Under the pieces are notes generated by a model. That model worked only from the letters and a program-made list of their open reading frames with translations, searched no databases and was not told the DNA's origin. This document shows, in pieces, positions 1 through 64,000 of a DNA stretch of 64,000 nucleotides. The DNA comes from Gemmatimonadota bacterium (GTDB lineage Bacteria; Gemmatimonadota; Gemmatimonadetes; Gemmatimonadales; GWC2-71-9). Numbering within the stretch: position 1 is the first letter of the stretch; each line of letters begins with the position of its first letter. The translations under genes and the position numbers were made by a program. The stretch covers positions 254,862 to 318,861 of the forward strand of contig JAZKBR010000007.1 of NCBI GenBank assembly GCA_040388535.1, in the 5' to 3' direction.

Positions 1-934
1 CATTGGCGTAGTCGTTGCCGTACGCGACTGCACTCTGATGTTCCATCCCGTTGTGCGGTGATTCGATCAGCTTGTAGCCGTCCTCATACCACGGATACGG
101 GCCGAACCAGTGTTCGAAGCACTGCAGCATCTCCCTGGCCTGCGGAAAGGTCCGCTGTGCCGCGGCGAGGTGATAATCGAGCGGATAGAAGTCCATCGTG
201 AGCGGACCATTCTCGCCCTGATACTGATCGCTGTAGTGGGCGTAGTTGCCCGCGGACACGGCGATGTCGTAGTTGTTGATCGGGTTGCGGACGAACCATT
301 CCCACGTGCTGGTGCCGTTGGCGTGATGGGTCACCCGACGCAGCCGGCCGTTCGAGACATTCATCAGCGGATCGGGCACCGTGATCGCTACCCGCTGGCT
401 GTCAGGTTCGTCCGTCTGCGAGTCCTTGTTCGGCCACCAGACCGACGCGCCGAGCCCCTGGTTCGAGGTCACGATCCAGGGCCGCGAGAGCGAATCCTTG
501 ACCCAGGTGAAGCCGCCATCCCAGGGCGGGCGCTTGGCGGGTCGAGGCTTGCCGTGGTAGTACACGGTGATCGCCTTCTCACTGCCGACCCGCTGAGGCG
601 ACACCAGCATCGCGAAGAAGGCATTGCCGTCGCGACGGAACCGGACGCGGCGACCTTCCTGCACCATGCTGTCGACTTCGAGCGGCGTCTGGAGATCGAG
701 CTGCATTTCCTTCGCCGCGCTCCTGACGCGATAGCGAATGATGTTCACACCGGTGATGCTGCTGTCGGCTGGACGAATGGTGACGTCGAGGTCGTAGAAG
801 GCCACATCCCACCAGGCTCGCTGGGGGGTCACGGTCCCCCGGAGCGTATCGGCGTGGGTGAACACCTTTGGCTGCTGGGCGGCGAGCGAGCCGGCCAGCA
901 CGGGAACCAGGGCAACGAGACACCAGCGACGCAT
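1..934 (-). CDS. M1-family metallopeptidase, N-terminal part (runs off left edge)
   Basis: Reading from an ATG at 934, the frame stays open to the window edge, giving about 311 residues. The protein starts with a short basic, hydrophobic leader ending in A-A-Q-Q, a likely Sec signal peptide, so it should act in the periplasm or at the surface. The N-terminal region has the beta-rich saddle pattern of M1 aminopeptidases (W-D-V-A-F-Y-D-L-D-V-T-I, then W-W-P-N-K-D). Near the edge it carries G-M-E-H-Q-S, the form of the M1 exopeptidase substrate-binding motif (usually GxMEN) common in secreted bacterial members. The zinc motif HExxH would lie beyond the edge, so catalytic competence cannot be judged. 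No clear Shine-Dalgarno precedes the ATG. Family call is strong; substrate unknown. Confidence 0.85.
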   Translation of the reverse strand, partial: MRRWCLVALVPVLAGSLAAQQPKVFTHADTLRGTVTPQRAWWDVAFYDLDVTIRPADSSITGVNIIRYRVRSAAKEMQLDLQTPLEVDSMVQEGRRVRFRRDGNAFFAMLVSPQRVGSEKAITVYYHGKPRPAKRPPWDGGFTWVKDSLSRPWIVTSNQGLGASVWWPNKDSQTDEPDSQRVAITVPDPLMNVSNGRLRRVTHHANGTSTWEWFVRNPINNYDIAVSAGNYAHYSDQYQGENGPLTMDFYPLDYHLAAAQRTFPQAREMLQCFEHWFGPYPWYEDGYKLIESPHNGMEHQSAVAYGNDYAN

Positions 935-1089
935 CTGGGCCAGTCCGGGATTGGAAGGAGAAGCGTCAAGTATGGCACCTCCGGGGTAACGGGTCCATTC
1001 CCGGGTGGGGGCAGCCTACAAAACCGCTCCCCTGCGGTCGATACGATGGGATTGTCCACGCTCAATCGACCCCCCGAAAGGAGCCCACG

Positions 1090-2667
1090 ATGCGCCCCCG
1101 TTCTCTCTTCCTCAGCCTGACACTGACACTGGCCGCCATCGCCGGCTGCAGCAGCGACAATGGCACCGGCGACCCCACGTGCAGCATCAGTGCCGTCGCG
1201 ATCACCGGCGCCCCGGCGACCATGCTTGTTGGCGGCTCGACGACACTCGGCGCCAACGTCACCCAGACCAATTGCACCGCGACCACGGTCGCCTGGACGA
1301 CCGACAATGCCTCGGTCGCCACGGTGTCCGGAGCAGGTGTGGTCACCGCTGTCGGAGCCGGCACGGTAACGATCACCGCCACCAGCGGCGGCAAGAGTGG
1401 CACCGCAACAATCACCGTCTCCATCCCCCCGGTCGCAAGCGTACTGATGGTGCCCGACTCGGTCGTGGTGGCCCCGGGCGGAGCATTTCTCTTCGCCGCC
1501 ACTCCGAGAGACGCCGGCGGCATCGCGCTGACCGGTCGGACCATCGCGTGGAGTTCGACCAATGTGGCCTCAGCCACCGTCTCGGGGAGCGGCCTCCTTG
1601 CGGCCCTCGCACCGAGCACCACGACGACCGTGACCGCGACGAGCGAGGGTCAGGTCGGATCGGCAAAGGTCTGGGTGGTCCGCCCGCGCCTCGCCTATTT
1701 CTGGAACAATGACCAGAACCCCGCCGCCGTCTACGAGCCGACGACGGGCTACTCCTTTGCGTCATTCGCCGGCGCCTTCAGCGTCAACAAGGCGGGCACC
1801 GGGAACTACACCGTCGGCTATCCGCAGATTGGCCGCGCCACGCGGGAGACCGAGGCGCTCTTCGTGACGGCCTACGGCACACCCGATGGCTACTTCTGCC
1901 GCGTCGGCGGATGGAATGATGTCGCGGCGAACCTGAGCTGCTTCGATGCGGCCGGCACGCCTGCCGATGCGCGCTTCGATTTCACGGTACTCGGTTCGGC
2001 AACCTTTGCGGGCCGCTACGGCTACGCCTGGGTCGATGACGCGGCATCGGCAACATCCATTGCGAGTCCCGATTACCGATACTCATCGAGCGGACTTCCA
2101 ATCACGGTGAGCCACAGCGGCGCCGGTGTCTACTCAGTGCGCTTCGCCGGACTCGCACGGGCGAATGGCGCGGATCGCGAGGGCGTCATCGTCTCCACGT
2201 ACGGCGGCGGCGCGACTGCTATCCAGTGTCAGCTCGGCGGCTGGGTCAGTGCCGGCGCGAATACCGACGTCGAGGTCCGTTGCTTCAACGCCGCAGGGGA
2301 TCCGATCGATTCCCGCTTCGATATCGCTCTGATTTCGGGACCTCGAACTGACGCGAAGGTTGCCTTCGCCGACGCCGACCAGCCCGCGGTCGCGAGTTAC
2401 GTCCCGACGAGCAGCGCGGTCAAGCCGACGGGCGATGTCGTGGTCACCCGCAGCGGAGCCGGAACCTATCAGGTGCTCTTCAACGGCTTCGGCCGCTCGG
2501 CCGGTGCCACCGAGACGTTCCATGTTGCCGCCGTCGGCACGACGGCTCGCCGCTGTCACGTGACGAGCTGGGGGGGTGATGCCGGTTCGACGACGGTCGG
2601 CATCGCGTGCAGCACCCCGGCGGGCGTGCGGGCCGATACCCGGTTCGCGGTCGTCGGCCTGCAGTAG
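1090..2667 (+). CDS. Lipoprotein with Ig-like (Big_2) domains and three C-terminal repeats
   Basis: A 525-residue protein. The ATG at 1090 is preceded by GAAAGGAG with good spacing, and a lipobox (I-A-G-C, Cys about 19-20) follows a hydrophobic leader, so it is probably an outer-membrane or surface lipoprotein. Residues about 30-190 hold two bacterial Ig-like group 2 repeats (V-A-W-T-T-D-N-A-S-V-A-T-V-S type). The rest is three copies of an approximately 95-residue unit, each with Y-x-V-x-F-x-G-x-G/A-R near its middle and a C-x-(V/L)-G/S-x-W...C pair before a D-x-R-F ending. The paired Cys in each repeat could form disulfides. I do not recognise the repeat. Big_2 domains suggest adhesion or polysaccharide contact, but the function is unknown. 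A strong hairpin follows the gene. Confidence 0.8.
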   Translation: MRPRSLFLSLTLTLAAIAGCSSDNGTGDPTCSISAVAITGAPATMLVGGSTTLGANVTQTNCTATTVAWTTDNASVATVSGAGVVTAVGAGTVTITATSGGKSGTATITVSIPPVASVLMVPDSVVVAPGGAFLFAATPRDAGGIALTGRTIAWSSTNVASATVSGSGLLAALAPSTTTTVTATSEGQVGSAKVWVVRPRLAYFWNNDQNPAAVYEPTTGYSFASFAGAFSVNKAGTGNYTVGYPQIGRATRETEALFVTAYGTPDGYFCRVGGWNDVAANLSCFDAAGTPADARFDFTVLGSATFAGRYGYAWVDDAASATSIASPDYRYSSSGLPITVSHSGAGVYSVRFAGLARANGADREGVIVSTYGGGATAIQCQLGGWVSAGANTDVEVRCFNAAGDPIDSRFDIALISGPRTDAKVAFADADQPAVASYVPTSSAVKPTGDVVVTRSGAGTYQVLFNGFGRSAGATETFHVAAVGTTARRCHVTSWGGDAGSTTVGIACSTPAGVRADTRFAVVGLQ

Positions 2668-2709
2668 TTTTCGAACGCGAGCCGGGCGCTGGGCCGGGGA
2701 ACACCGGCG

Positions 2710-2739
2710 GGGGCGGAGTCGTTTCCTTGACTCCGCCCC
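2710..2739 (+). terminator. Hairpin terminator after the lipoprotein gene
   Basis: A perfect 11-bp inverted repeat, GGGGCGGAGTC / GACTCCGCCCC, with an 8-nt loop, lies 43 nt after the stop codon. No U-run follows, so it may act as a weak intrinsic terminator or an mRNA 3' stabiliser. Confidence 0.6.
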
Positions 2740-2754
2740 TGTCGTTGCTACTCT
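2727..2754 (+). promoter_or_regulatory. Sigma-70-like promoter for the kinase gene
   Basis: TTGACT at 2727-2732 and TACTCT at 2749-2754 are separated by 16 nt and would start transcription near 2761, about 22 nt before the kinase ATG. The -35 box lies inside the loop and 3' arm of the preceding hairpin, so terminator and promoter overlap. Inferred from consensus only. Confidence 0.4.
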
Positions 2755-2782
2755 CCTAGCATTCTCCCCACGCCGGCGACCA

Positions 2783-4825
2783 ATGAGCCAGCCAACTCGC
2801 ACCTGTCCGACCTGTCACACTCCTCTCCCGGGTGTCGCGGCGTATTGCTACGTATGCGGGACCGAAACGCCCGTGGGCCTCAATCGGGAAACGGGCGAAC
2901 GGGTAGCGGTGACGCGGTCGGGCATCGGCCCAGTGGCGCTGCGGAGCAAGCTCCAGCGCGCACTTGGACCGGGCTACGAGTTGCAGGACCGGATCGGCGC
3001 CGGCGGTTTTGCCGAGGTCTTCAAGGCACGCGATCTCCGGCTGAAGCGCGACCTAGCCGTAAAGGTGTTGCGTCCCGATCTGGGCCTCTCGCCGGATCTC
3101 CTGCAGCGCTTCCGGCGCGAGGCCGAAACGATCGCCGCACTGCGTCACCCGAACATCGTGCCAGTCTACGACGTCGGGGAGGCCGAAGGACTCGCCTACA
3201 TCATCATGCCGATGATCCAGGGAGAGAGTCTCCGCGCCATCCTGGACCGCGACGGCGCCATGCCGATTGCCGAAGTGCGGCGCATCCTCAAGGAAGCCGC
3301 CTCGGGACTGGCCGATGCCCACGATGCCGGCGTGGTGCACCGCGACCTCAAGCCCGAAAACCTGATGCTCGAGGGCAAGGACAAGCGCGTCCTGCTCATG
3401 GACTTCGGCATCGCCAAGATCGTCGGCGCCGCGACCGGTGAAGACGGCGATCCCGCCGAGGCGTTGACCACGACGGGCATCATCATCGGGACACCCCAGT
3501 ACATGAGCCCCGAGCAGGCGTGCGGCGACAAGACCATCGATGCCCGCACCGACCAGTATTCGCTTGCCGTCGTCGGCTACCGGATGCTGAGCGGGGTGCT
3601 GCCGTTCGAGGGCGAATCAACGCGCGCGGTACTCTACAAGCAGTTGGTCGCCGACCCCAGTCCGATCACCGAGAAGGTTCCGGAACTTCCGGCGCCGATG
3701 GCGACGGCGATCCAGCGCGCCATGGCCAAGGAACCGGCAGAACGCTTCCCGTCGATGCGCGAGTTCGGTGCGATGCTCGACGCCGAGAGCACCCTCACGC
3801 CACCGCCACCGCTGCATATAGTCACGCCGAAGAAGACCTCGCCCTTTGCTGTGCTACTGCTGCTGGTAGCCGTGGGCCTCGGCGGGATCTTCTGGTACTC
3901 AAGCCGGACCGAATCAGGCCTGGCGGCTGACGAGCTCGCCAATAGCACCGCGGTTCCTCCGGCGACGGCGCTCCCCGGCGCGCCGCCGGCGGCTCCGCCA
4001 GCAGCAGGCGGCGCCACGACCGCGCCGACCTCGGCACCAGGAAGCCCCGCGACGAAGGGAGAGAAGAACGCCCTGCCGGCGGGGTCGAATGCGCCACTGG
4101 CGAAGGGAGCTAAGGTCCCGGCCGGAACTCCCGGCGGACCCGCAACAACCAGCCCGGCGACCTCGGCAGCAAGCTGTGGTCGCGCTTCGGACGCAGGCGA
4201 CTGGAGTGCGGCCGCAACCGCCTGCGCCAAGGAAGCCGAGGGCGGCAGTGCCAGCGCGCAGCGGATTCTCGCCACGATGTATGATCGTGGCAACGGTGTC
4301 GCGCAGGACCCGGCGCAGGCAGTAAGCTGGTACCGGCGGGCAGCGGCAACCGATGCCGAGGCGAAATTCCAGCTCTCCCGGATGATTGAAATCGGTCGCG
4401 GCACACCGCAGAACAACGGCGAGGCCATCGCACTGCTGCGCGAGGCAGCGGCCACCGGGATGCTCAAGGCGCAGCAACTGCTGGCCTTCCGGCTCGAGAA
4501 CGGCGGCGGTGTCAAGAAGGACGAGAGCGAGGCCGCACTCTGGTATCGCCGTGCTGCCGAAAAGGGCGACGGCGCGGCCATGGAGAAGCTGGCCGAGTTT
4601 CTTGCCAAGGGACGCGGCATTCCGAAGAACGAGACCGAAGCACTCGACTGGTACAAGAAGGCCGCCGACAAGGGGTCGGCCGAGGCCTCGTGGCAGGCCG
4701 CCCAGATGTACTTCAAGGGCAAGGGCACCCCGAAGGACGAAGCCGCCGGGATGGAATGGCTCAAGAAGGCTGCCGCGAAGGACCTGCCTGACGCCGTCAA
4801 GGAGCTGAAGAAGCGGAACGGATAG
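2783..4825 (+). CDS. Ser/Thr protein kinase with N-terminal zinc ribbon and C-terminal Sel1 repeats
   Basis: A 680-residue membrane kinase. Residues 8-25 hold a zinc-ribbon-like CPTC...CYVC pair. A Hanks-type kinase domain follows: glycine loop I-G-A-G-G-F from 71, catalytic Lys94 in A-V-K-V, H-R-D at 186-188 with K190 and N193, D-F-G at 207-209, and an S-P-E motif downstream. One transmembrane helix is at about 354-373, followed by a Pro/Ala/Gly-rich linker to about 470. About five Sel1-type repeats (A-x-x-W-Y-(K/R)-(K/R)-A-A) then fill about 485-680. The topology predicts a cytoplasmic kinase and periplasmic Sel1 repeats that could bind a partner or ligand. All catalytic residues are present. 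The ATG at 2783 was chosen because the CxxC ribbon begins directly after it; an upstream in-frame start would run into the promoter. Confidence 0.9.
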   Translation: MSQPTRTCPTCHTPLPGVAAYCYVCGTETPVGLNRETGERVAVTRSGIGPVALRSKLQRALGPGYELQDRIGAGGFAEVFKARDLRLKRDLAVKVLRPDLGLSPDLLQRFRREAETIAALRHPNIVPVYDVGEAEGLAYIIMPMIQGESLRAILDRDGAMPIAEVRRILKEAASGLADAHDAGVVHRDLKPENLMLEGKDKRVLLMDFGIAKIVGAATGEDGDPAEALTTTGIIIGTPQYMSPEQACGDKTIDARTDQYSLAVVGYRMLSGVLPFEGESTRAVLYKQLVADPSPITEKVPELPAPMATAIQRAMAKEPAERFPSMREFGAMLDAESTLTPPPPLHIVTPKKTSPFAVLLLLVAVGLGGIFWYSSRTESGLAADELANSTAVPPATALPGAPPAAPPAAGGATTAPTSAPGSPATKGEKNALPAGSNAPLAKGAKVPAGTPGGPATTSPATSAASCGRASDAGDWSAAATACAKEAEGGSASAQRILATMYDRGNGVAQDPAQAVSWYRRAAATDAEAKFQLSRMIEIGRGTPQNNGEAIALLREAAATGMLKAQQLLAFRLENGGGVKKDESEAALWYRRAAEKGDGAAMEKLAEFLAKGRGIPKNETEALDWYKKAADKGSAEASWQAAQMYFKGKGTPKDEAAGMEWLKKAAAKDLPDAVKELKKRNG

Positions 4826-4830
4826 CAAGA

Positions 4831-4938
4831 CTAGAGACTAGAGACTAGAGAAGAGAGAAGCTGTAAGGGCCGGCACCTCGTCACGAGATGCCGGCCCTCT
4901 CAGTCTCTAATCTCTGATCTCAAGTCTCTAGTCTCTGC
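4831..4938. repeat. Inverted heptamer arrays around a GC-rich hairpin (array A)
   Basis: The left arm has three exact copies of CTAGAGA (4831-4851) plus a degenerate AGAGAGA. The right arm has five 7-nt units, TCTCTAA, TCTCTGA, TCTCAAG, TCTCTAG and TCTCTGC (4904-4938). TCTCTAG is the exact reverse complement of CTAGAGA. Between the arms is a strong hairpin (separate entry). The element fills almost the whole gap between the kinase stop and tRNA-Pro. Confidence 0.85.
4866..4898. terminator. GC-rich hairpin between kinase gene and tRNA-Pro
   Basis: AGGGCCGGCA (4866-4875) pairs perfectly with TGCCGGCCCT (4889-4898). The inner CTCG and CGAG also pair, leaving a 3-nt loop. It could terminate both the + strand kinase transcript and the - strand tRNA-Pro transcript. 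It sits at the centre of heptamer array A. Confidence 0.65.
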
Positions 4939-4947
4939 TTTTCGCAT

Positions 4948-5020
<73 letters not shown>

Positions 5021-5105
5021 CGATACGGACGACAAGCTAGCGGCAGCATGAGGGCATCGGAAGGGTGCCGGAGCGGTGCTGGCGTCCCGGCCAATCCGAA
5101 AGTAC

Positions 5106-5117
5106 CTTAGCACTAAG
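5106..5117. promoter_or_regulatory. Candidate MarR operator overlapping the marR leader
   Basis: CTTAG-CA-CTAAG is a perfect 12-bp palindrome ending directly at the marR start codon. It resembles SlyA/MarR-type sites (TTAGCAAGCTAA class). Its position would let the regulator block its own transcript and that of the coupled hydrolase. Inference from symmetry and position. Confidence 0.5.
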
Positions 5118-5576
5118 ATGCCAACTGACGCTCTCAAGCTCTGGGTCGTCCTCGCTCGTGCCTATCAGGCCATCGGGGCGCGTGCCGAAGAACATGCCCG
5201 TGAACACGACCTCACCATCGCCGAATTTGGCGTGCTCGAGGCCCTGCACCACGACGGCCCGGCACTCCTCGGCGAACTCCAGAAGAAGCTCCTCGTCTCG
5301 AGCGGGGGCGTGACCTGGCTGGTCGACCGGCTCGAGCGACGCGGGCTGGTGGAGCGCGCCGCGTGCAATGAGGATCGCCGTGCCCGGTACGCGCGCCTGA
5401 CCGAGCCGGGGAAACGATTCATCGCCAAGATCTTTCCTGCTCACGCCGAAGTCATTCGCGACGCCTGCTCCGCGCTCAACGGGGCGGAACAGCGTGAGCT
5501 CGCCGCGCTGCTGCGCACTCTCGGCAAGGGCGCGGCCGGTATCGCCGAACCAGCTACTTCAGGACGCCGTAAATGA
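5118..5576 (+). CDS. MarR-family transcriptional regulator
   Basis: A 152-residue protein of usual MarR length. Residues about 30-105 form the winged helix (L-T-I-A-E-F-G-V-L-E-A-L, then the recognition-helix region S-S-G-G-V-T-W-L-V-D-R-L-E-R-R-G-L-V-E-R) and a wing with D-R-R-A-R. An ATG at 5118 just after the palindrome was preferred over in-frame upstream starts, which would place the operator inside the coding region. Its stop overlaps the next gene's start (ATGA), so the two are translationally coupled. A MarR regulator next to a phospholipase/carboxylesterase-type hydrolase recalls the Bacillus MhqR-MhqD pair, which responds to quinones. The ligand here is unknown. Confidence 0.85.
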   Translation: MPTDALKLWVVLARAYQAIGARAEEHAREHDLTIAEFGVLEALHHDGPALLGELQKKLLVSSGGVTWLVDRLERRGLVERAACNEDRRARYARLTEPGKRFIAKIFPAHAEVIRDACSALNGAEQRELAALLRTLGKGAAGIAEPATSGRRK

Positions 5577-6229
5577 CCACTCCATTGCTCCAGGCGCTTG
5601 TGTCACCAGGCCAGCCCGACGCGCCGGTGCTGGTGCTCCTGCACGGGCGCGGAAGTGACGAACGCGATCTCTTCCCGATCGGTCGTGAACTCGACTCCCG
5701 CGCCACCGTGGTCTCGGTGCGCGCACCGTTCGAAGCCGCGCCATGGGGCTACGGCCCGGGTTGGGCGTGGTATCGCTTCCTCGGCGGAACGACGCCCGAA
5801 GCGGAATCTTTCGTCGCCGGCCAGGAAGCGCTGGCCCGGTTCCTTGATGATCTCCCCGCCCTCCTGGGCCGTGCGGTTTCCTCTGGATCCATCGTCCTCG
5901 GTGGTTTCTCCCAGGGGGGCACCACGGCCCTGGCCTTCGCGCTTCGGAACCGGGGCCGGGTGGGAGCGGTGATGGTATTCTCGGGCTTCCTCGCCGATCA
6001 CCCGTCCGTGGTGGCTACCCCTGCCACGGTCGCGACGCTGCCGATCTGGTGGGGCCATGGAACCGCCGATGGGGCCATCCCCTTTGCGAACGCGGAGGCC
6101 GGGTGGGCCGCGCTACGCGACGTCGGCGCCGAGCTGACCACCGAGAGTTACCCCGGGATGGGGCACAGCATCTCTCCGGCAGAGCTTCGATCAGCATCCC
6201 TGTGGCTACGGTCCACAGCTTGCCAATAG
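5573..6229 (+). CDS. Alpha/beta hydrolase (carboxylesterase/phospholipase family)
   Basis: A 218-residue cytoplasmic hydrolase with a full catalytic triad: Ser113 in the nucleophile elbow G-F-S-Q-G-G, Asp166 in G-T-A-D-G and His198 in G-M-G-H-S. The oxyanion region is L-L-H-G-R-G at 22-27. Length and motifs match the small carboxylesterase/phospholipase group (Abhydrolase_2; YpfH, MhqD). It overlaps the marR stop by 4 nt and is probably under that regulator. A role in detoxifying ester or quinone-type electrophiles is inferred from the MhqD analogy only. Confidence 0.85.
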   Translation: MTTPLLQALVSPGQPDAPVLVLLHGRGSDERDLFPIGRELDSRATVVSVRAPFEAAPWGYGPGWAWYRFLGGTTPEAESFVAGQEALARFLDDLPALLGRAVSSGSIVLGGFSQGGTTALAFALRNRGRVGAVMVFSGFLADHPSVVATPATVATLPIWWGHGTADGAIPFANAEAGWAALRDVGAELTTESYPGMGHSISPAELRSASLWLRSTACQ

Positions 6230-6249
6230 GGGAGGTGTGGCGTCGCTGC

Positions 6250-6272
6250 ACGGGGGGCTTTTTCGCCCCCGT
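6250..6272 (+). terminator. Hairpin downstream of the hydrolase gene
   Basis: ACGGGGG (6250-6256) pairs with CCCCCGT (6266-6272). The five T residues lie in the loop rather than after the stem, so this is a possible rather than a typical intrinsic terminator. Confidence 0.4.
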
Positions 6273-6376
6273 ACCGGAACCGGGAAGAGACCCGTAACTC
6301 CTTCCAGCTTCATCACTTGAAAGGTTCGTCCCCCAGCCTTTCGACGCGGTCCAGCCCTCTCCGGAACCAGTCGAAA

Positions 6377-6835
6377 ATGCTTCCCTCGTCCAAGCTCCCG
6401 TGGCGCGCTCTCGGCATCCTGTTGTTGCTGTCCTACACCATCCCGACCACCGTGCTGTCGCAGGACATCAGCGCCAGCGACCAGGTTACCATCACCCGAC
6501 TCGGCTATCGGGCGACCAAGGCAGTCACAGCCTTCGGTGCCTACGCTGTCGCTCGTGAACTCGGGATGGGACGCCCCGGAGCGTCCGTGGTGGCCGCCAC
6601 GGCCCCTGTCGTCGCCTCGAAGCTGCTCTATGCCCTGCGGGGTCAGCCGGGCGGCAAGTGGCCGAATGCGGGGTTCGTGCTTCGGGACGCAGGGAGCGAG
6701 ATCGTGGAAGGCAGTGGGCCGATGCTCATGGTCTGGGCGAAGCAGGGTGGCCGGAAGCAGTGGTATCGCTGGCCCATCGCCGTGATGAGCTACGGCGCGA
6801 TGGTTGGAGCGACGTGGAAGTGGGGCGCGCCCTGA
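6377..6835 (+). CDS. Hypothetical exported protein
   Basis: A 152-residue protein of unknown function. The ATG at 6377 gives a clean signal peptide (basic start, L-rich core, cleavage after V-L-S-Q); an in-frame TTG 60 nt upstream would add an unrelated polar stretch. The mature part has two weakly hydrophobic segments (about 55-80 and 130-148) and several Gly/Ala small-residue turns, with no Cys and no family motif I recognise. It lies alone between the hydrolase and the convergent ATPase gene. Confidence is moderate that it is a real gene, on signal peptide and codon pattern. Confidence 0.6.
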   Translation: MLPSSKLPWRALGILLLLSYTIPTTVLSQDISASDQVTITRLGYRATKAVTAFGAYAVARELGMGRPGASVVAATAPVVASKLLYALRGQPGGKWPNAGFVLRDAGSEIVEGSGPMLMVWAKQGGRKQWYRWPIAVMSYGAMVGATWKWGAP

Positions 6836-6868
6836 GCGAGTCGCAGCACCTCCCCGATTGCTGAATCA

Positions 6869-8560
6869 CTAGCGGTCGGGGGCGAGCCGTTCCGGCGGCA
6901 GCATGGTCCGGAGCTCTTCCAGCGGAATCACACCCTCGCGCACCAGTTGCAGCGCGTGCTCGCGGAGCGGGAGCAACCCCGCCCGCAGCGCGAAGCCGCG
7001 TAGTTCATCCACGGTGGCGCGGCGCGAAATGGCGACCCGCAGTTCCGGCGACGCGGGCAGGAACTCGATCGCGGCGATCCGGCCGTAGCATCCGCTGCCG
7101 TGGCAGTGATCACACCCCTTCCCGTGAAAGAACTGCATCGTGTCGGGCACGCCGGCCGGGAACACCTCGGCGACCAGATCGGCCGGGGGCGTCGCGACTT
7201 CGCGACAGGCAGTGCAGATACGCCGGACCAGCCGCTGCGAGAAGACCGCGAGCAATTCGCTGCCGATCGAATTCGGGTGCATGCCCAGATCAATCAATCG
7301 CTGCACCGCGTCGACCGTATCGTTGCAATGCAGGGTCGAGAGCACCAGATGGCCGGTCTGCGATGCCCGCAGCGCTTCGAGTGCAGTCTCGCCATCGCGG
7401 ATCTCGCCCACCAGGATCACGTCGGGATCCTCGCGAACGAAGGCCCGCATGGCGTTGGCGAATTCGAATCCGATCTCCGGGCGGACCTGCGTCTGCTGAA
7501 TGCCGTCGAGCGCGTACTCGATCGGATCCTCGACCGTGATGACCTTGCGCGACGTGTCCGCGGCGAGGACCTGCAGGCCGGCGTACAGTGTCGTTGACTT
7601 CCCCGACCCCGTCGGCCCCACGACCAGGATCAGTCCGCCCGGAGAATCGAGCAGCCGCCGGTAGATCGCCGCGATCTGCGGCGGGAACCCCAGTTCCGAA
7701 ATCCCCACCAGATTGTTGGTGTCCTGGGGCAGGAGGCGCATCACCACGTGCTCACCATGCAGGCAGGGCTGGGTCTGCGTGCGGATGTCGAAGACCTGCT
7801 TTCCCGACCGGGTGACGAAACGACCACCCTGCGGCAGTCGGTGCTCGGCGATGTCGAGGCCGGCTCGCACCTTGATGACGTTGATGAGCCCGAGCCGCTG
7901 CAGATCGGTCAGGTTGTAGTGCTTGAGATCGCGGAGGTCGCCATCGACGCGGATCCGCACGCGCGCGCGCCCGCGATAGGTCTCGACGTGGATGTCGCTC
8001 GCGCGCTCGGCGACCGCGTCAAGCAGCAGTTCGTCGAGCAGTCGCAGCGCCGACTCGGTCGCGGCGGGATCACTCATCAGCAGATCCTGCGCCTGCCGTT
8101 GCGACACCACCGGCTGTTGCTGTTTCCCCGCCTGCTCGAGCTCGAGTGCCATCCGCAAGCGTCGCAGGTCGGTCGGCGTCACGACCACCTGATCCACGAC
8201 GCGCGCGCCAAGAGCCGCGCCGAGCTCCGGCACCTCGATCCGCGGCTCGCTGGTAGCAACGAGCAGGCGACCGTCGGCCAGTGTGATGGGGAGGACCTGG
8301 TGGAGTTCCTGGAATCGTGGCGGGACCGCGAGCGCGAGCGAGGGGTCGATCCGGGTGAGGAGATCTTCGCTATCGGTAAACGGAAGCTCGTGGATTGTCG
8401 CGAGGGCGCGGTAGAGGTCGCGCTCGTTCACGACGCCGCGTTCGAGCAACATGTCGCCGAGCCGATGGTGACCCCGGCGGGCCTCGACGACGGCGGCCTC
8501 CACCACCTCGGACGTCGCTGTCCCCGTGCGTACCAGTTCGTCACCAAGTCGCTGTAGCAT
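6869..8560 (-). CDS. GspE/PilB-family secretion or type IV pilus assembly ATPase
   Basis: A 563-residue ATPase. An MshEN-type N-terminal domain (about 1-150) precedes the N2 domain and the motor. Walker A G-P-T-G-S-G-K-S starts at about 314, followed by the Asp box I-T-V-E-D-P-I-E, Walker B V-I-L-V-G-E-I-R-D and His box T-G-H-L-V-L-S-T-L-H. The tetra-Cys zinc site of this family is present (C-T-A-C-R and C-D-H-C-H-G-S-G-C). The ATG is preceded by AAGGAG with good spacing. It powers pseudopilus or pilus polymerisation at the inner membrane. No pilin, PilC/GspF or secretin gene lies nearby, so the system it serves cannot be told from context. Confidence 0.92.
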   Translation of the reverse strand: MLQRLGDELVRTGTATSEVVEAAVVEARRGHHRLGDMLLERGVVNERDLYRALATIHELPFTDSEDLLTRIDPSLALAVPPRFQELHQVLPITLADGRLLVATSEPRIEVPELGAALGARVVDQVVVTPTDLRRLRMALELEQAGKQQQPVVSQRQAQDLLMSDPAATESALRLLDELLLDAVAERASDIHVETYRGRARVRIRVDGDLRDLKHYNLTDLQRLGLINVIKVRAGLDIAEHRLPQGGRFVTRSGKQVFDIRTQTQPCLHGEHVVMRLLPQDTNNLVGISELGFPPQIAAIYRRLLDSPGGLILVVGPTGSGKSTTLYAGLQVLAADTSRKVITVEDPIEYALDGIQQTQVRPEIGFEFANAMRAFVREDPDVILVGEIRDGETALEALRASQTGHLVLSTLHCNDTVDAVQRLIDLGMHPNSIGSELLAVFSQRLVRRICTACREVATPPADLVAEVFPAGVPDTMQFFHGKGCDHCHGSGCYGRIAAIEFLPASPELRVAISRRATVDELRGFALRAGLLPLREHALQLVREGVIPLEELRTMLPPERLAPDR

Positions 8561-8722
8561 CGCCTATCTCCTTCCGCAGTGTCCTGGTCGGGAAGGTAGA
8601 GGCGGTAGAGGAACGGGGTTTGAAGGGAACGGAAATGGAAGATGAGGGAACCTTCAGGCGGTCGGGCGCATGCCAGCCGCTCCCGGAAATGACGAACGCG
8701 GCCGGAGCCGCGTCATCACTGG

Positions 8723-8794
8723 AGCCACTGGTCAGATTTGAACTGACGACCGCTCGATTACGAATCGAGTGCTCTACCCCTGAGCTACAGTGGC
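8723..8794 (-). tRNA. tRNA-Thr (CGT)
   Basis: A 72-nt cloverleaf on the minus strand. Acceptor GCCACTG/CAGTGGC with discriminator T; anticodon stem CTCGA/TCGAG with loop TTCGTAA, anticodon CGT; T-arm CAGTTCAAATCTG. Lies 13 nt downstream of tRNA-Leu and is probably co-transcribed with it. Confidence 0.94.
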
Positions 8795-8807
8795 GAGGCC
8801 CTCGCAA

Positions 8808-8889
8808 TGCCCTGACGCGGATTCGAACCGCGACGCCTTGCGGCACTACCCCCTCAAGATAGCGTGTCTACCAGTTTCACCATCAGGGC
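8808..8889 (-). tRNA. tRNA-Leu (GAG)
   Basis: An 82-nt class II tRNA with a long variable arm (TGCCGCAAGGCG). Acceptor GCCCTGA pairs with TCAGGGC, discriminator A. Anticodon stem CTATC/GGTAG with loop TTGAGGG, anticodon GAG. T-loop TTCGAAT. Confidence 0.94.
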
Positions 8890-8925
8890 GTGGCGGGCAG
8901 AGTATAGCGGGCCACGCCGGGAGGG

Positions 8926-9558
8926 TCAACGCCGCCGTCCGCCAGTCTGGAAGGAGAGCTGGACGCCGATGTTGAGGACGCGGTCGCTCAGGGTCGGCTC
9001 ATTCCGCTTGGTGAAGGTCCCTTTGTAGAAGTCCACCGTGGGCCCCAGCGACACCTGCGGCGACAGCGCGATGTCAAATCCTGCACCTACGCTCCAGCCG
9101 AAGCCGGTTTCGGTGATGTTCGGCCCGATGAAGTCCGGCGGCGGGGTGCCCGCCTGCGCAATGCCGCCACCGGCCTTGAGGTACAGTCCCGCGTTCTTCA
9201 GCGGGTACACCTGCGCCATCACCAGCCCGGCGCCGAACGTCTCGGTGCCACCGTCCACGGAATTGAACCAGCCGAAGAACTCGCCGCCGACCCGGACACT
9301 CGAATTGGGCGTCCCACCGAGGCGGAGTCCGAGCGTCGGCTTGGTGAGCGACTGGGTGTATTCCGTCTCCACCGAATACTTGTTCTGCTCGGCACCGGCA
9401 CCTACCGTCCCGCTGATGAAGAAGCCGGAGCGCACCCCTTCGGCCGGAAGTTCAACCAGTCCGCGATCCCGCCCGCCGCGGCGTCCCTGAGCAGACAGCG
9501 AAGTGGTGGCACCCACGGCAAGGGCAATCAGGGTGAATGCAACTAGTGAGCGTGGCAT
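8926..9558 (-). CDS. Outer-membrane beta-barrel domain protein
   Basis: A 210-residue protein. The ATG at 9558 has GGAG 9 nt upstream and opens a signal peptide cleaved near L-S-A-Q; the longer upstream frame adds unlikely sequence. The mature chain alternates short amphipathic strands (S-V-R-V-G-G-E-F-F-G-W, L-Y-L-K-A-G-G-G-I, G-W-S-V-G-A-G-F-D-I-A-L, V-L-N-I-G-V-Q-L-S-F-Q), as in eight-stranded OmpA-like/OMP_b-brl proteins. The C-terminal strand is followed by a basic G-G-R-R-R tail. A porin, adhesin or structural role cannot be decided. It diverges from the SURF1 gene. Confidence 0.75.
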   Translation of the reverse strand: MPRSLVAFTLIALAVGATTSLSAQGRRGGRDRGLVELPAEGVRSGFFISGTVGAGAEQNKYSVETEYTQSLTKPTLGLRLGGTPNSSVRVGGEFFGWFNSVDGGTETFGAGLVMAQVYPLKNAGLYLKAGGGIAQAGTPPPDFIGPNITETGFGWSVGAGFDIALSPQVSLGPTVDFYKGTFTKRNEPTLSDRVLNIGVQLSFQTGGRRR

Positions 9559-9728
9559 CGTCGGGTTCTCCGTGGAAGTCAGCGTCGAAAAATAAGGGTA
9601 TGTGGGCGACTGCTGGTCCTCGCAGTGGGCAGGTCGTGTGCCAACACGATATCTTGTGCTACTACAACAGCTTGCACGATTTGGTGCCACCGGAAACCGG
9701 GTGCCACTGTCCAGAAAGAGGGTCACAG

Positions 9729-10445
9729 GTGTCCCGAACTCGCCGCGTCGCACTCCTGGGTGCCACCGTGCTGCTCACGACAGCCGCACTGCTGCTCTGC
9801 CGCTGGCAGCTCCGCCGACTCCAGCAGCGTCGGGCCTCGAACACCGCCCTGCTGGCCGCACGGGCGCTGCCTCCGCTCGACCTCACCGATTCCAGCGTGG
9901 CCCCGGTTCCCGGGCGCCGCCTGCGCGTGCATGGTGAGTTCGGCTCCGGACAACTCACGCTGCGGGGCAGAGTGCACGACGCCGCCCCTGGGCTCGAAGT
10001 AGCCACCGCGTTTCGAGTGGCCGGGAGCGGGGCGACGCTCTGGGTCGTGCGCGGTTTCGTCACCTCACCCGACGCCACCACCATTCCTGCTATCCGGGAG
10101 CCGACCGCGGGCGAGGTGACCATCGAAGGGCTCGCCCTTCCGGTACCCGTCACGACCGATGCCGGACAACCCCTCGTGCGGGGTCGCGATACCACGTGGC
10201 GCCGGCTCGACCGCAGCGTACTGCGCCAGCGCACTCCGGCCAGCTACGACGTGTATCTCCTGCTCACCGGGAATGACTCCGGCCCCGGGCAACTCCCGTC
10301 GGTGGAGCCGCCCGTGCTCGACGACGGCCCCCACCTGAGTTATGCCTTGCAGTGGTTCGGAATTGCGCTGGCGATCGCCGCGTTCGGAACTATCGCGTTG
10401 CGGCGAGACGGTCGCGGGTCTGTTCCACCCCGCGGAGCACCCTGA
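9729..10445 (+). CDS. SURF1-family cytochrome oxidase assembly protein
   Basis: A 238-residue inner-membrane protein with the SURF1 layout: one N-terminal transmembrane helix (about 7-24), a periplasmic domain with G-R-R-L-R-V-H-G-E-F and W-V-V-R-G-F-V, and a C-terminal helix starting H-L-S-Y-A-L-Q-W-F-G, the family hallmark. It helps insert heme a into cytochrome oxidase subunit I. The start is a GTG after a purine-rich AGAAAGAGGG. Heme A synthase is encoded about 19 kb away, so the two steps are in the same window but not one operon. The last 56 nt overlap the convergent dipeptidase gene. Confidence 0.88.
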   Translation: MSRTRRVALLGATVLLTTAALLLCRWQLRRLQQRRASNTALLAARALPPLDLTDSSVAPVPGRRLRVHGEFGSGQLTLRGRVHDAAPGLEVATAFRVAGSGATLWVVRGFVTSPDATTIPAIREPTAGEVTIEGLALPVPVTTDAGQPLVRGRDTTWRRLDRSVLRQRTPASYDVYLLLTGNDSGPGQLPSVEPPVLDDGPHLSYALQWFGIALAIAAFGTIALRRDGRGSVPPRGAP

Positions 10446-11592
10446 GAATGTTGCCGTTCGCGAGCTTGGTGAGTTCGGCGTCGGTCCAGCCGCGCCGGAT
10501 CAACTCGGCGAAGAGGAGCGGGTAGCCGGTCACGTCGCCCATGCCGTCTGGCAGTTCGGTGGTGCCGTCGTAATCGCCACCGAGACCGACGTGGTCGATG
10601 CCGGCAATCTTGCGCACGTGCTCGACATGATCGGCCACATCCTTCGCCGTGGCATTCGGGCGCGGATGGCGCTGTTCGAAGGCAGTCCGCGCCGCCGCTC
10701 GCGCTGTCGAGTCGGTGATGCTTCGCACCGAGTCGCGCAGCATCTGCTGCCATTCCCGCATGCCAGTGGTCTTCACGAAGCCGCTGACGAAGGTCACCAT
10801 CACGACGCCGCCGTTCTTCGGTAGCCGCGCGAGGATGGAGTCCGGCACATTGCGCGGCACGTCCGCAATCGCACGCGCCGACGAATGCGAGAACATCACT
10901 GGCGCCTGACTGACGTCCAGCGCGTCGCTCATCGTCCCCGGCGACACGTGGCTGAGGTCGACGATCATCCCGAGGCGATTCATCTCCCGGACCACATCGC
11001 GGCCGAAGTCGGTCAGTCCGCCGTGCTTCGCCGTATCGAGCGCCGCATCGGCCCAGTCAAGCGTCACGTTGTGGGTGAGTGTCATGTAGCGCGCGCCGAG
11101 GGCGTAATACATCCGCAGTGCGCCGAGCGAGTTCTCGATCGCGTGGCCGCCCTCCATCCCCAGGAGCGAGGCCACCTTGCCGGCCTTGCGCGCGGCGACG
11201 ATATCGTCGGCAGAGAGCGCCAGCTGGAACTGATCGGGGTACATCGCAATCATCCGCCGGGCGATGTCGATCTCCTCCAGCTGCATCTTCGCGTAACCCG
11301 AGTCTTTTGCTTCACCGGGGATGTAGACCGACCAGAACTGCCCACCGAGCCCGCCAATCTTCATTCGGGCGAAATCGGTCTGGCCAGGTGCGCGGGTCCG
11401 CAGCGGGTACTTGGCCACGTCCATGGGGCCGGCCTTGTTCATCCGGATTTCCCAGGGCAAATCGTTGTGTCCGTCAATGATCGGTCGCGAGGCCAGGAAC
11501 TGACGCGCGTGAATCATCGCGGCGTCCTCTGCCTGCGCCACCAGTGACACGGGAATCAGCAGCATCCAGCCCAGCAGCATCCGAGCTCGCAT
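10390..11592 (-). CDS. Secreted membrane dipeptidase (peptidase M19)
   Basis: A 400-residue zinc dipeptidase with a signal peptide (cleavage near V-A-Q20). The zinc-binding H-x-D is D-G-H42-N-D44. The bridging Glu lies in L-G-M-E-G-G-H, and further family ligands are in I-V-D-L-S-H-V-S, the F-S-H-S-S-A-R-A motif and D-H-V-G-L-G-G-D-Y-D-G. It should hydrolyse dipeptides in the periplasm, including cell-wall or dietary D-amino acid dipeptides in this family. It starts 5 nt after the phosphatase gene ends and is probably in one operon with it. The 3' end overlaps the convergent SURF1 gene by 56 nt. Confidence 0.92.
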   Translation of the reverse strand: MRARMLLGWMLLIPVSLVAQAEDAAMIHARQFLASRPIIDGHNDLPWEIRMNKAGPMDVAKYPLRTRAPGQTDFARMKIGGLGGQFWSVYIPGEAKDSGYAKMQLEEIDIARRMIAMYPDQFQLALSADDIVAARKAGKVASLLGMEGGHAIENSLGALRMYYALGARYMTLTHNVTLDWADAALDTAKHGGLTDFGRDVVREMNRLGMIVDLSHVSPGTMSDALDVSQAPVMFSHSSARAIADVPRNVPDSILARLPKNGGVVMVTFVSGFVKTTGMREWQQMLRDSVRSITDSTARAAARTAFEQRHPRPNATAKDVADHVEHVRKIAGIDHVGLGGDYDGTTELPDGMGDVTGYPLLFAELIRRGWTDAELTKLANGNILRVLRGVEQTRDRLAATR

Positions 11593-11597
11593 CGCGG

Positions 11598-13184
11598 TTA
11601 CCTCGTCGGCCGTCGGCCGAATAGTTCAGGAAGCGGCACGCCATCGAGGCGTTCCGTCGGTCGGACTCCAAGCACCTGCGCCAGCGTGGGGGCAATATCT
11701 ACGGTACGAATGATCCGTTCCACGCGCCGCGGCGCGACGCCGGGAACACGGAAGAGAATCGGTACTCGCATATCATCAGTGTTGAGGGTGCCGTGCGAGG
11801 TCTCGGCCTTGTTGGATCCGAAGATAAAGTGTTCGTCGACCACGGCCACCACAAACCAGCCAAAGCCCGGCGGCAGGTTGCTCCGCCAGTACGACGCATC
11901 CCGGTCGTTTGATCGGGCCGCGGCAAGCGAGCGGTTCGTGAAGACCCGCCGCACACCCGGCATTTTCCTCACCTCGGCAGCCAGGACGTCATCGAGGGAG
12001 TCGACGTTAACGCCGCGGCTCGCGAGCGCGGGGCGATCGCCGTAGATCAGCCCGGTCTCGACACCGGCGCCGATGTCGATCCGCCAGCGCGTGCGCGCCC
12101 AGGTGTTGAGCATGCGCGCGAATGGCGCGAGCGCCACACGGCCCCCGACCCCAGCCTCGGGGTACTCCGTGACACCGTGGTCCGCCGTGAGTGACACGAT
12201 CATCTGACCGGGCGGCACAATGGTCGCAAGGGAATCGAAGAACGCGCCGAGGTAGCGATCGAGCTTGAGCAGCTGATCGTGGATCTCGCGCGAGCCCGGG
12301 CCCCAGCGATGGCCGATCGCGTCGGTCGTCGAGAGCGAGAGACTCAGGAAGTCGGCGCCGTCGCGGGTGCCGAGCCGCATCTGCTTCACGCCGGTGAAAG
12401 CAAAATCCAGCGTGAGGGAGTCCATCGCCGGACGCTTCTCGATCTCGACGATCGCGGTGGCAGAGTCCGTCGACAACAGATGAGGGAAGAGTCGGTCGGC
12501 GCCATTGACTTCGAAGGGTCGATCGTCTGGCTCGGGATAGCTCGCCGGATCGCGCTCGAGGGTCCACGCGCTGCCACGCAAGCGACCGACCGGATCACGC
12601 GCATCCCAGGCCGTGACCCAGGATGGCAGCGTGTCGGCGTACCAGCGACTGGTGGTGAAGATTCCCTTGGAGAACCAGAAGACGGGGACCTTGGCCCGGC
12701 CAACCGGCAGGATCGCACCGCGATCCTTTCTCGAGACGGAGAGGACGCGCGTCGCCGAGTCGTGCGCCAGCATCCAGTCAAAGAGGGTCGAGCCGAGCAT
12801 GCGTCGCGGCGAAGCACCCGTGGCGGTACTGCGGATCAGTGGCGTGGTCAGGTCGGGGACGCCGAGATCATTGTAGACGATGCCGACATGGGCAGGTGTC
12901 CGGCCCGTCATCATCGTGGCGTGCCCCGGGGCCGTTTCGGTCACACCGTGATCCTGCTCACCATTCCGGAAGAAGACGCCGTCGCGAAGCAGCATCGCGA
13001 AGCCGCCACGAAAATCGCCACGAAAGCGGTCGAGATAGTCGGGGCGCATCTGGTCGACAGCAATCGCCACGACAAGCCGGATCGGCTTGGCCGTCGCAGG
13101 CCTGGCGACCGTCCGCTGGGCGGCGAGTGGCAGGCTGATCGCGAGCAGGCTGATCGCCACCATGGTGGCGTAGCGGTGCAACAT
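11598..13184 (-). CDS. Alkaline phosphatase superfamily protein (PafA/NPP-like phosphodiesterase)
   Basis: A 528-residue exported metalloenzyme. The ATG at 13184 has GGAG 9 nt upstream and gives a signal peptide ending L-P-L-A-A-Q. The first metal ligand is Asp44 in A-V-D-Q-M-R-P-D-Y. The probable nucleophile is Thr84 in T-E-T-A-P-G-H-A-T, followed by M-T-G-R. Later metal ligands occur in S-T-T-D-A-I-G-H-R-W-G-P and T-A-D-H-G-V. A Thr nucleophile points to the phosphate-irrepressible PafA / nucleotide-pyrophosphatase branch rather than Ser-type PhoA. It probably releases phosphate from organic esters in the periplasm and is operonic with the dipeptidase. Confidence 0.87.
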   Translation of the reverse strand: MLHRYATMVAISLLAISLPLAAQRTVARPATAKPIRLVVAIAVDQMRPDYLDRFRGDFRGGFAMLLRDGVFFRNGEQDHGVTETAPGHATMMTGRTPAHVGIVYNDLGVPDLTTPLIRSTATGASPRRMLGSTLFDWMLAHDSATRVLSVSRKDRGAILPVGRAKVPVFWFSKGIFTTSRWYADTLPSWVTAWDARDPVGRLRGSAWTLERDPASYPEPDDRPFEVNGADRLFPHLLSTDSATAIVEIEKRPAMDSLTLDFAFTGVKQMRLGTRDGADFLSLSLSTTDAIGHRWGPGSREIHDQLLKLDRYLGAFFDSLATIVPPGQMIVSLTADHGVTEYPEAGVGGRVALAPFARMLNTWARTRWRIDIGAGVETGLIYGDRPALASRGVNVDSLDDVLAAEVRKMPGVRRVFTNRSLAAARSNDRDASYWRSNLPPGFGWFVVAVVDEHFIFGSNKAETSHGTLNTDDMRVPILFRVPGVAPRRVERIIRTVDIAPTLAQVLGVRPTERLDGVPLPELFGRRPTR

Positions 13185-13269
13185 TCGGCTTCTCCGGTGG
13201 TGTGAATCCGGGGAATGAGAGCGTATTATTGTCACGAATCCGCGATCCACTGGTGGAGGTGCCGCGGCC

Positions 13270-13647
13270 ATGGAACGTAATACCAGACAGCGCGGAGCGA
13301 TCCGTCGCGTGTTCCAGCGCAGCGATCGCCCGCTCGGTATGGGCGAAGTCCTTGCCGGCGCGAGGAGCGAAGTCGCTGGACTCGGCATCGCCACTGTATA
13401 TCGCAACATCAGGATCCTGATTGACGAAGCGTGGCTGGTGCCGGTCGAATTACCGGGTCAGCCCCCTCGTTATGAACTCCAGGGCAAGCCGCACCACCAC
13501 CATTTTCATTGCCGCCAGTGTGACCGTGTCTTCGACGCACCGGGCTGCCTCGACATGCTTGACCAGCTGGTCCCCACGGGATGCCGCCTTGAAGCTCACG
13601 AGATCATCCTCAACGGCACCTGCGTCGATTGCCTGATGGCCTCCTGA
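13270..13647 (+). CDS. Fur-family metal or peroxide regulator
   Basis: A 125-residue Fur-superfamily protein. The DNA-binding half is R-N-T-R-Q-R-G-A-I-R-R-V-F with recognition segment G-I-A-T-V-Y-R-N-I. The dimerisation half holds a His cluster (75-80) and two structural-zinc pairs, C81-x-x-C84 and C118-x-x-C121. GGAGG precedes the ATG. Fur, Zur and PerR cannot be separated by eye. The gene is followed after 4 nt by copD and then marR, so one operon probably couples metal sensing with a copper-type membrane protein. It diverges from the phosphatase gene across an 85-nt gap. Confidence 0.88.
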   Translation: MERNTRQRGAIRRVFQRSDRPLGMGEVLAGARSEVAGLGIATVYRNIRILIDEAWLVPVELPGQPPRYELQGKPHHHHFHCRQCDRVFDAPGCLDMLDQLVPTGCRLEAHEIILNGTCVDCLMAS

Positions 13648-13651
13648 ACCA

Positions 13652-14578
13652 ATGACATCCGCCAGCGCCCCGCTCTTCCCCGTCGTCCGTGGCCTGATCG
13701 CGACGACCCTGCTCTTGCTCGTCGGCGTCATCCTGGCCGAGGGGATTGTCGCCCGTCGAGTCACCGGTCGCGATGCTGCGGTCGATGCCGAACTCCGTGG
13801 CTGGTTCACCCGGCTTCCCGGCTTGCTGGGCTGGTTCATGCTGATGCTCTCGCTCGGGCGCGCCGCATTGCAGCTCCTCTCGTTCGTCGATCCAGGCGAA
13901 TCGGTGACGACCGACCTGATCCGCGGGATGCTCTGGCAAGGGAGCTGGGGCAACGCGTGGGTGCTGCAGACGAGCGCGGCCTTTGCACTGCTCACGACCA
14001 GTTGGTTGCTACGCAACAATGAGCGAGTACGCCGCCCCGTCACCGTGCTCCTGGTCGCGGCCCTGTTGTGGAGCGAGACCGGCATGGGGCACGCGGCCGA
14101 TGCGCTGTGGGGCCCCTGGCTCGGCCGCATCGTGTCAATGACCCACCTCATCGGTGGTGGCTACTGGCTCGGCACTCTTGGCGCACTGGCACTGATCGTC
14201 TTTCCCGCGCTGCGCGGTGATTCGCACTTGCCGACGCTCGCTGCCGTCGTACGCGACTTCTCGGTGCCAGCACGGATCGGCGCAGCGCTGCTCCTGATCT
14301 CAGGGGTGCGCTCGACCTGGACCGATGCCGGGTCGCTCGCGGCGATCCCGACGACCACGTGGGGTCAACTGCTGATCGCGAAGGTGGCCTGCCTGGCCGG
14401 TGTTGCCGCGATCGGCTGGTGGAACTGGAAGGTGGTCACCCCAGGACTCGAACGCGGTCTGCCGATCGCACCATCGCGCCTGCGACGCGCCGTCGTCATC
14501 GAGCTCTCACTCGGCCTGGTGATGCTCGCCATCACGGCATTCCTGATTGCGGCTCCGCTGCCCGTCCACGCCTCGTGA
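13652..14578 (+). CDS. CopD-domain integral membrane protein
   Basis: A 308-residue protein with about eight transmembrane helices and the CopD-domain pattern: conserved His in G-M-G-H-A-A-D and in M-T-H-L-I-G-G-G-Y-W-L-G, and a K-V-A near the last third. CopD proteins are linked to copper import or handling across the inner membrane. The ATG lies 4 nt after the fur stop, and the last codons overlap the next gene's GTG (GTGA), so all three are translationally linked. The metal is not shown by the sequence. Confidence 0.82.
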   Translation: MTSASAPLFPVVRGLIATTLLLLVGVILAEGIVARRVTGRDAAVDAELRGWFTRLPGLLGWFMLMLSLGRAALQLLSFVDPGESVTTDLIRGMLWQGSWGNAWVLQTSAAFALLTTSWLLRNNERVRRPVTVLLVAALLWSETGMGHAADALWGPWLGRIVSMTHLIGGGYWLGTLGALALIVFPALRGDSHLPTLAAVVRDFSVPARIGAALLLISGVRSTWTDAGSLAAIPTTTWGQLLIAKVACLAGVAAIGWWNWKVVTPGLERGLPIAPSRLRRAVVIELSLGLVMLAITAFLIAAPLPVHAS

Positions 14579-15000
14579 CTTCGCACGCCCCGCTCGGCCT
14601 CGCCCTTCAGGCCATGGCTCGCGCCCACCGGGCACGCCTTGGTGCGCTGCTGGCACCGCACGGCGTGCATCCGGGACAGGATCTGCTGCTGCTGGCGATC
14701 TGGGATGAACCTGGGCTACGCCAGGCGACCCTCGCCGCGCGGCTCGGTGTCGAGCCGCCGACAGTCACCCGCATGGTGCAGCGTCTCGAGCGGAGTGGCC
14801 TGCTCGAGCGCCGGCGCGATCCCCACGATGCCCGGGTGTTGCGGATTCATCCCACGACGCGTTCGCGGCTGATCGAAGGCACCGTCCGACGGGTGTGGAG
14901 CGATGTCGATGCCGCGCTCGTCGCGGCGCTCGGAGAAGCCGATGGCGAGCGACTGCGACGGCTTGCCGAGGCGGTGACGCAGGCGCTGCGCGCGCCTTAG
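14575..15000 (+). CDS. MarR-family transcriptional regulator
   Basis: A 141-residue winged-helix protein starting at a GTG that overlaps the copD stop. The HTH reads R-Q-A-T-L-A-A-R-L-G-V-E-P-P-T-V-T-R-M-V-Q-R-L, followed by a wing with R-R-D-P-H-D-A-R-V-L. It ends the Fur-CopD-MarR operon. Its stop overlaps the stop of the convergent dehydrogenase gene (CTTAG). Target and ligand unknown. Confidence 0.85.
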   Translation: MTSHAPLGLALQAMARAHRARLGALLAPHGVHPGQDLLLLAIWDEPGLRQATLAARLGVEPPTVTRMVQRLERSGLLERRRDPHDARVLRIHPTTRSRLIEGTVRRVWSDVDAALVAALGEADGERLRRLAEAVTQALRAP

Positions 15001-16271
15001 TCGTCGTGCGTGAGGGCGGCGCTCCAGCCGCCGACCTCGGGCGACTGCAGCGGCGGGCGCACTGCGTTGGGCTGCCATCCGAACATGGCGCTGCACGCCG
15101 GGCCGCAGACGGCGCCCTGACAGGCTCCCATCCCGACGCGCGTCCAGAGCTTTGCCTGCCGCTGACTCCACTCCGGCTGGATCGCGCCACACGCCACATC
15201 CTCACAGCGGCAGAGGATGGTATCATCCGCGGCGAGCGTGAGCACCTCGCGACGCGGCGCGAAGGTGGCTGCAAGCCGGGCAGCAAAGCGACGACCCGCG
15301 TCACGACGCCCGGCGAGGGTCGCATGTCGTGCCGCGCGAAGATCTCCGGCCGCAGCACAACCGGCAATCTCTCCTTCCGCGATCCCGGCGTCATCGCCCT
15401 TCACTCCAGTGCACTCCCCTGCCGCCCACACGCCGGCGATGCTGGTCTGCTGCAGTGCTTCCGTGGCGATCGCGTCCTCTCGCATGGTGCAGCCGAGCAA
15501 CTGCGCGAGTTCGGTGTTCGGCACCAGACCCATCGCGGCGCCGGCGAAATCACAGTCGAACTCCTCCATGCGCTTTCCGATCTGTACCGTGACGCTGCGC
15601 AGTCGACCTTCGCCCGCCGCGCGGACAATCCAGCTATTCGTGCGATACGGTGTCGAAAGAAACGCCCCGCGATAGCGAACGCCCTCGAGCAGTTTCGCCG
15701 GTGAGGAACTGAGCGACGCGGCGAAGCGCAACAGCGCGACGCTCCCGGCCTGCTCCGCCACGAAGCGCACATCTGCCCCGGCGTGTGCGAGCGCTGCCGC
15801 CACGGGGAGCAGGAGCGGCCCTGTGCCACCGATGACGACGCGCTTGCCGGTCATCCGCAACCCGGATTTGCAGAACGATTGCAAACCACCGACACCCATC
15901 ACGCCGGGGAGTGTCCAGCCCGGAAAGGGGAGGAATCTCTCCTTGGCGCCAGTCGCCAGGATGATGCATTCCGTGCCGACCGGGGCGATGCGCCCGCGGA
16001 AGTCGACGATGAGCTCGTGCGGCGAGTTGATATCGACGACACGCGCCTCGGCGGCGAAGGTCGCCCCGGCATTGCGCGCGCGCACCATCAGCGCTCGTGC
16101 ACGGGTCGGCAGCTCCGTCTCGCGCTGATGCCGCCAGACCTGGCCACCTGGTCGCAGCCCCTGGTCGATCACCAGCACCCGGCGGCCACGGGCAGCGGCC
16201 GACGCCGCGGCTGCCAGCCCGGCAGGGCCCGCTCCGATGACGACGATATCGACGCGGCGACGATCGCTCAC
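14997..16271 (-). CDS. FAD-dependent oxidoreductase with C-terminal [2Fe-2S] domain (D-hydroxyproline dehydrogenase subunit, HcnB-like)
   Basis: A 424-residue protein from a GTG overlapping the previous stop (GTGA). The N-terminal Rossmann motif is V-I-G-A-G-P-A-G at 11-18, with a second nucleotide-binding segment V-V-I-G-G-T-G-P near the middle. The C-terminus is a BFD-like [2Fe-2S] region with C-R-C-E-D-V and G-A-C-Q-G-A-V-C. Together with the small 2Fe-2S subunit and the DAO-type subunit just upstream it forms the three-part layout of hydrogen-cyanide-synthase-like amino acid dehydrogenases. In this operon the likely substrate is cis-4-hydroxy-D-proline, with electrons passed to the respiratory chain. 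Substrate is inferred from neighbours. Confidence 0.85.
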   Translation of the reverse strand: MSDRRRVDIVVIGAGPAGLAAAASAAARGRRVLVIDQGLRPGGQVWRHQRETELPTRARALMVRARNAGATFAAEARVVDINSPHELIVDFRGRIAPVGTECIILATGAKERFLPFPGWTLPGVMGVGGLQSFCKSGLRMTGKRVVIGGTGPLLLPVAAALAHAGADVRFVAEQAGSVALLRFAASLSSSPAKLLEGVRYRGAFLSTPYRTNSWIVRAAGEGRLRSVTVQIGKRMEEFDCDFAGAAMGLVPNTELAQLLGCTMREDAIATEALQQTSIAGVWAAGECTGVKGDDAGIAEGEIAGCAAAGDLRAARHATLAGRRDAGRRFAARLAATFAPRREVLTLAADDTILCRCEDVACGAIQPEWSQRQAKLWTRVGMGACQGAVCGPACSAMFGWQPNAVRPPLQSPEVGGWSAALTHDD

Positions 16272-16519
16272 GTTCCGGTCTCCACGCGCATGCCCTCTCG
16301 CACCGGTACCAGGCAGGCGCGCAGATCGTGTTGCCCGTCGATCGTCACCCGGCATTCGAAGCAGGTGCCCATGCCGCACACGGGTCCTCGCGGTCGACCG
16401 GTGAGGTCCCGTCGAAAAGTGGTGATGCCGAGCTGCAGCAACGCCGCGGCGACGGTCGCCTCCGCGGGTACCCGGCGCGGTACGCCGTCGACCGAGACCG
16501 TGACATCGCTGTCGCTCAC
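16268..16519 (-). CDS. Small [2Fe-2S] ferredoxin-like subunit (HcnA-like)
   Basis: An 83-residue beta-grasp ferredoxin with the cluster motif C-G-M-G-T-C-F-E-C and a fourth Cys in R-A-C-L-V-P. It overlaps both neighbours by 4 nt. In HcnABC-type and multi-subunit D-hydroxyproline dehydrogenases such a subunit relays electrons between the two FAD subunits. It is too small and too coupled to be a free ferredoxin. Confidence 0.87.
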   Translation of the reverse strand: MSDSDVTVSVDGVPRRVPAEATVAAALLQLGITTFRRDLTGRPRGPVCGMGTCFECRVTIDGQHDLRACLVPVREGMRVETGT

Positions 16520-17655
16520 GCGGCCTCCGACTCGAACTGCGGCATCGGTCGTTCAGGGCGGAATGGCGACGGGTCGACTGCTGGGGTTTGTCCCAGAATT
16601 CCCGCCACAATCATTTCGGCCGTTCCCGGCGCCATCGTGATGCCCAGCCCCTCGTGTCCGGCAGCGATCCACAGGTCGGGCAGCGAGGGCCACCGTCCGA
16701 TGAGGGGAAGCTTGTCGGGTGTCGTCGGGCGGAAGCCTGTCCAGGTCCGCACCGCACGCGCCTCGCGCAACCGGGGAATGAATTGCTGGGCACGGGCGAG
16801 CATGCGCGCGAGCAGTGGCCGATTGACCGCAGCATCGAGGCCCACGAGTTCGCGCGACGAGCCGATCAGCAGCTGGCCGGTGCGTCGCGGCTGCACGTTG
16901 AACGCAACCGATGCCGCGCCAAAGGTGTGGGCACTCTGCAGGTAGCCGAGTTCTACCAGCTGATGCTGCACCAGCCCAGGCTGGCGATCGGTGATCACCA
17001 GGTGCCCCTTGCGAGGAATGATCGGTAACCCGGGGACGAGGCCAGCGGAAGCGACGCCGGCCGCAATCACGATAGCACCCGTCGCGAGGCGGCTCCCGTC
17101 AGCAAAGCGCACCTCGCGGGCTGCGAGCGCGCTCACCGACGCGTGCTCGCGCAGCCGGGCGCCACGTGCCACTGCACGCAACACCAGTTCGCGGGCGATG
17201 GTGGGCGGATACACGACGAGGTCGCCCGGGACGAGCAACGCGCCCGCCAGCCCCGAAGCAAGATGCGGCTCCACGGCCATCAGCTCGCGCTGGCCGAGCA
17301 CTGCGGCGTCGATCCCCTGCGCCGTGTATCCCGCCACGCGTTGCGACGCCGCGTCGAGCTCCTCGTCGTTGGCGGCGAGCCAGAGCGTGCCGCAGCGATC
17401 GCACTCTGCCGCCGCAGGCAAGGATTCGCTGAGCACGTCCCAGCGACGGCGCGAGTCGGCGCAGAGCGCCAGCTGCGCGGGGGAATCGTCCATCGCCACG
17501 ATGTGACCCATCGCCGCGCCGGTGCTGCCGCCGCCTGCAAAATCGGCGTCGACGAGCAGCACCTGCAGGCCGGTCTCGGCGAGCCGGAGCGCGGTCGCCG
17601 CGCCCACCAGGCCGGCACCGATGACGGTTACATCGGGCGCGCTACTCGTGTTCAT
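16516..17655 (-). CDS. DAO-type FAD oxidoreductase (D-hydroxyproline dehydrogenase subunit, HcnC-like)
   Basis: A 379-residue D-amino-acid-oxidase-fold protein. The dinucleotide motif is V-I-G-A-G-L-V-G at 11-18. The C-terminal FAD segment reads T-W-T-G-F-R-P-T-T-P-D-K-L-P-L-I-G, then W-I-A-A-G-H-E-G-L-G, typical of the glycine-oxidase/D-amino-acid dehydrogenase group. The ATG at 17655 overlaps the epimerase stop (ATGA). It probably oxidises the epimerised D-hydroxyproline to the pyrroline carboxylate. An upstream in-frame extension exists but lies inside the epimerase gene and was rejected. Confidence 0.87.
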   Translation of the reverse strand: MNTSSAPDVTVIGAGLVGAATALRLAETGLQVLLVDADFAGGGSTGAAMGHIVAMDDSPAQLALCADSRRRWDVLSESLPAAAECDRCGTLWLAANDEELDAASQRVAGYTAQGIDAAVLGQRELMAVEPHLASGLAGALLVPGDLVVYPPTIARELVLRAVARGARLREHASVSALAAREVRFADGSRLATGAIVIAAGVASAGLVPGLPIIPRKGHLVITDRQPGLVQHQLVELGYLQSAHTFGAASVAFNVQPRRTGQLLIGSSRELVGLDAAVNRPLLARMLARAQQFIPRLREARAVRTWTGFRPTTPDKLPLIGRWPSLPDLWIAAGHEGLGITMAPGTAEMIVAGILGQTPAVDPSPFRPERPMPQFESEAA

Positions 17656-18596
17656 GCGAGCCCGAAGCGGAAGGGATCGTCGTTGTCGAAGAGCAGCGTG
17701 GTGCGGCCCGTGACATACGCGCGACCCTGAATGAAAGGGATCAGGAGATCGCCCTCTCGCTCCAGCCAGCCGACGAAACGGGAACCGACGATGCTCTCCT
17801 GCCGCCACTGCTGACCGAGTGCGAGCTCTCCCTTCGCGAACAGCGCGGCCATCTTCGCCGAGGTTCCGGTGCCGCACGGGGAGCGGTCGTACGCCGCACC
17901 TGGACAGAGCACGAAGTTGCGCGAATCGGCGTCGGGCCGAGTCGGTGCGCCGAAAAGCTCGACGTGGTCCACCAGCTCACGGTCGGCACCAGTCAGGCCG
18001 GCGGCAGCGAGCGCCGCCCGAATCCTGATCGTGACGTCCATCAGCGTCGCGCGATTCGCCAGCTCGAGTGCCACAGCTGGCCACGTGGTCAGGAAGAACC
18101 AGTTGCCGCCCCAGGCGACATCACCGGTGATCGAGCCGAGTCCAGGGACATCGAGGGTGAGCCCCTGACGATGCACGTACGCCGGCACATTGCGGATCGT
18201 CACCGTACCGTCGATGCCGAGCACCGCACTGACGGGGCCTACTGGCGTGTCGACTTCTACCGGACCCGGCCCGATCCGGCCAAGGTGATCCAGCGTGCGC
18301 ACGACGCCGATGAGGCCGTGGCCGCACATACCGAGATAGCCGGCGTCATTGAAGAACACCACGCCGGTCGCCGCCCCTGCGCGCTCGGCAGGAACCAGCA
18401 AGGCACCGACTATGGCGTCGTGGCCGCGCGGCTCGAGCACGACAGCACGACGCAACTGATCCTGATGCAGGCGCATTGTATCGCGGCGCTCCGCCACGGT
18501 CCGGCCAGCCGGTTCGGGCCAGCCACTCAGCACCACGCGTGTTGGTTCACCCTCGGTGTGCGAGTCGACGACCTCGATCGGCGCGTGGGATTTCAC
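17652..18596 (-). CDS. 4-hydroxyproline 2-epimerase (proline racemase family)
   Basis: A 314-residue PLP-independent epimerase. Both catalytic Cys are present: C91 in G-M-C-G-H-G and C241 in S-P-C-G-T-G-T-S-A-K. Two Cys separate true racemases/epimerases from 3-hydroxyproline dehydratases, which have Thr at the second site. It should convert trans-4-hydroxy-L-proline to cis-4-hydroxy-D-proline in the cytoplasm. The neighbours supply every following step of that pathway. It overlaps the deaminase stop and the DAO-subunit start by 4 nt each. Confidence 0.92.
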   Translation of the reverse strand: MKSHAPIEVVDSHTEGEPTRVVLSGWPEPAGRTVAERRDTMRLHQDQLRRAVVLEPRGHDAIVGALLVPAERAGAATGVVFFNDAGYLGMCGHGLIGVVRTLDHLGRIGPGPVEVDTPVGPVSAVLGIDGTVTIRNVPAYVHRQGLTLDVPGLGSITGDVAWGGNWFFLTTWPAVALELANRATLMDVTIRIRAALAAAGLTGADRELVDHVELFGAPTRPDADSRNFVLCPGAAYDRSPCGTGTSAKMAALFAKGELALGQQWRQESIVGSRFVGWLEREGDLLIPFIQGRAYVTGRTTLLFDNDDPFRFGLA

Positions 18597-19504
18597 GCGA
18601 CCGCCGGCCGGTGGGCCAGCCGCTCGCCGATGAGGCCCAGGACCATCTCGCGCTCGACGCCGGAGATCACCATCCGGGGCGCGCGCACTCGTTCGTTGCC
18701 GAGCCCGACCTCCTGCTGCACCAGCTTGATGAGCTGAACGAACTTCGGCACCGTGTCGAGACGAAGCAGCGGCAGGAACCAGTCGTAGAGGGCGCGCGCC
18801 TCGCTCGTGCGACCGGCGACCGCGTGCTCGAACAGCAACACCGATTCATCCGGCAGTGCGTTGACCAGACCAGCGATCCACCCCTGGGCCCCGGCGGCAA
18901 CGCCTTCAAGGATCGCGTCGTCGAGTCCGACGAAGAGCGCGAGACGATCACCGAGCAACGCGCGCAACGCCGTGATCCGGCGGATGTCGCCACTCGACTC
19001 CTTTACGGCGTGCAGGTTGGCGTGCTCGCACAGGATGCGCACCTGTTCCGGCAGGAAATCGGTGCCGTAGGCGATCGGATTGTTGTAGAGCATGCAGGAG
19101 AGCGGCGTCGCCTTGATGATGGCGCTCACGTAGCTCCGCATCTCGGGCCAGTCGCCCTGATAGACGTAGGGCGGCAACACCATCAGCCCGCGGCAGCCCG
19201 CATCCGCAGCAGCGCGCGCGAGCGTCACGGCTTCATCGGTGCCCAGCGCCGAGACGCCTGCGACCACAGGTACCTTGCCGCCGGTGGCAGCGACGCAAGT
19301 CCGCAGCACGGCCACCTTCTCGGCCGCGGTGAGCGTGGCTGCTTCACCGAGCGAGCCGAGGGGCACCAGGCCGCGACACCCCGAGGCGAGGAGACGGCGG
19401 ACGTGGCCGGCGAGAAATTCGTGGTCCACGGCGCCGTCGGGTCCGAACGGCGTCGTGATGGCGGGGAATACGCCGCGCCAGTCGGCGGGAGTCATGGCAG
19501 TCAT
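18593..19504 (-). CDS. DapA-family lyase, probable 1-pyrroline-4-hydroxy-2-carboxylate deaminase
   Basis: A 303-residue class I aldolase-fold enzyme. The Schiff-base Lys168 lies in H-A-V-K-E-S-S-G-D and the conserved Tyr140 in L-Y-N-N-P. G-S-L-G-E at 50-54 replaces the G-T-T-G-E of dihydrodipicolinate synthase, as in other family branches. In this operon the likely reaction turns 1-pyrroline-4-hydroxy-2-carboxylate into alpha-ketoglutarate semialdehyde plus ammonia. The ATG at 19504 has GAGAGGA 6-7 nt upstream that overlaps the preceding stop; a TTG at 19519 is also possible. Confidence 0.87.
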   Translation of the reverse strand: MTAMTPADWRGVFPAITTPFGPDGAVDHEFLAGHVRRLLASGCRGLVPLGSLGEAATLTAAEKVAVLRTCVAATGGKVPVVAGVSALGTDEAVTLARAAADAGCRGLMVLPPYVYQGDWPEMRSYVSAIIKATPLSCMLYNNPIAYGTDFLPEQVRILCEHANLHAVKESSGDIRRITALRALLGDRLALFVGLDDAILEGVAAGAQGWIAGLVNALPDESVLLFEHAVAGRTSEARALYDWFLPLLRLDTVPKFVQLIKLVQQEVGLGNERVRAPRMVISGVEREMVLGLIGERLAHRPAVA

Positions 19505-19515
19505 GGGAAATCCTC

Positions 19516-20955
19516 TCAAGGATGAATCTGTACGGTACGAGTCTCGGTGTAAAAGTCTCGGGCGGCGCGACCCTGCTCCCGGCTTCCCGACGAGGACGAT
19601 TTCATCCCGCCGAACGGCGCGTGCGGGTCGACACCGGTGGTGTCGCCGTTGACCCGGACCAGCCCTACTTCGATTCGGCGAACATAGCTCAGGGCGCTCG
19701 CGAGATCACGGGTGAAAAGCGAAGCAGAGAGGCCGAACGGTGTGTCGTTGGCGAGGGCGACGGCGTGATCGAGATCGTGAGCGCTCAGCACGCCGAGCAC
19801 CGGTCCGAATAGTTCGCGACGGGCGAGTGGATGGTCGCTGCGATCCAGCCGGACCGCCCGCGGCGCAAACCAGTGACCTTGCTGGTACTGCGGCGCTTCG
19901 GGGAGGACCCCGCCGAACAGGAGTTCTGCCGGCGAGTCGGCCAGCGCCTGCTCGATCCGCGCTCGCGATTCGGCCGAGATCAGTGGTCCGACCGCACTCG
20001 CGAGATCGTCGACGGGCCCCAATGGCAGTGCCCCGACGGCAGCAGCAAGCAGCGAAAGAAATTCCGCCTCCACTGCGTCCTCGACGATGACACGTGACGT
20101 CGCGGTGCACTTCTGTCCCGCGTAGCGCATCGCGCCGGCCGCGGTGAGCACGGCGGCCTTCTGCAGGTCCGCGGTGCGCGACACGATGACGACATTCTTG
20201 CCGCCCATCTCGGTCTGGATGCGGATATTTCGTTCAGCACCGATCGCCGCGACGCGGGCACCCACCGCCTGCGAGCCGGTGAACGAGGCGGCACGAATGG
20301 CCGGGCTCCGGAGTAGCGCCTCGCCGCTCGAGCCATCGCCGTGAATGACATTGAACACGCCGGCAGGGATCCCGGCGGCGAGCGCGGTCTCGGCGAGGAG
20401 ATGCGCCACCCCCGAGGCAAGCTCCGATGGCTTCAGGACCACGGTGTTGCCGAAGGCCAGCGCCGGTGCCGCTTTCCAGAGTGGGATTGCAACGGGAAAG
20501 TTCCAGGGCGTGATCAGCGCGACGGGGCCGACCGGGTCCCGCAGGGTGAACTGCAGTGCATCGGCGGCCTGAGCCGGAATCACCTCACCGACCTCGCGCA
20601 CCGCTTCACCAGCGTAGTAGCGACAGATCACCACCGCACGCGCGACCTCGCCGCGGGCTTCGCCGATCGGCTTCCCCACCTCACGTGTGATGGCGCGCGC
20701 GAGTTCATCCGAACGCGCCGCAATCGCTTCACCCCAGCGGTAGAGCGCCTCGGCGCGCGCGGGCCCGGACGTGCCACGCCAGCCGGGAAATGCCTCGGCA
20801 GCGGCGGCCGTCGCAGCGGCAACGTCGCCGGCGTTGGCCACGGGCGCGCGCGCGATGAGCAGGCTGGGCGCGGAAGGATCGAACCGGTCGCGGTAGTCCG
20901 AGGTCGAGGCCGGGCGGAACGCCCCGGCAATGAGGTGCGGGAGGATATCAGTCAT
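19516..20955 (-). CDS. Aldehyde dehydrogenase, probable alpha-ketoglutarate-semialdehyde dehydrogenase
   Basis: A 479-residue NAD(P)-dependent aldehyde dehydrogenase. It shows P-W-N-F-P for the cofactor region, K-P-S-E, the catalytic Glu in T-E-M-G-G-K-N and the catalytic Cys in G-Q-K-C-T-A-T-S. It should oxidise 2,5-dioxopentanoate to 2-oxoglutarate, the last step that feeds hydroxyproline carbon into the citric acid cycle. It overlaps the regulator stop by ATGA. Specificity is from operon context; the family alone would allow other semialdehydes. Confidence 0.9.
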   Translation of the reverse strand: MTDILPHLIAGAFRPASTSDYRDRFDPSAPSLLIARAPVANAGDVAAATAAAAEAFPGWRGTSGPARAEALYRWGEAIAARSDELARAITREVGKPIGEARGEVARAVVICRYYAGEAVREVGEVIPAQAADALQFTLRDPVGPVALITPWNFPVAIPLWKAAPALAFGNTVVLKPSELASGVAHLLAETALAAGIPAGVFNVIHGDGSSGEALLRSPAIRAASFTGSQAVGARVAAIGAERNIRIQTEMGGKNVVIVSRTADLQKAAVLTAAGAMRYAGQKCTATSRVIVEDAVEAEFLSLLAAAVGALPLGPVDDLASAVGPLISAESRARIEQALADSPAELLFGGVLPEAPQYQQGHWFAPRAVRLDRSDHPLARRELFGPVLGVLSAHDLDHAVALANDTPFGLSASLFTRDLASALSYVRRIEVGLVRVNGDTTGVDPHAPFGGMKSSSSGSREQGRAARDFYTETRTVQIHP

Positions 20956-21623
20956 GCGGATTTCTCCGGCGGACGGTGATGTTCGAGGGTGTCCGCGAGC
21001 GCGCGCCCGGCGCTGAGGATGTGCTCGCGCAACAACCGCACGACCCGGGTGGTATCGCGAGCGCGCGCGGCGGCCGCGATCGCCCGGTGTTCACGAACGG
21101 CGCGCGAGGTCCCGCGAGTGAGTGTGAGTTGGAGGCGCAGGAATCGGTCGGACTGTGCGTGGAGGCGGGCAACAGTTTCGAGCGTGCGCGGTCGTTGCGC
21201 CGGCGCATAGAGTGCGAAATGGAATGCCCGGTTCGCATCGCCCCACGCGCTCACGTCGCCCGTGGCCACCGCGCATTCGAACGCGGCGGCGTGATGGCGC
21301 AGCGCGGTGTCATCGGAGGTGGTGAGGCGCGGCACCGCACGGCGTGCAAGATCGGCCTCGATCAGCGCCCGCAGCTCAAAGAGTTCGGCCGCCTCGGCCA
21401 CCGCCAGGGGGGCCACCACGGCGCCCCGATGCGCTTGAAGCGCGACAAGCCCCTCCGCCTCGAGCTGGCGTAGCGCTTCGCGCAGCGGGATCCGACTCAC
21501 CCCCAGCTCGGCGGCGAGCGCCTCCTGGCGGAGCGGCGCCCCGGCGGGCCATTCTCCGGACAGGAGCCGGGTGCGGAGCGCCTCGACAGCGGCGTCGGTG
21601 AGGGTGCGTCGGAGGAGTGGCAT
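20952..21623 (-). CDS. GntR-family regulator (FCD/FadR type) of the hydroxyproline operon
   Basis: A 223-residue regulator. The winged helix at about 10-75 reads L-R-Q-E-A-L-A-A-E-L-G-V-S-R-I-P-L-R-E-A-L-R-Q-L-E, followed by a C-terminal all-helical FCD domain. Metal or ligand residues of FCD domains are suggested by D in W-G-D-A-N-R-A-F-H and H in R-E-H-R-A-I and R-E-H-I. It is the first gene of the seven-gene operon and has a matching palindrome directly upstream, so autoregulation with hydroxyproline or a pathway intermediate as inducer is likely. Confidence 0.9.
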   Translation of the reverse strand: MPLLRRTLTDAAVEALRTRLLSGEWPAGAPLRQEALAAELGVSRIPLREALRQLEAEGLVALQAHRGAVVAPLAVAEAAELFELRALIEADLARRAVPRLTTSDDTALRHHAAAFECAVATGDVSAWGDANRAFHFALYAPAQRPRTLETVARLHAQSDRFLRLQLTLTRGTSRAVREHRAIAAAARARDTTRVVRLLREHILSAGRALADTLEHHRPPEKSA

Positions 21624-21626
21624 CGG

Positions 21627-21638
21627 ATTGTATACAAT
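21627..21638. promoter_or_regulatory. GntR/FCD operator, ATTGTATACAAT
   Basis: A perfect 12-bp palindrome ATTGTATACAAT, fitting the GntR FCD half-site rule (T-x-G-T...A-C-x-A), 3 nt upstream of the gntR start. It contains TATACA, which would serve as a -10 box, so repressor binding would block polymerase directly. No Shine-Dalgarno is visible, so the transcript may be leaderless. Confidence 0.65.
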
Positions 21639-21663
21639 ATCCCAAACAGCTGGAGGCGCAAGG

Positions 21664-21754
21664 GATGAGGATGAGGGTGATGGGTGATGGGTGATGGGTT
21701 ATGGGCGATGGGTGATGGGTGATGGGTGATGGGTGATGGAGGATGGAGGAGGGA
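21664..21754. repeat. Tandem heptamer array, TGATGGG type (array B left arm)
   Basis: Thirteen consecutive 7-nt units, six of them exact TGATGGG, the rest one to three changes away (TTATGGG, CGATGGG, TGATGGA, GGATGGA). It fills the gap between the gntR promoter and the stop of the first secreted paralogue. The inverted partner lies at 23123-23206. Confidence 0.9.
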
Positions 21755-21765
21755 GATACGGAGAG

Positions 21766-22428
21766 CTAAGAGCGGGCCGGATCACCCCAAGGTGTGTAGT
21801 AGACCGTCCGGGAGACGTTTCGGATGCCTCGCGGGGGATTCTCGATCGAAATCCGAACCTCCAGGCTCTTGCCATCTCTGCTGCGTCGGAGCTCGCGCCG
21901 GATCGTGGTCGGGCATTCCGGCAATCCGCGTTCAACCTGCAGCGAGTTTCGTCCCCACTTGGCCATGAATTCAATGATGCCACCTGCCGCGAGTACTCCG
22001 GAATGCCAGCGCCCGTCAATCACTCCGTCAAGCGTTGCCGTCTCGCTCCCAGTGATAGTGACGAAGCCGCTATCCCCGGTGATGGTCAGCGAGCTGTCGG
22101 GCCGTCCATCGCGCGTCATCACTTCGAACTCCGCAGGCAACGCGTTCCCGGTGGGGTGCTTCGCAATTGTTGCCATGGTGACGGTCCTCCCGGACGCGAT
22201 CAAGCGCGCCCGCGACAACGAATCGGCAAGGGCGTATTCCGGAGCGATACGATCGCGCTTGACGATCGACCCACAAGCACTGAAGGCCTGAACGAAGGGT
22301 CGATCCCCCCTCGTGGGATCAAGCGACCACTTCCCCACGAGCGTGCGCATGACAGCGCCGGGAGACGGCGCCTGGCTCGGGAGCGGATAGGTCAGGATCG
22401 CGAGCGCAAATGCCAGGCGGCTGATCAT
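21766..22428 (-). CDS. Secreted protein, paralogue 3 of a tandem family
   Basis: A 220-residue exported protein with a signal peptide (A-F-A-L-A-I-L-T core). It shares with its two upstream neighbours an ordered set of motifs: G-x-W-x-x-D-x-x-R near the start, D-G-R-x-H, G-G-x-x-E, L-x-V-E-R-G-L-P-E, R-R-E and D-G-x-S-L-E-V. It is the most divergent copy and lacks the glycine-rich insert. The start overlaps the next gene's stop (ATGA). Function unknown; the pattern suggests a lipocalin-like or beta-sandwich secreted domain, which is a guess. Confidence 0.75.
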   Translation of the reverse strand: MISRLAFALAILTYPLPSQAPSPGAVMRTLVGKWSLDPTRGDRPFVQAFSACGSIVKRDRIAPEYALADSLSRARLIASGRTVTMATIAKHPTGNALPAEFEVMTRDGRPDSSLTITGDSGFVTITGSETATLDGVIDGRWHSGVLAAGGIIEFMAKWGRNSLQVERGLPECPTTIRRELRRSRDGKSLEVRISIENPPRGIRNVSRTVYYTPWGDPARS

Positions 22429-23039
22429 GGCATCGTCTCGCCAGTTCCGCGCGAATAGAAGAACCTCTTCTTCGTTTTCGGCCCAACCGAGGAGATTGTC
22501 ATCTGTACCTCAAGGCTGTTGCCATCAACTCCAAACCGAAATTCCCGACGCAACCCTAAGTGGCACTCCGGGATTCGACGTTCGACGATCAGCGTTTCGC
22601 CCTTCAAGCTCGCCTCAAACTCGACGAGCCCACCCTCCATCTGCGCCTCCTGGTGCCGTCGTCCATCCACACGCCACCGGGTCGCATACTTGGGGCTGTT
22701 GGAGATCACGACGACACTATCCTCTGCGTCGATCGTGATGCGAGCGAAGAGTCGGATTTCATCCATGAACGCGATGACCTTCGGGTCGAGTATCGGCCCC
22801 GCGCGGCCTGCCCCCGGAGGCGGGAAGTTTCCCTGTCGCACCAGATCCCGAGGCACCAGGGTGAGTTTGCCGCTGGCATGGCACCCGCCGGGGTATCGAC
22901 CGCCCGGGAACGAATCGCTGCGGGCCGCGTCATTCAGCCACGTTCCAGCGAATCCGTTCAGCGTTGTCGCAAGCGCCGTTTGCGCCGAGAGGGGTGCCGC
23001 AGCGAGAAGGAGGGCGAGCGGAGCAAGGCGTGAGCGCAC
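22425..23039 (-). CDS. Secreted protein, paralogue 2 of a tandem family
   Basis: A 204-residue exported protein. A GTG at 23039 with GGAG about 6 nt upstream gives a clean signal peptide (P-L-A-L-L-L-A-A-A-P-L-S-A-Q), better than an upstream TTG. It contains W-R-V-D-G-R-R-H-Q-E-A-Q-M-E-G-G, then L-I-V-E-R-R-I-P-E and R-R-E-F, nearly the same as in paralogue 1. A short F-P-P-P-G-A-G-R-A-G-P segment sits where paralogue 1 has its long glycine tract. It overlaps paralogue 3 by 4 nt. Function unknown. Confidence 0.78.
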   Translation of the reverse strand: MRSRLAPLALLLAAAPLSAQTALATTLNGFAGTWLNDAARSDSFPGGRYPGGCHASGKLTLVPRDLVRQGNFPPPGAGRAGPILDPKVIAFMDEIRLFARITIDAEDSVVVISNSPKYATRWRVDGRRHQEAQMEGGLVEFEASLKGETLIVERRIPECHLGLRREFRFGVDGNSLEVQMTISSVGPKTKKRFFYSRGTGETMP

Positions 23040-23122
23040 TGGTTTCTCCAAGGGGGATGGCAGCCCTCTCAAAATACTCCCTTAAAGCAAGAAGCGAGAG
23101 ACGAATCGCTCGCCCCTCGCCT

Positions 23123-23206
23123 CCATCATCCATCATCCATCATCCATCATCCATCATCCATCATCCCTCATCCCTCATCCATCATCCATCATCCATCACC
23201 CTCACC
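23123..23206. repeat. Tandem heptamer array, CCATCAT type (array B right arm)
   Basis: Twelve consecutive 7-nt units: eight exact CCATCAT, two CCCTCAT, then CCATCAC and CCTCACC. Its reverse complement (ATGATGG) is a rotation of TGATGGA, one base from the TGATGGG unit of the left arm at 21664-21754. The two arms enclose paralogues 2 and 3. The array fills the gap after the paralogue 1 stop. Confidence 0.9.
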
Positions 23207-23213
23207 CTTCAGT

Positions 23214-23924
23214 TCACGGCTTCGACGCCCCTTTGCTGTAGACAAACTTCCGCTCGACCTTGCGGCCGCCGTTGTCGATTACTGTCTTGACCTCGAGCGA
23301 CGCACCGTCCTCGCTGAGCTTGAATTCGCGACGGACGGACGCGCCTTCGGGGATGCCGCGCTCGACCACCAGTGTCTTCCCCTTCCACTTCGATTCCGTC
23401 TCGAGCACGCCACCTTCCATCTGAGCTTCCTGGTGCTTGCGTCCATCAGCACGCCATGGCGTGATGTGCCCCTGATCATCGGCGATGGTGACATCGAAGT
23501 CGCTCGCGGTGATGACCATCAGCGGCGCCGGCCGGGCCTCGCCCATCACGATGCGCATCTTGGGGTCGTTCATGCCGCCGCCACCGCGACGCGCCCCGAG
23601 GCCGGCTCCCCCACCACCCCCACCCCCGCCACCGCCACCACCGCCACCACCGCCCCCACCGCCACCACGGCCAGCTCGACGTCCCCCGCCCCCGCCTTCC
23701 GGCGCCCCACCAACCGCAGCCGCAGCACCGGCCGCGCCACCGGCGCCGCGTTCGCCGCCACCACCCATCATCGCCATCGGATTGCCCGGGATGGAATCAC
23801 TACGGGAAGGATCGAGGGTCCAGGTGCCGGCCAGAGCCGTGGTGACACTGGGAGCTGGCTTTTCCTGCGCCGCGATGGGTGCGACAGCGAGGATAACGGC
23901 GAGAGAGGCAAGGGAGACGCGCAC
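23214..23924 (-). CDS. Secreted protein with long poly-glycine insert, paralogue 1 of a tandem family
   Basis: A 236-residue exported protein from a GTG with AGGAG 8 nt upstream; signal peptide cleaved near P-I-A-A-Q. The family core (W-x-x-D-x-S-R-S-D-S-I-P-G, W-R-A-D-G-R-K-H-Q-E-A-Q-M-E-G-G, L-V-V-E-R-G-I-P-E, R-R-E-F) is interrupted at about residues 50-120 by a glycine/alanine/arginine tract containing more than 20 consecutive Gly, encoded by mixed GGN codons (about 23607-23678). The uninterrupted Gly run is prone to length change. Function unknown; the insert may be an unstructured spacer. Confidence 0.8.
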   Translation of the reverse strand: MRVSLASLAVILAVAPIAAQEKPAPSVTTALAGTWTLDPSRSDSIPGNPMAMMGGGGERGAGGAAGAAAAVGGAPEGGGGGRRAGRGGGGGGGGGGGGGGGGGGGGAGLGARRGGGGMNDPKMRIVMGEARPAPLMVITASDFDVTIADDQGHITPWRADGRKHQEAQMEGGVLETESKWKGKTLVVERGIPEGASVRREFKLSEDGASLEVKTVIDNGGRKVERKFVYSKGASKP

Positions 23925-24043
23925 GCGGCAACTCCTGCGAATGCGACACGGTGATGGGGGAACGGACCAGAGCGGCCCGACAGCATGATACGCCGGCCCA
24001 CATCATCAGGTTGCAGAGCGTGCGCCGGGCTGCGAGCGGCCGA

Positions 24044-25693
24044 TCAGTGCTCGGGATAGCGTGGATCGTAGAGATTCGCCGCGATCAACTCGCGGACTCC
24101 CTCGAGATCCGTGATTTCAGCCAATCCTTCCGCGAAGGCGGTCCGCACCACCGCTTCGGCCACCTGGATCGAGACAGCCAGGATCCGCTCGACCGGCGGG
24201 TACATCGATCCGGTCTCGAGTTCTGCCGTTGCCGTGGCTGCCACCAGCGCGTCGGCGGCCGCCAGAAACATCGAATCGGTCACATGGCGAATCCCTGCCG
24301 ACACCACCCCGAGGCCGAGACCCGGGAAGATGTAGGCATTGTTGGCCTGGCCGACGATGCGCAGTGCCCCCTGCCAGTCGACCGGCTCGAACGGCGAGCC
24401 GCTGGCAAAGACCACCCGGCCCTCGGTCGCATGGTAAGCGGCCTGGGCGGTGCATTCGGCCTGCGAGGTCGGATTCGACATCGCGAAGACAATCGGCCGC
24501 TCGTTGATGGCGGCCATCGCCTGCAGGGCCTGCTGGGTGAAGAGGCCGGTAACCCCGGAGAGACCGATCAGCGCGGTCGGCCGCACCAGATCGATCGCCT
24601 CGACCAGATCACGCGTGCCAGGATGCTGTTGCGCAAACGGCCGCAGCGATTCGGAGAGAACCGGGCGCCCGGCCACCGCGAGGCCATTGCTGTCGAAGAA
24701 CCAGCAGCGCGCACGCGCATCGGCCTCACTCATCCCGCTCCGCTGCATCGCCTTCACGATCAGCTCGGCACATCCGACGGCCACACCGGCACCACCGAAG
24801 AGGATCCGCTGTTCGGTGAGCGGCACCCCCGTGACACGGCCGGCATTGAGCAGGCCGGCGAGGGTGACTGCGGCCGTGCCCTGGATATCGTCGTTGAAGG
24901 TGCAGGCCTGCATCCGGTAGCGCGCCAGTAACTTGGTGGCATTGTTGGTCGCGAAATCCTCGAACTGGATCAGGGCACCGGGGAAGACTTCCTCGACCGC
25001 CGCCATGAACTCATCGACGAGCGCCGTGTATTCGTCGCCCTTGAGGCGCGGTTGCGCCAGCCCGATGTAGTGCGGGTCGACGCGCAGCGCCTCATTGTCG
25101 GTGCCCACATCCAGCATGATCGGCAAGCCGAGCGCCGGGTCGACGCCACCACACGCGGTATAGAGCGTGAGCTTGCCGATCGGAATTCCCATGCCGTGCG
25201 CGCCCAGGTCGCCGAGTCCGAGAATGCGGGCGCCGTCGGTGACCACGATGACCGAGACCTTCTCTGCCGGCCAGTTTCGCAGCAAGGCGACGATCTGCCC
25301 ACGATCGCGAGCTGAGATATAGAGGCCGCGTGTCTCGCGAAAGAGCCGGCCGAACTTCTTGCACGCGTCGCCCACCGTCGGCGTGTACACCACCGGCAGG
25401 AACTCGGCGAGGTGATCGATGATGGTGCGGTAGAAGAGGCGTTCGTTGCGATCGAGCAGCGCGACGAGCGCGAGGTACTGATCAAGCGGGGCGTCGAGCG
25501 AGCGAAGATTCGCGAGGACGCGATCCTCCTGCTCTTCCTGCGTGAAGACGCGGGGCGGCAGCAGCCCGCGCAGTCCCAGTCGATCGCGTTCGTCTTCGGT
25601 GAAGGCAGTGCCCTTGTTGAGGCGACCATCCTGAAGAATCTCGACGCCGCGAGGGGCACGGCGTTCGCTGTTCGCGCGCGGGGTGATGCTCAT
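24044..25693 (-). CDS. maeA: NAD-dependent malic enzyme (oxaloacetate-decarboxylating)
   Basis: A 549-residue malic enzyme of the long SfcA type. The N-terminal domain has the hallmark E-R-L-F-Y-R-T-I-I-D-H and V-V-Y-T-P-T-V-G. The catalytic region carries A-R-I-L-G-L-G-D-L-G, Lys/Asp-containing D-E-F-M and Q-F-E-D-F, and F-N-D-D-I-Q-G-T-A; the NAD domain has F-G-G-A-G-V-A. It converts malate to pyruvate plus CO2. The ATG at 25693 (GAAGGGA upstream) was chosen; a 50-residue extension upstream has no family match. It stands alone, next to a divergent secreted-protein gene. Confidence 0.92.
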   Translation of the reverse strand: MSITPRANSERRAPRGVEILQDGRLNKGTAFTEDERDRLGLRGLLPPRVFTQEEQEDRVLANLRSLDAPLDQYLALVALLDRNERLFYRTIIDHLAEFLPVVYTPTVGDACKKFGRLFRETRGLYISARDRGQIVALLRNWPAEKVSVIVVTDGARILGLGDLGAHGMGIPIGKLTLYTACGGVDPALGLPIMLDVGTDNEALRVDPHYIGLAQPRLKGDEYTALVDEFMAAVEEVFPGALIQFEDFATNNATKLLARYRMQACTFNDDIQGTAAVTLAGLLNAGRVTGVPLTEQRILFGGAGVAVGCAELIVKAMQRSGMSEADARARCWFFDSNGLAVAGRPVLSESLRPFAQQHPGTRDLVEAIDLVRPTALIGLSGVTGLFTQQALQAMAAINERPIVFAMSNPTSQAECTAQAAYHATEGRVVFASGSPFEPVDWQGALRIVGQANNAYIFPGLGLGVVSAGIRHVTDSMFLAAADALVAATATAELETGSMYPPVERILAVSIQVAEAVVRTAFAEGLAEITDLEGVRELIAANLYDPRYPEH

Positions 25694-25913
25694 TGCCGTC
25701 CCTTCGATGCCCGGTATCGCCGGATGAAAACTGAAAGCGCCGCCACGAGGTGACGGCGCCATACTTTCTTCGGAGTGCCCGACCCGACTGCCGATATCGG
25801 GTGACGGGGGCAGAACATACGCCATCCGCCCGGGGAGGCGCAAGAAGTCGCCATACGTGGCCCGCGGACGCCGCCGGGCCTAGAATCCAGTGACAACATC
25901 GCCTCAGGCCGCC

Positions 25914-26822
25914 ATGCGTCGACTGCTCCTCCACACCTCACTCGCCCTCACGGCGATCCTGCTCTGTCCGGGCACCGTATCTGCTCAGGTCGTCAGGGCG
26001 AGTCAGTGCGCGCCGATCGCGCCACATGACGGATATGCGGTCGCGCTCCGCAAGAACGTAATTCGACACCTCAACGCCCCCACGCAATCGGAAGCGACCT
26101 TCAAGTTTTCGGGGGCGCGCCCCGCTGACACGAGCGTGAAAATCCTGACATCGGATTCGCTGTGCAGTCGCGCGGCCATCGCCATGCAAGCATATCGACC
26201 AGAATCGTGGGCACAAACGGCGAGCTCCGACTCGACTTCCTACGATCAGGTATTCGTCATCAGCATCGGGTCAAATCGGTTTGTCGCGGAAGGAATTAAT
26301 CTACGCGGCGTTTCGAGAGCCTACGTGCTGGACTCCACGCTGACCACCGTACTGACATTCTGGGAACAGATCAGGATAGATCATCGATGGGAATTGTTTG
26401 CCTCCCGGCAACTGCCTTTCCTCACCATAATGTCCTGGGGGCCGAGCGGGATCGCACCCCCGGATCTCACGCGATGCGCCACACCAACGGACTATGAGGG
26501 GCACCTCGGCAATCAGCTGGAGTGGCTCACCCACCTGGTCGGGGATAGCACGGAGCACTCGTTCCTTCGGGGACTCTCATTGCCGTTCATGCGTGATCCC
26601 CAGGTTTCAATCATCTCAGATCATTCGCTGTGCAAGCTCGCAGCAAAGACCATCAATCGTGACTCGAAGCTTCCGCAGTCTGCACCACACGTGATCTTCC
26701 TCCTCCGAATCGGGATAAACCGCTTCTGGGCCGAGACTGACGACCTCTCGGCCGGAGAATGGGGACTCGGGTTCATCCTGGATGGGACGCTCAGGAGGGT
26801 GCTCGCGCGCGCGATGATCTAG
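25914..26822 (+). CDS. Secreted protein with an internally duplicated domain
   Basis: A 302-residue exported protein; the ATG at 25914 opens a typical signal peptide ending T-V-S-A-Q. The mature part looks like two related halves. Each has S-D-x-S-L-C-(S/K)-x-A-A, then about 25 residues later V-(F)-x-(I/L)-x-I-G-x-N-R-F-x-A-E, then x-L-D-(S/G)-T-L-x-x-V-L. Cys occurs once per half in that motif and once ahead of it. Its codon use is less GC-biased than the surrounding genes, which may indicate later acquisition. No family recognised. A strong terminator follows. Confidence 0.72.
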   Translation: MRRLLLHTSLALTAILLCPGTVSAQVVRASQCAPIAPHDGYAVALRKNVIRHLNAPTQSEATFKFSGARPADTSVKILTSDSLCSRAAIAMQAYRPESWAQTASSDSTSYDQVFVISIGSNRFVAEGINLRGVSRAYVLDSTLTTVLTFWEQIRIDHRWELFASRQLPFLTIMSWGPSGIAPPDLTRCATPTDYEGHLGNQLEWLTHLVGDSTEHSFLRGLSLPFMRDPQVSIISDHSLCKLAAKTINRDSKLPQSAPHVIFLLRIGINRFWAETDDLSAGEWGLGFILDGTLRRVLARAMI

Positions 26823-26839
26823 GGGTTCCCAAAACAGGA

Positions 26840-26877
26840 ACCGCGTCTCCGGAGTTCTCCGAAGACGCGGTCCTTTT
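26840..26877. terminator. Bidirectional intrinsic terminator
   Basis: ACCGCGTCT (26840-26848) pairs with AGACGCGGT (26863-26871); the inner CGGAG/CTCCG also pairs, and CCTTTT follows on the + strand. On the minus strand the same stem is followed by a GTTTT run. It separates the secreted-protein gene from the tRNA cluster transcribed toward it. Confidence 0.8.
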
Positions 26878-26878
26878 A

Positions 26879-26951
26879 TGCCCCGACCAGGACTTGAACC
26901 TGGAACCTAGTGATTAAGAGTCACGTGCTCTACCAATTGAGCTATCGAGGC
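26879..26951 (-). tRNA. tRNA-Lys (CTT)
   Basis: A 73-nt cloverleaf. Acceptor GCCTCGA/TCGGGGC (one G-U) with discriminator A, anticodon loop CTCTTAA (anticodon CTT), T-arm CCAGGTTCAAGTCCTGG. Last gene of a five-tRNA minus-strand cluster. Confidence 0.94.
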
Positions 26952-26964
26952 GATCTTCTGACAG

Positions 26965-27036
26965 TAGCCCCAACGGGAGTCGAACCCGTCTCTCGACCTT
27001 GAAAGGGTCGCGTCCTAACCGATAGACGATGGGGCC
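26965..27036 (-). tRNA. tRNA-Glu (TTC)
   Basis: A 72-nt cloverleaf. Acceptor GGCCCCA/TGGGGCT, discriminator A, anticodon stem CGACC/GGTCG with loop CTTTCAA (anticodon TTC), T-loop TTCGACT. Confidence 0.94.
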
Positions 27037-27061
27037 GAGGGTCCCGGTGAATCAACTGTCA

Positions 27062-27134
<73 letters not shown>

Positions 27135-27217
27135 GTGTCGCGAACAGCCGCGCAATATAAGCCAGCGGCCCAGACCTTCAACCCTGCCCCTCGCAGGACA
27201 GCGGCGTGCCCTCTCAA

Positions 27218-27290
27218 CAGGCCCGGCAGGAATCGAACCTGCAACCCCCGGTTTTGGAGACCGGTGCTCTACCAATTGAGCTACGGACCT
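27218..27290 (-). tRNA. tRNA-Trp (CCA)
   Basis: A 73-nt cloverleaf. Acceptor AGGTCCG/CGGGCCT (one U-G), discriminator G as expected for Trp, anticodon stem CCGGT/ACCGG with loop CTCCAAA (anticodon CCA), T-loop TTCGATT. Confidence 0.94.
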
Positions 27291-27302
27291 TCGCGCGATC
27301 AG

Positions 27303-27377
27303 GGTGCCCGACGGGGATTGAACCCGCAACCTCCGGAGCCACAGTCTGGCGCTCTAACCAATTGAGCTACGGGCACC
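27303..27377 (-). tRNA. tRNA-His (GTG)
   Basis: A 75-nt gene including the extra G(-1) that pairs with C73, the His identity mark. Acceptor GTGCCCG/CGGGCAC, anticodon loop CTGTGGC (anticodon GTG). The anticodon stem CCAGA/TCCGG has one A-C mismatch at its centre. First gene of the cluster, just downstream of the aminotransferase gene. Confidence 0.92.
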
Positions 27378-27421
27378 ATTTGACCGCGAGAGGCCTAAAA
27401 TGCCCCGCAGCGGGGGGGCGG

Positions 27422-28075
27422 TCAAGCGTCGCGTCGTGCCCAGAAGCGTCGAGCGAGTGCCAGAGTCCGATGATTGGCCGGCACGGCGTCATCATCGAGC
27501 GCCGCCACCGAGACCACCCCCCGCGCTGCATTGCAGGCCAGGAGCGCCACGCCGCGCAATTGCTCCCGGCTGACCGCCGCCTCCTTCACCCCGCCCCGGA
27601 CGGTTTCGGCGAGTCGCGCACGCGCCACGCTCGGAAGCCCGCCGAGCGCCAACGGAGGGAAGACCAGTGTCTCGCCGTCCCACCAGGCTATCGCCCAGAT
27701 GGTGGCCTCGATAGCTCGCCCTGCGCTATCAAGCATCAGGGCGTCGTCGGCCTCGAAGTGCCCGGCGGTCATTCTGGCGGCCTCGAGCCACGCCCGGTCG
27801 GCGGTCTTGTGGGGATACCCTCGATGCGGCGCGGGCGAGGTATACAGCGCCAGCGGCGCCGTCCCTCCGACCTCCCGGTCGCTGGCCAGGACGCGACCGG
27901 CCGAGACCTCGATCCGGACGACACGGTCTTCCCCGCCCTCGGGGCGGGTGAGCTCGGGGAGGGTTAGCCCGAGTGCTTCGGCACTCCGCTCCAGGCGCGC
28001 CAGATGCAGCGGCCAGAGCGGCGCCCGGCCGTCGATTACCCGGACGGTCTCGATCAGCGAGGTCGCCAGGGTCAA
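27422..28075 (-). CDS. Class IV aminotransferase fold protein (aminodeoxychorismate lyase-like)
   Basis: A 217-residue PLP enzyme of the D-amino-acid/branched-chain aminotransferase and PabC superfamily, shorter than the usual 270. The PLP Lys is probably in P-H-K-T-A-D-R. The following segment D-D-A-L-M-L-D-S-A-G-R-A-I-E-A-T matches the family's D-E-x-x-L-x-D-x-x-G-x-x-x-E pattern. The start is a TTG with GGAGG 5 nt upstream, overlapping the permease stop (TTGA). PabC (folate, 4-aminobenzoate) is the nearest guess. No pabA or pabB is in the window. Confidence 0.75.
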   Translation of the reverse strand: MTLATSLIETVRVIDGRAPLWPLHLARLERSAEALGLTLPELTRPEGGEDRVVRIEVSAGRVLASDREVGGTAPLALYTSPAPHRGYPHKTADRAWLEAARMTAGHFEADDALMLDSAGRAIEATIWAIAWWDGETLVFPPLALGGLPSVARARLAETVRGGVKEAAVSREQLRGVALLACNAARGVVSVAALDDDAVPANHRTLALARRFWARRDA

Positions 28076-28944
28076 GTCGCCTCCACCGCGGGAGCCACGG
28101 CAGGGGCACGCAGCGCTTGCAGGACCGTGGCAACGATGATCAGCCCGCCGCCGAGGAGGGCGAGGACACTCGGCACCTCATGCAGCAGCAACCACGACCA
28201 GACCGGGTTGAATGCAGTCTCGACCAGCAGGAGCAACGACACCTCGAGCGCCGGCACTGACCGGATCCCCGTCGCCACCAGCACATACGCCCCCGCGATC
28301 TGGAAGATGCCGAGATAGAGAATCACGCTCCACGCACTGAATGGGTGGCTCCCGACTGGCAGCGCCATCGGAAGAATCGCGACGCAGGCGATGATGTTGC
28401 CGAGGATGCACGCGGCGATACCCCGACCGCCGGCATCACCATCGCGCCCAAGCCAGCGGAGGCCGCAGATCATCAAGGCATACGACAACCCGCTCACCAC
28501 CGCAAACAGGTTGCCCCTCGCCGGATCAGGAGCCGTCGTGGAAGGCGCGTCATCCCCGAGGAATACCAATACCAGGCCGCCGAGCACCGCAAAGAGTATC
28601 GGCAGGTCGCGACGCTGGATCGGCTCACGGAGCAGCCAGGGGCCGAGCAGCAGCAGATAGAGCGGCGCGGTCGACTGGAGGTAGATGGTATTCGCGCTGG
28701 TGGTCAGCCGGTTGGCGAGCACGAATGACACCAGCGTCGCCGCATACGCCGCCCCGACCAGCAGGGGCTTCCACCCGAAGCCGCGCCAGGCCTTGGGCAC
28801 CAGGATCAGCAGCGTCAGCGCCGCCACCCCAGAGCGAAAGGACGCCACCTGATACGCCCCGAAGTCGGACGCCTTGATGGCAGCGCCTCCGGTCGAGAAG
28901 AGCAGTGCGGCGAGGGCGATTCTCAACCGTGGCGAAAGGGTCAA
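28072..28944 (-). CDS. EamA/DMT-family membrane transporter
   Basis: A 290-residue protein with ten predicted transmembrane helices in two EamA repeats (first half ends L-V-F-L-G-D-D; the second has a strong hydrophobic run G-N-I-I-A-C-V-A-I-L-P). Members export amino acids or metabolites. It starts at TTG with a weak AAGGA further upstream, so the start is uncertain. It is translationally coupled to the aminotransferase-like gene, so an amine- or amino-acid-related substrate is possible but not shown. Confidence 0.85.
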   Translation of the reverse strand: MTLSPRLRIALAALLFSTGGAAIKASDFGAYQVASFRSGVAALTLLILVPKAWRGFGWKPLLVGAAYAATLVSFVLANRLTTSANTIYLQSTAPLYLLLLGPWLLREPIQRRDLPILFAVLGGLVLVFLGDDAPSTTAPDPARGNLFAVVSGLSYALMICGLRWLGRDGDAGGRGIAACILGNIIACVAILPMALPVGSHPFSAWSVILYLGIFQIAGAYVLVATGIRSVPALEVSLLLLVETAFNPVWSWLLLHEVPSVLALLGGGLIIVATVLQALRAPAVAPAVEAT

Positions 28945-29074
28945 ACCGTAGCTGTCCTTGGCGGGAGGGACGGGGTGCCGGTCTCGCCATCAAGTTCGCA
29001 GGAGAAGCGACCGGTCGGAAGGCCGAGGGCACTGGTCACGTGCCACGACCCAGCGAGGTCGCTATTTCTTCAGC

Positions 29075-30070
29075 ATGATTGACTCACCCGACCGCTCTTC
29101 CCCGATCGTCCGGTTTACCTTCGCGACCCTCGCCGTGAACCTGCTGGTGATCGTCTGGGGCGCACTGGTTCGCGCCACCGGTTCGGGAGCGGGCTGCGGC
29201 AACCACTGGCCGTTGTGCAATGGGGAAGTCATTCCACCCTCGCCAACAGTGCACACGATCATCGAGCTGACCCACCGGGTAACCAGCGGACTTGCGCTCG
29301 TGCTGATTGTTGCGCTGGTACTCTGGACACGGCGCCGCTTTGCTGCCGGTCACTGGGCGCGTCGCGGTGCGATGGCCTCGCTGATCCTGATGCTGATCGA
29401 GGCGGCCATCGGCGCCGGCCTGGTGAAGTTCGAGTTGGTGGCCCACAATGCTTCGCTCGCGCGTGCCTTCTCGCTGGGCGCGCACCTCATCAACACCCAG
29501 CTGCTCCTCGCGGCGATCTTCCTGACGGCCCGATGGGCGGACGGCCGACGCGCCCCGACCCGCCTGGGCATCGGACGTGGCTGGTGGCTGCTGCTGCTCG
29601 CGATGGTCGCCCTGCTCGCGATCGGGATGAGCGGCGCCATCGCCTCGCTCGGTGACACGCTCTTTCCCGCGCGCACCCTGACCGAGGGGCTGGCCCAGGA
29701 TCGTGACCCTACGGCGCACGTCCTGTTGCGGCTGCGAGTCTGGCATCCGGTGCTCGCGCTGGTAACCGGTGCCCTGCTGATCGTGCTCACAACCCAGGTG
29801 CGACACTGGCACGACGACCCGCGGCTCGCGCGCGCGGCACGTGTCACGGGGGCGATGGTGCTGGTGCAGTGGAGTGTGGGATTGCTCGCGCTGGTGATGC
29901 TGGTGCCGATGGCGCTGCAGTTGCTGCATCTCATCACCGCCGACCTGCTCTGGCTGTCGGTGGTCCACCTCGCCGCGGAAGCGACGGCGCCTCAGATCGA
30001 GCGCACCACCGTCGCGAGCATGTTCGCGGCCTCGGCGTCGAACACGGTTCCTGCCCCCGACTCGAGGTAG
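29075..30070 (+). CDS. ctaA: Heme A synthase (COX15/CtaA family)
   Basis: A 331-residue inner-membrane enzyme with about eight transmembrane helices. It carries the family marks R-A-T-G-S-G-A-G-C-G-N-H-W-P-L-C (extracytoplasmic Cys pair) and four heme-ligand His regions (E-L-T-H-R, L-G-A-H-L-I, R-V-W-H-P, L-L-H-L). It oxidises heme O to heme A for cytochrome oxidase. The ATG at 29075 was chosen; an in-frame extension upstream is hydrophilic and unlike the family. The SURF1 gene at 9.7 kb serves the same oxidase. The last 79 nt overlap the convergent HD-domain gene. Confidence 0.92.
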   Translation: MIDSPDRSSPIVRFTFATLAVNLLVIVWGALVRATGSGAGCGNHWPLCNGEVIPPSPTVHTIIELTHRVTSGLALVLIVALVLWTRRRFAAGHWARRGAMASLILMLIEAAIGAGLVKFELVAHNASLARAFSLGAHLINTQLLLAAIFLTARWADGRRAPTRLGIGRGWWLLLLAMVALLAIGMSGAIASLGDTLFPARTLTEGLAQDRDPTAHVLLRLRVWHPVLALVTGALLIVLTTQVRHWHDDPRLARAARVTGAMVLVQWSVGLLALVMLVPMALQLLHLITADLLWLSVVHLAAEATAPQIERTTVASMFAASASNTVPAPDSR

Positions 30071-31113
30071 GCCAGCGCGCGATCGGCGGCCCAGCGCGGG
30101 CGGAAGGCGCGCGGTGAACGCAGCGCCGCATACGTCGATGCTGCACTGACCAGCCGACTCGCCCAGTGCGGCGTGGGTCGGAAGCGGCGTGTGGGATAAC
30201 CGGACTGATCGGGGCGAAGGTGATGCTCGTACGCCACCGCCGCCGCGAGCTCCATTCCCCGGCCACCTGCCTCAAGCAGCAGGCGGGCGCCGAGCACGGT
30301 ATGCGTTTCGACCGAGATCCGTTCTGCGACCGTGAGCATTTCCTTGTTCCCAAGCTCCTGATTGATCCGTGCCATGCCGATGTCGTGCAGCAGTGCCGCC
30401 ACGCCGAGGCGGTGACGGCCCGGTTTGTCGACCCAGGGCGAAGCAGCGGCCATGGTCAGCAACGCCGTGTTGATGGCGTGCACCAGCGGATACCACTCGG
30501 GATTGTCGCCGTGCGCGACCTGCGGCAACTCGTGATGCTCGAACAGGCCGCCGAGGATGCGCACCACGGCCTCGGCTTCGCCTCGCGCCACAGCACCGCG
30601 CGCCGCCTCCGACCGAATCCAGGCCATCGCCTCCATCTCGTCGGCGAGGTCGAGTAGCAGTTCGCGGTTGGGCGCCCCGCCGACAAAGGCCTGCTCCGAG
30701 GGCTCCAGCGCTACATCCTCGAGCACGGCGACACTGCCGAAGACGACGCCAGGTATGCTGGCCTCGCCGACGGCCGAGCTTGCCCCCGTCGACATCCGCA
30801 CCATCACCTGTTCGATCAGCATCGCCGCTGAGTCGATCGTCACGGTCGAATCGAGCTCGAGGCGCTGCACGCCCACGGCCGTGAGGCGACGGCTCCACGG
30901 CCAGTCGCTCAGTTCGTGCAGTGCGCGACCGGCGTAGACCGGCGCCCCGCCGAGGAAGAGGAGCACGGGGCGCGAGTCCACCGCGAGGAGCGAGAGGATG
31001 CTCTGATACAGTGCCTCGACTGACCGGCGGGTCGCGGGATGCCCAGGCGAATAGAGCGACGCCGCGGACATGGCTTGCGCGAACGCGTGCAGGAAACGGA
31101 CGGCTTCGCTCAT
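29992..31113 (-). CDS. HD/HD-GYP-like phosphohydrolase domain protein
   Basis: A 373-residue cytoplasmic protein. Residues about 1-110 form a module also present in the upstream HEAT gene (Y-S-P-G-H-P..., A-L-Y-Q-S-I-L, then L-T-A-V-G-V-Q-R-L). Residues about 210-340 are an HD domain with L-L-H-D-I-G-M and a late H-H-L-R-P-D-Q-S-G-Y-P, close to the H-H-E...G-x-G-Y-P of HD-GYP cyclic-di-GMP phosphodiesterases, although the GYP loop is changed. The ATG overlaps the HEAT stop (ATGA). The two probably form one signalling unit. Nucleotide substrate unproven. Confidence 0.8.
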   Translation of the reverse strand: MSEAVRFLHAFAQAMSAASLYSPGHPATRRSVEALYQSILSLLAVDSRPVLLFLGGAPVYAGRALHELSDWPWSRRLTAVGVQRLELDSTVTIDSAAMLIEQVMVRMSTGASSAVGEASIPGVVFGSVAVLEDVALEPSEQAFVGGAPNRELLLDLADEMEAMAWIRSEAARGAVARGEAEAVVRILGGLFEHHELPQVAHGDNPEWYPLVHAINTALLTMAAASPWVDKPGRHRLGVAALLHDIGMARINQELGNKEMLTVAERISVETHTVLGARLLLEAGGRGMELAAAVAYEHHLRPDQSGYPTRRFRPTPHWASRLVSAASTYAALRSPRAFRPRWAADRALAYLESGAGTVFDAEAANMLATVVRSI

Positions 31114-33023
31114 CCGTGACCACCCAGCATCGCGCGGATCTCCGGGTCGTTCGACTTGCTGGCGAGTTGCAGCGCAACGAGCACAGGCCGATGGTTGCGC
31201 CACCGACCCGCCAGCACTTCAAGCGCGGCGAGCATCACCGGCGTTTTCGGCAGCAATCGCTGACGTCGGAGCAACCCCTTGCGTGCGCGCACGAGCGCGA
31301 GCAATTGCGGAACAATCAGGGGATTCCCCGAGCCGGCCAGCAGACGGATCGCCTGCAAGCGGAGATCATCGCTCGCCGCGCCGAGCATCGTCAGCACCGG
31401 TGCCACCAGCGGGGCCGGACAGACCCCGTTGAGCGACGCAAGGGCGACGCGGCCGAGTGACTCATCGCCGCTCTCGAGCGCTTCGATGACGGCGCGATCG
31501 CGAATCGATGGCTGACGCAACAACACCTTGAGCGCTTCCTGGCGGACCCGGGGCTCCGGATTGTTGAACGCCGCGAAGACCTGATCGACACTGGTGATCG
31601 CCGGAAATTGCGCCAGGACCGCGAGAATGTTGCGTGCGAGGAACCACGGCGCACCGGCGAGTCGCGCGACGAGATCCTCTTCGGCAGACGGACCGATACG
31701 CGTGAGGATGTCGAGCAGGCGGCGCCTGGTGCTGCGTTCGCCGGCACGCGCGAGCGCATCAAGTAAGGGTGTCACTGCCGTTGCGCCGGAGTGCAGCGAC
31801 ACCCGCTCGACAAGGGTGAAGTCGGGTTGCGGTGCCGAGAGTAGTCGCTCGAGCAGGCCAGGATCCAGCACTGCATCGGCGATGGCTTGCACTGTCGCCT
31901 TGTCGTTCTTCTCGTGCTCCAGCAGCTGCAGCACTTCAACAATCTGGCCCTTCTCGCCGAGCGCGGCGGCAGCACTCAGGACAGGCGGCTCACTGCAGTT
32001 CAGTTCGAGTCCCATCGCCACGATCCGGGCGGGTTCCATCCCGAGGCGCGGATCGGTCTCCTCGTCCTGCTCGACACCGACCCCTTCCCACTGCTCCACC
32101 AGCGACGCGACCTGTGCCGAGAAGGCTCCGGCCACCACCGTGCCCGGGCCGCCCTCCACGCCAGCCAGCTTGCCGAGCAGCGATCGCAGCTGCGGCGAAA
32201 TGGGCGAACCATCCGCCTCGGCGACGGACTCGAGCAGCAGCATCAACTGGGCGGGGGGAACGATCGACAGGGTGTCTCTGAGGAAACGTCGACGCGAGGC
32301 CATCGATGGCGCGGCTGCCACGACGCGTACGGTGGTCGGCTGCGACAACGCGGCGAGCACATCGACGAATCGTTTGCGCGCGCTGCCCGATGCACGATCG
32401 CCCCGTGCTGCCAGCGAGTGCGAAAACCCACCCAGCGCTTCGAAGACCCGGCGGGCGCCCTCAGGACTCTGGGTCGCACGCTCACTGATTGCATCGGCGA
32501 GGGCGGCCGTCGAGGGAGCCGTCTCCCCTTCGGCCAGACGGTGGCCGAACGCGGCCTCGACCAACTGGCCCCAGAAGACATCATCGATATCGCTCTCCAT
32601 CGCCGGGTCGGCGAAGGCGAGGACATCGTAGACCATCGGCTCGATGCGGATGTGCTGCAGCCGAAGCCCTTCGACGCCGACCGTTTCGTCGGCATCGCTG
32701 GCAGCCAGGGCGCTGAGCATGATGCCGACTTCGTGCGCCGTGATGCCGGATTGCAGCGCCAAGGTCCCGATGTTGCGGCGATGCAGCCGCACCGCGAATT
32801 CGCGCAGGACGGTGGGGAGCGGCTCGACCGTGGTGCCATCGAGCAGCATACCACGAGGCGTCACACCAATGGTGATGGAATCGCGATTCATGAGTGCCGC
32901 GCCCAGTTTTTCAGTGAGCGCGGCAGCTGCGGTGACCACGAATCCGTGCCCTGCGGGGTACATCGCCGCCTTGCTCTGCGCGTTGACGAACTCGCGCAGC
33001 GCCGCCTCGACCGAGCGCGGCAT
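31110..33023 (-). CDS. HEAT-repeat protein with N-terminal module shared with the HD protein
   Basis: A 637-residue protein. The N-terminal 110 residues repeat the pattern of the next gene (M-Y-P-A-G-H, A-A-A-L-T-E-K-L, R-R-N-I-G-T-L-A-L-Q-S-G-I-T). The remainder is helical with HEAT-like units most clear after about 330 (P-E-P-R-V-R-Q-E-A-L-K-V-L-L; D-D-L-R-L-Q-A-I-R-L-L-A-G-S-G). HEAT proteins are usually scaffolds. ATG 33023 is preferred; a GTG at 33050 is possible. It sits between icd and the HD gene, all on one strand. Confidence 0.75.
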   Translation of the reverse strand: MPRSVEAALREFVNAQSKAAMYPAGHGFVVTAAAALTEKLGAALMNRDSITIGVTPRGMLLDGTTVEPLPTVLREFAVRLHRRNIGTLALQSGITAHEVGIMLSALAASDADETVGVEGLRLQHIRIEPMVYDVLAFADPAMESDIDDVFWGQLVEAAFGHRLAEGETAPSTAALADAISERATQSPEGARRVFEALGGFSHSLAARGDRASGSARKRFVDVLAALSQPTTVRVVAAAPSMASRRRFLRDTLSIVPPAQLMLLLESVAEADGSPISPQLRSLLGKLAGVEGGPGTVVAGAFSAQVASLVEQWEGVGVEQDEETDPRLGMEPARIVAMGLELNCSEPPVLSAAAALGEKGQIVEVLQLLEHEKNDKATVQAIADAVLDPGLLERLLSAPQPDFTLVERVSLHSGATAVTPLLDALARAGERSTRRRLLDILTRIGPSAEEDLVARLAGAPWFLARNILAVLAQFPAITSVDQVFAAFNNPEPRVRQEALKVLLRQPSIRDRAVIEALESGDESLGRVALASLNGVCPAPLVAPVLTMLGAASDDLRLQAIRLLAGSGNPLIVPQLLALVRARKGLLRRQRLLPKTPVMLAALEVLAGRWRNHRPVLVALQLASKSNDPEIRAMLGGHG

Positions 33024-33083
33024 CGCCACCCCGCGCGAGCGACCGCTCACTCGACGACCCGACTCCGCGAGGCGGCGACCTGC

Positions 33084-34358
33084 TCAGGCATGCGAGCCCA
33101 TGTTCTCGACCATGGCGTTCCCGAATCCGCTGGTCGACACCTTGGTCGCACCCTCCATCAGTCGCTCGAAGTCGTACGTCACTCGCTTCTGTCCGATGGT
33201 TGCCGAGAGCGATTCAAGAATCAGGTCGGCGGCTTCGTTCCAGCCGAGGTAGCGCAGCATCATTTCGCCCGAGAGGATCACCGAGCCCGGATTCACCATG
33301 TCCTTGTCCGCGTATTTCGGGGCAGTACCGTGCGTCGCCTCGAAGATCGCGTGGCCGGTGACATAGTTGATGTTGGCCCCGGGCGCGATGCCGATGCCGC
33401 CGACCTGTGCCGCGAGCGCGTCGGAGATGTAATCGCCGTTGAGATTCAGCGTGGCGAGCACGCTATAGTCACGCGGACGCAGCAGAATCTGCTGCAGCAT
33501 GGCATCGGCGATTACGTCCTTGATGATCACGCCGTTTGGCAACACCTGCCATGGGCCCCCCTCGTGGTCGACCGCACCGAATTCCTCCTTCGCCACCGCA
33601 TAACCCCAGTCGCGGAAGCCGCCCTCGGTGTACTTCATGATGTTGCCTTTGTGCACCAGCGTCACGCTTGGCAACTTCTGGGCGATGGCATACTTGATCG
33701 CAGCCCGCACCAGCCGCTTCGAGCCCTCTTCCGACACCGGCTTGATGCCGATGGCGCTCGAGTCGGGAAAGCGGATGCTCTTGGCGCCCATCTCGTCCTG
33801 CAGGAAGGCAATGATCTTCTTCGCCTGATCACTGTGCGCTTCGTACTCGATGCCGGCGTAGATGTCTTCCGTGTTCTCACGGTAGATCACCATATCGACC
33901 GCGCCGGGATCCTTGACGGGCGAGGGCACACCGGTGAACCAGCGCACCGGGCGGACACAGGCGTAGAGATCGAGCTGCTGACGCAACGCGACATTCAGTG
34001 AACGGATGCCGCCACCGACCGGTGTGGTAAGCGGCCCCTTGATGGCGACCAGGTAATGGTTGATGGCGGTGATGGTGTCTTCGGGAAGCCAGGAGTCGAA
34101 CTTGTTCTTGGCCTTCTCGCCGGCGTACACCTCGAACCACGCCAGGCGGCGCTTGCCGCCGTAGGCAATCTTCACCGCACTGTCGAGCACGTGCCGCGAC
34201 GCGCGCCAGATGTCGGGACCAGTACCATCACCCTCGATGAAGGGGATGATCGGCGCGTCGGGCACCTGCAGCGCACCATCCTTGAGGGTGATCGGCGAGC
34301 CGTCGGTCGGCGCGGAAAGCTGCTGGAAGGCGGGCGAAGCCGCAGAATTGGTAGGCAT
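33084..34358 (-). CDS. icd: NADP-dependent isocitrate dehydrogenase
   Basis: A 424-residue citric-acid-cycle enzyme. It shows the substrate loop T-P-V-G-G-G-I-R-S120-L-N-V-A-L-R, the equivalent of the serine phosphorylated by AceK in E. coli, [13 protein letters not shown] and H-G-T-A-P-K-Y-A. The Lys-Tyr pair in the last motif predicts NADP rather than NAD. The ATG at 34358 is the first sensible start (family N-terminus); longer extensions do not match. The TATTAT six nucleotides before ATG suggests a leaderless transcript. No aceK in the window. Confidence 0.95.
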
Positions 34359-34418
34359 CCCGGAATAATAGCGCCGGAGCTCGCCCCTGCCACGCAGCGC
34401 GGTGATATCCTTCCGATC

Positions 34419-35294
34419 ATGGCGGACTCCCCCAAGCACCTCGCCCCTGCGCGACCGCTCCATCGCACCCACCTCGCCCTCAGCGCCCTCCGGACGGCAT
34501 TCGGAGCGGCTGGCCGGCTTGCCCCTGGCATGACCGCGCGCGCGGCGGAGGCGCTCTTCTTTCGGACCCCGCGAGGGGCAGCACGGGCCGAGGAGGTCGC
34601 GTTCCTGAAGACTGCGAACCGCTTTACGGTCAGCGCCGCTGGAGAGCGGGTGGCGGGGTATCACTGGGGAGGCAGCGGGCCACTGGTGGTGTTCGCTCAT
34701 GGCTGGCTCAGCAGCGCCGGTCGCGTCGCGCCACTCGCCAAGGCGATCCTCGCGGTCGGTGGTCAGGTAGCCACCTTTGACGCCCCGGGACACGGTGAGT
34801 CGACCGGCTGGCGTTCATCGATGCCCGAATTCGCCGCGGCGCTCCGAACAGTCGTCGCACAGGTGGGTCCGGCACACGCACTTGTCGGGCATTCGCTCGG
34901 AGGAGCTGCGTCGGTGTTTGCCGTCTCGCGAGGACTGCCCGTCAACCGGCTGGTCACCATCGCGGCGCCCGCCGACATCGCTGGCTGGGCCCACCGATTT
35001 CGCGACCTCCTCGGATTGTCGTCCGATGTCTACGCCCGGATGCAGCGCAATGCCGAGCAGCGACTCGCCATCACCTGGTCAGACCTCGACATTCCCATCG
35101 CGGCGCGCGACCTGCGCGTTCCCGGGCTTGTCGTGCACGACCTGGACGATCCGGACGTACCGTGGCAGGACGGCGAAACCCTATCGAGTGCCTGGCCGGG
35201 TGCCGAGTTCATGAGCACCACGGGCCTCGGGCACCGCGCCATCCTGCGCGATCCCGAGGTGATCCGTCGTGTAGTGGAGTTCGTGACGCGCTAG
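34419..35294 (+). CDS. Alpha/beta hydrolase
   Basis: A 291-residue hydrolase: oxyanion H-G-W-L-S, nucleophile elbow G-H-S-L-G-G, probable acid D in V-H-D-L-D-D-P-D-V and His in G-L-G-H-R-A-I-L. Residues 1-75 are an extra basic N-terminal segment. It diverges from icd with only 60 nt between the starts. Substrate unknown. Confidence 0.82.
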
Positions 35295-35312
35295 CCGCGC
35301 GCCAGGCCGGCT

Positions 35313-35687
35313 TCAGATCGGCTTGTAGATCGCAAACCACGCGGCGAGCGCACCGAGCAGGGGCAGCGCGAAGAGATAGACCTTGGCGACCTCCGGGCGA
35401 CGGTACGGTAGCGTCCCGAACACTCCCAGAATCACCCAGATCGTCAGCTTGGCCCAGATCCATCCCGGAAAGGCGCCGCGCACCATCCCGAGTCGCGCGA
35501 GCATGCCGAATCCGCCGAGCAGGATCACAAAGAGCGCCACACCGTGCAAGGCGCCGGCGAGCTTGCGGCCGACGTTGCTTTCGCGCGTCCCGCCATTCAG
35601 CACATGCAGCGCGATGCCGCCCAGAATGGTGAAGAGCAGGAACATCCCGGACAAATGCACAATCTTGTAGATGCCGTACGAAATCAT
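35313..35687 (-). CDS. Small integral membrane protein, unknown
   Basis: A 124-residue protein with four predicted transmembrane helices (about 5-27, 45-65, 75-93, 101-120). Conserved-looking residues are His11 in V-H-L-S-G-M, His48 in L-H-G-V-A and W-x-W-A-K-L. The layout recalls the SirB/CopD-like four-helix membrane families, some of which bind heme through such His, but I cannot place it. It lies between a hydrolase and a rhodanese gene. Confidence 0.65.
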   Translation of the reverse strand: MISYGIYKIVHLSGMFLLFTILGGIALHVLNGGTRESNVGRKLAGALHGVALFVILLGGFGMLARLGMVRGAFPGWIWAKLTIWVILGVFGTLPYRRPEVAKVYLFALPLLGALAAWFAIYKPI

Positions 35688-35721
35688 CGGTCAGCTTTCC
35701 CGCGGCCCGGGGCCGTCGCCA

Positions 35722-36630
35722 TCAGTTGGAGAGGGTGTGAAGTATCGACCTACGGGCGCTCGATCGGAGTGCGCACGGAGTTGCCCCACTCGGTCCACGA
35801 GCCGTCGTAGTTGCGCCGTTGGCCCAGCCGAGCAGGTAGGTCAGCACGAACCAGCTGTGGGACGAGCGTTCGCCAATGCGGCAGTAGACGATCAGGTCGG
35901 CGCCGGGGCTGAGCCCCTGCTCCGTCTCGTAGAGGGTGCGCAATTCGGCCGCTGACCGGAGAGTATGGGTCTCAGGATCGACCGCCTTGGCCCACGGCAC
36001 GCTGCGCGCGCCGGGGATATGTCCGCCACGTAACGCCCCTTCGTTGGGATAGTCGGGCATATGCATCCGCTCGCCGCGGAACTCTTCGGGCGAGCGCACG
36101 TCGACCAACTGACCGCCGCGCCCGACGTGCGCCAGCACATCGTCCTTGAAGGCACGAATAGTCGCATCCTGGCGCGGCCCCACCTCGATGTTGCCCGGCC
36201 GCACTACCGTGCGGTCGGTCACCAGCGGGCGGCCTTCTTCCTGCCAGCGTGCCCGTCCGCCGTCGAGCAGCCGAAGCTGCTTCAAACCGAAGAGCTGGAA
36301 GACCCAGAGCGCGTAGCACGCCCACCAGTTGTTCTTGTCGCCGTAGAACACGATGGTGGTATCGTCATCGATACCCCGTTCGCGCAGGAGTGCCTGAAAG
36401 CGATCGCGATCGACGTAATCACGGACGACGGCGTCGTTGAGGTCCTGTACCCAATCGATCTTCACCGCGCCGGGGATGTGCCCCGTCTCGTAGAGCAACA
36501 AGTCTTCGTTGGATTCGAGGAGCCGAACCTTCGGATCGTCGAGGTGCGCGGCGACCCACGCGCAATCCACCAGCACTTCCGGGTGGGCGTAACCACGGCT
36601 TCCGATGGCGGTGACAGCAGGAATGGACAT
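35722..36630 (-). CDS. Rhodanese-type sulfurtransferase, C-terminus frameshifted
   Basis: A two-domain sulfurtransferase. The N-terminal domain ends in the inactive-type G-D-K-N-N-W-W; the C-terminal domain has the catalytic Cys in [13 protein letters not shown], a thiosulfate-sulfurtransferase loop. After L-L-G-W-A-N-G the frame yields unrelated T-T-T-A-R-G-P sequence to 35722. In another frame, starting near 35815, the minus strand encodes [14 protein letters not shown] and stops at 35750, matching the rhodanese C-terminal signature (F/Y-D-G-S/A-W-x-E). A one-base loss near 35813-35820 therefore seems likely, either real or a sequence error. The start overlaps the upstream gene stop (TGATG). 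Confidence 0.85.
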
Positions 36631-37247
36631 CAGGGATTTCCCGGGCCAAGCAGGTCTTCGAGAACTTTGTCGACCACCTCGACGACTCGGCCCGACACAA
36701 TGCGTGCGAGCACGTCCACGGTCTCGAGTGGCAGCGATTCAGGGTGTTTGCGGTCCCGCTGAAACCGGACGATCTGGCCGAGGAGTACGGCGGCCATCGG
36801 CGACGCGCTCTCCTCGCTGGTCTCAGCGTCGTCATCCTCTGTCGCGTCGGCAACGGCACGTTCATAACTCGATGATGGCACGGAGGACGACCACGGCTCC
36901 GACTCGTCATCACCATCCGGTTCGATCGGTGTCGGTGGCATGGGGACGATCGCGTAGAGCTCACAGCGCAGGCCCGGTTCCTCCTCGCGCGCCGCGAGCA
37001 CCAGTTGCCGTGGCTCTCCGAAGACGCCGTGGCGCTCGAAATACTCGATCGCCCCCGGTGGCACTGCGCATCGAGCTACCAGATTGCCATCGAGGAAGGT
37101 GCCCAGGCATTTCATCCCTTCGGGGACGCGCTCGTCGCTGATCTCCTCGACACGGAGTGGCACCGGCGCGTCCGTCGCCGCCAGCACCGAAGCCGGCCGG
37201 GCTGCGTCGTCGTCGGGTGGTGTCAGGTCGAATGGCTCGTCGATCAT
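36630..37247 (-). CDS. Hypothetical acidic protein
   Basis: A 205-residue soluble protein of unknown function. Residues about 40-105 form a compact-looking core ([30 protein letters not shown]); 110-150 is Asp/Glu/Ser-rich and probably disordered; a C-terminal helix ends L-E-D-L-L. It is coupled to the rhodanese gene (TGATG), so a sulfur-related role is possible. No family recognised. Confidence 0.65.
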
Positions 37248-37330
37248 CGGTTCAGCCCCGGCTGGTTCGGAGAGGAAATCTACTCTCGTCGGCGTATGCC
37301 CCCTCCCCTACGTATGTTCTACGCCTCCCG

Positions 37331-38950
37331 ATGTCAGATCTCGCCGCGCTTCCGCCCTCGCTGGACCATACCGCCGCCGCCCGCTGGCCGACGCGCGCGG
37401 CGGCGCACGTACTGGGCGTCGGCCTGCTCCTGGCCGTGGTCGCGGCGTTACCGGCTTCGCCGAGCGACCTGGATCGACACCAGCTGCCGAAAGAGACGGC
37501 GGTCCATCTCGCCGTCTGGCTTGCGGTCGCACTGGCCCGTCCGTTTCCTGCTACCGGGCTTCGGCGCGCGACGAGCTGGAGCCTGGTCCTGCTGCTCGCG
37601 ATCACGATCGCCGCTACCGCCGGCGCGACCAACCTCTGGATGGCCGCGCGCGCCGCGGGACTCACCATCTCCGGAATCGCCGCACTCGTCACGGCGCGGC
37701 AGCTCGCCGCTGCCGGACTTGCCGACACCTTGCTCGGCTGGGCCGCAGTCGCCGCGGCGACCGGCACCGCCACGGGGCTCGCCCAGGCTTACGGCCTGAG
37801 TTCGCCGTTCTTTGCCGCGACACGCGCACCGGGTGGGACCTTCGGCAATCGCAACTTCATGGCTCACTTCGCTACCCTCAGTCTGCCGGTGGCCGGGGTC
37901 ATCGCGCTCGGTGCCCGGCGTCGATACGCCGTGATGGCGCTGCTGCTCACGATCGCGCTTGTCACCGCGATCGTCCTCTCCCGTTCACGCGCAGCGTGGC
38001 TCGGCACGGTTGCGGTCGCGGGCACCAGTGCACTGGTATTGCTGCAGGCGCGGCGACGCGGCGAGTTGCCGATCGCGCGTGGTCGCCCTGCGCTGCTCCT
38101 CGCGGCCGGCGCGCTCGGCGTGGTTGCCGCACTGACGATTCCGAATGTGCTGGAGTGGAAGGCCCGTTCGCCCTACGCCGAAACGCTCGGTGACATTGCC
38201 AATCGTCGCGAAGGGTCGGGGCGCGGCCGGATGGTCCAGTATCGCAACACGTTGAAGCTCGCGCTTGAGCATCCCGTGCTCGGTGTCGGTCCGGGAAACT
38301 GGCCCATCCGATATGGCGATGTCGCGCCCTCGTCCGACCCCTCGTGGGCCTTCGGCGATCCGGTGCCACTCAATCCCTGGCCATCGAGCGACTGGATGGC
38401 GGTGCTCAGCGAGCGAGGCATCATCGCCGTGGGAGCACTCGCCTTTCTCGGATTTGCCCTGGCCTGGCGCGGAGTGACCGCAGCGATGTCGGGGGGAACA
38501 CGCGCATTGAACGGCGCGGCGCTCCTGGCGCTCCTCGCGGCGGTCGCTGTGATCGGGGTATTCGATGCCGTGCTGCTCCTGCCGACGCCGCTGCTATTCG
38601 TCGCACTCGCGGCAGGGGCGCTGCTGCAACGTGCCGATGGCACGGCGTTGATCGAAGACGATGCACCACGGCATAGCACCGCATTCGGCACCGCAGTCAT
38701 GGTGCTGCTCTGCCTGATTGCCTTGCGCAGCGTCACCCAGACCACCGCGTACCTCGTCGCCGGCAATGGCCGCGACCTCCGCCGACTGACCTGGGCCGCA
38801 CGCATCGACCCCGGCAGCTATCCGATTCGCATCGCCCTCGCTGAGCGCGGTAACTGTGCTGCCGTGCGTGATGACGCCGCGGCAGCGCTTCGGATGGCCC
38901 CGAACTGGCCCGCGCCGAGAGCGGCGGCGCGCAGGTGCGGTGTGCGGTAG
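37331..38950 (+). CDS. O-antigen ligase/Wzy-type polytopic membrane protein
   Basis: A 539-residue protein with about eleven transmembrane helices. The Wzy_C/O-antigen-ligase mark is present: S-R-S-R-A-A-W-L before a helix, then a periplasmic loop with R-N-T-L-K-L-A-L-E-H-P-V-L-G-V-G-P-G-N-W. Such enzymes join or polymerise surface polysaccharide. The ATG at 37331 was chosen over longer frames that read into the upstream gene's leader. The C-terminal 60 residues are a small soluble tail with two Cys. No other polysaccharide genes are near. The heptamer array C begins 4 nt after its stop. Confidence 0.85.
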   Translation: MSDLAALPPSLDHTAAARWPTRAAAHVLGVGLLLAVVAALPASPSDLDRHQLPKETAVHLAVWLAVALARPFPATGLRRATSWSLVLLLAITIAATAGATNLWMAARAAGLTISGIAALVTARQLAAAGLADTLLGWAAVAAATGTATGLAQAYGLSSPFFAATRAPGGTFGNRNFMAHFATLSLPVAGVIALGARRRYAVMALLLTIALVTAIVLSRSRAAWLGTVAVAGTSALVLLQARRRGELPIARGRPALLLAAGALGVVAALTIPNVLEWKARSPYAETLGDIANRREGSGRGRMVQYRNTLKLALEHPVLGVGPGNWPIRYGDVAPSSDPSWAFGDPVPLNPWPSSDWMAVLSERGIIAVGALAFLGFALAWRGVTAAMSGGTRALNGAALLALLAAVAVIGVFDAVLLLPTPLLFVALAAGALLQRADGTALIEDDAPRHSTAFGTAVMVLLCLIALRSVTQTTAYLVAGNGRDLRRLTWAARIDPGSYPIRIALAERGNCAAVRDDAAAALRMAPNWPAPRAAARRCGVR

Positions 38951-38953
38951 GAC

Positions 38954-38984
38954 GAGAAGGGGGAAGGGAGAAGGGAGAAGGGAG
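38954..38984. repeat. Heptamer array GAGAAGG (array C left arm)
   Basis: Four tandem 7-nt units, three exact GAGAAGG and one GGGAAGG, plus a 3-nt remnant. It starts 4 nt after the stop of the O-antigen-ligase-type gene. The inverted partner lies directly after the four-helix-bundle gene. Confidence 0.9.
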
Positions 38985-39060
38985 CCGCACCCGCACAATC
39001 AGGACCGCTGCTGCGTACTGATGATGACCGGTTCTTGCGCTCTCCGGCAAACTTCCCCAC

Positions 39061-39402
39061 ATGAAATCGCACCGAGACTTGATCGCTTGGCAGGTCGCCC
39101 ACGAAAATGCACTCGAGGTCCATCGCTACGCGGAGGCGGCGTGGACTCCGGCTCGATCCACGATATTCGATCAGCTTCGCCGCGCTTCACTCTCTGTCCA
39201 GCTGAATCTCGCGGAAGGCTATGCGTCTGGAATCGGATCTCGTTGTCGATTTCACTTCCGAATCGCGCATGCGTCAGCCGTGGAGACGACCGAACTGTTG
39301 CGTTTCCTTGGGGACCTGGGTGCGCAGATCCCGACGCTCATCAGTATGTCCGTGCGAGCGCAGGGCTTAACGTATGGCCTTTGGAAGAAGTCCAGGGGCT
39401 AA
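39061..39402 (+). CDS. Four-helix-bundle protein (23S rRNA intervening-sequence / S23 family)
   Basis: A 113-residue protein matching the IVP/S23 four-helix-bundle family: D-L-I-A-W-Q near the N-terminus, then R-R-A-S-L-S-V-Q-L-N-L-A-E-G, F-x-x-I-A-x-A-S-A-x-E-T-x-E-L-L, and a terminal L-T-Y-G-L-W-K-K-S. Family members are found inside 23S rRNA intervening sequences, as free genes, and as the related Avd protein of diversity-generating retroelements. They are basic pentameric nucleic-acid-binding bundles. Here the gene lies alone between inverted heptamer arrays, with 76 nt before the ATG and none after the stop. No reverse transcriptase or rRNA is nearby. No Shine-Dalgarno is visible. Confidence 0.87.
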   Translation: MKSHRDLIAWQVAHENALEVHRYAEAAWTPARSTIFDQLRRASLSVQLNLAEGYASGIGSRCRFHFRIAHASAVETTELLRFLGDLGAQIPTLISMSVRAQGLTYGLWKKSRG

Positions 39403-39434
39403 TTCTCCCTTCTCCCTTCTCCCTTCTCCCTTCT
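39403..39434. repeat. Heptamer array TTCTCCC (array C right arm)
   Basis: Four exact tandem TTCTCCC units plus TTCT. The reverse complement GGGAGAA is a rotation of the left-arm GAGAAGG. It begins at the base after the four-helix-bundle stop codon and ends 4 nt before the stop of the convergent sulfurtransferase gene. Confidence 0.9.
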
Positions 39435-39438
39435 TATC

Positions 39439-40284
39439 TTATCGGCCATACTCCGCCCAACTCCCATCATACACCGCCACCGGCGCCCCCACTCCTTCCG
39501 GATCCGCGGCGCGAATCACCTCGACCGCGAGCGCGAGAGTGCACGCCGTCACGCCGGATCCGCAGGTGGAAATCATCGGCCGCGACAGATCGATGCCATG
39601 TTCACGCAACAGTGCGCGCAACTCGGCCGGTGACTTGAACAACCGCGTCGCCGGATTGGTGAACTCGGCGAAGGGCGTGTTCACGCTGCCGGGTATGTGC
39701 CCGCGCCGGAGACCGGCGCGTGGCTCGTCCTCGGTGCCATTGAACCGCGGAGCCGAACGGCAGTCGGCGATCTGCGCGGACTCGGAACCCGAGACGACTC
39801 GGTCGACCTCCGCCCGATCCCGTACCAGCGAACGATCGATGACGGGAACGCGGTAGCCGGTGGGAAGTCGGCGGACGACGCCACGCTGTACCGGACGAGT
39901 TTCGCGAGCCCACGCGCCGAAGCCGCCGTCGAGCACCGAGACGTTGTGGTGGCCGAAGACGCGGAACATCCACCAGGCGCGTGCGGAACTCAGATTCAGG
40001 CCACTGCCGTCGTAGCAGATCACCCGGTCATCGGGGCGGATGCCGAGACGCTCGGCGATGCCGGCAAACCGCTCTGCCGACGGCAGCATGTGGGGAAGAT
40101 CGGCATCGGGGTCACTGGCGGCATCGAGATCGAACCGGACGGCACCGGGGACGTGGGCCGCGAGATATTCGCTATCGGCATCGCGCCCCATCGCCGGCAG
40201 ATAATACGATGCGTCAAGCACGACGATCCCGGGCTCGTGACCGTGTGCCGTGAGCCAGTTGGCCGAAACCAGGGGAGGGGTCAT
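39439..40284 (-). CDS. sseA: 3-mercaptopyruvate sulfurtransferase-type rhodanese
   Basis: A 281-residue two-domain sulfurtransferase. The catalytic loop is S-T-C-G-S-G-V-T-A, the C-G-(S/T)-G-V-T form typical of mercaptopyruvate sulfurtransferases rather than thiosulfate sulfurtransferases. The C-terminal signature is V-Y-D-G-S-W-A-E-Y. The ATG at 40284 gives the usual family length; a TTG 27 nt upstream is less likely. It moves sulfur from 3-mercaptopyruvate to thiol acceptors or cyanide. The second rhodanese of the window lies about 3 kb away on the same strand. SufE is encoded divergently. Confidence 0.9.
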   Translation of the reverse strand: MTPPLVSANWLTAHGHEPGIVVLDASYYLPAMGRDADSEYLAAHVPGAVRFDLDAASDPDADLPHMLPSAERFAGIAERLGIRPDDRVICYDGSGLNLSSARAWWMFRVFGHHNVSVLDGGFGAWARETRPVQRGVVRRLPTGYRVPVIDRSLVRDRAEVDRVVSGSESAQIADCRSAPRFNGTEDEPRAGLRRGHIPGSVNTPFAEFTNPATRLFKSPAELRALLREHGIDLSRPMISTCGSGVTACTLALAVEVIRAADPEGVGAPVAVYDGSWAEYGR

Positions 40285-40331
40285 CGGAGCGGCACTAGAT
40301 TCCACGCGCAATCCTCGAGGATGATCTGGCG

Positions 40332-40754
40332 ATGGTATTCGATACCCTGATAAATCGCTTCCGGGCCGCCGATCGCAACACCCGGCTCGAGACGCTGCTC
40401 GACTACTCCCGTAAGCTACCCGAGTTGCCCGCGGAGTTGCGGGTAGCGAGCGATCTGGAGGCCCATCGCGTCACCGAATGCCAGACGCCGGTTTTCCTCT
40501 GGGTCGGCGTTGCCGGCAGTGCCGTAACAATACATGCCGAGATTCCGCGGGAGTCGCCCACCGTCCGCGGCTTCGTCTCGCTCCTTGTTGCCCGGCTCAA
40601 CGGGGCCTCTCCGGCCGATGTCGCGGCGGTCCCCGATGACCTGCTCGACCAGCTCGCGCTGGGCGAGACCCTCGGCATGATGCGCACCCAGGGACTCACC
40701 GCCATACTCGGCCGGATCAAGCGATCGGTCGCCGCAGCCAATACGGGGAGATGA
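40332..40754 (+). CDS. sufE: SufE-family sulfur acceptor
   Basis: A 140-residue protein of SufE length. The persulfide-carrying Cys50 sits in R-V-T-E-C-Q-T-P-V-F-L, matching V-x-G-C-Q-S-x-V in E. coli SufE. It takes sulfur from a SufS-type cysteine desulfurase for Fe-S cluster assembly. No suf or isc genes accompany it. The next gene starts 1 nt after its stop. Confidence 0.9.
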   Translation: MVFDTLINRFRAADRNTRLETLLDYSRKLPELPAELRVASDLEAHRVTECQTPVFLWVGVAGSAVTIHAEIPRESPTVRGFVSLLVARLNGASPADVAAVPDDLLDQLALGETLGMMRTQGLTAILGRIKRSVAAANTGR

Positions 40755-40755
40755 G

Positions 40756-41046
40756 ATGTACGCCCTTATCCTGATTCGCTATCGCCGGCCCCTCGAGGAA
40801 ATCGTCGCGGCCACCGAGGGTCACCGGAATTACCTCAAGACCCTGAAGGCCGAGGGGGTCCTGCTTGCCTCCGGGCCGTTCGATCCGCGCGTAGGGGGTG
40901 CCTTGTTGCTCCGGGTGCCGGACGGCGACACGCGTGCGCTCGACCGGATTCGCGACAACGACCCCTTCTTCCGCGACGGGCTCGCCAACTACGAACTGTT
41001 ACCCTGGAACCCGGTGCTGGGCGCCGAAGGCCTCGATCAGCTGTAG
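40756..41046 (+). CDS. YciI-family protein
   Basis: A 96-residue ferredoxin-like-fold protein with the YCII pattern: H-x-x-Y-L-K at about 23-28 and L-L-A-S-G-P-F-D-P, supplying the paired His and Asp of the putative active site, then D-P-F-x-x-x-G-L near the end. Reaction unknown for most members. Probably co-transcribed with sufE. Confidence 0.85.
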   Translation: MYALILIRYRRPLEEIVAATEGHRNYLKTLKAEGVLLASGPFDPRVGGALLLRVPDGDTRALDRIRDNDPFFRDGLANYELLPWNPVLGAEGLDQL

Positions 41047-41169
41047 CGCGGAGCTTGGCCTGCCCGCGAAACCGCGACCGGGCATTCTCCGTTGTTGACC
41101 CACCCGACAACTTCTGGCAGTGTTAGTGGTTCCCGGACAGCTCTCCCGCCTCATCCCGAAAGGATCCTG

Positions 41170-42783
41170 ATGCAACGCCGCGACTTCCTGGCCGTCTCCG
41201 GCTTGGCCGCGGGGCTCTCCCTGGCTCCGCTCCGCCGTACTGGCGCCCTGACTCCGATTCCCAGCGCCGACAAGAAGGCCCTCGCCGATGCCGCCCTCGG
41301 CGCGGCGCGCGGAGCCGGCGCCTCGTATGCCGACGTCCGGATCGGACGCTACCGCAATCAGTTCGTCTCGGCCCGGGAGCGAAAGATCAATGCCGTCGCC
41401 GACTCCGAATCATTCGGCGCGGGAATCCGGGTCATCGCACAGGGCACCTGGGGCTTCGCCGCCACCAACGATCTCACCGTCGACGGGATTGCGAAGGCCG
41501 CGCGGCAGGCGGTCGCTATCGCGAAGGCCAATGCGATCCTGCAGACCGAGCCGGTGCAGCTCGCCCGGGAACCCGGCTACGGCGAAGTGAGCTGGAAGAC
41601 ACCGATCGAAGTCAACGCCTTCGACATCCCGATCCAGCAGAAGGTTGATCTGCTGATGTCGGTCGGCGACGCCGCGATGACCGCGGGGGCGACCTTCATC
41701 AACATGAACATCGGCCTCGTCAATGAACAGAAATATTTTGCCAACACCGACGGCACCTACGCCGACCAGGATATCCACCGGATCTCCCCCGGCTTCAACG
41801 TCACCGTGGTCGACCGCACGACGGGCGCCTTCCAGACGCGAGCCTCGCTGAGCGCGCCGATGGGGATGGGCTGGGAATACCTGACGCTGCGCGCGCAGGA
41901 TCGCCTGGTGGGCCCCGCTTCGGTGCTCTACAACCGATCGTACGACATGGTGGAAGATGCAAGGCTCGCCGCGGAGCAAGCGAAGGCCAAGCATGGGGCC
42001 ACGTCGGTTACGCCGGGGAAATACACGCTGGTGCTCGATCCGACTCACCTCTGGCTGACCATTCATGAGTCGGTGGGGCATCCGCTCGAGCTGGATCGCA
42101 TCCTCGGCTACGAAGCGAATTACGCTGGCACCTCCTTCGCCTCGCTCGACAAGCTCCGTTCGAAGACGTTCCGGTATGGCTCCCCTGCCGTCAACATCGT
42201 CGCCGACAAGCTGGAGCCGGGTTCCCTCGGCGCGTGCGGCTGGGACGACGAGGGGGTCAAGACGCAGAAGTGGGATCTCGTCAAGGACGGCATCCTCACC
42301 GACTTCCAGGCGATCCGCGACCAGGCGCATATCCTGGGTCACGCGCGATCCCACGGCTGCTGCTATGCCGACAACTGGAGCTCGGTGCAATTCCAGCGGA
42401 TGCCGAATGTCTCGCTCGCACCGGGCAACGCACCACTTCTCCCCGCCGCGATGATCGCCAATGTCGAGAAGGGGATCTACATCCTCGGCAATGGCTCGTA
42501 TTCGATCGACCAGCAGCGCTACAACTTCCAGTTCGGTGGCCAGCTGTTCTACGAGATCCGGAACGGCAAGATCACCGGCCAGCTGAAGGATGTGGCCTAT
42601 CAGGCCAACACCCTGGAATTCTGGAACTCGACGACGGCGACGTGCGACAAACGCGACTGGCGGCTTGGCGGATCGTTCAATGACGGCAAGGGACAGCCAG
42701 GGCAGTCGAGTGCTGTCTCGCACGGTTGCTCCACCACACGGTTCGACGGCATCAACGTCATCAACACGGCGAGGAAGCTCTGA
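41170..42783 (+). CDS. tldD: Tat-exported TldD-family metalloprotease, copy 1
   Basis: A 537-residue TldD protein. AAAGGA precedes the ATG, which opens a twin-arginine leader (R-R-D-F-L-A-V-S-G-L-A-A-G). The zinc motif H-E-x-x-x-H is H299-E300-S-V-G-H304. Also typical are N-I-V-A-D, G-C-C-Y-A-D-N-W and the terminal S-A-V-S-H-G-C-S. TldD forms a heterodimeric protease with TldE (PmbA) and cleaves unfolded peptides such as microcin B17 and CcdA in E. coli, where it is cytoplasmic. The Tat leader implies folded export here. The stop overlaps the TldE start (TGATG). Confidence 0.93.
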   Translation: MQRRDFLAVSGLAAGLSLAPLRRTGALTPIPSADKKALADAALGAARGAGASYADVRIGRYRNQFVSARERKINAVADSESFGAGIRVIAQGTWGFAATNDLTVDGIAKAARQAVAIAKANAILQTEPVQLAREPGYGEVSWKTPIEVNAFDIPIQQKVDLLMSVGDAAMTAGATFINMNIGLVNEQKYFANTDGTYADQDIHRISPGFNVTVVDRTTGAFQTRASLSAPMGMGWEYLTLRAQDRLVGPASVLYNRSYDMVEDARLAAEQAKAKHGATSVTPGKYTLVLDPTHLWLTIHESVGHPLELDRILGYEANYAGTSFASLDKLRSKTFRYGSPAVNIVADKLEPGSLGACGWDDEGVKTQKWDLVKDGILTDFQAIRDQAHILGHARSHGCCYADNWSSVQFQRMPNVSLAPGNAPLLPAAMIANVEKGIYILGNGSYSIDQQRYNFQFGGQLFYEIRNGKITGQLKDVAYQANTLEFWNSTTATCDKRDWRLGGSFNDGKGQPGQSSAVSHGCSTTRFDGINVINTARKL

Positions 42784-44099
42784 TGGCGATGCTCACGGAA
42801 GCGCAGGCGCGCGAACTCCTCGATCGGGTGCTCAAGCAGTCGCAGGCCGAAGCCTGTGCCGCGAGCGCGGGCGGTTCGCACGGTGGCAACATCCGCTACG
42901 CCCGCAACACGGTGACCACGGCCGGCGAGGAAACCGATCAGCGCCTCAACGTCACGGCCATCTTCGGCAAGCGCAGCGGCTCGTCCAGCACGAACGACTT
43001 CTCGTCGGAGTCGATCACCGCCTGCGTGCGACGGGCGGAGTCGCTCGCGAAGCTCTCCCCCGAGAATCCGGAATCAATGCCGTTGCTCGGCGCTCAGAGC
43101 TACCGCCCGACGCCGGCATGGAATGACCGTACTGATGGCGTCACGGCAATGGACCGGGCCCGGATTGCGGCAGCCAGCATCCAGCCCGCGAAGGCGGCCA
43201 AGTGCGTCGCGGCCGGTTTCGAGAACGACTCGGCCCGCTGGACCGCCAATGCCAACTCGGCCGGACAATTCGGCTACCATCGCAGCACGGCCGCCGCGTT
43301 CTCCGTGACGATGCGCACGGACGATGAGACCGGTTCCGGTTACGCCACCACCGACGCCAACGACTTCGGCGGGCTCGGGGCCGAGCGCGCATCGCAGTCG
43401 GCGATCCAGAAGGCTGTCGCGTCGCGCCAGGCACGCGCGCTCGAGCCCGGGAAGTACACCGTGATCCTCGAGCCACCGGCATCCGAGGAGCTGCTCGGGT
43501 TCCTCTGGGGCCAGTTCAACGCCCGCAATGCGGATGAGGGCCGCTCGTTCCTTGCCAAACAGGGCGGTGGCAACCGGCTCGGCGAGAAGCTCTTCGACGA
43601 GAGCGTGACCGTGCGATCGGATCCGTGGGACGCGCGCATTCCCGGCGCGCCATGGGGCGGTGACGGCGCACCGGCGCAGGCAACGACCTGGATCGACAAG
43701 GGCGTGGTGAAGTCGCTCGCGTGCAACCGCTACTGGGCCGAGAAGACTGGCCGCTCGCCGCTGAACGGCCCCGGCAACATCATCATGGAAGGCGGCACAG
43801 GGAGCGTCGACGACCTGATCAAGGGCACCGAGCGCGGCATCCTGGTGACCCGCTTCTGGTATATCCGGTCGGTGGACCAGCAGACGGTGCTCGCCACCGG
43901 CCTCACCCGCGACGGCACCTTCTATATCGAGAATGGACAGATCAAGCACGCCGTGAAGAATTTCCGGTTCAATGAGTCGCCGGTAATCATGCTCAACAAC
44001 GTCGACGCGCTGGCAGCCCCGGTGCGGATCAACGGTTCGCTGCTGCCGCCCATGCGAATCCGCGACTTCACCTTCACCTCGCTCTCGGACGCGATCTGA
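42783..44099 (+). CDS. pmbA: TldE/PmbA-family partner, copy 1
   Basis: A 438-residue PmbA/TldE homologue: G-N-I-R-Y-A-R-N near the start, G-R-S-F-L-A-K-Q-G-G-G, W-I-D-K-G-V-V-K, T-E-R-G-I-L-V-T-R and a terminal P-P-M-R-I-R-D-F-T-F-T-S-L-S. It lacks the H-E-x-x-x-H motif, as expected for the non-catalytic partner. It has no signal sequence of its own, so if it pairs with the Tat-TldD it would need to be carried across with it. Begins at the TGATG overlap. Confidence 0.92.
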   Translation: MAMLTEAQARELLDRVLKQSQAEACAASAGGSHGGNIRYARNTVTTAGEETDQRLNVTAIFGKRSGSSSTNDFSSESITACVRRAESLAKLSPENPESMPLLGAQSYRPTPAWNDRTDGVTAMDRARIAAASIQPAKAAKCVAAGFENDSARWTANANSAGQFGYHRSTAAAFSVTMRTDDETGSGYATTDANDFGGLGAERASQSAIQKAVASRQARALEPGKYTVILEPPASEELLGFLWGQFNARNADEGRSFLAKQGGGNRLGEKLFDESVTVRSDPWDARIPGAPWGGDGAPAQATTWIDKGVVKSLACNRYWAEKTGRSPLNGPGNIIMEGGTGSVDDLIKGTERGILVTRFWYIRSVDQQTVLATGLTRDGTFYIENGQIKHAVKNFRFNESPVIMLNNVDALAAPVRINGSLLPPMRIRDFTFTSLSDAI

Positions 44100-44116
44100 G
44101 ACGGAGGAGCAATACC

Positions 44117-45751
44117 ATGTCGACGCGAAGGGATTTCATCTCGACCACTTCGGCGGCAGCCGGGTTCGCCCTGCTGGCACGCAACGGGCGCCCAGTCGCC
44201 TCGTTCAGCGGACTGATCACGCCGCTGCCGACCGCCGACAAGAAGGCGCTTGCCGATGTCGCGCTCAACACGGCCCGCGGCAAGGGTGCCAGCTACGCCG
44301 ATGTCCGCATCGGACGCTATCTCAACGAAGGCATTTTCTCGCGCGACCGGATGATCCAGGGGGTCCAGAGCACCGAGTCGTATGGCGCGGGAGTTCGAGT
44401 GCTGGTGGATGGCACCTGGGGCTTCGCCGCGACCGATGTCGTGACATCGGACGGCATCGCCCGGGCGGCCAATGACGCCGTTGCCATTGCCAAAGCCAAT
44501 AGCAAGCTCGGCTCACGTCCGGTCGAACTCGCGGCGCAGCGCGGGTACGGTGAGGTGACCTGGAAAGCCCCGATCGAGAAGAACGCCTTCTCGATTCCGA
44601 TCGCCGAAAAGGCGGCCCTCCTCACCGCCGCCGGTGATGCGGCGCTCAAGGCCGGCGCCTCCTTCCTCGACGGCGCGCTCTTCGTGGTGAACGAACAGAA
44701 GTATTTCGCCTCCACCGACGGCTCCTACATCGACCAGGATATTCATCGGCTCTGGCCGACCTTCACGGCGACGTACGTCGACGCCAAGTCGGGCAAGTTC
44801 GAGACTCGGGACGCGTTGTCCAGCCCGGTCGGCATGGGTTGGGAGTACCTCTCGACGCGGCCGCAGGACAAGGTCACCGGTCCTGCCGGCGTGCTGTACG
44901 GCAATCGGTATGACCTCGTTGCCGATGCAGCGCAAGCGGCACGCGACGCCAAGGGCAAGTTGACGGCGACCTCCGTCACACCGGGCAAGTACGACCTGGT
45001 GCTCGAGCCGGCGCACATGTGGCTGACGATTCACGAATCGGTGGGCCATCCGACCGAACTCGACCGCGTCCTCGGGTACGAGGCCAACTTCGCTGGCACC
45101 TCCTTCGCCACGCTCGACAAGTGGAAGAGCGGGACCTTCAAGTACGGCTCCCCGCTGATGAACATCGTCGCCGACAAGCTCCAGCCGGGATCGCTCGGCG
45201 CGGTCGGTTATGACGACGAAGGAGTGAAGACGAAGGAGTGGGACATCATCAAGGACGGCGTTCTGGTGAACTATCAGGCGATCCGCGATCAGGTGGGCGT
45301 GCTCGGGCAGACTGAATCGCAGGGCTGCTGCTACGCCGATAACTGGAGCTCGGTACAGTTCCAGCGGATGCCGAACATCTCGCTCCGCCCGGGACGCACC
45401 CCGCTCACGCCGACCGAACTGATTGCCAAGGTTGAACGCGGGATCTACATCGTCGGTGCGGGGTCGTTCTCCATCGACCAGCAGCGCTACAACTTCCAGT
45501 TCGGCGGCCAGACCTTCCACGAGATCAAGAACGGCAAGCTTGCAGGTCCGCTCAAGGATGTGGCGTACCAGAGCAACACGACCGAATTCTGGAATTCGCT
45601 CACCGCGGTCTGTGACGGCCGGGACTATCGACTTGGCGGCTCTTTCTTTGACGGCAAGGGGCAGCCTTCCCAGTCGAGCGCGGTATCGCACGGCTCATCC
45701 ACGGCTCGATTCAATGGCGTAAACGTCATCAACACCGCGAGGAAGATCTGA
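44117..45751 (+). CDS. tldD: Tat-exported TldD-family metalloprotease, copy 2
   Basis: A 544-residue second TldD. GGAGG precedes the ATG; the leader R-R-D-F-I-S-T-T-S-A-A-A-G is Tat-type. The zinc motif is H306-E-S-V-G-H311. It is collinear with copy 1 over its whole length, with the same G-C-C-Y-A-D-N-W and S-A-V-S-H-G ends, but many substitutions, so the duplication is not recent. The stop overlaps the second TldE start (TGATG). Confidence 0.93.
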   Translation: MSTRRDFISTTSAAAGFALLARNGRPVASFSGLITPLPTADKKALADVALNTARGKGASYADVRIGRYLNEGIFSRDRMIQGVQSTESYGAGVRVLVDGTWGFAATDVVTSDGIARAANDAVAIAKANSKLGSRPVELAAQRGYGEVTWKAPIEKNAFSIPIAEKAALLTAAGDAALKAGASFLDGALFVVNEQKYFASTDGSYIDQDIHRLWPTFTATYVDAKSGKFETRDALSSPVGMGWEYLSTRPQDKVTGPAGVLYGNRYDLVADAAQAARDAKGKLTATSVTPGKYDLVLEPAHMWLTIHESVGHPTELDRVLGYEANFAGTSFATLDKWKSGTFKYGSPLMNIVADKLQPGSLGAVGYDDEGVKTKEWDIIKDGVLVNYQAIRDQVGVLGQTESQGCCYADNWSSVQFQRMPNISLRPGRTPLTPTELIAKVERGIYIVGAGSFSIDQQRYNFQFGGQTFHEIKNGKLAGPLKDVAYQSNTTEFWNSLTAVCDGRDYRLGGSFFDGKGQPSQSSAVSHGSSTARFNGVNVINTARKI

Positions 45752-47085
45752 TGGCGCTCATTACCGAGGCCGAAGCCAAGGCCATCATCGACCGCGTGCT
45801 CGCCCGTTCGAAGGCCGAAGATTGCGTGGTGTACCTGAACGAGGGGACGAGCGGCAACATCCGCTTCGCCCGGAACGCGGTCAGCACCTCGGGCAGCGCG
45901 CACAACACCTCGCTCTTCGTGGTATCCGCGTTCGGAAAGCGATCGGGCGGCGCGAGCGTCAACTCGCTGGACGATGAGTCGATTGCCCGGCTCGTCGCTC
46001 GCTCGGAAGAACTCGCTCGCCTGGCTCCGGAAGATCCAGAATACATGCCACCGCTCGGGCCGCAGAAGTACGCCGTCGGACGCGACTGGGCGGATAGCAC
46101 GGCGGCACTCGACCCCGACAAGCGTGCGGCCATCGCCCAGATCGGGCTCGACGCCGCCAAGGCGAAGGGATGCGTTGCTGCCGGCTATCTGGACCACAGC
46201 GACGGGATCAGTGCGATGGGGACCTCCAAGGGGCTCTTCGCGTACGATCGCTCCACGGCGGCCGGATACTCGGTCACCATGCGGACCGAGGATGGCCTGG
46301 GATCCGGCTTCGGCACGACGGACTCTCACGATGCATCGCGCCTCGATGTCGCCGGGGTATCGCGTCTCGCCGCCGAAAAAGCGGCGGCATCGCACGAGAC
46401 TCGCGCGGTGGAGCCGGGCAAGTACACCGTGATTCTCGAACCGGCCGCGTCGGTGGACCTGATCCAGAACATTCTCTTCTCGATGGACGCACGCAGCGCG
46501 GAGGAAGGCCGGTCGTTCCTCTCGAAGCAGGGCGGCGGGACGCGACTCGGCGAGAAGATGCTCGATGAACGAGTGAACATCTACTCCGACCCCATGGACC
46601 CGATCGGCCCGGCCACGCCGTGGACCGGCGATGGGCGACCGTTGGAGCGGACATCATGGATCGAGAAGGGAGTGGTGAAGAACCTTTCCTACTCCCGCTA
46701 CTGGGCGCAGAAGCGGAACGTTCCGGCGCAACCCGGACCGGCGAACTTCCTGATGGCCGGCGGGACAGCATCGACGGAAGAGCTGATCCGTGGGACCGAG
46801 CGCGGCATCCTGGTCACCCGCACCTGGTACATTCGCTCGGTCGACCCGCAGACCCTGCTCTTCACCGGGCTCACTCGCGACGGGACCTTCTACATCGAGA
46901 ACGGCAAGCTCGCCTACGCGGTAAAGAATTTCCGCTTCAACGAGTCACCAGTCATCATGCTGAACAACCTCGATGCGCTTGGCGCGCCCGTGCGGGTTCG
47001 CAATGCCGAGACGGGGCTGGTCTCGGTGATTCCGCCGATGCGGATCCGCGACTTCACCTTCTCCTCGCTTTCGGACGCGGTGTAG
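45751..47085 (+). CDS. pmbA: TldE/PmbA-family partner, copy 2
   Basis: A 444-residue TldE collinear with copy 1 (G-N-I-R-F-A-R-N; G-R-S-F-L-S-K-Q-G-G-G; W-I-E-K-G-V-V-K; T-E-R-G-I-L-V-T-R; end P-P-M-R-I-R-D-F-T-F-S-S-L-S). No H-E-x-x-x-H and no leader peptide. A short insertion (N-A-E-T-G-L-V-S) near the C-terminus separates it from copy 1. 21 nt then lead into the DUF4159 gene. Confidence 0.92.
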   Translation: MALITEAEAKAIIDRVLARSKAEDCVVYLNEGTSGNIRFARNAVSTSGSAHNTSLFVVSAFGKRSGGASVNSLDDESIARLVARSEELARLAPEDPEYMPPLGPQKYAVGRDWADSTAALDPDKRAAIAQIGLDAAKAKGCVAAGYLDHSDGISAMGTSKGLFAYDRSTAAGYSVTMRTEDGLGSGFGTTDSHDASRLDVAGVSRLAAEKAAASHETRAVEPGKYTVILEPAASVDLIQNILFSMDARSAEEGRSFLSKQGGGTRLGEKMLDERVNIYSDPMDPIGPATPWTGDGRPLERTSWIEKGVVKNLSYSRYWAQKRNVPAQPGPANFLMAGGTASTEELIRGTERGILVTRTWYIRSVDPQTLLFTGLTRDGTFYIENGKLAYAVKNFRFNESPVIMLNNLDALGAPVRVRNAETGLVSVIPPMRIRDFTFSSLSDAV

Positions 47086-47106
47086 GGGAACGCGCCCCTC
47101 GTCGCG

Positions 47107-47823
47107 ATGCCCACTCGCCGACAGTTTGCCACCGCCGCGTTTGCCGGGGCCGCCTCGTTACTGGCCCCCGGCGCGGAGGCGCGCGCCCTCACCTTCGGGC
47201 GGCGACGGAGCGACTTCACCTTCACCCGGCTGCGCTATCGCTCGGGCGACTGGGATGTCGACCAGCGGATGCCGGCCAACCTGATCAACTCGCTGGCCGA
47301 GTACACCACCGTCTCGGTGGAGCCCCGGGAGAAGGTGATCGACCTCGAATCGACGGCAATCTTCGATGCTCCCTTTGCGTATCTCGCGGGGCATCGGCTG
47401 GTCGAGTTCACGCGCCCGGAGCGCGAGCATCTCACCCGTTGGCTGCAGAACGGCGGATTTCTCTTCGCCGACGACTGCAACCACGATATCGACGGACTCT
47501 TCGCGAGGACCTTCGAGGCCGAAATGGGGCGAATCTTCGGCGCAACGTCCCTCGTCAAGCTTCCGAAATCTCACGGGCTCTGCAACGCGTTTTTTCGCTT
47601 TCCCAATGGGCCACCCAACACCTCACTGGAGCTGAACGGGTGGGGCGATGACCTGGTCCATGACTACGTGAAAGGGATCACCATCGACGGCCGCCTGGCC
47701 GTCCTCTACAGCAACAAGGACTACGGGTGCGAGTGGGATTACGACTTCCGGAACAAGCGCTTCCTTGCCGAGGACAACACGAAGTTCGGCGTGAACATCG
47801 TCCTCTACGCCATGTCACGGTGA
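47107..47823 (+). CDS. Tat-exported DUF4159 protein
   Basis: A 238-residue protein with a twin-arginine leader (R-R-Q-F-A-T-A-A-F-A-G). The mature part matches DUF4159: D-F-T-F-T-R-L-R-Y, W-x-V-D-x-R-M-P-A-N, L-Q-N-G-G-F-L-F-A-D-D-C, then C-E-W-D-Y. DUF4159 often appears beside MoxR-DUF58-Bat genes, sometimes fused to membrane parts. It is a glutamine-amidotransferase-like fold in related families; activity unknown. Third Tat substrate in the same operon. Confidence 0.87.
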   Translation: MPTRRQFATAAFAGAASLLAPGAEARALTFGRRRSDFTFTRLRYRSGDWDVDQRMPANLINSLAEYTTVSVEPREKVIDLESTAIFDAPFAYLAGHRLVEFTRPEREHLTRWLQNGGFLFADDCNHDIDGLFARTFEAEMGRIFGATSLVKLPKSHGLCNAFFRFPNGPPNTSLELNGWGDDLVHDYVKGITIDGRLAVLYSNKDYGCEWDYDFRNKRFLAEDNTKFGVNIVLYAMSR

Positions 47824-47827
47824 CCGC

Positions 47828-48841
47828 ATGAGCGCCCCTCGCACTCCCGAGGAGCGGGAGATTGTCGAGCTTCTCGACCGGCTCGCCGCGCTCCGCACCG
47901 CCATCGGCACGGTGATCGTCGGGCAGCGGGCGGTCGTGGACGACCTCCTCACCGGCTTCCTTGCGGGCGGGCACTGTCTGCTCGAAGGCGTGCCGGGCCT
48001 CGCCAAGACCCTGCTGATCCGCACCCTTGCCGATGCGGTGACACTTTCGTTTCGTCGCATCCAGTTCACCCCGGATCTGATGCCGAGCGACGTGATCGGC
48101 ACAGAAATTCTCGAAGAAGATCACGGCACCGGGCGCCGGGTATTCAAGTTCACCAAGGGTCCGGTCTTCGCGAACATCCTCCTCGCCGATGAGATCAATC
48201 GTACGCCGCCGAAGACGCAGGCAGCCCTGCTCGAAGCGATGCAGGAGCAATCGGTGACCTATGCGGGCACCAGCTACCCGTTGCCGGCGCCGTTCTTCGT
48301 GCTCGCGACGCAGAACCCGATCGAGCAGGCGGGGACGTACCCTCTGCCGGAAGCGCAGCTCGATCGCTTCCTGCTGAAGCTCACCGTGGGCTACCCCGAC
48401 GAACGCGAGGAAACGGCGATCCTCTCTCGCACCACGGGCCGTGGTCAGTCTCGCCCGGAGCCGGTGCTCGACGCCGCGCAGCTGCTGCGACTGCAGCAAC
48501 TGGTGCGCGACGTGCCCGTCAGCGAGGCGCTCCTGCTCTGGTCTGCTCGTCTCGTGCGCGCGACCCGTCCTGGCCCGGGCGCGAACCCCCTCGTCACCGA
48601 CGCGGTGCGCTGGGGCGCAGGCCCGCGCGCGGGGCAGGCGCTGATTCTCGGCGCGAAGGCGCGCGCGTTGCTCGCCGGCCGTTTCGCGGTAACCCTCGAC
48701 GACCTCAAGGCCGTGGCGCCGGCCGTGTTGCGACATCGCGTGCTGCTCACCTTCCGGGCCGAAAGCGATGGCATCGACGCCGATCGGGTGACGTCACAGC
48801 TGCTGCACGATCTGCCCGCGCCGGCTGCCCCGATCGGCTGA
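47828..48841 (+). CDS. moxR: MoxR-family AAA+ ATPase
   Basis: A 337-residue AAA+ protein. Walker A G-V-P-G-L-A-K-T at 54-61, Walker B region N-I-L-L-A-D-E-I-N-R-T-P-P-K-T-Q, and sensor 1 A-T-Q-N-P-I-E-Q-A-G-T-Y-P-L-P-E-A, all typical of MoxR. These ATPases act as chaperones that activate partner enzymes together with VWA/DUF58 proteins. Starts 4 nt after the DUF4159 gene; stop overlaps the DUF58 start (TGATG). Confidence 0.94.
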   Translation: MSAPRTPEEREIVELLDRLAALRTAIGTVIVGQRAVVDDLLTGFLAGGHCLLEGVPGLAKTLLIRTLADAVTLSFRRIQFTPDLMPSDVIGTEILEEDHGTGRRVFKFTKGPVFANILLADEINRTPPKTQAALLEAMQEQSVTYAGTSYPLPAPFFVLATQNPIEQAGTYPLPEAQLDRFLLKLTVGYPDEREETAILSRTTGRGQSRPEPVLDAAQLLRLQQLVRDVPVSEALLLWSARLVRATRPGPGANPLVTDAVRWGAGPRAGQALILGAKARALLAGRFAVTLDDLKAVAPAVLRHRVLLTFRAESDGIDADRVTSQLLHDLPAPAAPIG

Positions 48842-49695
48842 TGCACCCCCGCTGGTTCGATCCGTCGTTGGCCGACGCCTTGCGTGGGATTTCTCTCCCT
48901 GCCCGACGCGTGAACGCCGGGCGCGGTGACGGTCGTCACGCATCCCGCCTCCCCGGGCCGGGCATCGAGTTCGCGCAATTCCGCGGCTATCAGCCCGGCG
49001 ATGATCCGCGGCGGGTCGACTGGAAGCTGCTCGCGCGCTCCGATCGCTTCTTCGTCCGTGAAGCCGATGCCGAAACGGCGCTGCCGCTGCGCATCGTGCT
49101 CGATGCTTCCCGATCGATGGCACATACCGAGGCGGGGATCTGCAAGTTCGACGTGGCCCGCCAGCTCGCAGCGACACTGGCGCGTCTCGCCATCCGGCAG
49201 GGAGACACGCCCGCGCTTCTCCTCCTTCCCGGCGCCACGATTCCGCCCTCGCGCGATAGCCGCCAATTCGAACGACTCCTCTACACCCTCGACGCAGCGA
49301 CTCCCACTGGCGCACTCCCTGCGCAGATCGATCGGCTGATCGAATCGGCTGGTGCCGGGCGCGACGGCTTCCTGCTGGTGATCACCGATGCGTTCGACCG
49401 TGGTCAGCAGCTGCTGCGCGCCGTCGAGCTCTCGGGCCGGGATGCCGCATTTCTGGTGCTGCGGACCCAGCGCGAGCACGACCTCGATTATTGCAGCCCG
49501 GTCCTCCTCGAGGACCTCGAGAGCGGCGCGACCATCGCCCTCGATGTCGAAGCACTGCACGGGCGAGCCGCGGAACATGCCCGGTATCGCGAGGCCGCGA
49601 TCCAGCTTGGCGTTGACTGGATCGCGCTCGACCCGGGTGTGCCGATCCTCGGCCCGCTTCGCGAGTGGCTGGCGAGGCGGGCCGGGCGTCGCTGA
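48841..49695 (+). CDS. DUF58 (VWA-like) protein
   Basis: A 284-residue protein with the DUF58 signature E-F-A-Q-F-R-G-Y-Q-P-G-D-D-P-R-R-V-D-W-K and, next, a VWA-like segment V-L-D-A-S-R-S-M. The usual MIDAS D-x-S-x-S is D-A-S-R-S. MoxR partners of this type bind the target. Overlaps both neighbours (TGATG). Confidence 0.92.
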   Translation: MHPRWFDPSLADALRGISLPARRVNAGRGDGRHASRLPGPGIEFAQFRGYQPGDDPRRVDWKLLARSDRFFVREADAETALPLRIVLDASRSMAHTEAGICKFDVARQLAATLARLAIRQGDTPALLLLPGATIPPSRDSRQFERLLYTLDAATPTGALPAQIDRLIESAGAGRDGFLLVITDAFDRGQQLLRAVELSGRDAAFLVLRTQREHDLDYCSPVLLEDLESGATIALDVEALHGRAAEHARYREAAIQLGVDWIALDPGVPILGPLREWLARRAGRR

Positions 49696-50600
49696 TGGGA
49701 TTTCTTGCCCCGCTCTGGCTCGGCGCACTCGCAGCGATTGCGATTCCGATCCTGCTTCATCTCCGCGCTGCGGCGCCTCCTGAGCGCATCCAGGTTGGCA
49801 GCATCGATGACCTGCAGGCGAGCCTTGCGACCACCTCCTGCCCGCGCATCCGCGAATGGTTGCTCCTCGCCCTGCGCGTGCTCTTCGTCACCTTGCTGGC
49901 ACTGCTCCTCGCGCAACCGGTGATGCGCGACCAGCGCCCCGGGCGGATGGTCGCCGTTGTGCCAGCCGGAGCCGAGCGACTGGGCGACTCACTGCGCGGC
50001 GCCTCCGTTCCGATCGCTGAAGCTGCACCAACAGTTCGCGAACCCTGGCAGCTCGCCACGGAGGCGGAAGCGCAGCTCGGCGTCAACGACACCATCCTGC
50101 TGGTCACGCCAGATGGCGGCGACCGCTACCACGGCGCCCGCCCCACCCTCTCGCACAAGGTGCGGCTACTTCCCTTCGCCGACACCCCACCAGTCGCCCC
50201 AGCGCCGCTGCGCCTCCAGGTCACCGCCAGCAGCCCCCAGTTCACTGCACCACGCGACACAGTGGCTCGCTGGCTCGCATCACTCCCTGCCACACTGATC
50301 CAGGTCGCAGCGGTAGGTGAGCGTACCTCACGAACCATCGTCGTCGGCCGCGACACGGCACTCGCACTCGATTCGACTTCGCTCGCGCACGGTGCGCTGG
50401 TGCGCGACGGTGCCCTCGACACTCTGTTGACGCGACTGCTGCCACCTCCGGCGGTCGCGCCGCCGCTTGCGGAGCGAGCCCCGCGCCTTCGCGCTGGCGA
50501 CGCGACCAAGGATCCGGCTCGCGACCTGAGCATGGTGTGCTGGTGGGTCATGTGCCTGGTGTTGTTCGTCGAACGCCTGGTCGCCGCGCGGCGCCCGTGA
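49695..50600 (+). CDS. BatA-domain membrane protein
   Basis: A 301-residue protein. The N-terminal BatA domain has F-L-A-P-L-W-L-G-A-L-A-A-I-A-I-P-I-L-L-H-L and a second helix ending L-L-A-Q-P; a C-terminal helix ends the chain (about 278-296). The middle, about 180 residues, is probably periplasmic and lacks a clear VWA MIDAS. Related aerotolerance (Bat) proteins act with MoxR. The last codon overlaps the next GTG. Confidence 0.82.
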   Translation: MGFLAPLWLGALAAIAIPILLHLRAAAPPERIQVGSIDDLQASLATTSCPRIREWLLLALRVLFVTLLALLLAQPVMRDQRPGRMVAVVPAGAERLGDSLRGASVPIAEAAPTVREPWQLATEAEAQLGVNDTILLVTPDGGDRYHGARPTLSHKVRLLPFADTPPVAPAPLRLQVTASSPQFTAPRDTVARWLASLPATLIQVAAVGERTSRTIVVGRDTALALDSTSLAHGALVRDGALDTLLTRLLPPPAVAPPLAERAPRLRAGDATKDPARDLSMVCWWVMCLVLFVERLVAARRP

Positions 50601-52612
50601 TCACGCTCGAGCTCAGTCACGCGATTCGCAGGGCGCGCATACTGCGAACTTCAGCTTGGGCCATCGCGACTGCCGCGGTCGCCTTCGCCGCCTGGCGGAT
50701 CGCCGAACGCCTCGGCGTCGTGCCGCTCGCTGCCGGGGTGTTCGCTGCCGGCTGCTGCGCCTTCGCTGCGATCTGGCTCTTTCGTCACCGTCCGATCGAT
50801 GCCGCCACGTTGATCGAGCATTACAACCGCACCCTGCCCACCCTGGAGGAGAGTGCCGCCCTGCTTCAGGTGAGTTCCCCCGCCCTCACACCGCTCGAGC
50901 GATTGCAGCAGGAACGCGTGACTGCAGCGTGGAACGCGGTACCTGAACCACCTGCACTCCCCCTCCCGAGTGTCCGACGCGCGTTGATGGTCGCACTGTC
51001 GGCACTGGTGCTGGGCGTGCTGGTACCGATGATTCCGGATCGCTCTCGCGCAGGCGTACCACTGAGCGGCCCCGCTACCGCCGGCAGCGCGCCATTTCGC
51101 CTTGGCCAGGTCGCGCTGCGCTGGACACCGCCTTCGTACACCGGGCATCCGTCACGGGATGCCACCACGCTGGATAACATCGTCGAGGCTGGGAGTGCAG
51201 TGACCTGGCGTGTCACCTCACCCGAAGCCAGTGCAGTCATCATCGTGAGCGCTGCGGGCGATACCATCCGTGGCATCCGGGAACCGGGCGGTGGCTGGCG
51301 CGCCGATGAAGTTGCCGAGCGCGGCCGAGTGTGGCACGTCGAGGCCACCAGTGGCAACCAGCGCATTCGTGGAGAGGAGCACCTCCTCACCGTCGTCCCT
51401 GATCGCGAGCCGGTGGTCGCGGTGTTGGCTCCAGCCGGACGCATCGAACTGGAATGGCGGGAGCCGCACGAGGTGGTGGTTCGGGCCGTTGCGCGCGACG
51501 ACTACGGCCTCTCCCGTATCCGACTGGCCGCGACGGTGGCCAAGGGTCGGGGCGAGGGAGTGAAGTTCAAGCAGAACTGGCTCTCCGTCGATGTCGAAAG
51601 GCGGACAGGCGCACGCGAACTCGTCGCCTCACGACTGGTGCACCTCGATTCCCTCGGCGTGGAGCCGGGCGACGAAGTGTTTCTCGCGTTCGAGGCCACG
51701 GACAACCGGAACCCGTCCCCGCAAAGCGCGCGATCGGAAACCATCTTTCTCTCCCTGATCGACACGCTTGCCGGGAACAGCGCCACCCTCAGCGGTGTCG
51801 CCATCCGTGTCGAGCCGGCCTACTTCCGTTCCCAGCGGCAGATCATTCTCGACACCGAAGCGCTGCTACGCGATGTGCGGGCAGGTCGCGTGCACGACGG
51901 CGGCTTCGCCCGGTCGCTCGAGATCGGAATCGACCAGCACCTCCTCCGTTTGCGCTACGGCGCGATGGTGGGCGAGGAGACCAACGAGACGGAAGGACCG
52001 GGGCAGGATATCTCGGGTCGACACGAGCACGATATGGCCGAGAATGCCACGCTGCTCAGTCCCACGGTGAAGGCGCTCTTGAAGTCCGCGCTCGCAGAGA
52101 TGTGGGATGCCGAGCGTGAATTGCGCACCGGCCGTCCCGCGGGGGCACTGCCGGCCGAGTATCGCGCGCTGGCGTCGCTCGAGGAAGTTCGCCGCGCCGA
52201 ACGCGCCTACGTGAAACGGATCGGTTTCGAGCCGAAGCCTGTGGACATCAACCGGACACGACTGACCAAGAAGGCCGACCGACTCGCCGCCCTCTCGATC
52301 CGCGATTCCACACTGGCCTCGACAACCGAGCCGTTGCTTCGAGATGCGATCATTGCCCTCGACGCGCCCACGAGTGAACCCTCAAAGCAGGCATTCGACG
52401 CGGCCGCACGCCGCCTCGCCGAGCGCGCGCTCGACGCCGAACCAGCACGGCACCTCGAGACCCTTCGGGCGCTTCGGCGATTGATCGACGGCCCCTGCGC
52501 TGAATGTCGCGAGGTCGCGCTGCGCGGCCTGCTCGAGGCCCTTCCGGCACCGCCACCGCCGATACGCTCGGCCCGCCCGTCACACGGCGCCCTCGGGAGC
52601 ACTGCGCCGTGA
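50597..52612 (+). CDS. Large membrane-anchored protein (DUF4175-like)
   Basis: A 671-residue protein from a GTG overlapping the previous stop. Three N-terminal transmembrane helices (about 15-35, 38-58 and 132-150) precede a large extracytoplasmic region. It contains R-W-T-P-P-S-Y-T-G-H-P, R-A-V-A-R-D-D-Y-G-L-S and a helical C-terminal third with A-L-A-E-M-W-D-A-E-R-E-L, the pattern of DUF4175-type proteins linked to MoxR-Bat operons. Function unknown. Confidence 0.75.
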   Translation: MITLELSHAIRRARILRTSAWAIATAAVAFAAWRIAERLGVVPLAAGVFAAGCCAFAAIWLFRHRPIDAATLIEHYNRTLPTLEESAALLQVSSPALTPLERLQQERVTAAWNAVPEPPALPLPSVRRALMVALSALVLGVLVPMIPDRSRAGVPLSGPATAGSAPFRLGQVALRWTPPSYTGHPSRDATTLDNIVEAGSAVTWRVTSPEASAVIIVSAAGDTIRGIREPGGGWRADEVAERGRVWHVEATSGNQRIRGEEHLLTVVPDREPVVAVLAPAGRIELEWREPHEVVVRAVARDDYGLSRIRLAATVAKGRGEGVKFKQNWLSVDVERRTGARELVASRLVHLDSLGVEPGDEVFLAFEATDNRNPSPQSARSETIFLSLIDTLAGNSATLSGVAIRVEPAYFRSQRQIILDTEALLRDVRAGRVHDGGFARSLEIGIDQHLLRLRYGAMVGEETNETEGPGQDISGRHEHDMAENATLLSPTVKALLKSALAEMWDAERELRTGRPAGALPAEYRALASLEEVRRAERAYVKRIGFEPKPVDINRTRLTKKADRLAALSIRDSTLASTTEPLLRDAIIALDAPTSEPSKQAFDAAARRLAERALDAEPARHLETLRALRRLIDGPCAECREVALRGLLEALPAPPPPIRSARPSHGALGSTAP

Positions 52613-54006
52613 CCGCGGTGATGCTCGCACTGGTTGCGCTCGCCCTGATCGCGGTCACCACGCTTCGCCGAGACGTTGCCGGCCCGCGACGGCAGCTCCG
52701 TGTGCTCGCCACGATCGTCGTGGTGGTGATGCTCTGGCTCCTCGCACCTCGACCGCCGGGACGCGACCAGGATGTCAATTCGCAAGCTCGGGTCGCGATC
52801 CCTGCGGATTCGATTTTCTGGACCCGTCGCGTGACGGTGGGCGACCGGGTGGTGGTGCGCGGTCGCGTCGACAGCACCCGAATGGTGATGCTGCGCCTCC
52901 GTGGTCCGGATGGCAAGGTCGATTCGGTCGCGGCACAGGGAAAGTTCACACTTGGAGCAGCCACCCACGCGCCGGGACACTGGCAGTGGCGACTCGAGAT
53001 GGGGAAGCGGACCATCGACATTGGCGTCGATGTCCGTCCGCAACCCTCCCTGCGACTGTTGATCGTTGAGGGGCGGCCATCCTTTGAGACCGCCGCGCTG
53101 GCGCGGAGACTTGCCGCGCAGGGCGCGTCGGTCACCACGGTGACGCGCCTGACCGCGGCTGATGAGCGAGTCACCCAGGCTGGTCCGCATCCGCCAGCCC
53201 GCACCTGGTCCAGCGACAACCTGGCTTCACTCGATGCCGTGATGATCGCGTCAGGCGGCGGCGCGCTGATTGATGTGGCGTCGCGGGCCAGGATCCTGGC
53301 CGAAGTCGATCGTGGTCTTGGCCTGATCCACCTCGTCGATTCGCTGCACTCACGTTCCGACTGGTTTCCGTTCACCACATCGGTGGCTGGTCTGGCTCCG
53401 ATCTCGGTGCAGCCGCTGCTGGATGGCACGCGGGCGAGCACGCTCATCGCCGCTGCCCCGATCACTCTCAGTGGCGGCAATCCCCTGGCAATGGCAGCCG
53501 GCGGTGTCTCCCTTGCGCGGCAGAGTCCCCGGGGCATTGGGGTCGTTGTGGCGGTGCGCGCCCTGAATACGCGGAGTTGGTCCCTGGCAGGCAACGATTC
53601 CCTTGCAGGCGTGTTCTGGGCGCGGCTGCTCGCGGCAGCGTTGCGACCCGCGCGCGCCGAGTGGCGTGTCAGTGATGAGACCGCGGCGCAGGTAGACCAA
53701 CCCATCGTGGTAGAACGCGTCGGCGAACCCACTCCCGAGGCCGAACTGCGTGAGGCTGGCGCCAGCCCGGAACGCGTACGCTTGCCTGCAGCCCCGGGAG
53801 ACACGCTCAGGCGGCGCACAATGCTGTGGCCGAGCCACCCGGGCTGGCTTTCACTGTCCTCAGGAAGGGACACCCTGTGGCTCCTGATAGGGGCAGCTCC
53901 ACCGGCTTCCCCTGTCAGCCAGGATTCCGATCCTGCCTCATCCTTTCGGTGGCTCGCCTGGATGGCGCTTCTGGCAGGAATTACCGTCCTGTGGCGTCGG
54001 CGCTGA
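52609..54006 (+). CDS. Membrane protein, last gene of the TldD-MoxR operon
   Basis: A 465-residue protein from a GTG overlapping the previous stop (GTGA). Two N-terminal helices (about 4-14 and 28-46), a soluble region with a Rossmann-like L-L-I-V-E-G-R-P-S-F-E and V-M-I-A-S-G-G-G-A-L, then a C-terminal helix followed by W-R-R-R. This helix-(glutamine-amidotransferase-like)-helix plan occurs in Bat-cluster proteins, but no catalytic Cys is seen, so it is probably a structural or binding variant. Confidence 0.72.
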   Translation: MTAVMLALVALALIAVTTLRRDVAGPRRQLRVLATIVVVVMLWLLAPRPPGRDQDVNSQARVAIPADSIFWTRRVTVGDRVVVRGRVDSTRMVMLRLRGPDGKVDSVAAQGKFTLGAATHAPGHWQWRLEMGKRTIDIGVDVRPQPSLRLLIVEGRPSFETAALARRLAAQGASVTTVTRLTAADERVTQAGPHPPARTWSSDNLASLDAVMIASGGGALIDVASRARILAEVDRGLGLIHLVDSLHSRSDWFPFTTSVAGLAPISVQPLLDGTRASTLIAAAPITLSGGNPLAMAAGGVSLARQSPRGIGVVVAVRALNTRSWSLAGNDSLAGVFWARLLAAALRPARAEWRVSDETAAQVDQPIVVERVGEPTPEAELREAGASPERVRLPAAPGDTLRRRTMLWPSHPGWLSLSSGRDTLWLLIGAAPPASPVSQDSDPASSFRWLAWMALLAGITVLWRRR

Positions 54007-54104
54007 GGCGATACCGTCGCACCTCGCGTCATCCCGCCTGCATCAGCCGCCGGACCGCGCTTTAGTTCCCGGTCCCGCTACCGACACTCAACTCGTTGCC
54101 GCAT

Positions 54105-54122
54105 CGTGACCTCGGGGTCACG
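54105..54122. other. Inverted repeat in the gap before the small acidic gene
   Basis: CGTGACC (54105-54111) and GGTCACG (54116-54122) form a perfect 7-bp inverted repeat with a 4-nt spacer in the 281-nt gap after the operon. It could be a hairpin or an operator. The rest of the gap shows nothing I can assign. Confidence 0.3.
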
Positions 54123-54287
54123 GCGCTGCGACGGTCCCCGGGCTTCTTCCGCGGACCTGGCCGTATGGCACGAAGTATGAGGTAGAAACCATTGCGCGAC
54201 GGCCCGTCTCAGTGACGGCGCCGGATCCACCGCTCCACCGTGTCACCCGGACGCGTGATGGAACGACGCGCAAGCAAGGAGGGTCCC

Positions 54288-54470
54288 ATGTTCGGCGATT
54301 CAATGTTTGACGAAGAAGACCGGCTGCGCCGCGCCGAGGAAGGGCGCGAAGACGAAATCGAGACCGGCCACGAGGAGCAGACCGACTTCGCTCCTGCGGG
54401 CAGCCTCGATGATCGCCTTCGCCGCCGCCAGGCCATCGCCCAGCTCCTGCGCGAAGTAGGCGGCTGCTAG
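54288..54470 (+). CDS. Small acidic hypothetical protein
   Basis: A 60-residue protein with a strong AAGGAGGG ribosome site 6 nt before the ATG. It is rich in Glu, Asp and Arg (D-E-E-D-R-L-R-R-A-E-E-G-R-E-D-E-I-E-T-G-H-E-E), probably a charged helix, with a short C-terminal helix ending G-G-C. No family recognised. Its stop TAG shares the palindromic CTAG with the stop of the convergent ABC transporter. Confidence 0.65.
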   Translation: MFGDSMFDEEDRLRRAEEGREDEIETGHEEQTDFAPAGSLDDRLRRRQAIAQLLREVGGC

Positions 54471-56338
54471 GGTCGCTGGCGAGTAGCTCCCGCGAGCTCC
54501 TCGCCAGGATTCACGTAACGATCAATTGCCTGGCGGTACTGCCGGTCATAGAGTGAACGGTACCGCCCACCAAGTTCCACGAGTTCCGCGTGGGTCCCCC
54601 GCTCCGCGATCTCGCCTCCCTCCAGCACCAGGATCTGATCGGCCGCCGTGATCGTCGAGAGACGATGCGCAATGACGAAAGTCGTCCGGCCCGCCCGCAA
54701 CTGTGCCAGCCCGTCCTGAATCAGCGACTCGCTTTCCGAATCGAGTGACGAGGTCGCCTCGTCCAGGATCAGGATCGCCGGATCCGCCAGAATCGCGCGC
54801 GCAATCGCGACCCGCTGCCGCTGCCCCCCGCTCAGCTTCACCCCGCGTTCTCCTACAATCGTCTGGTATCCCAGTTCGAACCGCAGCGCGAACTCGTCGC
54901 AGTGTGCGATCGCCGCCGCTCGCAACACCTCGGCTTCGGTGGCGTCCGGCTTCGCGAAGCGGATGTTGTCGAGCACGGTGCCATCGAAGAGGAAGTTGTC
55001 TTGCAGCACGATGCCGAGCTTGCTGCGGTACTCGCGCAGTCGCATGCCGCCCAGGTCGCGACCGTCGATGAGGATCCGGCCGCTGTCGGGCCGATTGAAT
55101 GCCATCACCAGCGAGACGAGAGTGCTCTTTCCCGAGCCGCTGGTTCCGACCAGCGCGGTCGTCGAGCCGGCGGGGGCATCGAAGGTGACATCCTTGAGTA
55201 CCGGAACGCCGGGTTCGTACGAAAAGGTGACGTGGTCGAATTCGACGTGCCCTGACACGGCTCCGATCGGCTCGAGTTCCGCATCCCCCTCGTCTTCAGT
55301 CGCCAGCGCCCGGAGCTCACGGATACGGTCGAGTCCCGCGAATGCCTCGGTAATCTGGGTGCCGATCGACGCGATCTGGATCAGCGGCGCGGCGAGGAGG
55401 CCGGTGAGGAAGACGTACTGGAAGAGATCACCCTTGGACATCCGCCCCGCGATGATGTCGTGGCCACCGACAATGATGAGCAGCGTGCCGATGATTCCGA
55501 CAATCACCGTCGAGAGCGCCGTGGTCGCCGAGACGCCGGTCATCGTTGCCGCCACGTTGCGGAAGAGCTTGTTGGCCCCCTTCGCGAAGGCGTGTTGCTC
55601 CCGTCGTTCCGCCGTGTAGGCCTTGACCACCCGGATCCCGGAGATCCCTTCCACCAGTCGACCAGTGACCTCGGCGTTGAGCTTGCCGCGTTCGCGGAAG
55701 ATCGGTCGCAACCTGGTGAACGCGAACGCCATACCGCCGCCGAAACCGATCAGCAGGACGGCAGTGACCGACGTCAGTCGCCAGTTGATGGCCATCAGCC
55801 AGATAAAGGCGACGATCGCCGTGATGGCTCCGCCGAGGAGTTGCACCAGGCCGGTGCCGACGAGATTGCGGATCCCGTCGGCATCGTTCATCACCCGGGA
55901 TACCAGCTGGCCCGTCTGGGTGGCGTCGAATGTCCTGATCGGGAGGCGGACGAGATGGGCCTGCACCGCGCGGCGCATTTCGGTGATCGCCCGCTGCGCT
56001 GCGACGCCGAGAATCTGCGACACCCCGAAGGACGACGCCGCCTGCACCAGCGTCGCGACACCGACGGCCGCAGCGAGCGGCCAGAGCAGCGAACCGTTGT
56101 TGGTCGGGATCACGTTGTCGATCAGTTGCTTCGACGACCAGGGGAGCACGAACCCGGCGGCACGGTTGATGAGCATGAGCACGAAGCCAAGTGCGAGCCG
56201 TCGGCGATGCTGCCAGAGGAGCTCGCGCGCCTCACGCCAGGCCATCGCGGTCGTGATCTTCTTCTTTTCCTTCGGGGGGGTGGGACCGGTCCCGCGGGCT
56301 CCAGCCCGGATGGCGCCACTACCTAGCGGTGCTCGCAA
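54467..56338 (-). CDS. ABC exporter (MsbA/multidrug type), fused permease and ATPase
   Basis: A 623-residue half-transporter. Six transmembrane helices (about 45-320) precede an ATPase with Walker A G-T-S-G-S-G-K-S-T, Q-loop V-L-Q-D-N-F-L-F, signature L-S-G-G-Q-R-Q-R, Walker B I-L-I-L-D-E-A-T-S-S-L-D and H-loop I-A-H-R-L. It should work as a homodimer exporting lipid or hydrophobic compounds. The start is unclear: TTG at 56338 keeps a basic P-P-K-E-K-K-K leader usual in relatives; ATG at 56245 would begin at M-A-W-R-E-A-R. Confidence 0.92.
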   Translation of the reverse strand: MRAPLGSGAIRAGARGTGPTPPKEKKKITTAMAWREARELLWQHRRRLALGFVLMLINRAAGFVLPWSSKQLIDNVIPTNNGSLLWPLAAAVGVATLVQAASSFGVSQILGVAAQRAITEMRRAVQAHLVRLPIRTFDATQTGQLVSRVMNDADGIRNLVGTGLVQLLGGAITAIVAFIWLMAINWRLTSVTAVLLIGFGGGMAFAFTRLRPIFRERGKLNAEVTGRLVEGISGIRVVKAYTAERREQHAFAKGANKLFRNVAATMTGVSATTALSTVIVGIIGTLLIIVGGHDIIAGRMSKGDLFQYVFLTGLLAAPLIQIASIGTQITEAFAGLDRIRELRALATEDEGDAELEPIGAVSGHVEFDHVTFSYEPGVPVLKDVTFDAPAGSTTALVGTSGSGKSTLVSLVMAFNRPDSGRILIDGRDLGGMRLREYRSKLGIVLQDNFLFDGTVLDNIRFAKPDATEAEVLRAAAIAHCDEFALRFELGYQTIVGERGVKLSGGQRQRVAIARAILADPAILILDEATSSLDSESESLIQDGLAQLRAGRTTFVIAHRLSTITAADQILVLEGGEIAERGTHAELVELGGRYRSLYDRQYRQAIDRYVNPGEELAGATRQRP

Positions 56339-56681
56339 GCGTGTCGAGGTCAGATCGGGCTCCAGGCGTAGAGAGACACCACCGGTAACCGTCCCGCACG
56401 GTAATTCGTTCCCGGCCGACGGCTACCAATGGTATTCCCTCGCTCGGCGCACAGCCACCCTCAGCGGGCGCCGAGTGATCGGAGCGCGTCGCGCACGGCA
56501 AACCTCAGATCATCGCCGCCTTGAGCGGCCAGCACGGTCGAGTCGATCGGGGTCCTCGACGACGCGGGGAGCGGTCGGATGGCGGCACCAGGGTGGAACA
56601 CCCCATTGAGACGCCGGTCAGCCGCGATGAGTTTACCCTACTAGGGGCGCCGCATGGCGGCCCAGCCACCAGGAGTGACAT
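56339..56681. other. Gene-free interval
   Basis: 343 nt between the ABC exporter start and the small acidic gene. I see no convincing promoter, RNA or gene. It is GC-rich like the coding DNA; a 60-codon minus-strand frame (56319-56501) has no ribosome site or family motif. Confidence 0.5.
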
Positions 56682-56975
56682 ATGAGCGTGTTCGACGAGC
56701 TGGATGAGAAGGCGCGGGAGTTCGCGGCCAAGGCCAGGGCGGCGCTCGATAACCCCGATGAATTCATGGCCAGAACCCGGGAACGGGTTGAGGAAGCGGT
56801 CGGCGAGGCGAAGGAAGATCTCGAGGAATTCGCCAAGGACGCCGAGGAAGAGTTCAAGGGAATCAGGGAACGGATGGCCGATTTCCTCGAGTGTGGACCC
56901 AAGGCCGAGAAGGCTGCCACACCGGAGCCGACGAAGCCGCCTGAGGAGCCGACGCCCCCAGCCGACCCGGCCTGA
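56682..56975 (+). CDS. Small acidic helical protein
   Basis: A 97-residue protein with AGGAG 8-9 nt before the ATG. Residues 1-70 form charged heptad-like helices (L-D-E-K-A-R-E-F-A-A-K-A, E-E-A-V-G-E-A-K-E-D-L-E-E-F), as in small stress or antitoxin-like helical proteins. The tail is Pro/Glu-rich. The region has one Cys (E-C-G-P-K). Function unknown. A GC hairpin follows. Confidence 0.68.
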   Translation: MSVFDELDEKAREFAAKARAALDNPDEFMARTRERVEEAVGEAKEDLEEFAKDAEEEFKGIRERMADFLECGPKAEKAATPEPTKPPEEPTPPADPA

Positions 56976-56994
56976 CCAGCGTTCCAGCATCGGA

Positions 56995-57015
56995 ACCCCG
57001 CCTACCCGGCGGGGT
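56995..57015 (+). terminator. Hairpin after the small acidic gene
   Basis: ACCCCGCC pairs perfectly with GGCGGGGT across a 5-nt loop, 20 nt after the stop codon. A short CTTTTCC lies 8 nt beyond, so termination is plausible. Confidence 0.5.
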
Positions 57016-57060
57016 GGACAACTTTTCCAGATCTCCCGGCGTACCAAGGTCCGTGGTGCC

Positions 57061-57080
57061 ACTCGGCGCTTCCGCCGAGT
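57061..57080. other. Hairpin in the leader of the TonB receptor gene
   Basis: ACTCGGCG and CGCCGAGT form a perfect 8-bp stem with loop CTTC, 35 nt upstream of the receptor ATG. Likely part of the 5' leader; a regulatory role is possible but untested. Confidence 0.4.
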
Positions 57081-57114
57081 TCGTGCCGAAGGACCCCCGA
57101 CACCGGGAAGCGTG

Positions 57115-60100
57115 ATGCAGAGTCGATTGTTCGCCCGCCCAATGGGCTTCGTGATGGTGCTGGTCGCTCTCCTCGTTGTGGCGGCCCGCCCGGCGGGCGC
57201 GCAGACCGGCAGCTCGGTCGACGTGATCACCGGAACCATCACCGACGCGAACGCCAAGCCGGTCGCCGGTGCGATCATCGAGGCATACAGCATCGAGAGT
57301 CAGGTCACCAAGAAGACCACATCGAACGACAAGGGTCGCTACACGATCTTCTTCAATGACGGTACGGGTCAGTATCGCGTGACCGTTCGTCAGATCGGCA
57401 AGCAGCCGTTCATCCAGAACGTGTCGCGGCAGTCGGACGACGATCGCATCATCCTGAATGTGAAGCTCGGCGAGAAGCCGGTGGTGCTGCAGGAGATCAC
57501 CTCGCGCGCCAACCGCCAGCCGGCCGGCAACCAGAACGACCGCCCCACTCCGGGCAGCACCGAGCGTAACATCTCGGCCGACCAGGCCGCCAAGCTCCCG
57601 ATCGATGCCTCCGATCTCGCCGCGCTCGCCGCTCTCGCGCCGGGCGTCGTCGTCACGCCGGGGAGCGACTCCACCGGCGCCTCGTTCTCGGTGGCCGGGC
57701 AGAGCACCTCGCAGAACAGCTTCGTCGTCGACGGTTCCTCGATGAGCGGCGGCAACAGCTCGCTGCCGCAGGATGCCATCCGCGGCACGCGTGTCATCAC
57801 CAGCACCTACGACGTCGCGCGCGGTCAATTCAGCGGCGGCCAGGTTTCGGCGACGACTCGCGGCGGCAGCAACGTCGTGCAGGGCTCACTCAGCGCGAAC
57901 CTGCAGGATCGTCATCTGGCGTGGGGTTCGGCGACCAACAACGTCTTCACTGCGGGCCAGACCAGCCAGCAACTCGGTGCCGGCTTCGGCGGCCCGGTCA
58001 AGAAGGACAAGCTCTTCCTCTATGGTGCCGTGCAGCTCAACCGGGCGATGGCGCCGATCGCGACGCTCGACGCGGCGGATGCCACCACGCTCGCGCGCCT
58101 CGGGGCATCGAGTGACTCGGTCGCCCGCTTCATCACGCTCGCCGACGCGACGGGGCTGACCGCGCGCGCCGGCACCATCGACAACAATCGCACCACCGAC
58201 CGCCTCACCAGCACGCTCCGCTTCGACTGGAACGCTGCCGACCGCCATACGGTGACCGTCCGTGGCGACCTGAACCTCAATGGCTCCGATCCGACGCGCA
58301 TTGGCTCGACCCAGCTGGCGCAGGTCGGTGGCAACCAGACCGGCTCGGGCGGCGGCGTGCAGCTGTCGGTCGCGTCACGCTTCGGCACTGCCATCACGAA
58401 CGAACTTCGGGTGTACGGCTCGAAGAACACCAGCAAGTCGGAAGGCTTCCTCAACGTCCCAACCGGCCGCGTCCAGAACTTCTCGACCCTCGATGACGGC
58501 AGTGTCTCGACCAGCACCTTCGGCTTCGGTGGCAATACCGGCCTGCCGCAGCACAACGACACCCGCGCCCTCGAAATCTCGGAAGAGATCTCGCTGCTTC
58601 CCGGTGGCGGCGCACATCGCTTCCGCCTGGGCCTGCTGACGAACGTATCGCACTTTGACCAGGACGTGACCAACAACCGTTGGGGCTCGTTCTTCTACAA
58701 CTCGCTCGCCGACTTCGCCAGCAACACCCCGGCGTCCTTCAGCCGCACGCTGCAGCCGACCGTGCGCAGCGGCAGGGCCATGAACTCTGCGGTCTACCTC
58801 AGCGATGTGTGGCGCCCGGGCCAGAATCTCCAGCTGACGCTGGGCGGGCGGTTCGAGCGCAGCAGCTATGCAGGCGCACCGGCACGCAACGCCGCCGTCG
58901 AGAGCATCTTCGGGGTGCGGACCGATCTGCTGCCGACCGAGAGCTACTTCACGCCCCGCCTCGGTTTCTCGTGGACGATCCCGTCCGGCGAGCAGCAGGG
59001 CCAGGGCCAGCGCGGCTTCTCGCCGCCGGCGCTCGTGGTGCGTGGCGGTGCAGGGATCTTCCGCGGCACCATGCCCAGCACGCTCCCGGGCACGGCGCAG
59101 GCGCAGGCCGGCTTCCTGACGACCGAGACGCAGTTGAGCTGCGTCGGCGGCAACGTTCCGACGCCCGACTGGAACAGCTACGCCAATGATCCGAGCACGA
59201 TTCCGACCGAGTGCATCGGCGGAGGTTCATCGCCGATTCTGACCGGGCGGCCCTCGGTGACCGTGTATGACGCCAACTATGGTGCGGCGAAGACCTACCG
59301 CACCTCGCTCGGCATCACGCGCCGGTTCTGGAATACCTGGTCACTCAACGTCGACGCCTCGTACGTGCGCGGCGTCGGTCAGTCGGCCTCGCGTGACCTG
59401 AACCTGAACGAGACCGCGCGATTCAATATCGGCAACGAGGGCAACCGCCCGGTGTATGCCGATCCGACCCAGATCATCACCACGACCGGCGCGATTCCGC
59501 TGTCGGCGTCGCGCGTTGACGTCAACTACGGCACCGTCAATCAGGTCTTCAGCAAGCTCGAGAACGAGACCAAGCAGCTGACCGCCGGCATCTCGGCGTT
59601 CACGCGTCGTGGCGCCCTGATCAACCTGAACTACACCCTGATGGCCGCGCGCGATCAGGGTGGCGCGGGTGGCGGGTTTGGTGGCGGCTTCGGTGGCGGC
59701 AATTCCACCGCTGGCGATCCGAATGTGTACGAGTGGGCGCGTTCGTCGAGCGATCGGCGGCACAACGTGCAGGTCAACGTGACCTGGCCCTTCAATCAGG
59801 GCCTCGAAATCACTGCCATCGGCAGCATGGTATCGGGGACGCCGTACACCCCGACCGTCGGCAGCGACATCAATGGCGACGGCTCGCGCAACGACCGCGC
59901 CTACATCTTCAATCCCGCGACGACGGCGGACGCCGATGTCTCGGCCGCGATGGCGCGCCTGCTGTCGAGCACTTCCGGCAATGCTCGCTCGTGCCTCGAG
60001 TCGCAGTTCGGCAAGATCGCGGCGCGCAACAGCTGCCGTGGCCCCTGGACGCCGCAGTTCAACCTGCAGGTCAACTGGCGGCCGGCGCAGTTCAATCGCC

Positions 60101-60852
60101 GGATGACCGTCTCGTTCGCCACGGTGAACCTGCTCGGCGGCCTCGATGAACTGGTGCACGGCGCCGACGAGATCAAGGGCTGGGGCGGCAATGCGCGTCC
60201 CGATGCGACCCTGCTCACGGTGAAGGGCTTCGACAGCAACACCCGCCTCTTCAAGTACGTGGTGAATGAGCGCTTCGGCGCCACCAGCGCCGCGTCGACG
60301 TCGATCCGCTCGCCGTTCCAGCTCCGGGTGACCGGGCGGTACACCATCGGTGCGGCGCAAGGTCGTGACGCCTTGCGTGGTGGCTTTGGTGGTGGTGCCC
60401 GTGGAGCCAACGGCGCCAACGGCGCCCAGGGCGGCGGCAACTTCGCCCAGCAGTTCCTGACGCGGATCCGCGAAGCAGCACCGAACCCGGCCAAGTCGGC
60501 GCTCGAGCGGAAGGATTCGCTGGCGCTGTCGGCCGCCCAGATCTCCCAGCTGCAGGCGATCGTCGATTCAAGCGATGCCCGGATCACTCCGTTGCTCGCC
60601 GACTTCGAGGCCGAGATGAAGAAGGCTGGTGACAACCCCGACTTCGCGGCGCTGATGCCGAAACTGCGGCCGGTGATGGAAGCGGTTCAGAAGGAACAGA
60701 CGTCTGATCGCGCCAAGGCCAAGGCGATCCTGACTGACGTGCAGTGGGCGCTGCTGCCGGAGAATGTCCGCAACCCGCAGCAGGGTCTGTTCGGTGGCCA
60801 GCGCGGCCCCGGAGGCCAGCAGGGCGGCGGCCGCGGGCCGGCTCGGCCGTAA
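57115..60852 (+). CDS. TonB-dependent receptor with carboxypeptidase-like domain and C-terminal extension
   Basis: A 1245-residue outer-membrane protein. Signal peptide ends P-A-G-A-Q (about 30). Residues about 32-120 are a CarboxypepD_reg-like beta-sandwich (I-T-G-T-I-T-D-A-N-A-K-P-V-A-G-A), then a plug (F-V-V-D-G-S-S-M-S-G-G, about 150-270) and a barrel of about 800 residues with many aromatic-ended strands. F-Q-L-R-V-T-G-R-Y-T-I-G at about 1067-1080 looks like the last strand. About 165 further residues follow: a Gly/Ala linker and a helical domain (A-A-Q-I-S-Q-L-Q-A-I-V-D-S-S-D). The Oar-like family imports large substrates or has adhesive roles. Substrate unknown. Confidence 0.9.
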   Translation: MQSRLFARPMGFVMVLVALLVVAARPAGAQTGSSVDVITGTITDANAKPVAGAIIEAYSIESQVTKKTTSNDKGRYTIFFNDGTGQYRVTVRQIGKQPFIQNVSRQSDDDRIILNVKLGEKPVVLQEITSRANRQPAGNQNDRPTPGSTERNISADQAAKLPIDASDLAALAALAPGVVVTPGSDSTGASFSVAGQSTSQNSFVVDGSSMSGGNSSLPQDAIRGTRVITSTYDVARGQFSGGQVSATTRGGSNVVQGSLSANLQDRHLAWGSATNNVFTAGQTSQQLGAGFGGPVKKDKLFLYGAVQLNRAMAPIATLDAADATTLARLGASSDSVARFITLADATGLTARAGTIDNNRTTDRLTSTLRFDWNAADRHTVTVRGDLNLNGSDPTRIGSTQLAQVGGNQTGSGGGVQLSVASRFGTAITNELRVYGSKNTSKSEGFLNVPTGRVQNFSTLDDGSVSTSTFGFGGNTGLPQHNDTRALEISEEISLLPGGGAHRFRLGLLTNVSHFDQDVTNNRWGSFFYNSLADFASNTPASFSRTLQPTVRSGRAMNSAVYLSDVWRPGQNLQLTLGGRFERSSYAGAPARNAAVESIFGVRTDLLPTESYFTPRLGFSWTIPSGEQQGQGQRGFSPPALVVRGGAGIFRGTMPSTLPGTAQAQAGFLTTETQLSCVGGNVPTPDWNSYANDPSTIPTECIGGGSSPILTGRPSVTVYDANYGAAKTYRTSLGITRRFWNTWSLNVDASYVRGVGQSASRDLNLNETARFNIGNEGNRPVYADPTQIITTTGAIPLSASRVDVNYGTVNQVFSKLENETKQLTAGISAFTRRGALINLNYTLMAARDQGGAGGGFGGGFGGGNSTAGDPNVYEWARSSSDRRHNVQVNVTWPFNQGLEITAIGSMVSGTPYTPTVGSDINGDGSRNDRAYIFNPATTADADVSAAMARLLSSTSGNARSCLESQFGKIAARNSCRGPWTPQFNLQVNWRPAQFNRRMTVSFATVNLLGGLDELVHGADEIKGWGGNARPDATLLTVKGFDSNTRLFKYVVNERFGATSAASTSIRSPFQLRVTGRYTIGAAQGRDALRGGFGGGARGANGANGAQGGGNFAQQFLTRIREAAPNPAKSALERKDSLALSAAQISQLQAIVDSSDARITPLLADFEAEMKKAGDNPDFAALMPKLRPVMEAVQKEQTSDRAKAKAILTDVQWALLPENVRNPQQGLFGGQRGPGGQQGGGRGPARP

Positions 60853-60861
60853 GCAACAACA

Positions 60862-60920
60862 GGGTGACGGATGACGGATGATCGATGGCTCCTTATCCAT
60901 CATCCATCATCCATTATCCA
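60862..60920. repeat. Inverted heptamer arrays (array D)
   Basis: Left arm: GGGTGAC, GGATGAC, GGATGAT, CGATGGC (60862-60889). Right arm: TTATCCA, TCATCCA, TCATCCA, TTATCCA (60893-60920). The reverse complement of TCATCCA is a rotation of GGATGAT. Only 3 nt separate the arms, so the transcript can fold into one long imperfect hairpin, directly ahead of a strong terminator. Confidence 0.85.
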
Positions 60921-60927
60921 GGGATCG

Positions 60928-60964
60928 AAAGCGGGGCCGCTGCAGTCGCAGCGGCCCCGCTTTT
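60928..60964. terminator. Strong bidirectional terminator between TonB receptor and efp
   Basis: AAAGCGGGGCCGCTGC and GCAGCGGCCCCGCTTT form a perfect 16-bp stem with a 4-nt loop AGTC, followed by a T-run on the + strand and, with the A-run at the other side, a U-run on the minus strand. Confidence 0.9.
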
Positions 60965-60986
60965 CATTATCGACAATCCCGTCGTT

Positions 60987-61544
60987 TTATTTCACGCGCT
61001 CGATGTAGGCGCGCTCGGCCGGGTTCACCCGCACGCGCTCGCCCTGCGCCACGAACTCGGGCACGTTGATGGTGACTCCGTTGCTCAGCTTGGCGGGCTT
61101 GGAGGAGGCGTTCTTGGTCGCCGTCTTCATCGCCGGGGCCGTCTCGATGATTTCCATTTCCATCGACTTGGGGAGCGTGAAGGAAATCGGCTTCCCCTCG
61201 AGCCAGACGGCGTCGAAGCTCATCTCCGGGAGCATCCAGGCGGCATCTTCGCCAACGAGCTCGGGATCGAGCGTGTACTGCTCGTAGGTGTCGGCATCCA
61301 TCACGTGCACGCCGTTGCCGTCGGTGTAGACGACTTGCATCGCCTTGGTATCGAGCCGCGCTTCCTCGACCTGCTCGGTGGCCGAGAAGCGATGGTCGGT
61401 CGACATGCCATTGGCGAGGTTGCGCAGGCGAACCTGCACGAAGGCGCGGAGGTTGCCCGGCGTACGGTGGGTGAAGTCCATCACGAGGTGCGGCTTCCCC
61501 TCGTAGTAGATCACATTGCCCTTGCGGATGTCGTTGGCTTTCAT
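60987..61544 (-). CDS. efp: Elongation factor P, variant tip loop
   Basis: A 185-residue EF-P with the usual three beta domains (KOW-like about 1-62, OB about 65-125, C-terminal OB about 128-185). It rescues ribosomes stalled at polyproline. The tip of domain I reads R-T-P-G-N31-L-R-A-F; the residue at the E. coli Lys34 position is Asn, not Lys or Arg. The ATG at 61544 begins the family's M-K-A-N-D-I-R-K-G. No epmA, epmB or earP is in the window. Confidence 0.93.
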   Translation of the reverse strand: MKANDIRKGNVIYYEGKPHLVMDFTHRTPGNLRAFVQVRLRNLANGMSTDHRFSATEQVEEARLDTKAMQVVYTDGNGVHVMDADTYEQYTLDPELVGEDAAWMLPEMSFDAVWLEGKPISFTLPKSMEMEIIETAPAMKTATKNASSKPAKLSNGVTINVPEFVAQGERVRVNPAERAYIERVK

Positions 61545-61650
61545 CGTGGCTCTCGGTGGTGACGGTCCCGGGCGGGCTCCACGGCCCGCGCGGGGCGTAA
61601 AATCCACCGCTGGTGCCCCCGGGACAAGGGTCCCGCCGAGTGCAGGAGGC

Positions 61651-62871
61651 TCAGCTTCCCTCGCTTCGGACCGCCGCGAGGAGCTCCATCGCGGTAAACG
61701 GCTTGGACAACACCGGCCCATACCCGGCACGCGTCAGCTCAGTGGGGAGGAGATCTGCCCGTGCCCCCGACATCAGTACCACGCGCACGCCGGGATGGTC
61801 ACGACGCACCGCCTCCGCCAGCGCCCGGCCATTGCCGCCCGCCATCAGGATGTCGGTGAGCACCAGCCGGACGCAGCCGCCGGCGACATCGCGGAGGAGT
61901 TCCATCGCCGAGGTCGCGTGGTCGGCTTCGAGCACTCCATAGCCGGCCCGCTTCAGGATTCTCGCCGTGACTGTCCGGACCCACTCGTCATCGTCGACGA
62001 CGAGAATCGCTTCCGGGAGGTTGTTCACCGGCACCCGGCCCGCTGGAGCGGGCTTGGCGGGAATGCAGACCCAGAAGCCGCTCCCAGCTTCTGGAGCGCT
62101 CTCGACCAGCACCTGGCCGCCTAGTTGCCGGGCGAGGCCGTAGACCGCCGCGAGGCCAAGCCCTGTGCCTTCGCCCGGGCCCTTGGTGGTGAAGAACGGT
62201 TCGAAGAGATGCTCCAGTACTTCGGCATCCATTCCGGCACCGGTGTCACGAACCTCCAGCACCGTCCAGCTCCCGGCCGGGAGGGTGCCGTAGCGGTGGG
62301 CGCGTTGCCGCGACAATTCCCATTGCCACGTCGCGATGCGCAAGGTCCCGCCAAGCGGCATCGCATCGCGCGCGTTCGCAACCAGATTCAGGAGAATCTG
62401 CTCGAGCTGACCGACATCGGCCTCGATCCAGGCCCCATTGTCGGCGAGGCGTTCCTCGATCGCGACGAACGCGCCGCTGAGCCGCTGAATCAACGGGCGC
62501 ATCTGCACCACGACCTGATTGAGGTCGGCGAGCGCCGGCCGGCGCGGCTGACGCCGGGCGAAGGTGTTGAGCTGCCTGGTGACCGAGGAGGCGCGCTGCA
62601 CCGACTCGCGAAGATCCTCGAGCCTCTCACGCATCGGGTGGGCCTCGTCGCACTCCGCGAGGAGTTCGCGAACGTTCCCCGAGGCGGCCGTCAGCAAGTT
62701 TCCGACATCCTGCGCGAGGCCGCCCGCCAGACGAGCGACCGCGTCCATCTTCTCGACATGACGCAGACGCGCTTCAAGTTGATCGTCGTAGCGAACGTTG
62801 TCTTCGACGGCTGGAAAGGTCACGAGTGCGATTCCGGGCAAAGTCATTGGCGGCGTGTAGCGATGTGCCAC
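61651..62871 (-). CDS. Histidine-kinase/receiver hybrid lacking the phosphoacceptor His
   Basis: A 406-residue soluble protein. The HisKA-type helix reads R-L-A-G-G-L-A-Q54-D-V-G-N-L-L where relatives have A-H-D; the codon is CAG. The ATPase domain is intact: N-box [11 protein letters not shown]1 D-T-G-A-G-M, F-box F-E-P-F-F-T-T-K, G2 G-T-G-L-G-L. A C-terminal receiver has V-V-D-D-D, phosphorylatable Asp in L-V-L-T-D-I and Lys in L-S-K-P-F. A GTG at 62871 with AGGGGGG 7 nt upstream is preferred; ATG 62847 is possible. It may be a pseudokinase or act through the receiver. No transmembrane helix. Confidence 0.88.
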
Positions 62872-63099
62872 ACCACGTCACCCCCCTGAAGAGCAAGCGG
62901 CGGGCCGGGAGCAGCTACTCGGCTGCAAGACCGCAAATGCCTGTGTTGCAATGACTTACAATAGTTCTGCTCGCCGGCCCTCGATCCTTGTAGCGGTTTG
63001 GGGCGAGCGTGCCACACTTTGGCGCGACAACGTCTTCGCTATTGTGCCCGCGCCCAACCGGCGTGAGGATTCCTTGCAAACCCTTTCGTCAGGTGTGCC

Positions 63100-64000
63100 C
63101 TGAAGCTTACGCATCGCACTGTCACCATTGCCGCGGGCATCGTCCTCGGCCTCGCGCTGGTGGCGGGATTCCTGATCTATACGAACCGCTGGCAGATCGG
63201 GCGCGGCGCGGTGGCCATCGCCGATCCCGCGGTGCGGCGCTGGGCGACCAAGGAGGTACGGCGCCTGAGCGAGGGAGCGTACCAGCTCTCGGCGAGCACC
63301 ATTCGAGTCGACGTCGAACGTCGGCGGATCGGGATCGACACCATCATTGTCATCACGGATCCGGTAGCGAACGGGCGACGCAAGGCACCGCTGCCATCGG
63401 TTACGCTGCGATTCCGCAATTGTTCGCTCGAAGGGATCGACCTCGATCGGCTCACGGCCGGCCGCGGGCTCCAGATCAGCAAGGTCGGCTGCGACACTGT
63501 GGCTCTGGTCGCCGAAGTCCCCAGGCCGGGGCCCAAGGGTGCCAGCAAGGGCCCGAATGACAGCAGCGCCTTCCTCGTATTGCAGAAGAACATCGACCTG
63601 CCACGCGAGGTCCCCTACGTCCGGATCGACACCCTCACCTTCCCGCAGGTGCGGCTGGCGATCGGCATATCGGGTCGCTCTGGACGGCGGACCGCAGTTG
63701 CCTTCGATCGCCTCGCGGTGCGTCTCGATTCACTCCACTACGACCCGAAGGAACCGGCGGCCCGTCGGAGTACCCTCTTTTCCCGCGACGCCACGGTGAC
63801 GCTCGACGGCTTCGAGGGAAGTCGCGAATCTGCCACGCGGCTTGGCGTGCGCCACCTCGCCGCCAACCTGTCGCACGGCACCGTGCAACTCGACGGGCTG
63901 ATCTATGAGCCACTGCCGGGCGGGCTCAGCGACTCGCTGGGATTTTCTGCGCTGTCGGTTGGGCACCTGGCACTGCGCGAGGTCGACTGGCGCGCCTTCG
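63100..64000 (+). CDS. AsmA-like membrane-anchored protein, N-terminal part (runs off right edge)
   Basis: The frame is open from 63067 to the window end, about 300 residues after the apparent start. It begins L-K-L-T-H-R-T-V-T-I-A-A-G and continues with one membrane-spanning helix, then a periplasmic beta-rich region (Y-Q-L-S-A-S-T-I-R-V-D-V, R-I-G-I-D-T-I-I-V; V-R-I-D-T-L-T-F-P-Q-V), as in AsmA/TamB or DUF748 envelope proteins that move lipids or help assemble outer-membrane proteins. No ATG, GTG or TTG exists in frame before the helix, so CTG at 63100 is the likely, rare, start. Confidence 0.6.
   Translation, partial: MKLTHRTVTIAAGIVLGLALVAGFLIYTNRWQIGRGAVAIADPAVRRWATKEVRRLSEGAYQLSASTIRVDVERRRIGIDTIIVITDPVANGRRKAPLPSVTLRFRNCSLEGIDLDRLTAGRGLQISKVGCDTVALVAEVPRPGPKGASKGPNDSSAFLVLQKNIDLPREVPYVRIDTLTFPQVRLAIGISGRSGRRTAVAFDRLAVRLDSLHYDPKEPAARRSTLFSRDATVTLDGFEGSRESATRLGVRHLAANLSHGTVQLDGLIYEPLPGGLSDSLGFSALSVGHLALREVDWRAF

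Follow-up and report, generated by a model that had tools for sequence, protein, structure and literature searches.

The structure of an IVP/S23 protein has been available since 2006 (2gsc), and to our knowledge the function of the family is not known. We know of no recombinase or nuclease site in its four-helix fold. The STRR of cyanobacteria are dispersed heptamer repeats. Other repeats of this kind are GGGAATC in Xanthomonas, with 70–75 inverted pairs per genome, and GGGGA(C/T)T in Nostoc, for which no origin was given (PMC4692102); the TAACTGA repeats of Beggiatoaceae were likewise described without an origin (PMC4679880). Neither S23 nor 23S turned up in a term search of these two papers. 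The nearest known kind of element to the one analyzed here is the intervening sequence (IVS) of 23S rRNA. The IVS of Coxiella has terminal inverted repeats with an S23 open reading frame (ORF) in the loop, is excised by RNase III, and carries two to three tandem GACAGAT heptamers ahead of the ORF (PMC4990558). A Xanthomonas S23 protein is cited in the same paper as a homopentamer (PMC4990558).

In this study, an IVP gene between inverted 7-nt arrays was analyzed at positions 38954–39434 of the window, which means the whole stretch of DNA that was analyzed (64,000 nt). The unit resembles the 23S rRNA IVS of Coxiella and Leptospira, which is about 430 nt long and whose terminal inverted repeat encloses an IVP ORF in its loop. 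It differs from these elements in its position between protein genes, in the tandem arrays on both sides, and in having relatives that are mobile between plasmid sites. The features of the locus are as follows.

37157..38950, plus strand: O-antigen ligase gene (Wzy_C; PF04932, 57.5 bits), kept in congeners; the left arm lies next to its stop codon
38954..38984, plus strand: left G-rich heptamer arm of the GAGAAGG/GGGAGAA type (TRF: 4.4 copies, 91% matches)
38985..39060, plus strand: non-array leader of 76 nt from the left arm to the IVP ATG (from the sequence)
39061..39402, plus strand: gene of the IVP/S23 four-helix-bundle protein, 113 aa (PF05635, TIGR02436, AlphaFold, Foldseek)
39403..39434, plus strand: right C-rich heptamer arm, TTCTCCC (TRF: 4.6 copies, 100% matches)
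39439..40311, minus strand: convergent gene of a rhodanese-type sulfurtransferase (PF00581, 89.4 bits), kept in congeners; its stop codon abuts the right arm

The IVP gene (39061–39402) was read in the sequence with GGGAGAA heptamers on its left and TTCTCCC heptamers on its right. The right arm is the reverse complement of the left arm, and its first base is +1 after the IVP stop codon. An earlier note on this DNA had claimed inverted heptamer arrays enclosing the gene, which was borne out by the sequence and TRF, and a right array starting at the base after the stop, which the sequence confirmed. The note had also claimed that the interval lacked other DNA. This was correct in that the arms and the gene fill most of it, but a 76-nt non-array leader precedes the ATG. 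The intergenic space is bounded by the convergent stop codons of the O-antigen ligase (38948–38950) and rhodanese (39439–39441) genes, and the unit lies between these two genes and not inside a 23S rRNA gene. There was no Rfam match within positions 34000–44000 of the window.

The period-7 scores of the two arms were 18 and 25, and no period-7 run scoring at least 18 was found in 60 Markov-1 copies of the 64-kb window. A chance origin of the arrays was ruled out by these copies together with the shuffles and the control-gene flanks given below. When folded, the interval gave a single hairpin (z = −6.0), in which the arms pair as a terminal stem of ~31 bp and the IVP ORF occupies the loop, in agreement with the hairpin that had been proposed.

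The 113-aa ORF matched PF05635 with 51.5 bits (cut-off 33.8) and TIGR02436 with 47.5 bits (cut-off 24). The AlphaFold model of the monomer showed four helices with a pLDDT of 96.5. The top Foldseek matches of the model were 2gsc and 2rld, both of the S23 family, with a TM of ~0.75–0.83 for most chains; the Avd-type structures 4dwl and 8ub7 were also listed, weakly. Avd, the accessory protein of diversity-generating retroelements (DGRs), has a four-helix-bundle fold and is structurally related to S23 (PMC10053308; Foldseek). From this kinship the unit could be read as a DGR or group II-type retroelement, with IVP as the Avd-like partner of a reverse transcriptase. However, the RVT_1 profile had no match in the window's genome or in 55 of the 61 genomes searched, whereas IVP was present in 53 of the 61. 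The absence of a reverse transcriptase sets the window's genome apart from Avd/DGR systems. The retro-type element suspected in the earlier note was therefore rejected, barring a reverse transcriptase in the missing 2% of this genome or beyond the reach of the profile, and a retroelement origin is extremely unlikely.

The 61 genomes were those searched around the window's own, and they contained up to 12 IVP genes each. Within the window's order, 51 IVP genes with both flanks were sampled. Period-7 arrays were present in 18 upstream and 9 downstream flanks and in 0 of the shuffles, and repeat periods besides 7, 14, and 8 were near zero. A cross-phylum sample of 96 IVP genes was drawn from plasmids, most of them cyanobacterial, and from GTDB genomes spanning many phyla; the collection was searched for IVP relatives with a single protein as query. 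Here 30 upstream and 25 downstream flanks had period-7 arrays, against 5 and 4 of the far flanks and 0 of the shuffles, and period 7 was the only strongly enriched repeat period. Arrays were found in 21/84 and 20/84 of IVP flanks (~25%), compared with 1/102 and 2/134 (~1%) for other genes at the same loci. The enrichment of inverted 7-nt arrays around other IVP genes, on which the earlier note had staked its claim, was thus strong in the 51-, 84-, and 96-gene sets.

The two flanks of an IVP gene were also complementary. Left–right complementarity reached or exceeded the 99th percentile of mismatched pairs in 45 of the 96 cross-phylum genes and in 23 of the 51 genes of the window's order. The heptamer varies from locus to locus, though both arms of a locus match. 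Left arms had G over C in a ratio of 51:7, right arms C over G in a ratio of 39:5, and in half of the cases the right array started no more than 10 nt past the stop codon of IVP. Octamers replaced heptamers at a minority of IVP loci. Clade-specific recognition of the heptamer by IVP was considered and found no support: protein identity predicted the heptamer only above ~65%, mostly at shared loci. No IVP was found in phage records. At some IVP genes (L057, L058, L045, and L092, in G039, G041, and G053), long non-tandem inverted flanks stand in place of the heptamer arrays.

The window's site was compared with that of congeners at 56–66% protein identity. Seven congeners had the same convergent gene pair without IVP, the coding matches lying ~10–130 nt apart, so that at this distance the site lacks the insertion, in support of the mobile element claimed in the earlier note. 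IVP-less heptamer hairpins with heptamers of their own occupied the site in G001 and G009, and no hairpin was found there in G005 or in the IVP-less G006. At the convergent site 60849/60990, hairpins with different heptamers were present in three genomes (G009 and G001 included), and the IVP-less G006 had a plain terminator without a heptamer hairpin. The pgi site carried IVP in four congeners with four different arm heptamers, IVP being forward in two and reversed in two; the hairpin stood alone in G009, and nothing was found in G006 or in G012, a more distant genome that also lacks IVP. Orthologously placed IVPs at a third site (G004, G007, and G008) had differing arms. The window's IVP was nearest to the pgi-site IVP of G005 (71% at the nucleotide level), which has the same heptamer type and unrelated flanks. 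Since heptamers change at one locus while IVP stays, the arms do not simply descend together with the gene. The comparison of orthologous sites showed that the cassettes move and that the arms are rewritten on both sides together.

Mobility was seen at closer range on cyanobacterial plasmids. In a Nostoc plasmid series with 89–95% identity, the same site held (AGGGAAC)n-IVP-(GTTCCCT)n in two records, was empty in two, and held an IVP-less armed hairpin in one. A (TCAGGAG)n cassette on an Aulosira plasmid was missing from five related plasmids, of which three were read in sequence. The 416-bp Aulosira cassette recurs in Trichormus and Scytonema next to a TrbI/VirB10 gene, at a site unrelated to the first. 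A copy with a truncated IVP on a plasmid of Nostoc TCL26-01 is a deletion derivative, and a Halotia plasmid carries a short copy that shares the arm and the context of the start. In neither of the two plasmid series was a target-site duplication evident; small target changes were seen at the junctions. The dN/dS of IVP between copies at unrelated sites was 0.10, indicating purifying selection; therefore, the protein matters to the element or to its host. The filled and empty sites and the occurrence of one cassette at unrelated sites supported the small mobile element with heptamer-array ends that had been claimed. Judged from these sequence comparisons, the arm–IVP–arm unit is mobile.

MITEs and REPINs are likewise short inverted-repeat elements with many copies and internally deleted forms, and MITE-like deletion derivatives with the same ends were found among the plasmid relatives. 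The cassette differs from them in that its arms are tandem arrays of locus-specific sequence and that no tracking transposase was found.

The folding of the interval into a single hairpin whose loop contains the ORF is also consistent with RNA regulation or IVS-like excision. The arms would then be an RNase III substrate or an RNA stem bound by IVP, through which the IVP message is released or repressed, and the arrays would form a selected IVP regulon. The anatomy of the Coxiella 23S IVS and its excision by RNase III point the same way (PMC4990558). However, such a function leaves the filled and empty sites and the copies at unrelated sites unexplained, and the heptamers differ at orthologous sites of related species. 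An explanation at the RNA level was considered improbable.

Three more inverted heptamer pairs, with other heptamers, were found in the window.

4828..4937, no strand assigned: inverted AGACTAG/CTAGTCT arms around a GC-rich, strong terminator-like hairpin (TRF)
21675..23198, no strand assigned: inverted GGGTGAT/ATCATCC arrays around two minus-strand genes (TRF)
60859..60920 (pair 60865/60920), no strand assigned: IVP-less GGATGAC/ATCATCC hairpin at the 3' ends of a convergent pair (TRF)

Therefore, the arrays are not unique to the IVP gene. The AGACTAG arms adjoin a tRNA-Pro gene (4947–5020, minus strand). The two genes inside 21675–23198 had no Pfam match and are similar to the next gene (23217–24002). 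Since the genes flanking this region are directly adjacent to each other in G009 and G006, it looks like a second, larger insertion. In G060, the IF-1 gene (infA) is bracketed by inverted GTGACTA heptamer arrays (L085, 5989–6429), so the cargo is not always IVP.

There are two IVP genes in the window's assembly. The second (C1:178180) is likewise exactly bracketed by inverted heptamer arrays, with the heptamer GATGACA, which is a rotation of the GACAGAT of the Coxiella IVS. The GGGAGAA array occurred at ~35 places in the window's genome, and a reversed control pattern had no match. With ~35 such places against two IVP genes, the arrays are not exclusive to IVP, and the view of them as ends of an IVP element alone was rejected. 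Many of the GGGAGAA places consist of a short inverted pair that flanks a terminator or another palindrome. Most of the IVP-less hairpins read in this genome surround native terminators or palindromes and are not IVP remnants, and in most of the examples read the G-rich arm lies shortly after a stop codon. Two dispersed palindromic repeats were also observed: GTCATCCTGAGCGAAGCGA... in intergenic regions (L010, L031, and L378), lying within GGGAGAA arms in L010, and a second repeat of the GTCGCTAAAGCGAC / GTGGCTAAAGCCAC type, which fills intergenic regions (L381, the pgi site of G007, and L016). The window further contains two tandem PmbA/TldD metallopeptidase pairs (four genes, 41170–47082).

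The main rival explanation is that IVP is passive cargo. Hairpins would arise at gene 3' ends by slippage and template switching without IVP, and IVP genes, selfish or useful, would enter the loops by recombination between like arms. Passive entry agrees with IVP-less hairpins being far more numerous than IVP genes and occurring at orthologous sites, with arm sequences that change while IVP stays, with other genes bracketed by arrays, and with IVP-bearing genomes that have no arrays. It does not agree with the enrichment at IVP genes across phyla, the near absence of arrays from the sampled IVP-less genomes, the complete armed cassettes at unrelated sites, or the truly empty sites. On this balance it was judged unlikely, while retaining an appreciable chance of being right.

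The dependence of the arrays on IVP was investigated with random stretches of genomes. One period-7 array was found in 338 kb from six IVP-less genomes, against 34 in 760 kb of IVP-bearing genomes. The association was significant on pooled counts (p = 4e-5), whereas the test per genome gave only p = 0.057 because several IVP-bearing genomes were without arrays. Among genomes with IVP, the sampled stretches had no arrays in G043, G058, and G024 and none or few in G053 and G039, and array density did not scale with IVP number. The per-genome result and the lack of scaling count against the cassette. Among 35 Xanthomonas species, GGGANYS matches numbered 24–180 without an intact IVP and 130–426 in the others (Mann–Whitney p = 4e-5 with two damaged IVPs taken as absent and p = 0.01 otherwise, kinship being uncorrected).

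Hairpin elements are typical substrates of REP-associated Y1 transposases. The hairpins could be moved in trans by a transposase of a known family such as this one, either resident or belonging to the host, and Y1_Tnp had two matches in the window's genome. However, Y1_Tnp was absent from the array-rich G009 and G060 and present in the array-less G045 and G047. A Y1 transposase was rejected as the mover, and movement by such an enzyme is very unlikely.

The results are best explained if (GGGAGAA)n-leader-IVP-(TTCTCCC)n is a copy of a mobile hairpin cassette in which IVP acts on the arms; this was considered reasonably likely. Sequence comparison showed that arms and IVP form a joint unit in many phyla, that this unit is present or absent at collinear sites and recurs at unrelated ones, that its orientation within a site varies between species, and that some hairpins lack IVP and some copies carry internal deletions. 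The IVP protein, which in a solved relative is a four-helix bundle assembled as a pentamer, may bind the arms as a folded DNA or RNA stem. It would be the cassette's own factor, enabling armed hairpins to arise, spread, and be maintained in trans, and host replication or recombination enzymes would perform strand transfer and copying. Slippage by 7 nt could lengthen the arms, and template switching inside the hairpin could keep them complementary. Insertions lie at gene 3' ends and in operon gaps, where hairpins cause little harm. The dispersed heptamer hairpins of the genome may be non-autonomous members, to which the mobile cassette probably gives rise. Besides the statistics above, the bracketing of infA and of a two-gene pair by arrays, the change of heptamer with IVP kept, and the lack of a visible target-site duplication speak against the cassette.

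The repeats of Xanthomonas, Nostoc, and Beggiatoaceae and the STRR are intergenic tandem heptamers like the arrays of the window, which differ in being tied to IVP genes and mobility. Tentatively, IVP/S23 proteins may be mobility factors of cross-phylum hairpins that need no known transposase, integrase, or reverse transcriptase and that rewrite their arms 7 nt at a time, the sequence being freely chosen. These hairpins may also be the common source of the 23S IVS and of the heptamer repeats of Xanthomonas, cyanobacteria, and Beggiatoaceae. Taken as a whole, this wider proposal is possible but somewhat doubtful. The results connect two puzzles across phyla, namely the IVP/S23 family without a known function and the bacterial heptamer repeats that have been without an origin for decades. 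A mobile unit with defined ends makes the function of the S23 family testable in laboratory strains. It also suggests how the intervening sequences that split 23S rRNA could have come from ordinary intergenic cassettes, and indicates a type of mobile DNA that is little known and a possible source of bacterial 7-nt repeats. Outside rRNA, no paper in openly licensed full text was found to connect IVP with such inverted arrays, which is weak evidence of novelty.

Several IVP genes were found in unusual surroundings. On cyanobacterial plasmids, IVPs lie inside CRISPR operons, between cas6 and cas4 in Pseudanabaena (L103) and between cas10 and a Cmr3-family gene in Picosynechococcus (L111), and another (L105) lies between two ribonucleotide reductase genes. 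In Xanthomonas, an IVP cassette stands between carA and carB in 4 of the 35 species examined, and in most other species the gap is filled by different DNA of similar length. In Xanthomonas codiaei, one of the four (L177, 2900–3400), the left array seems to be in frame and to extend carA.
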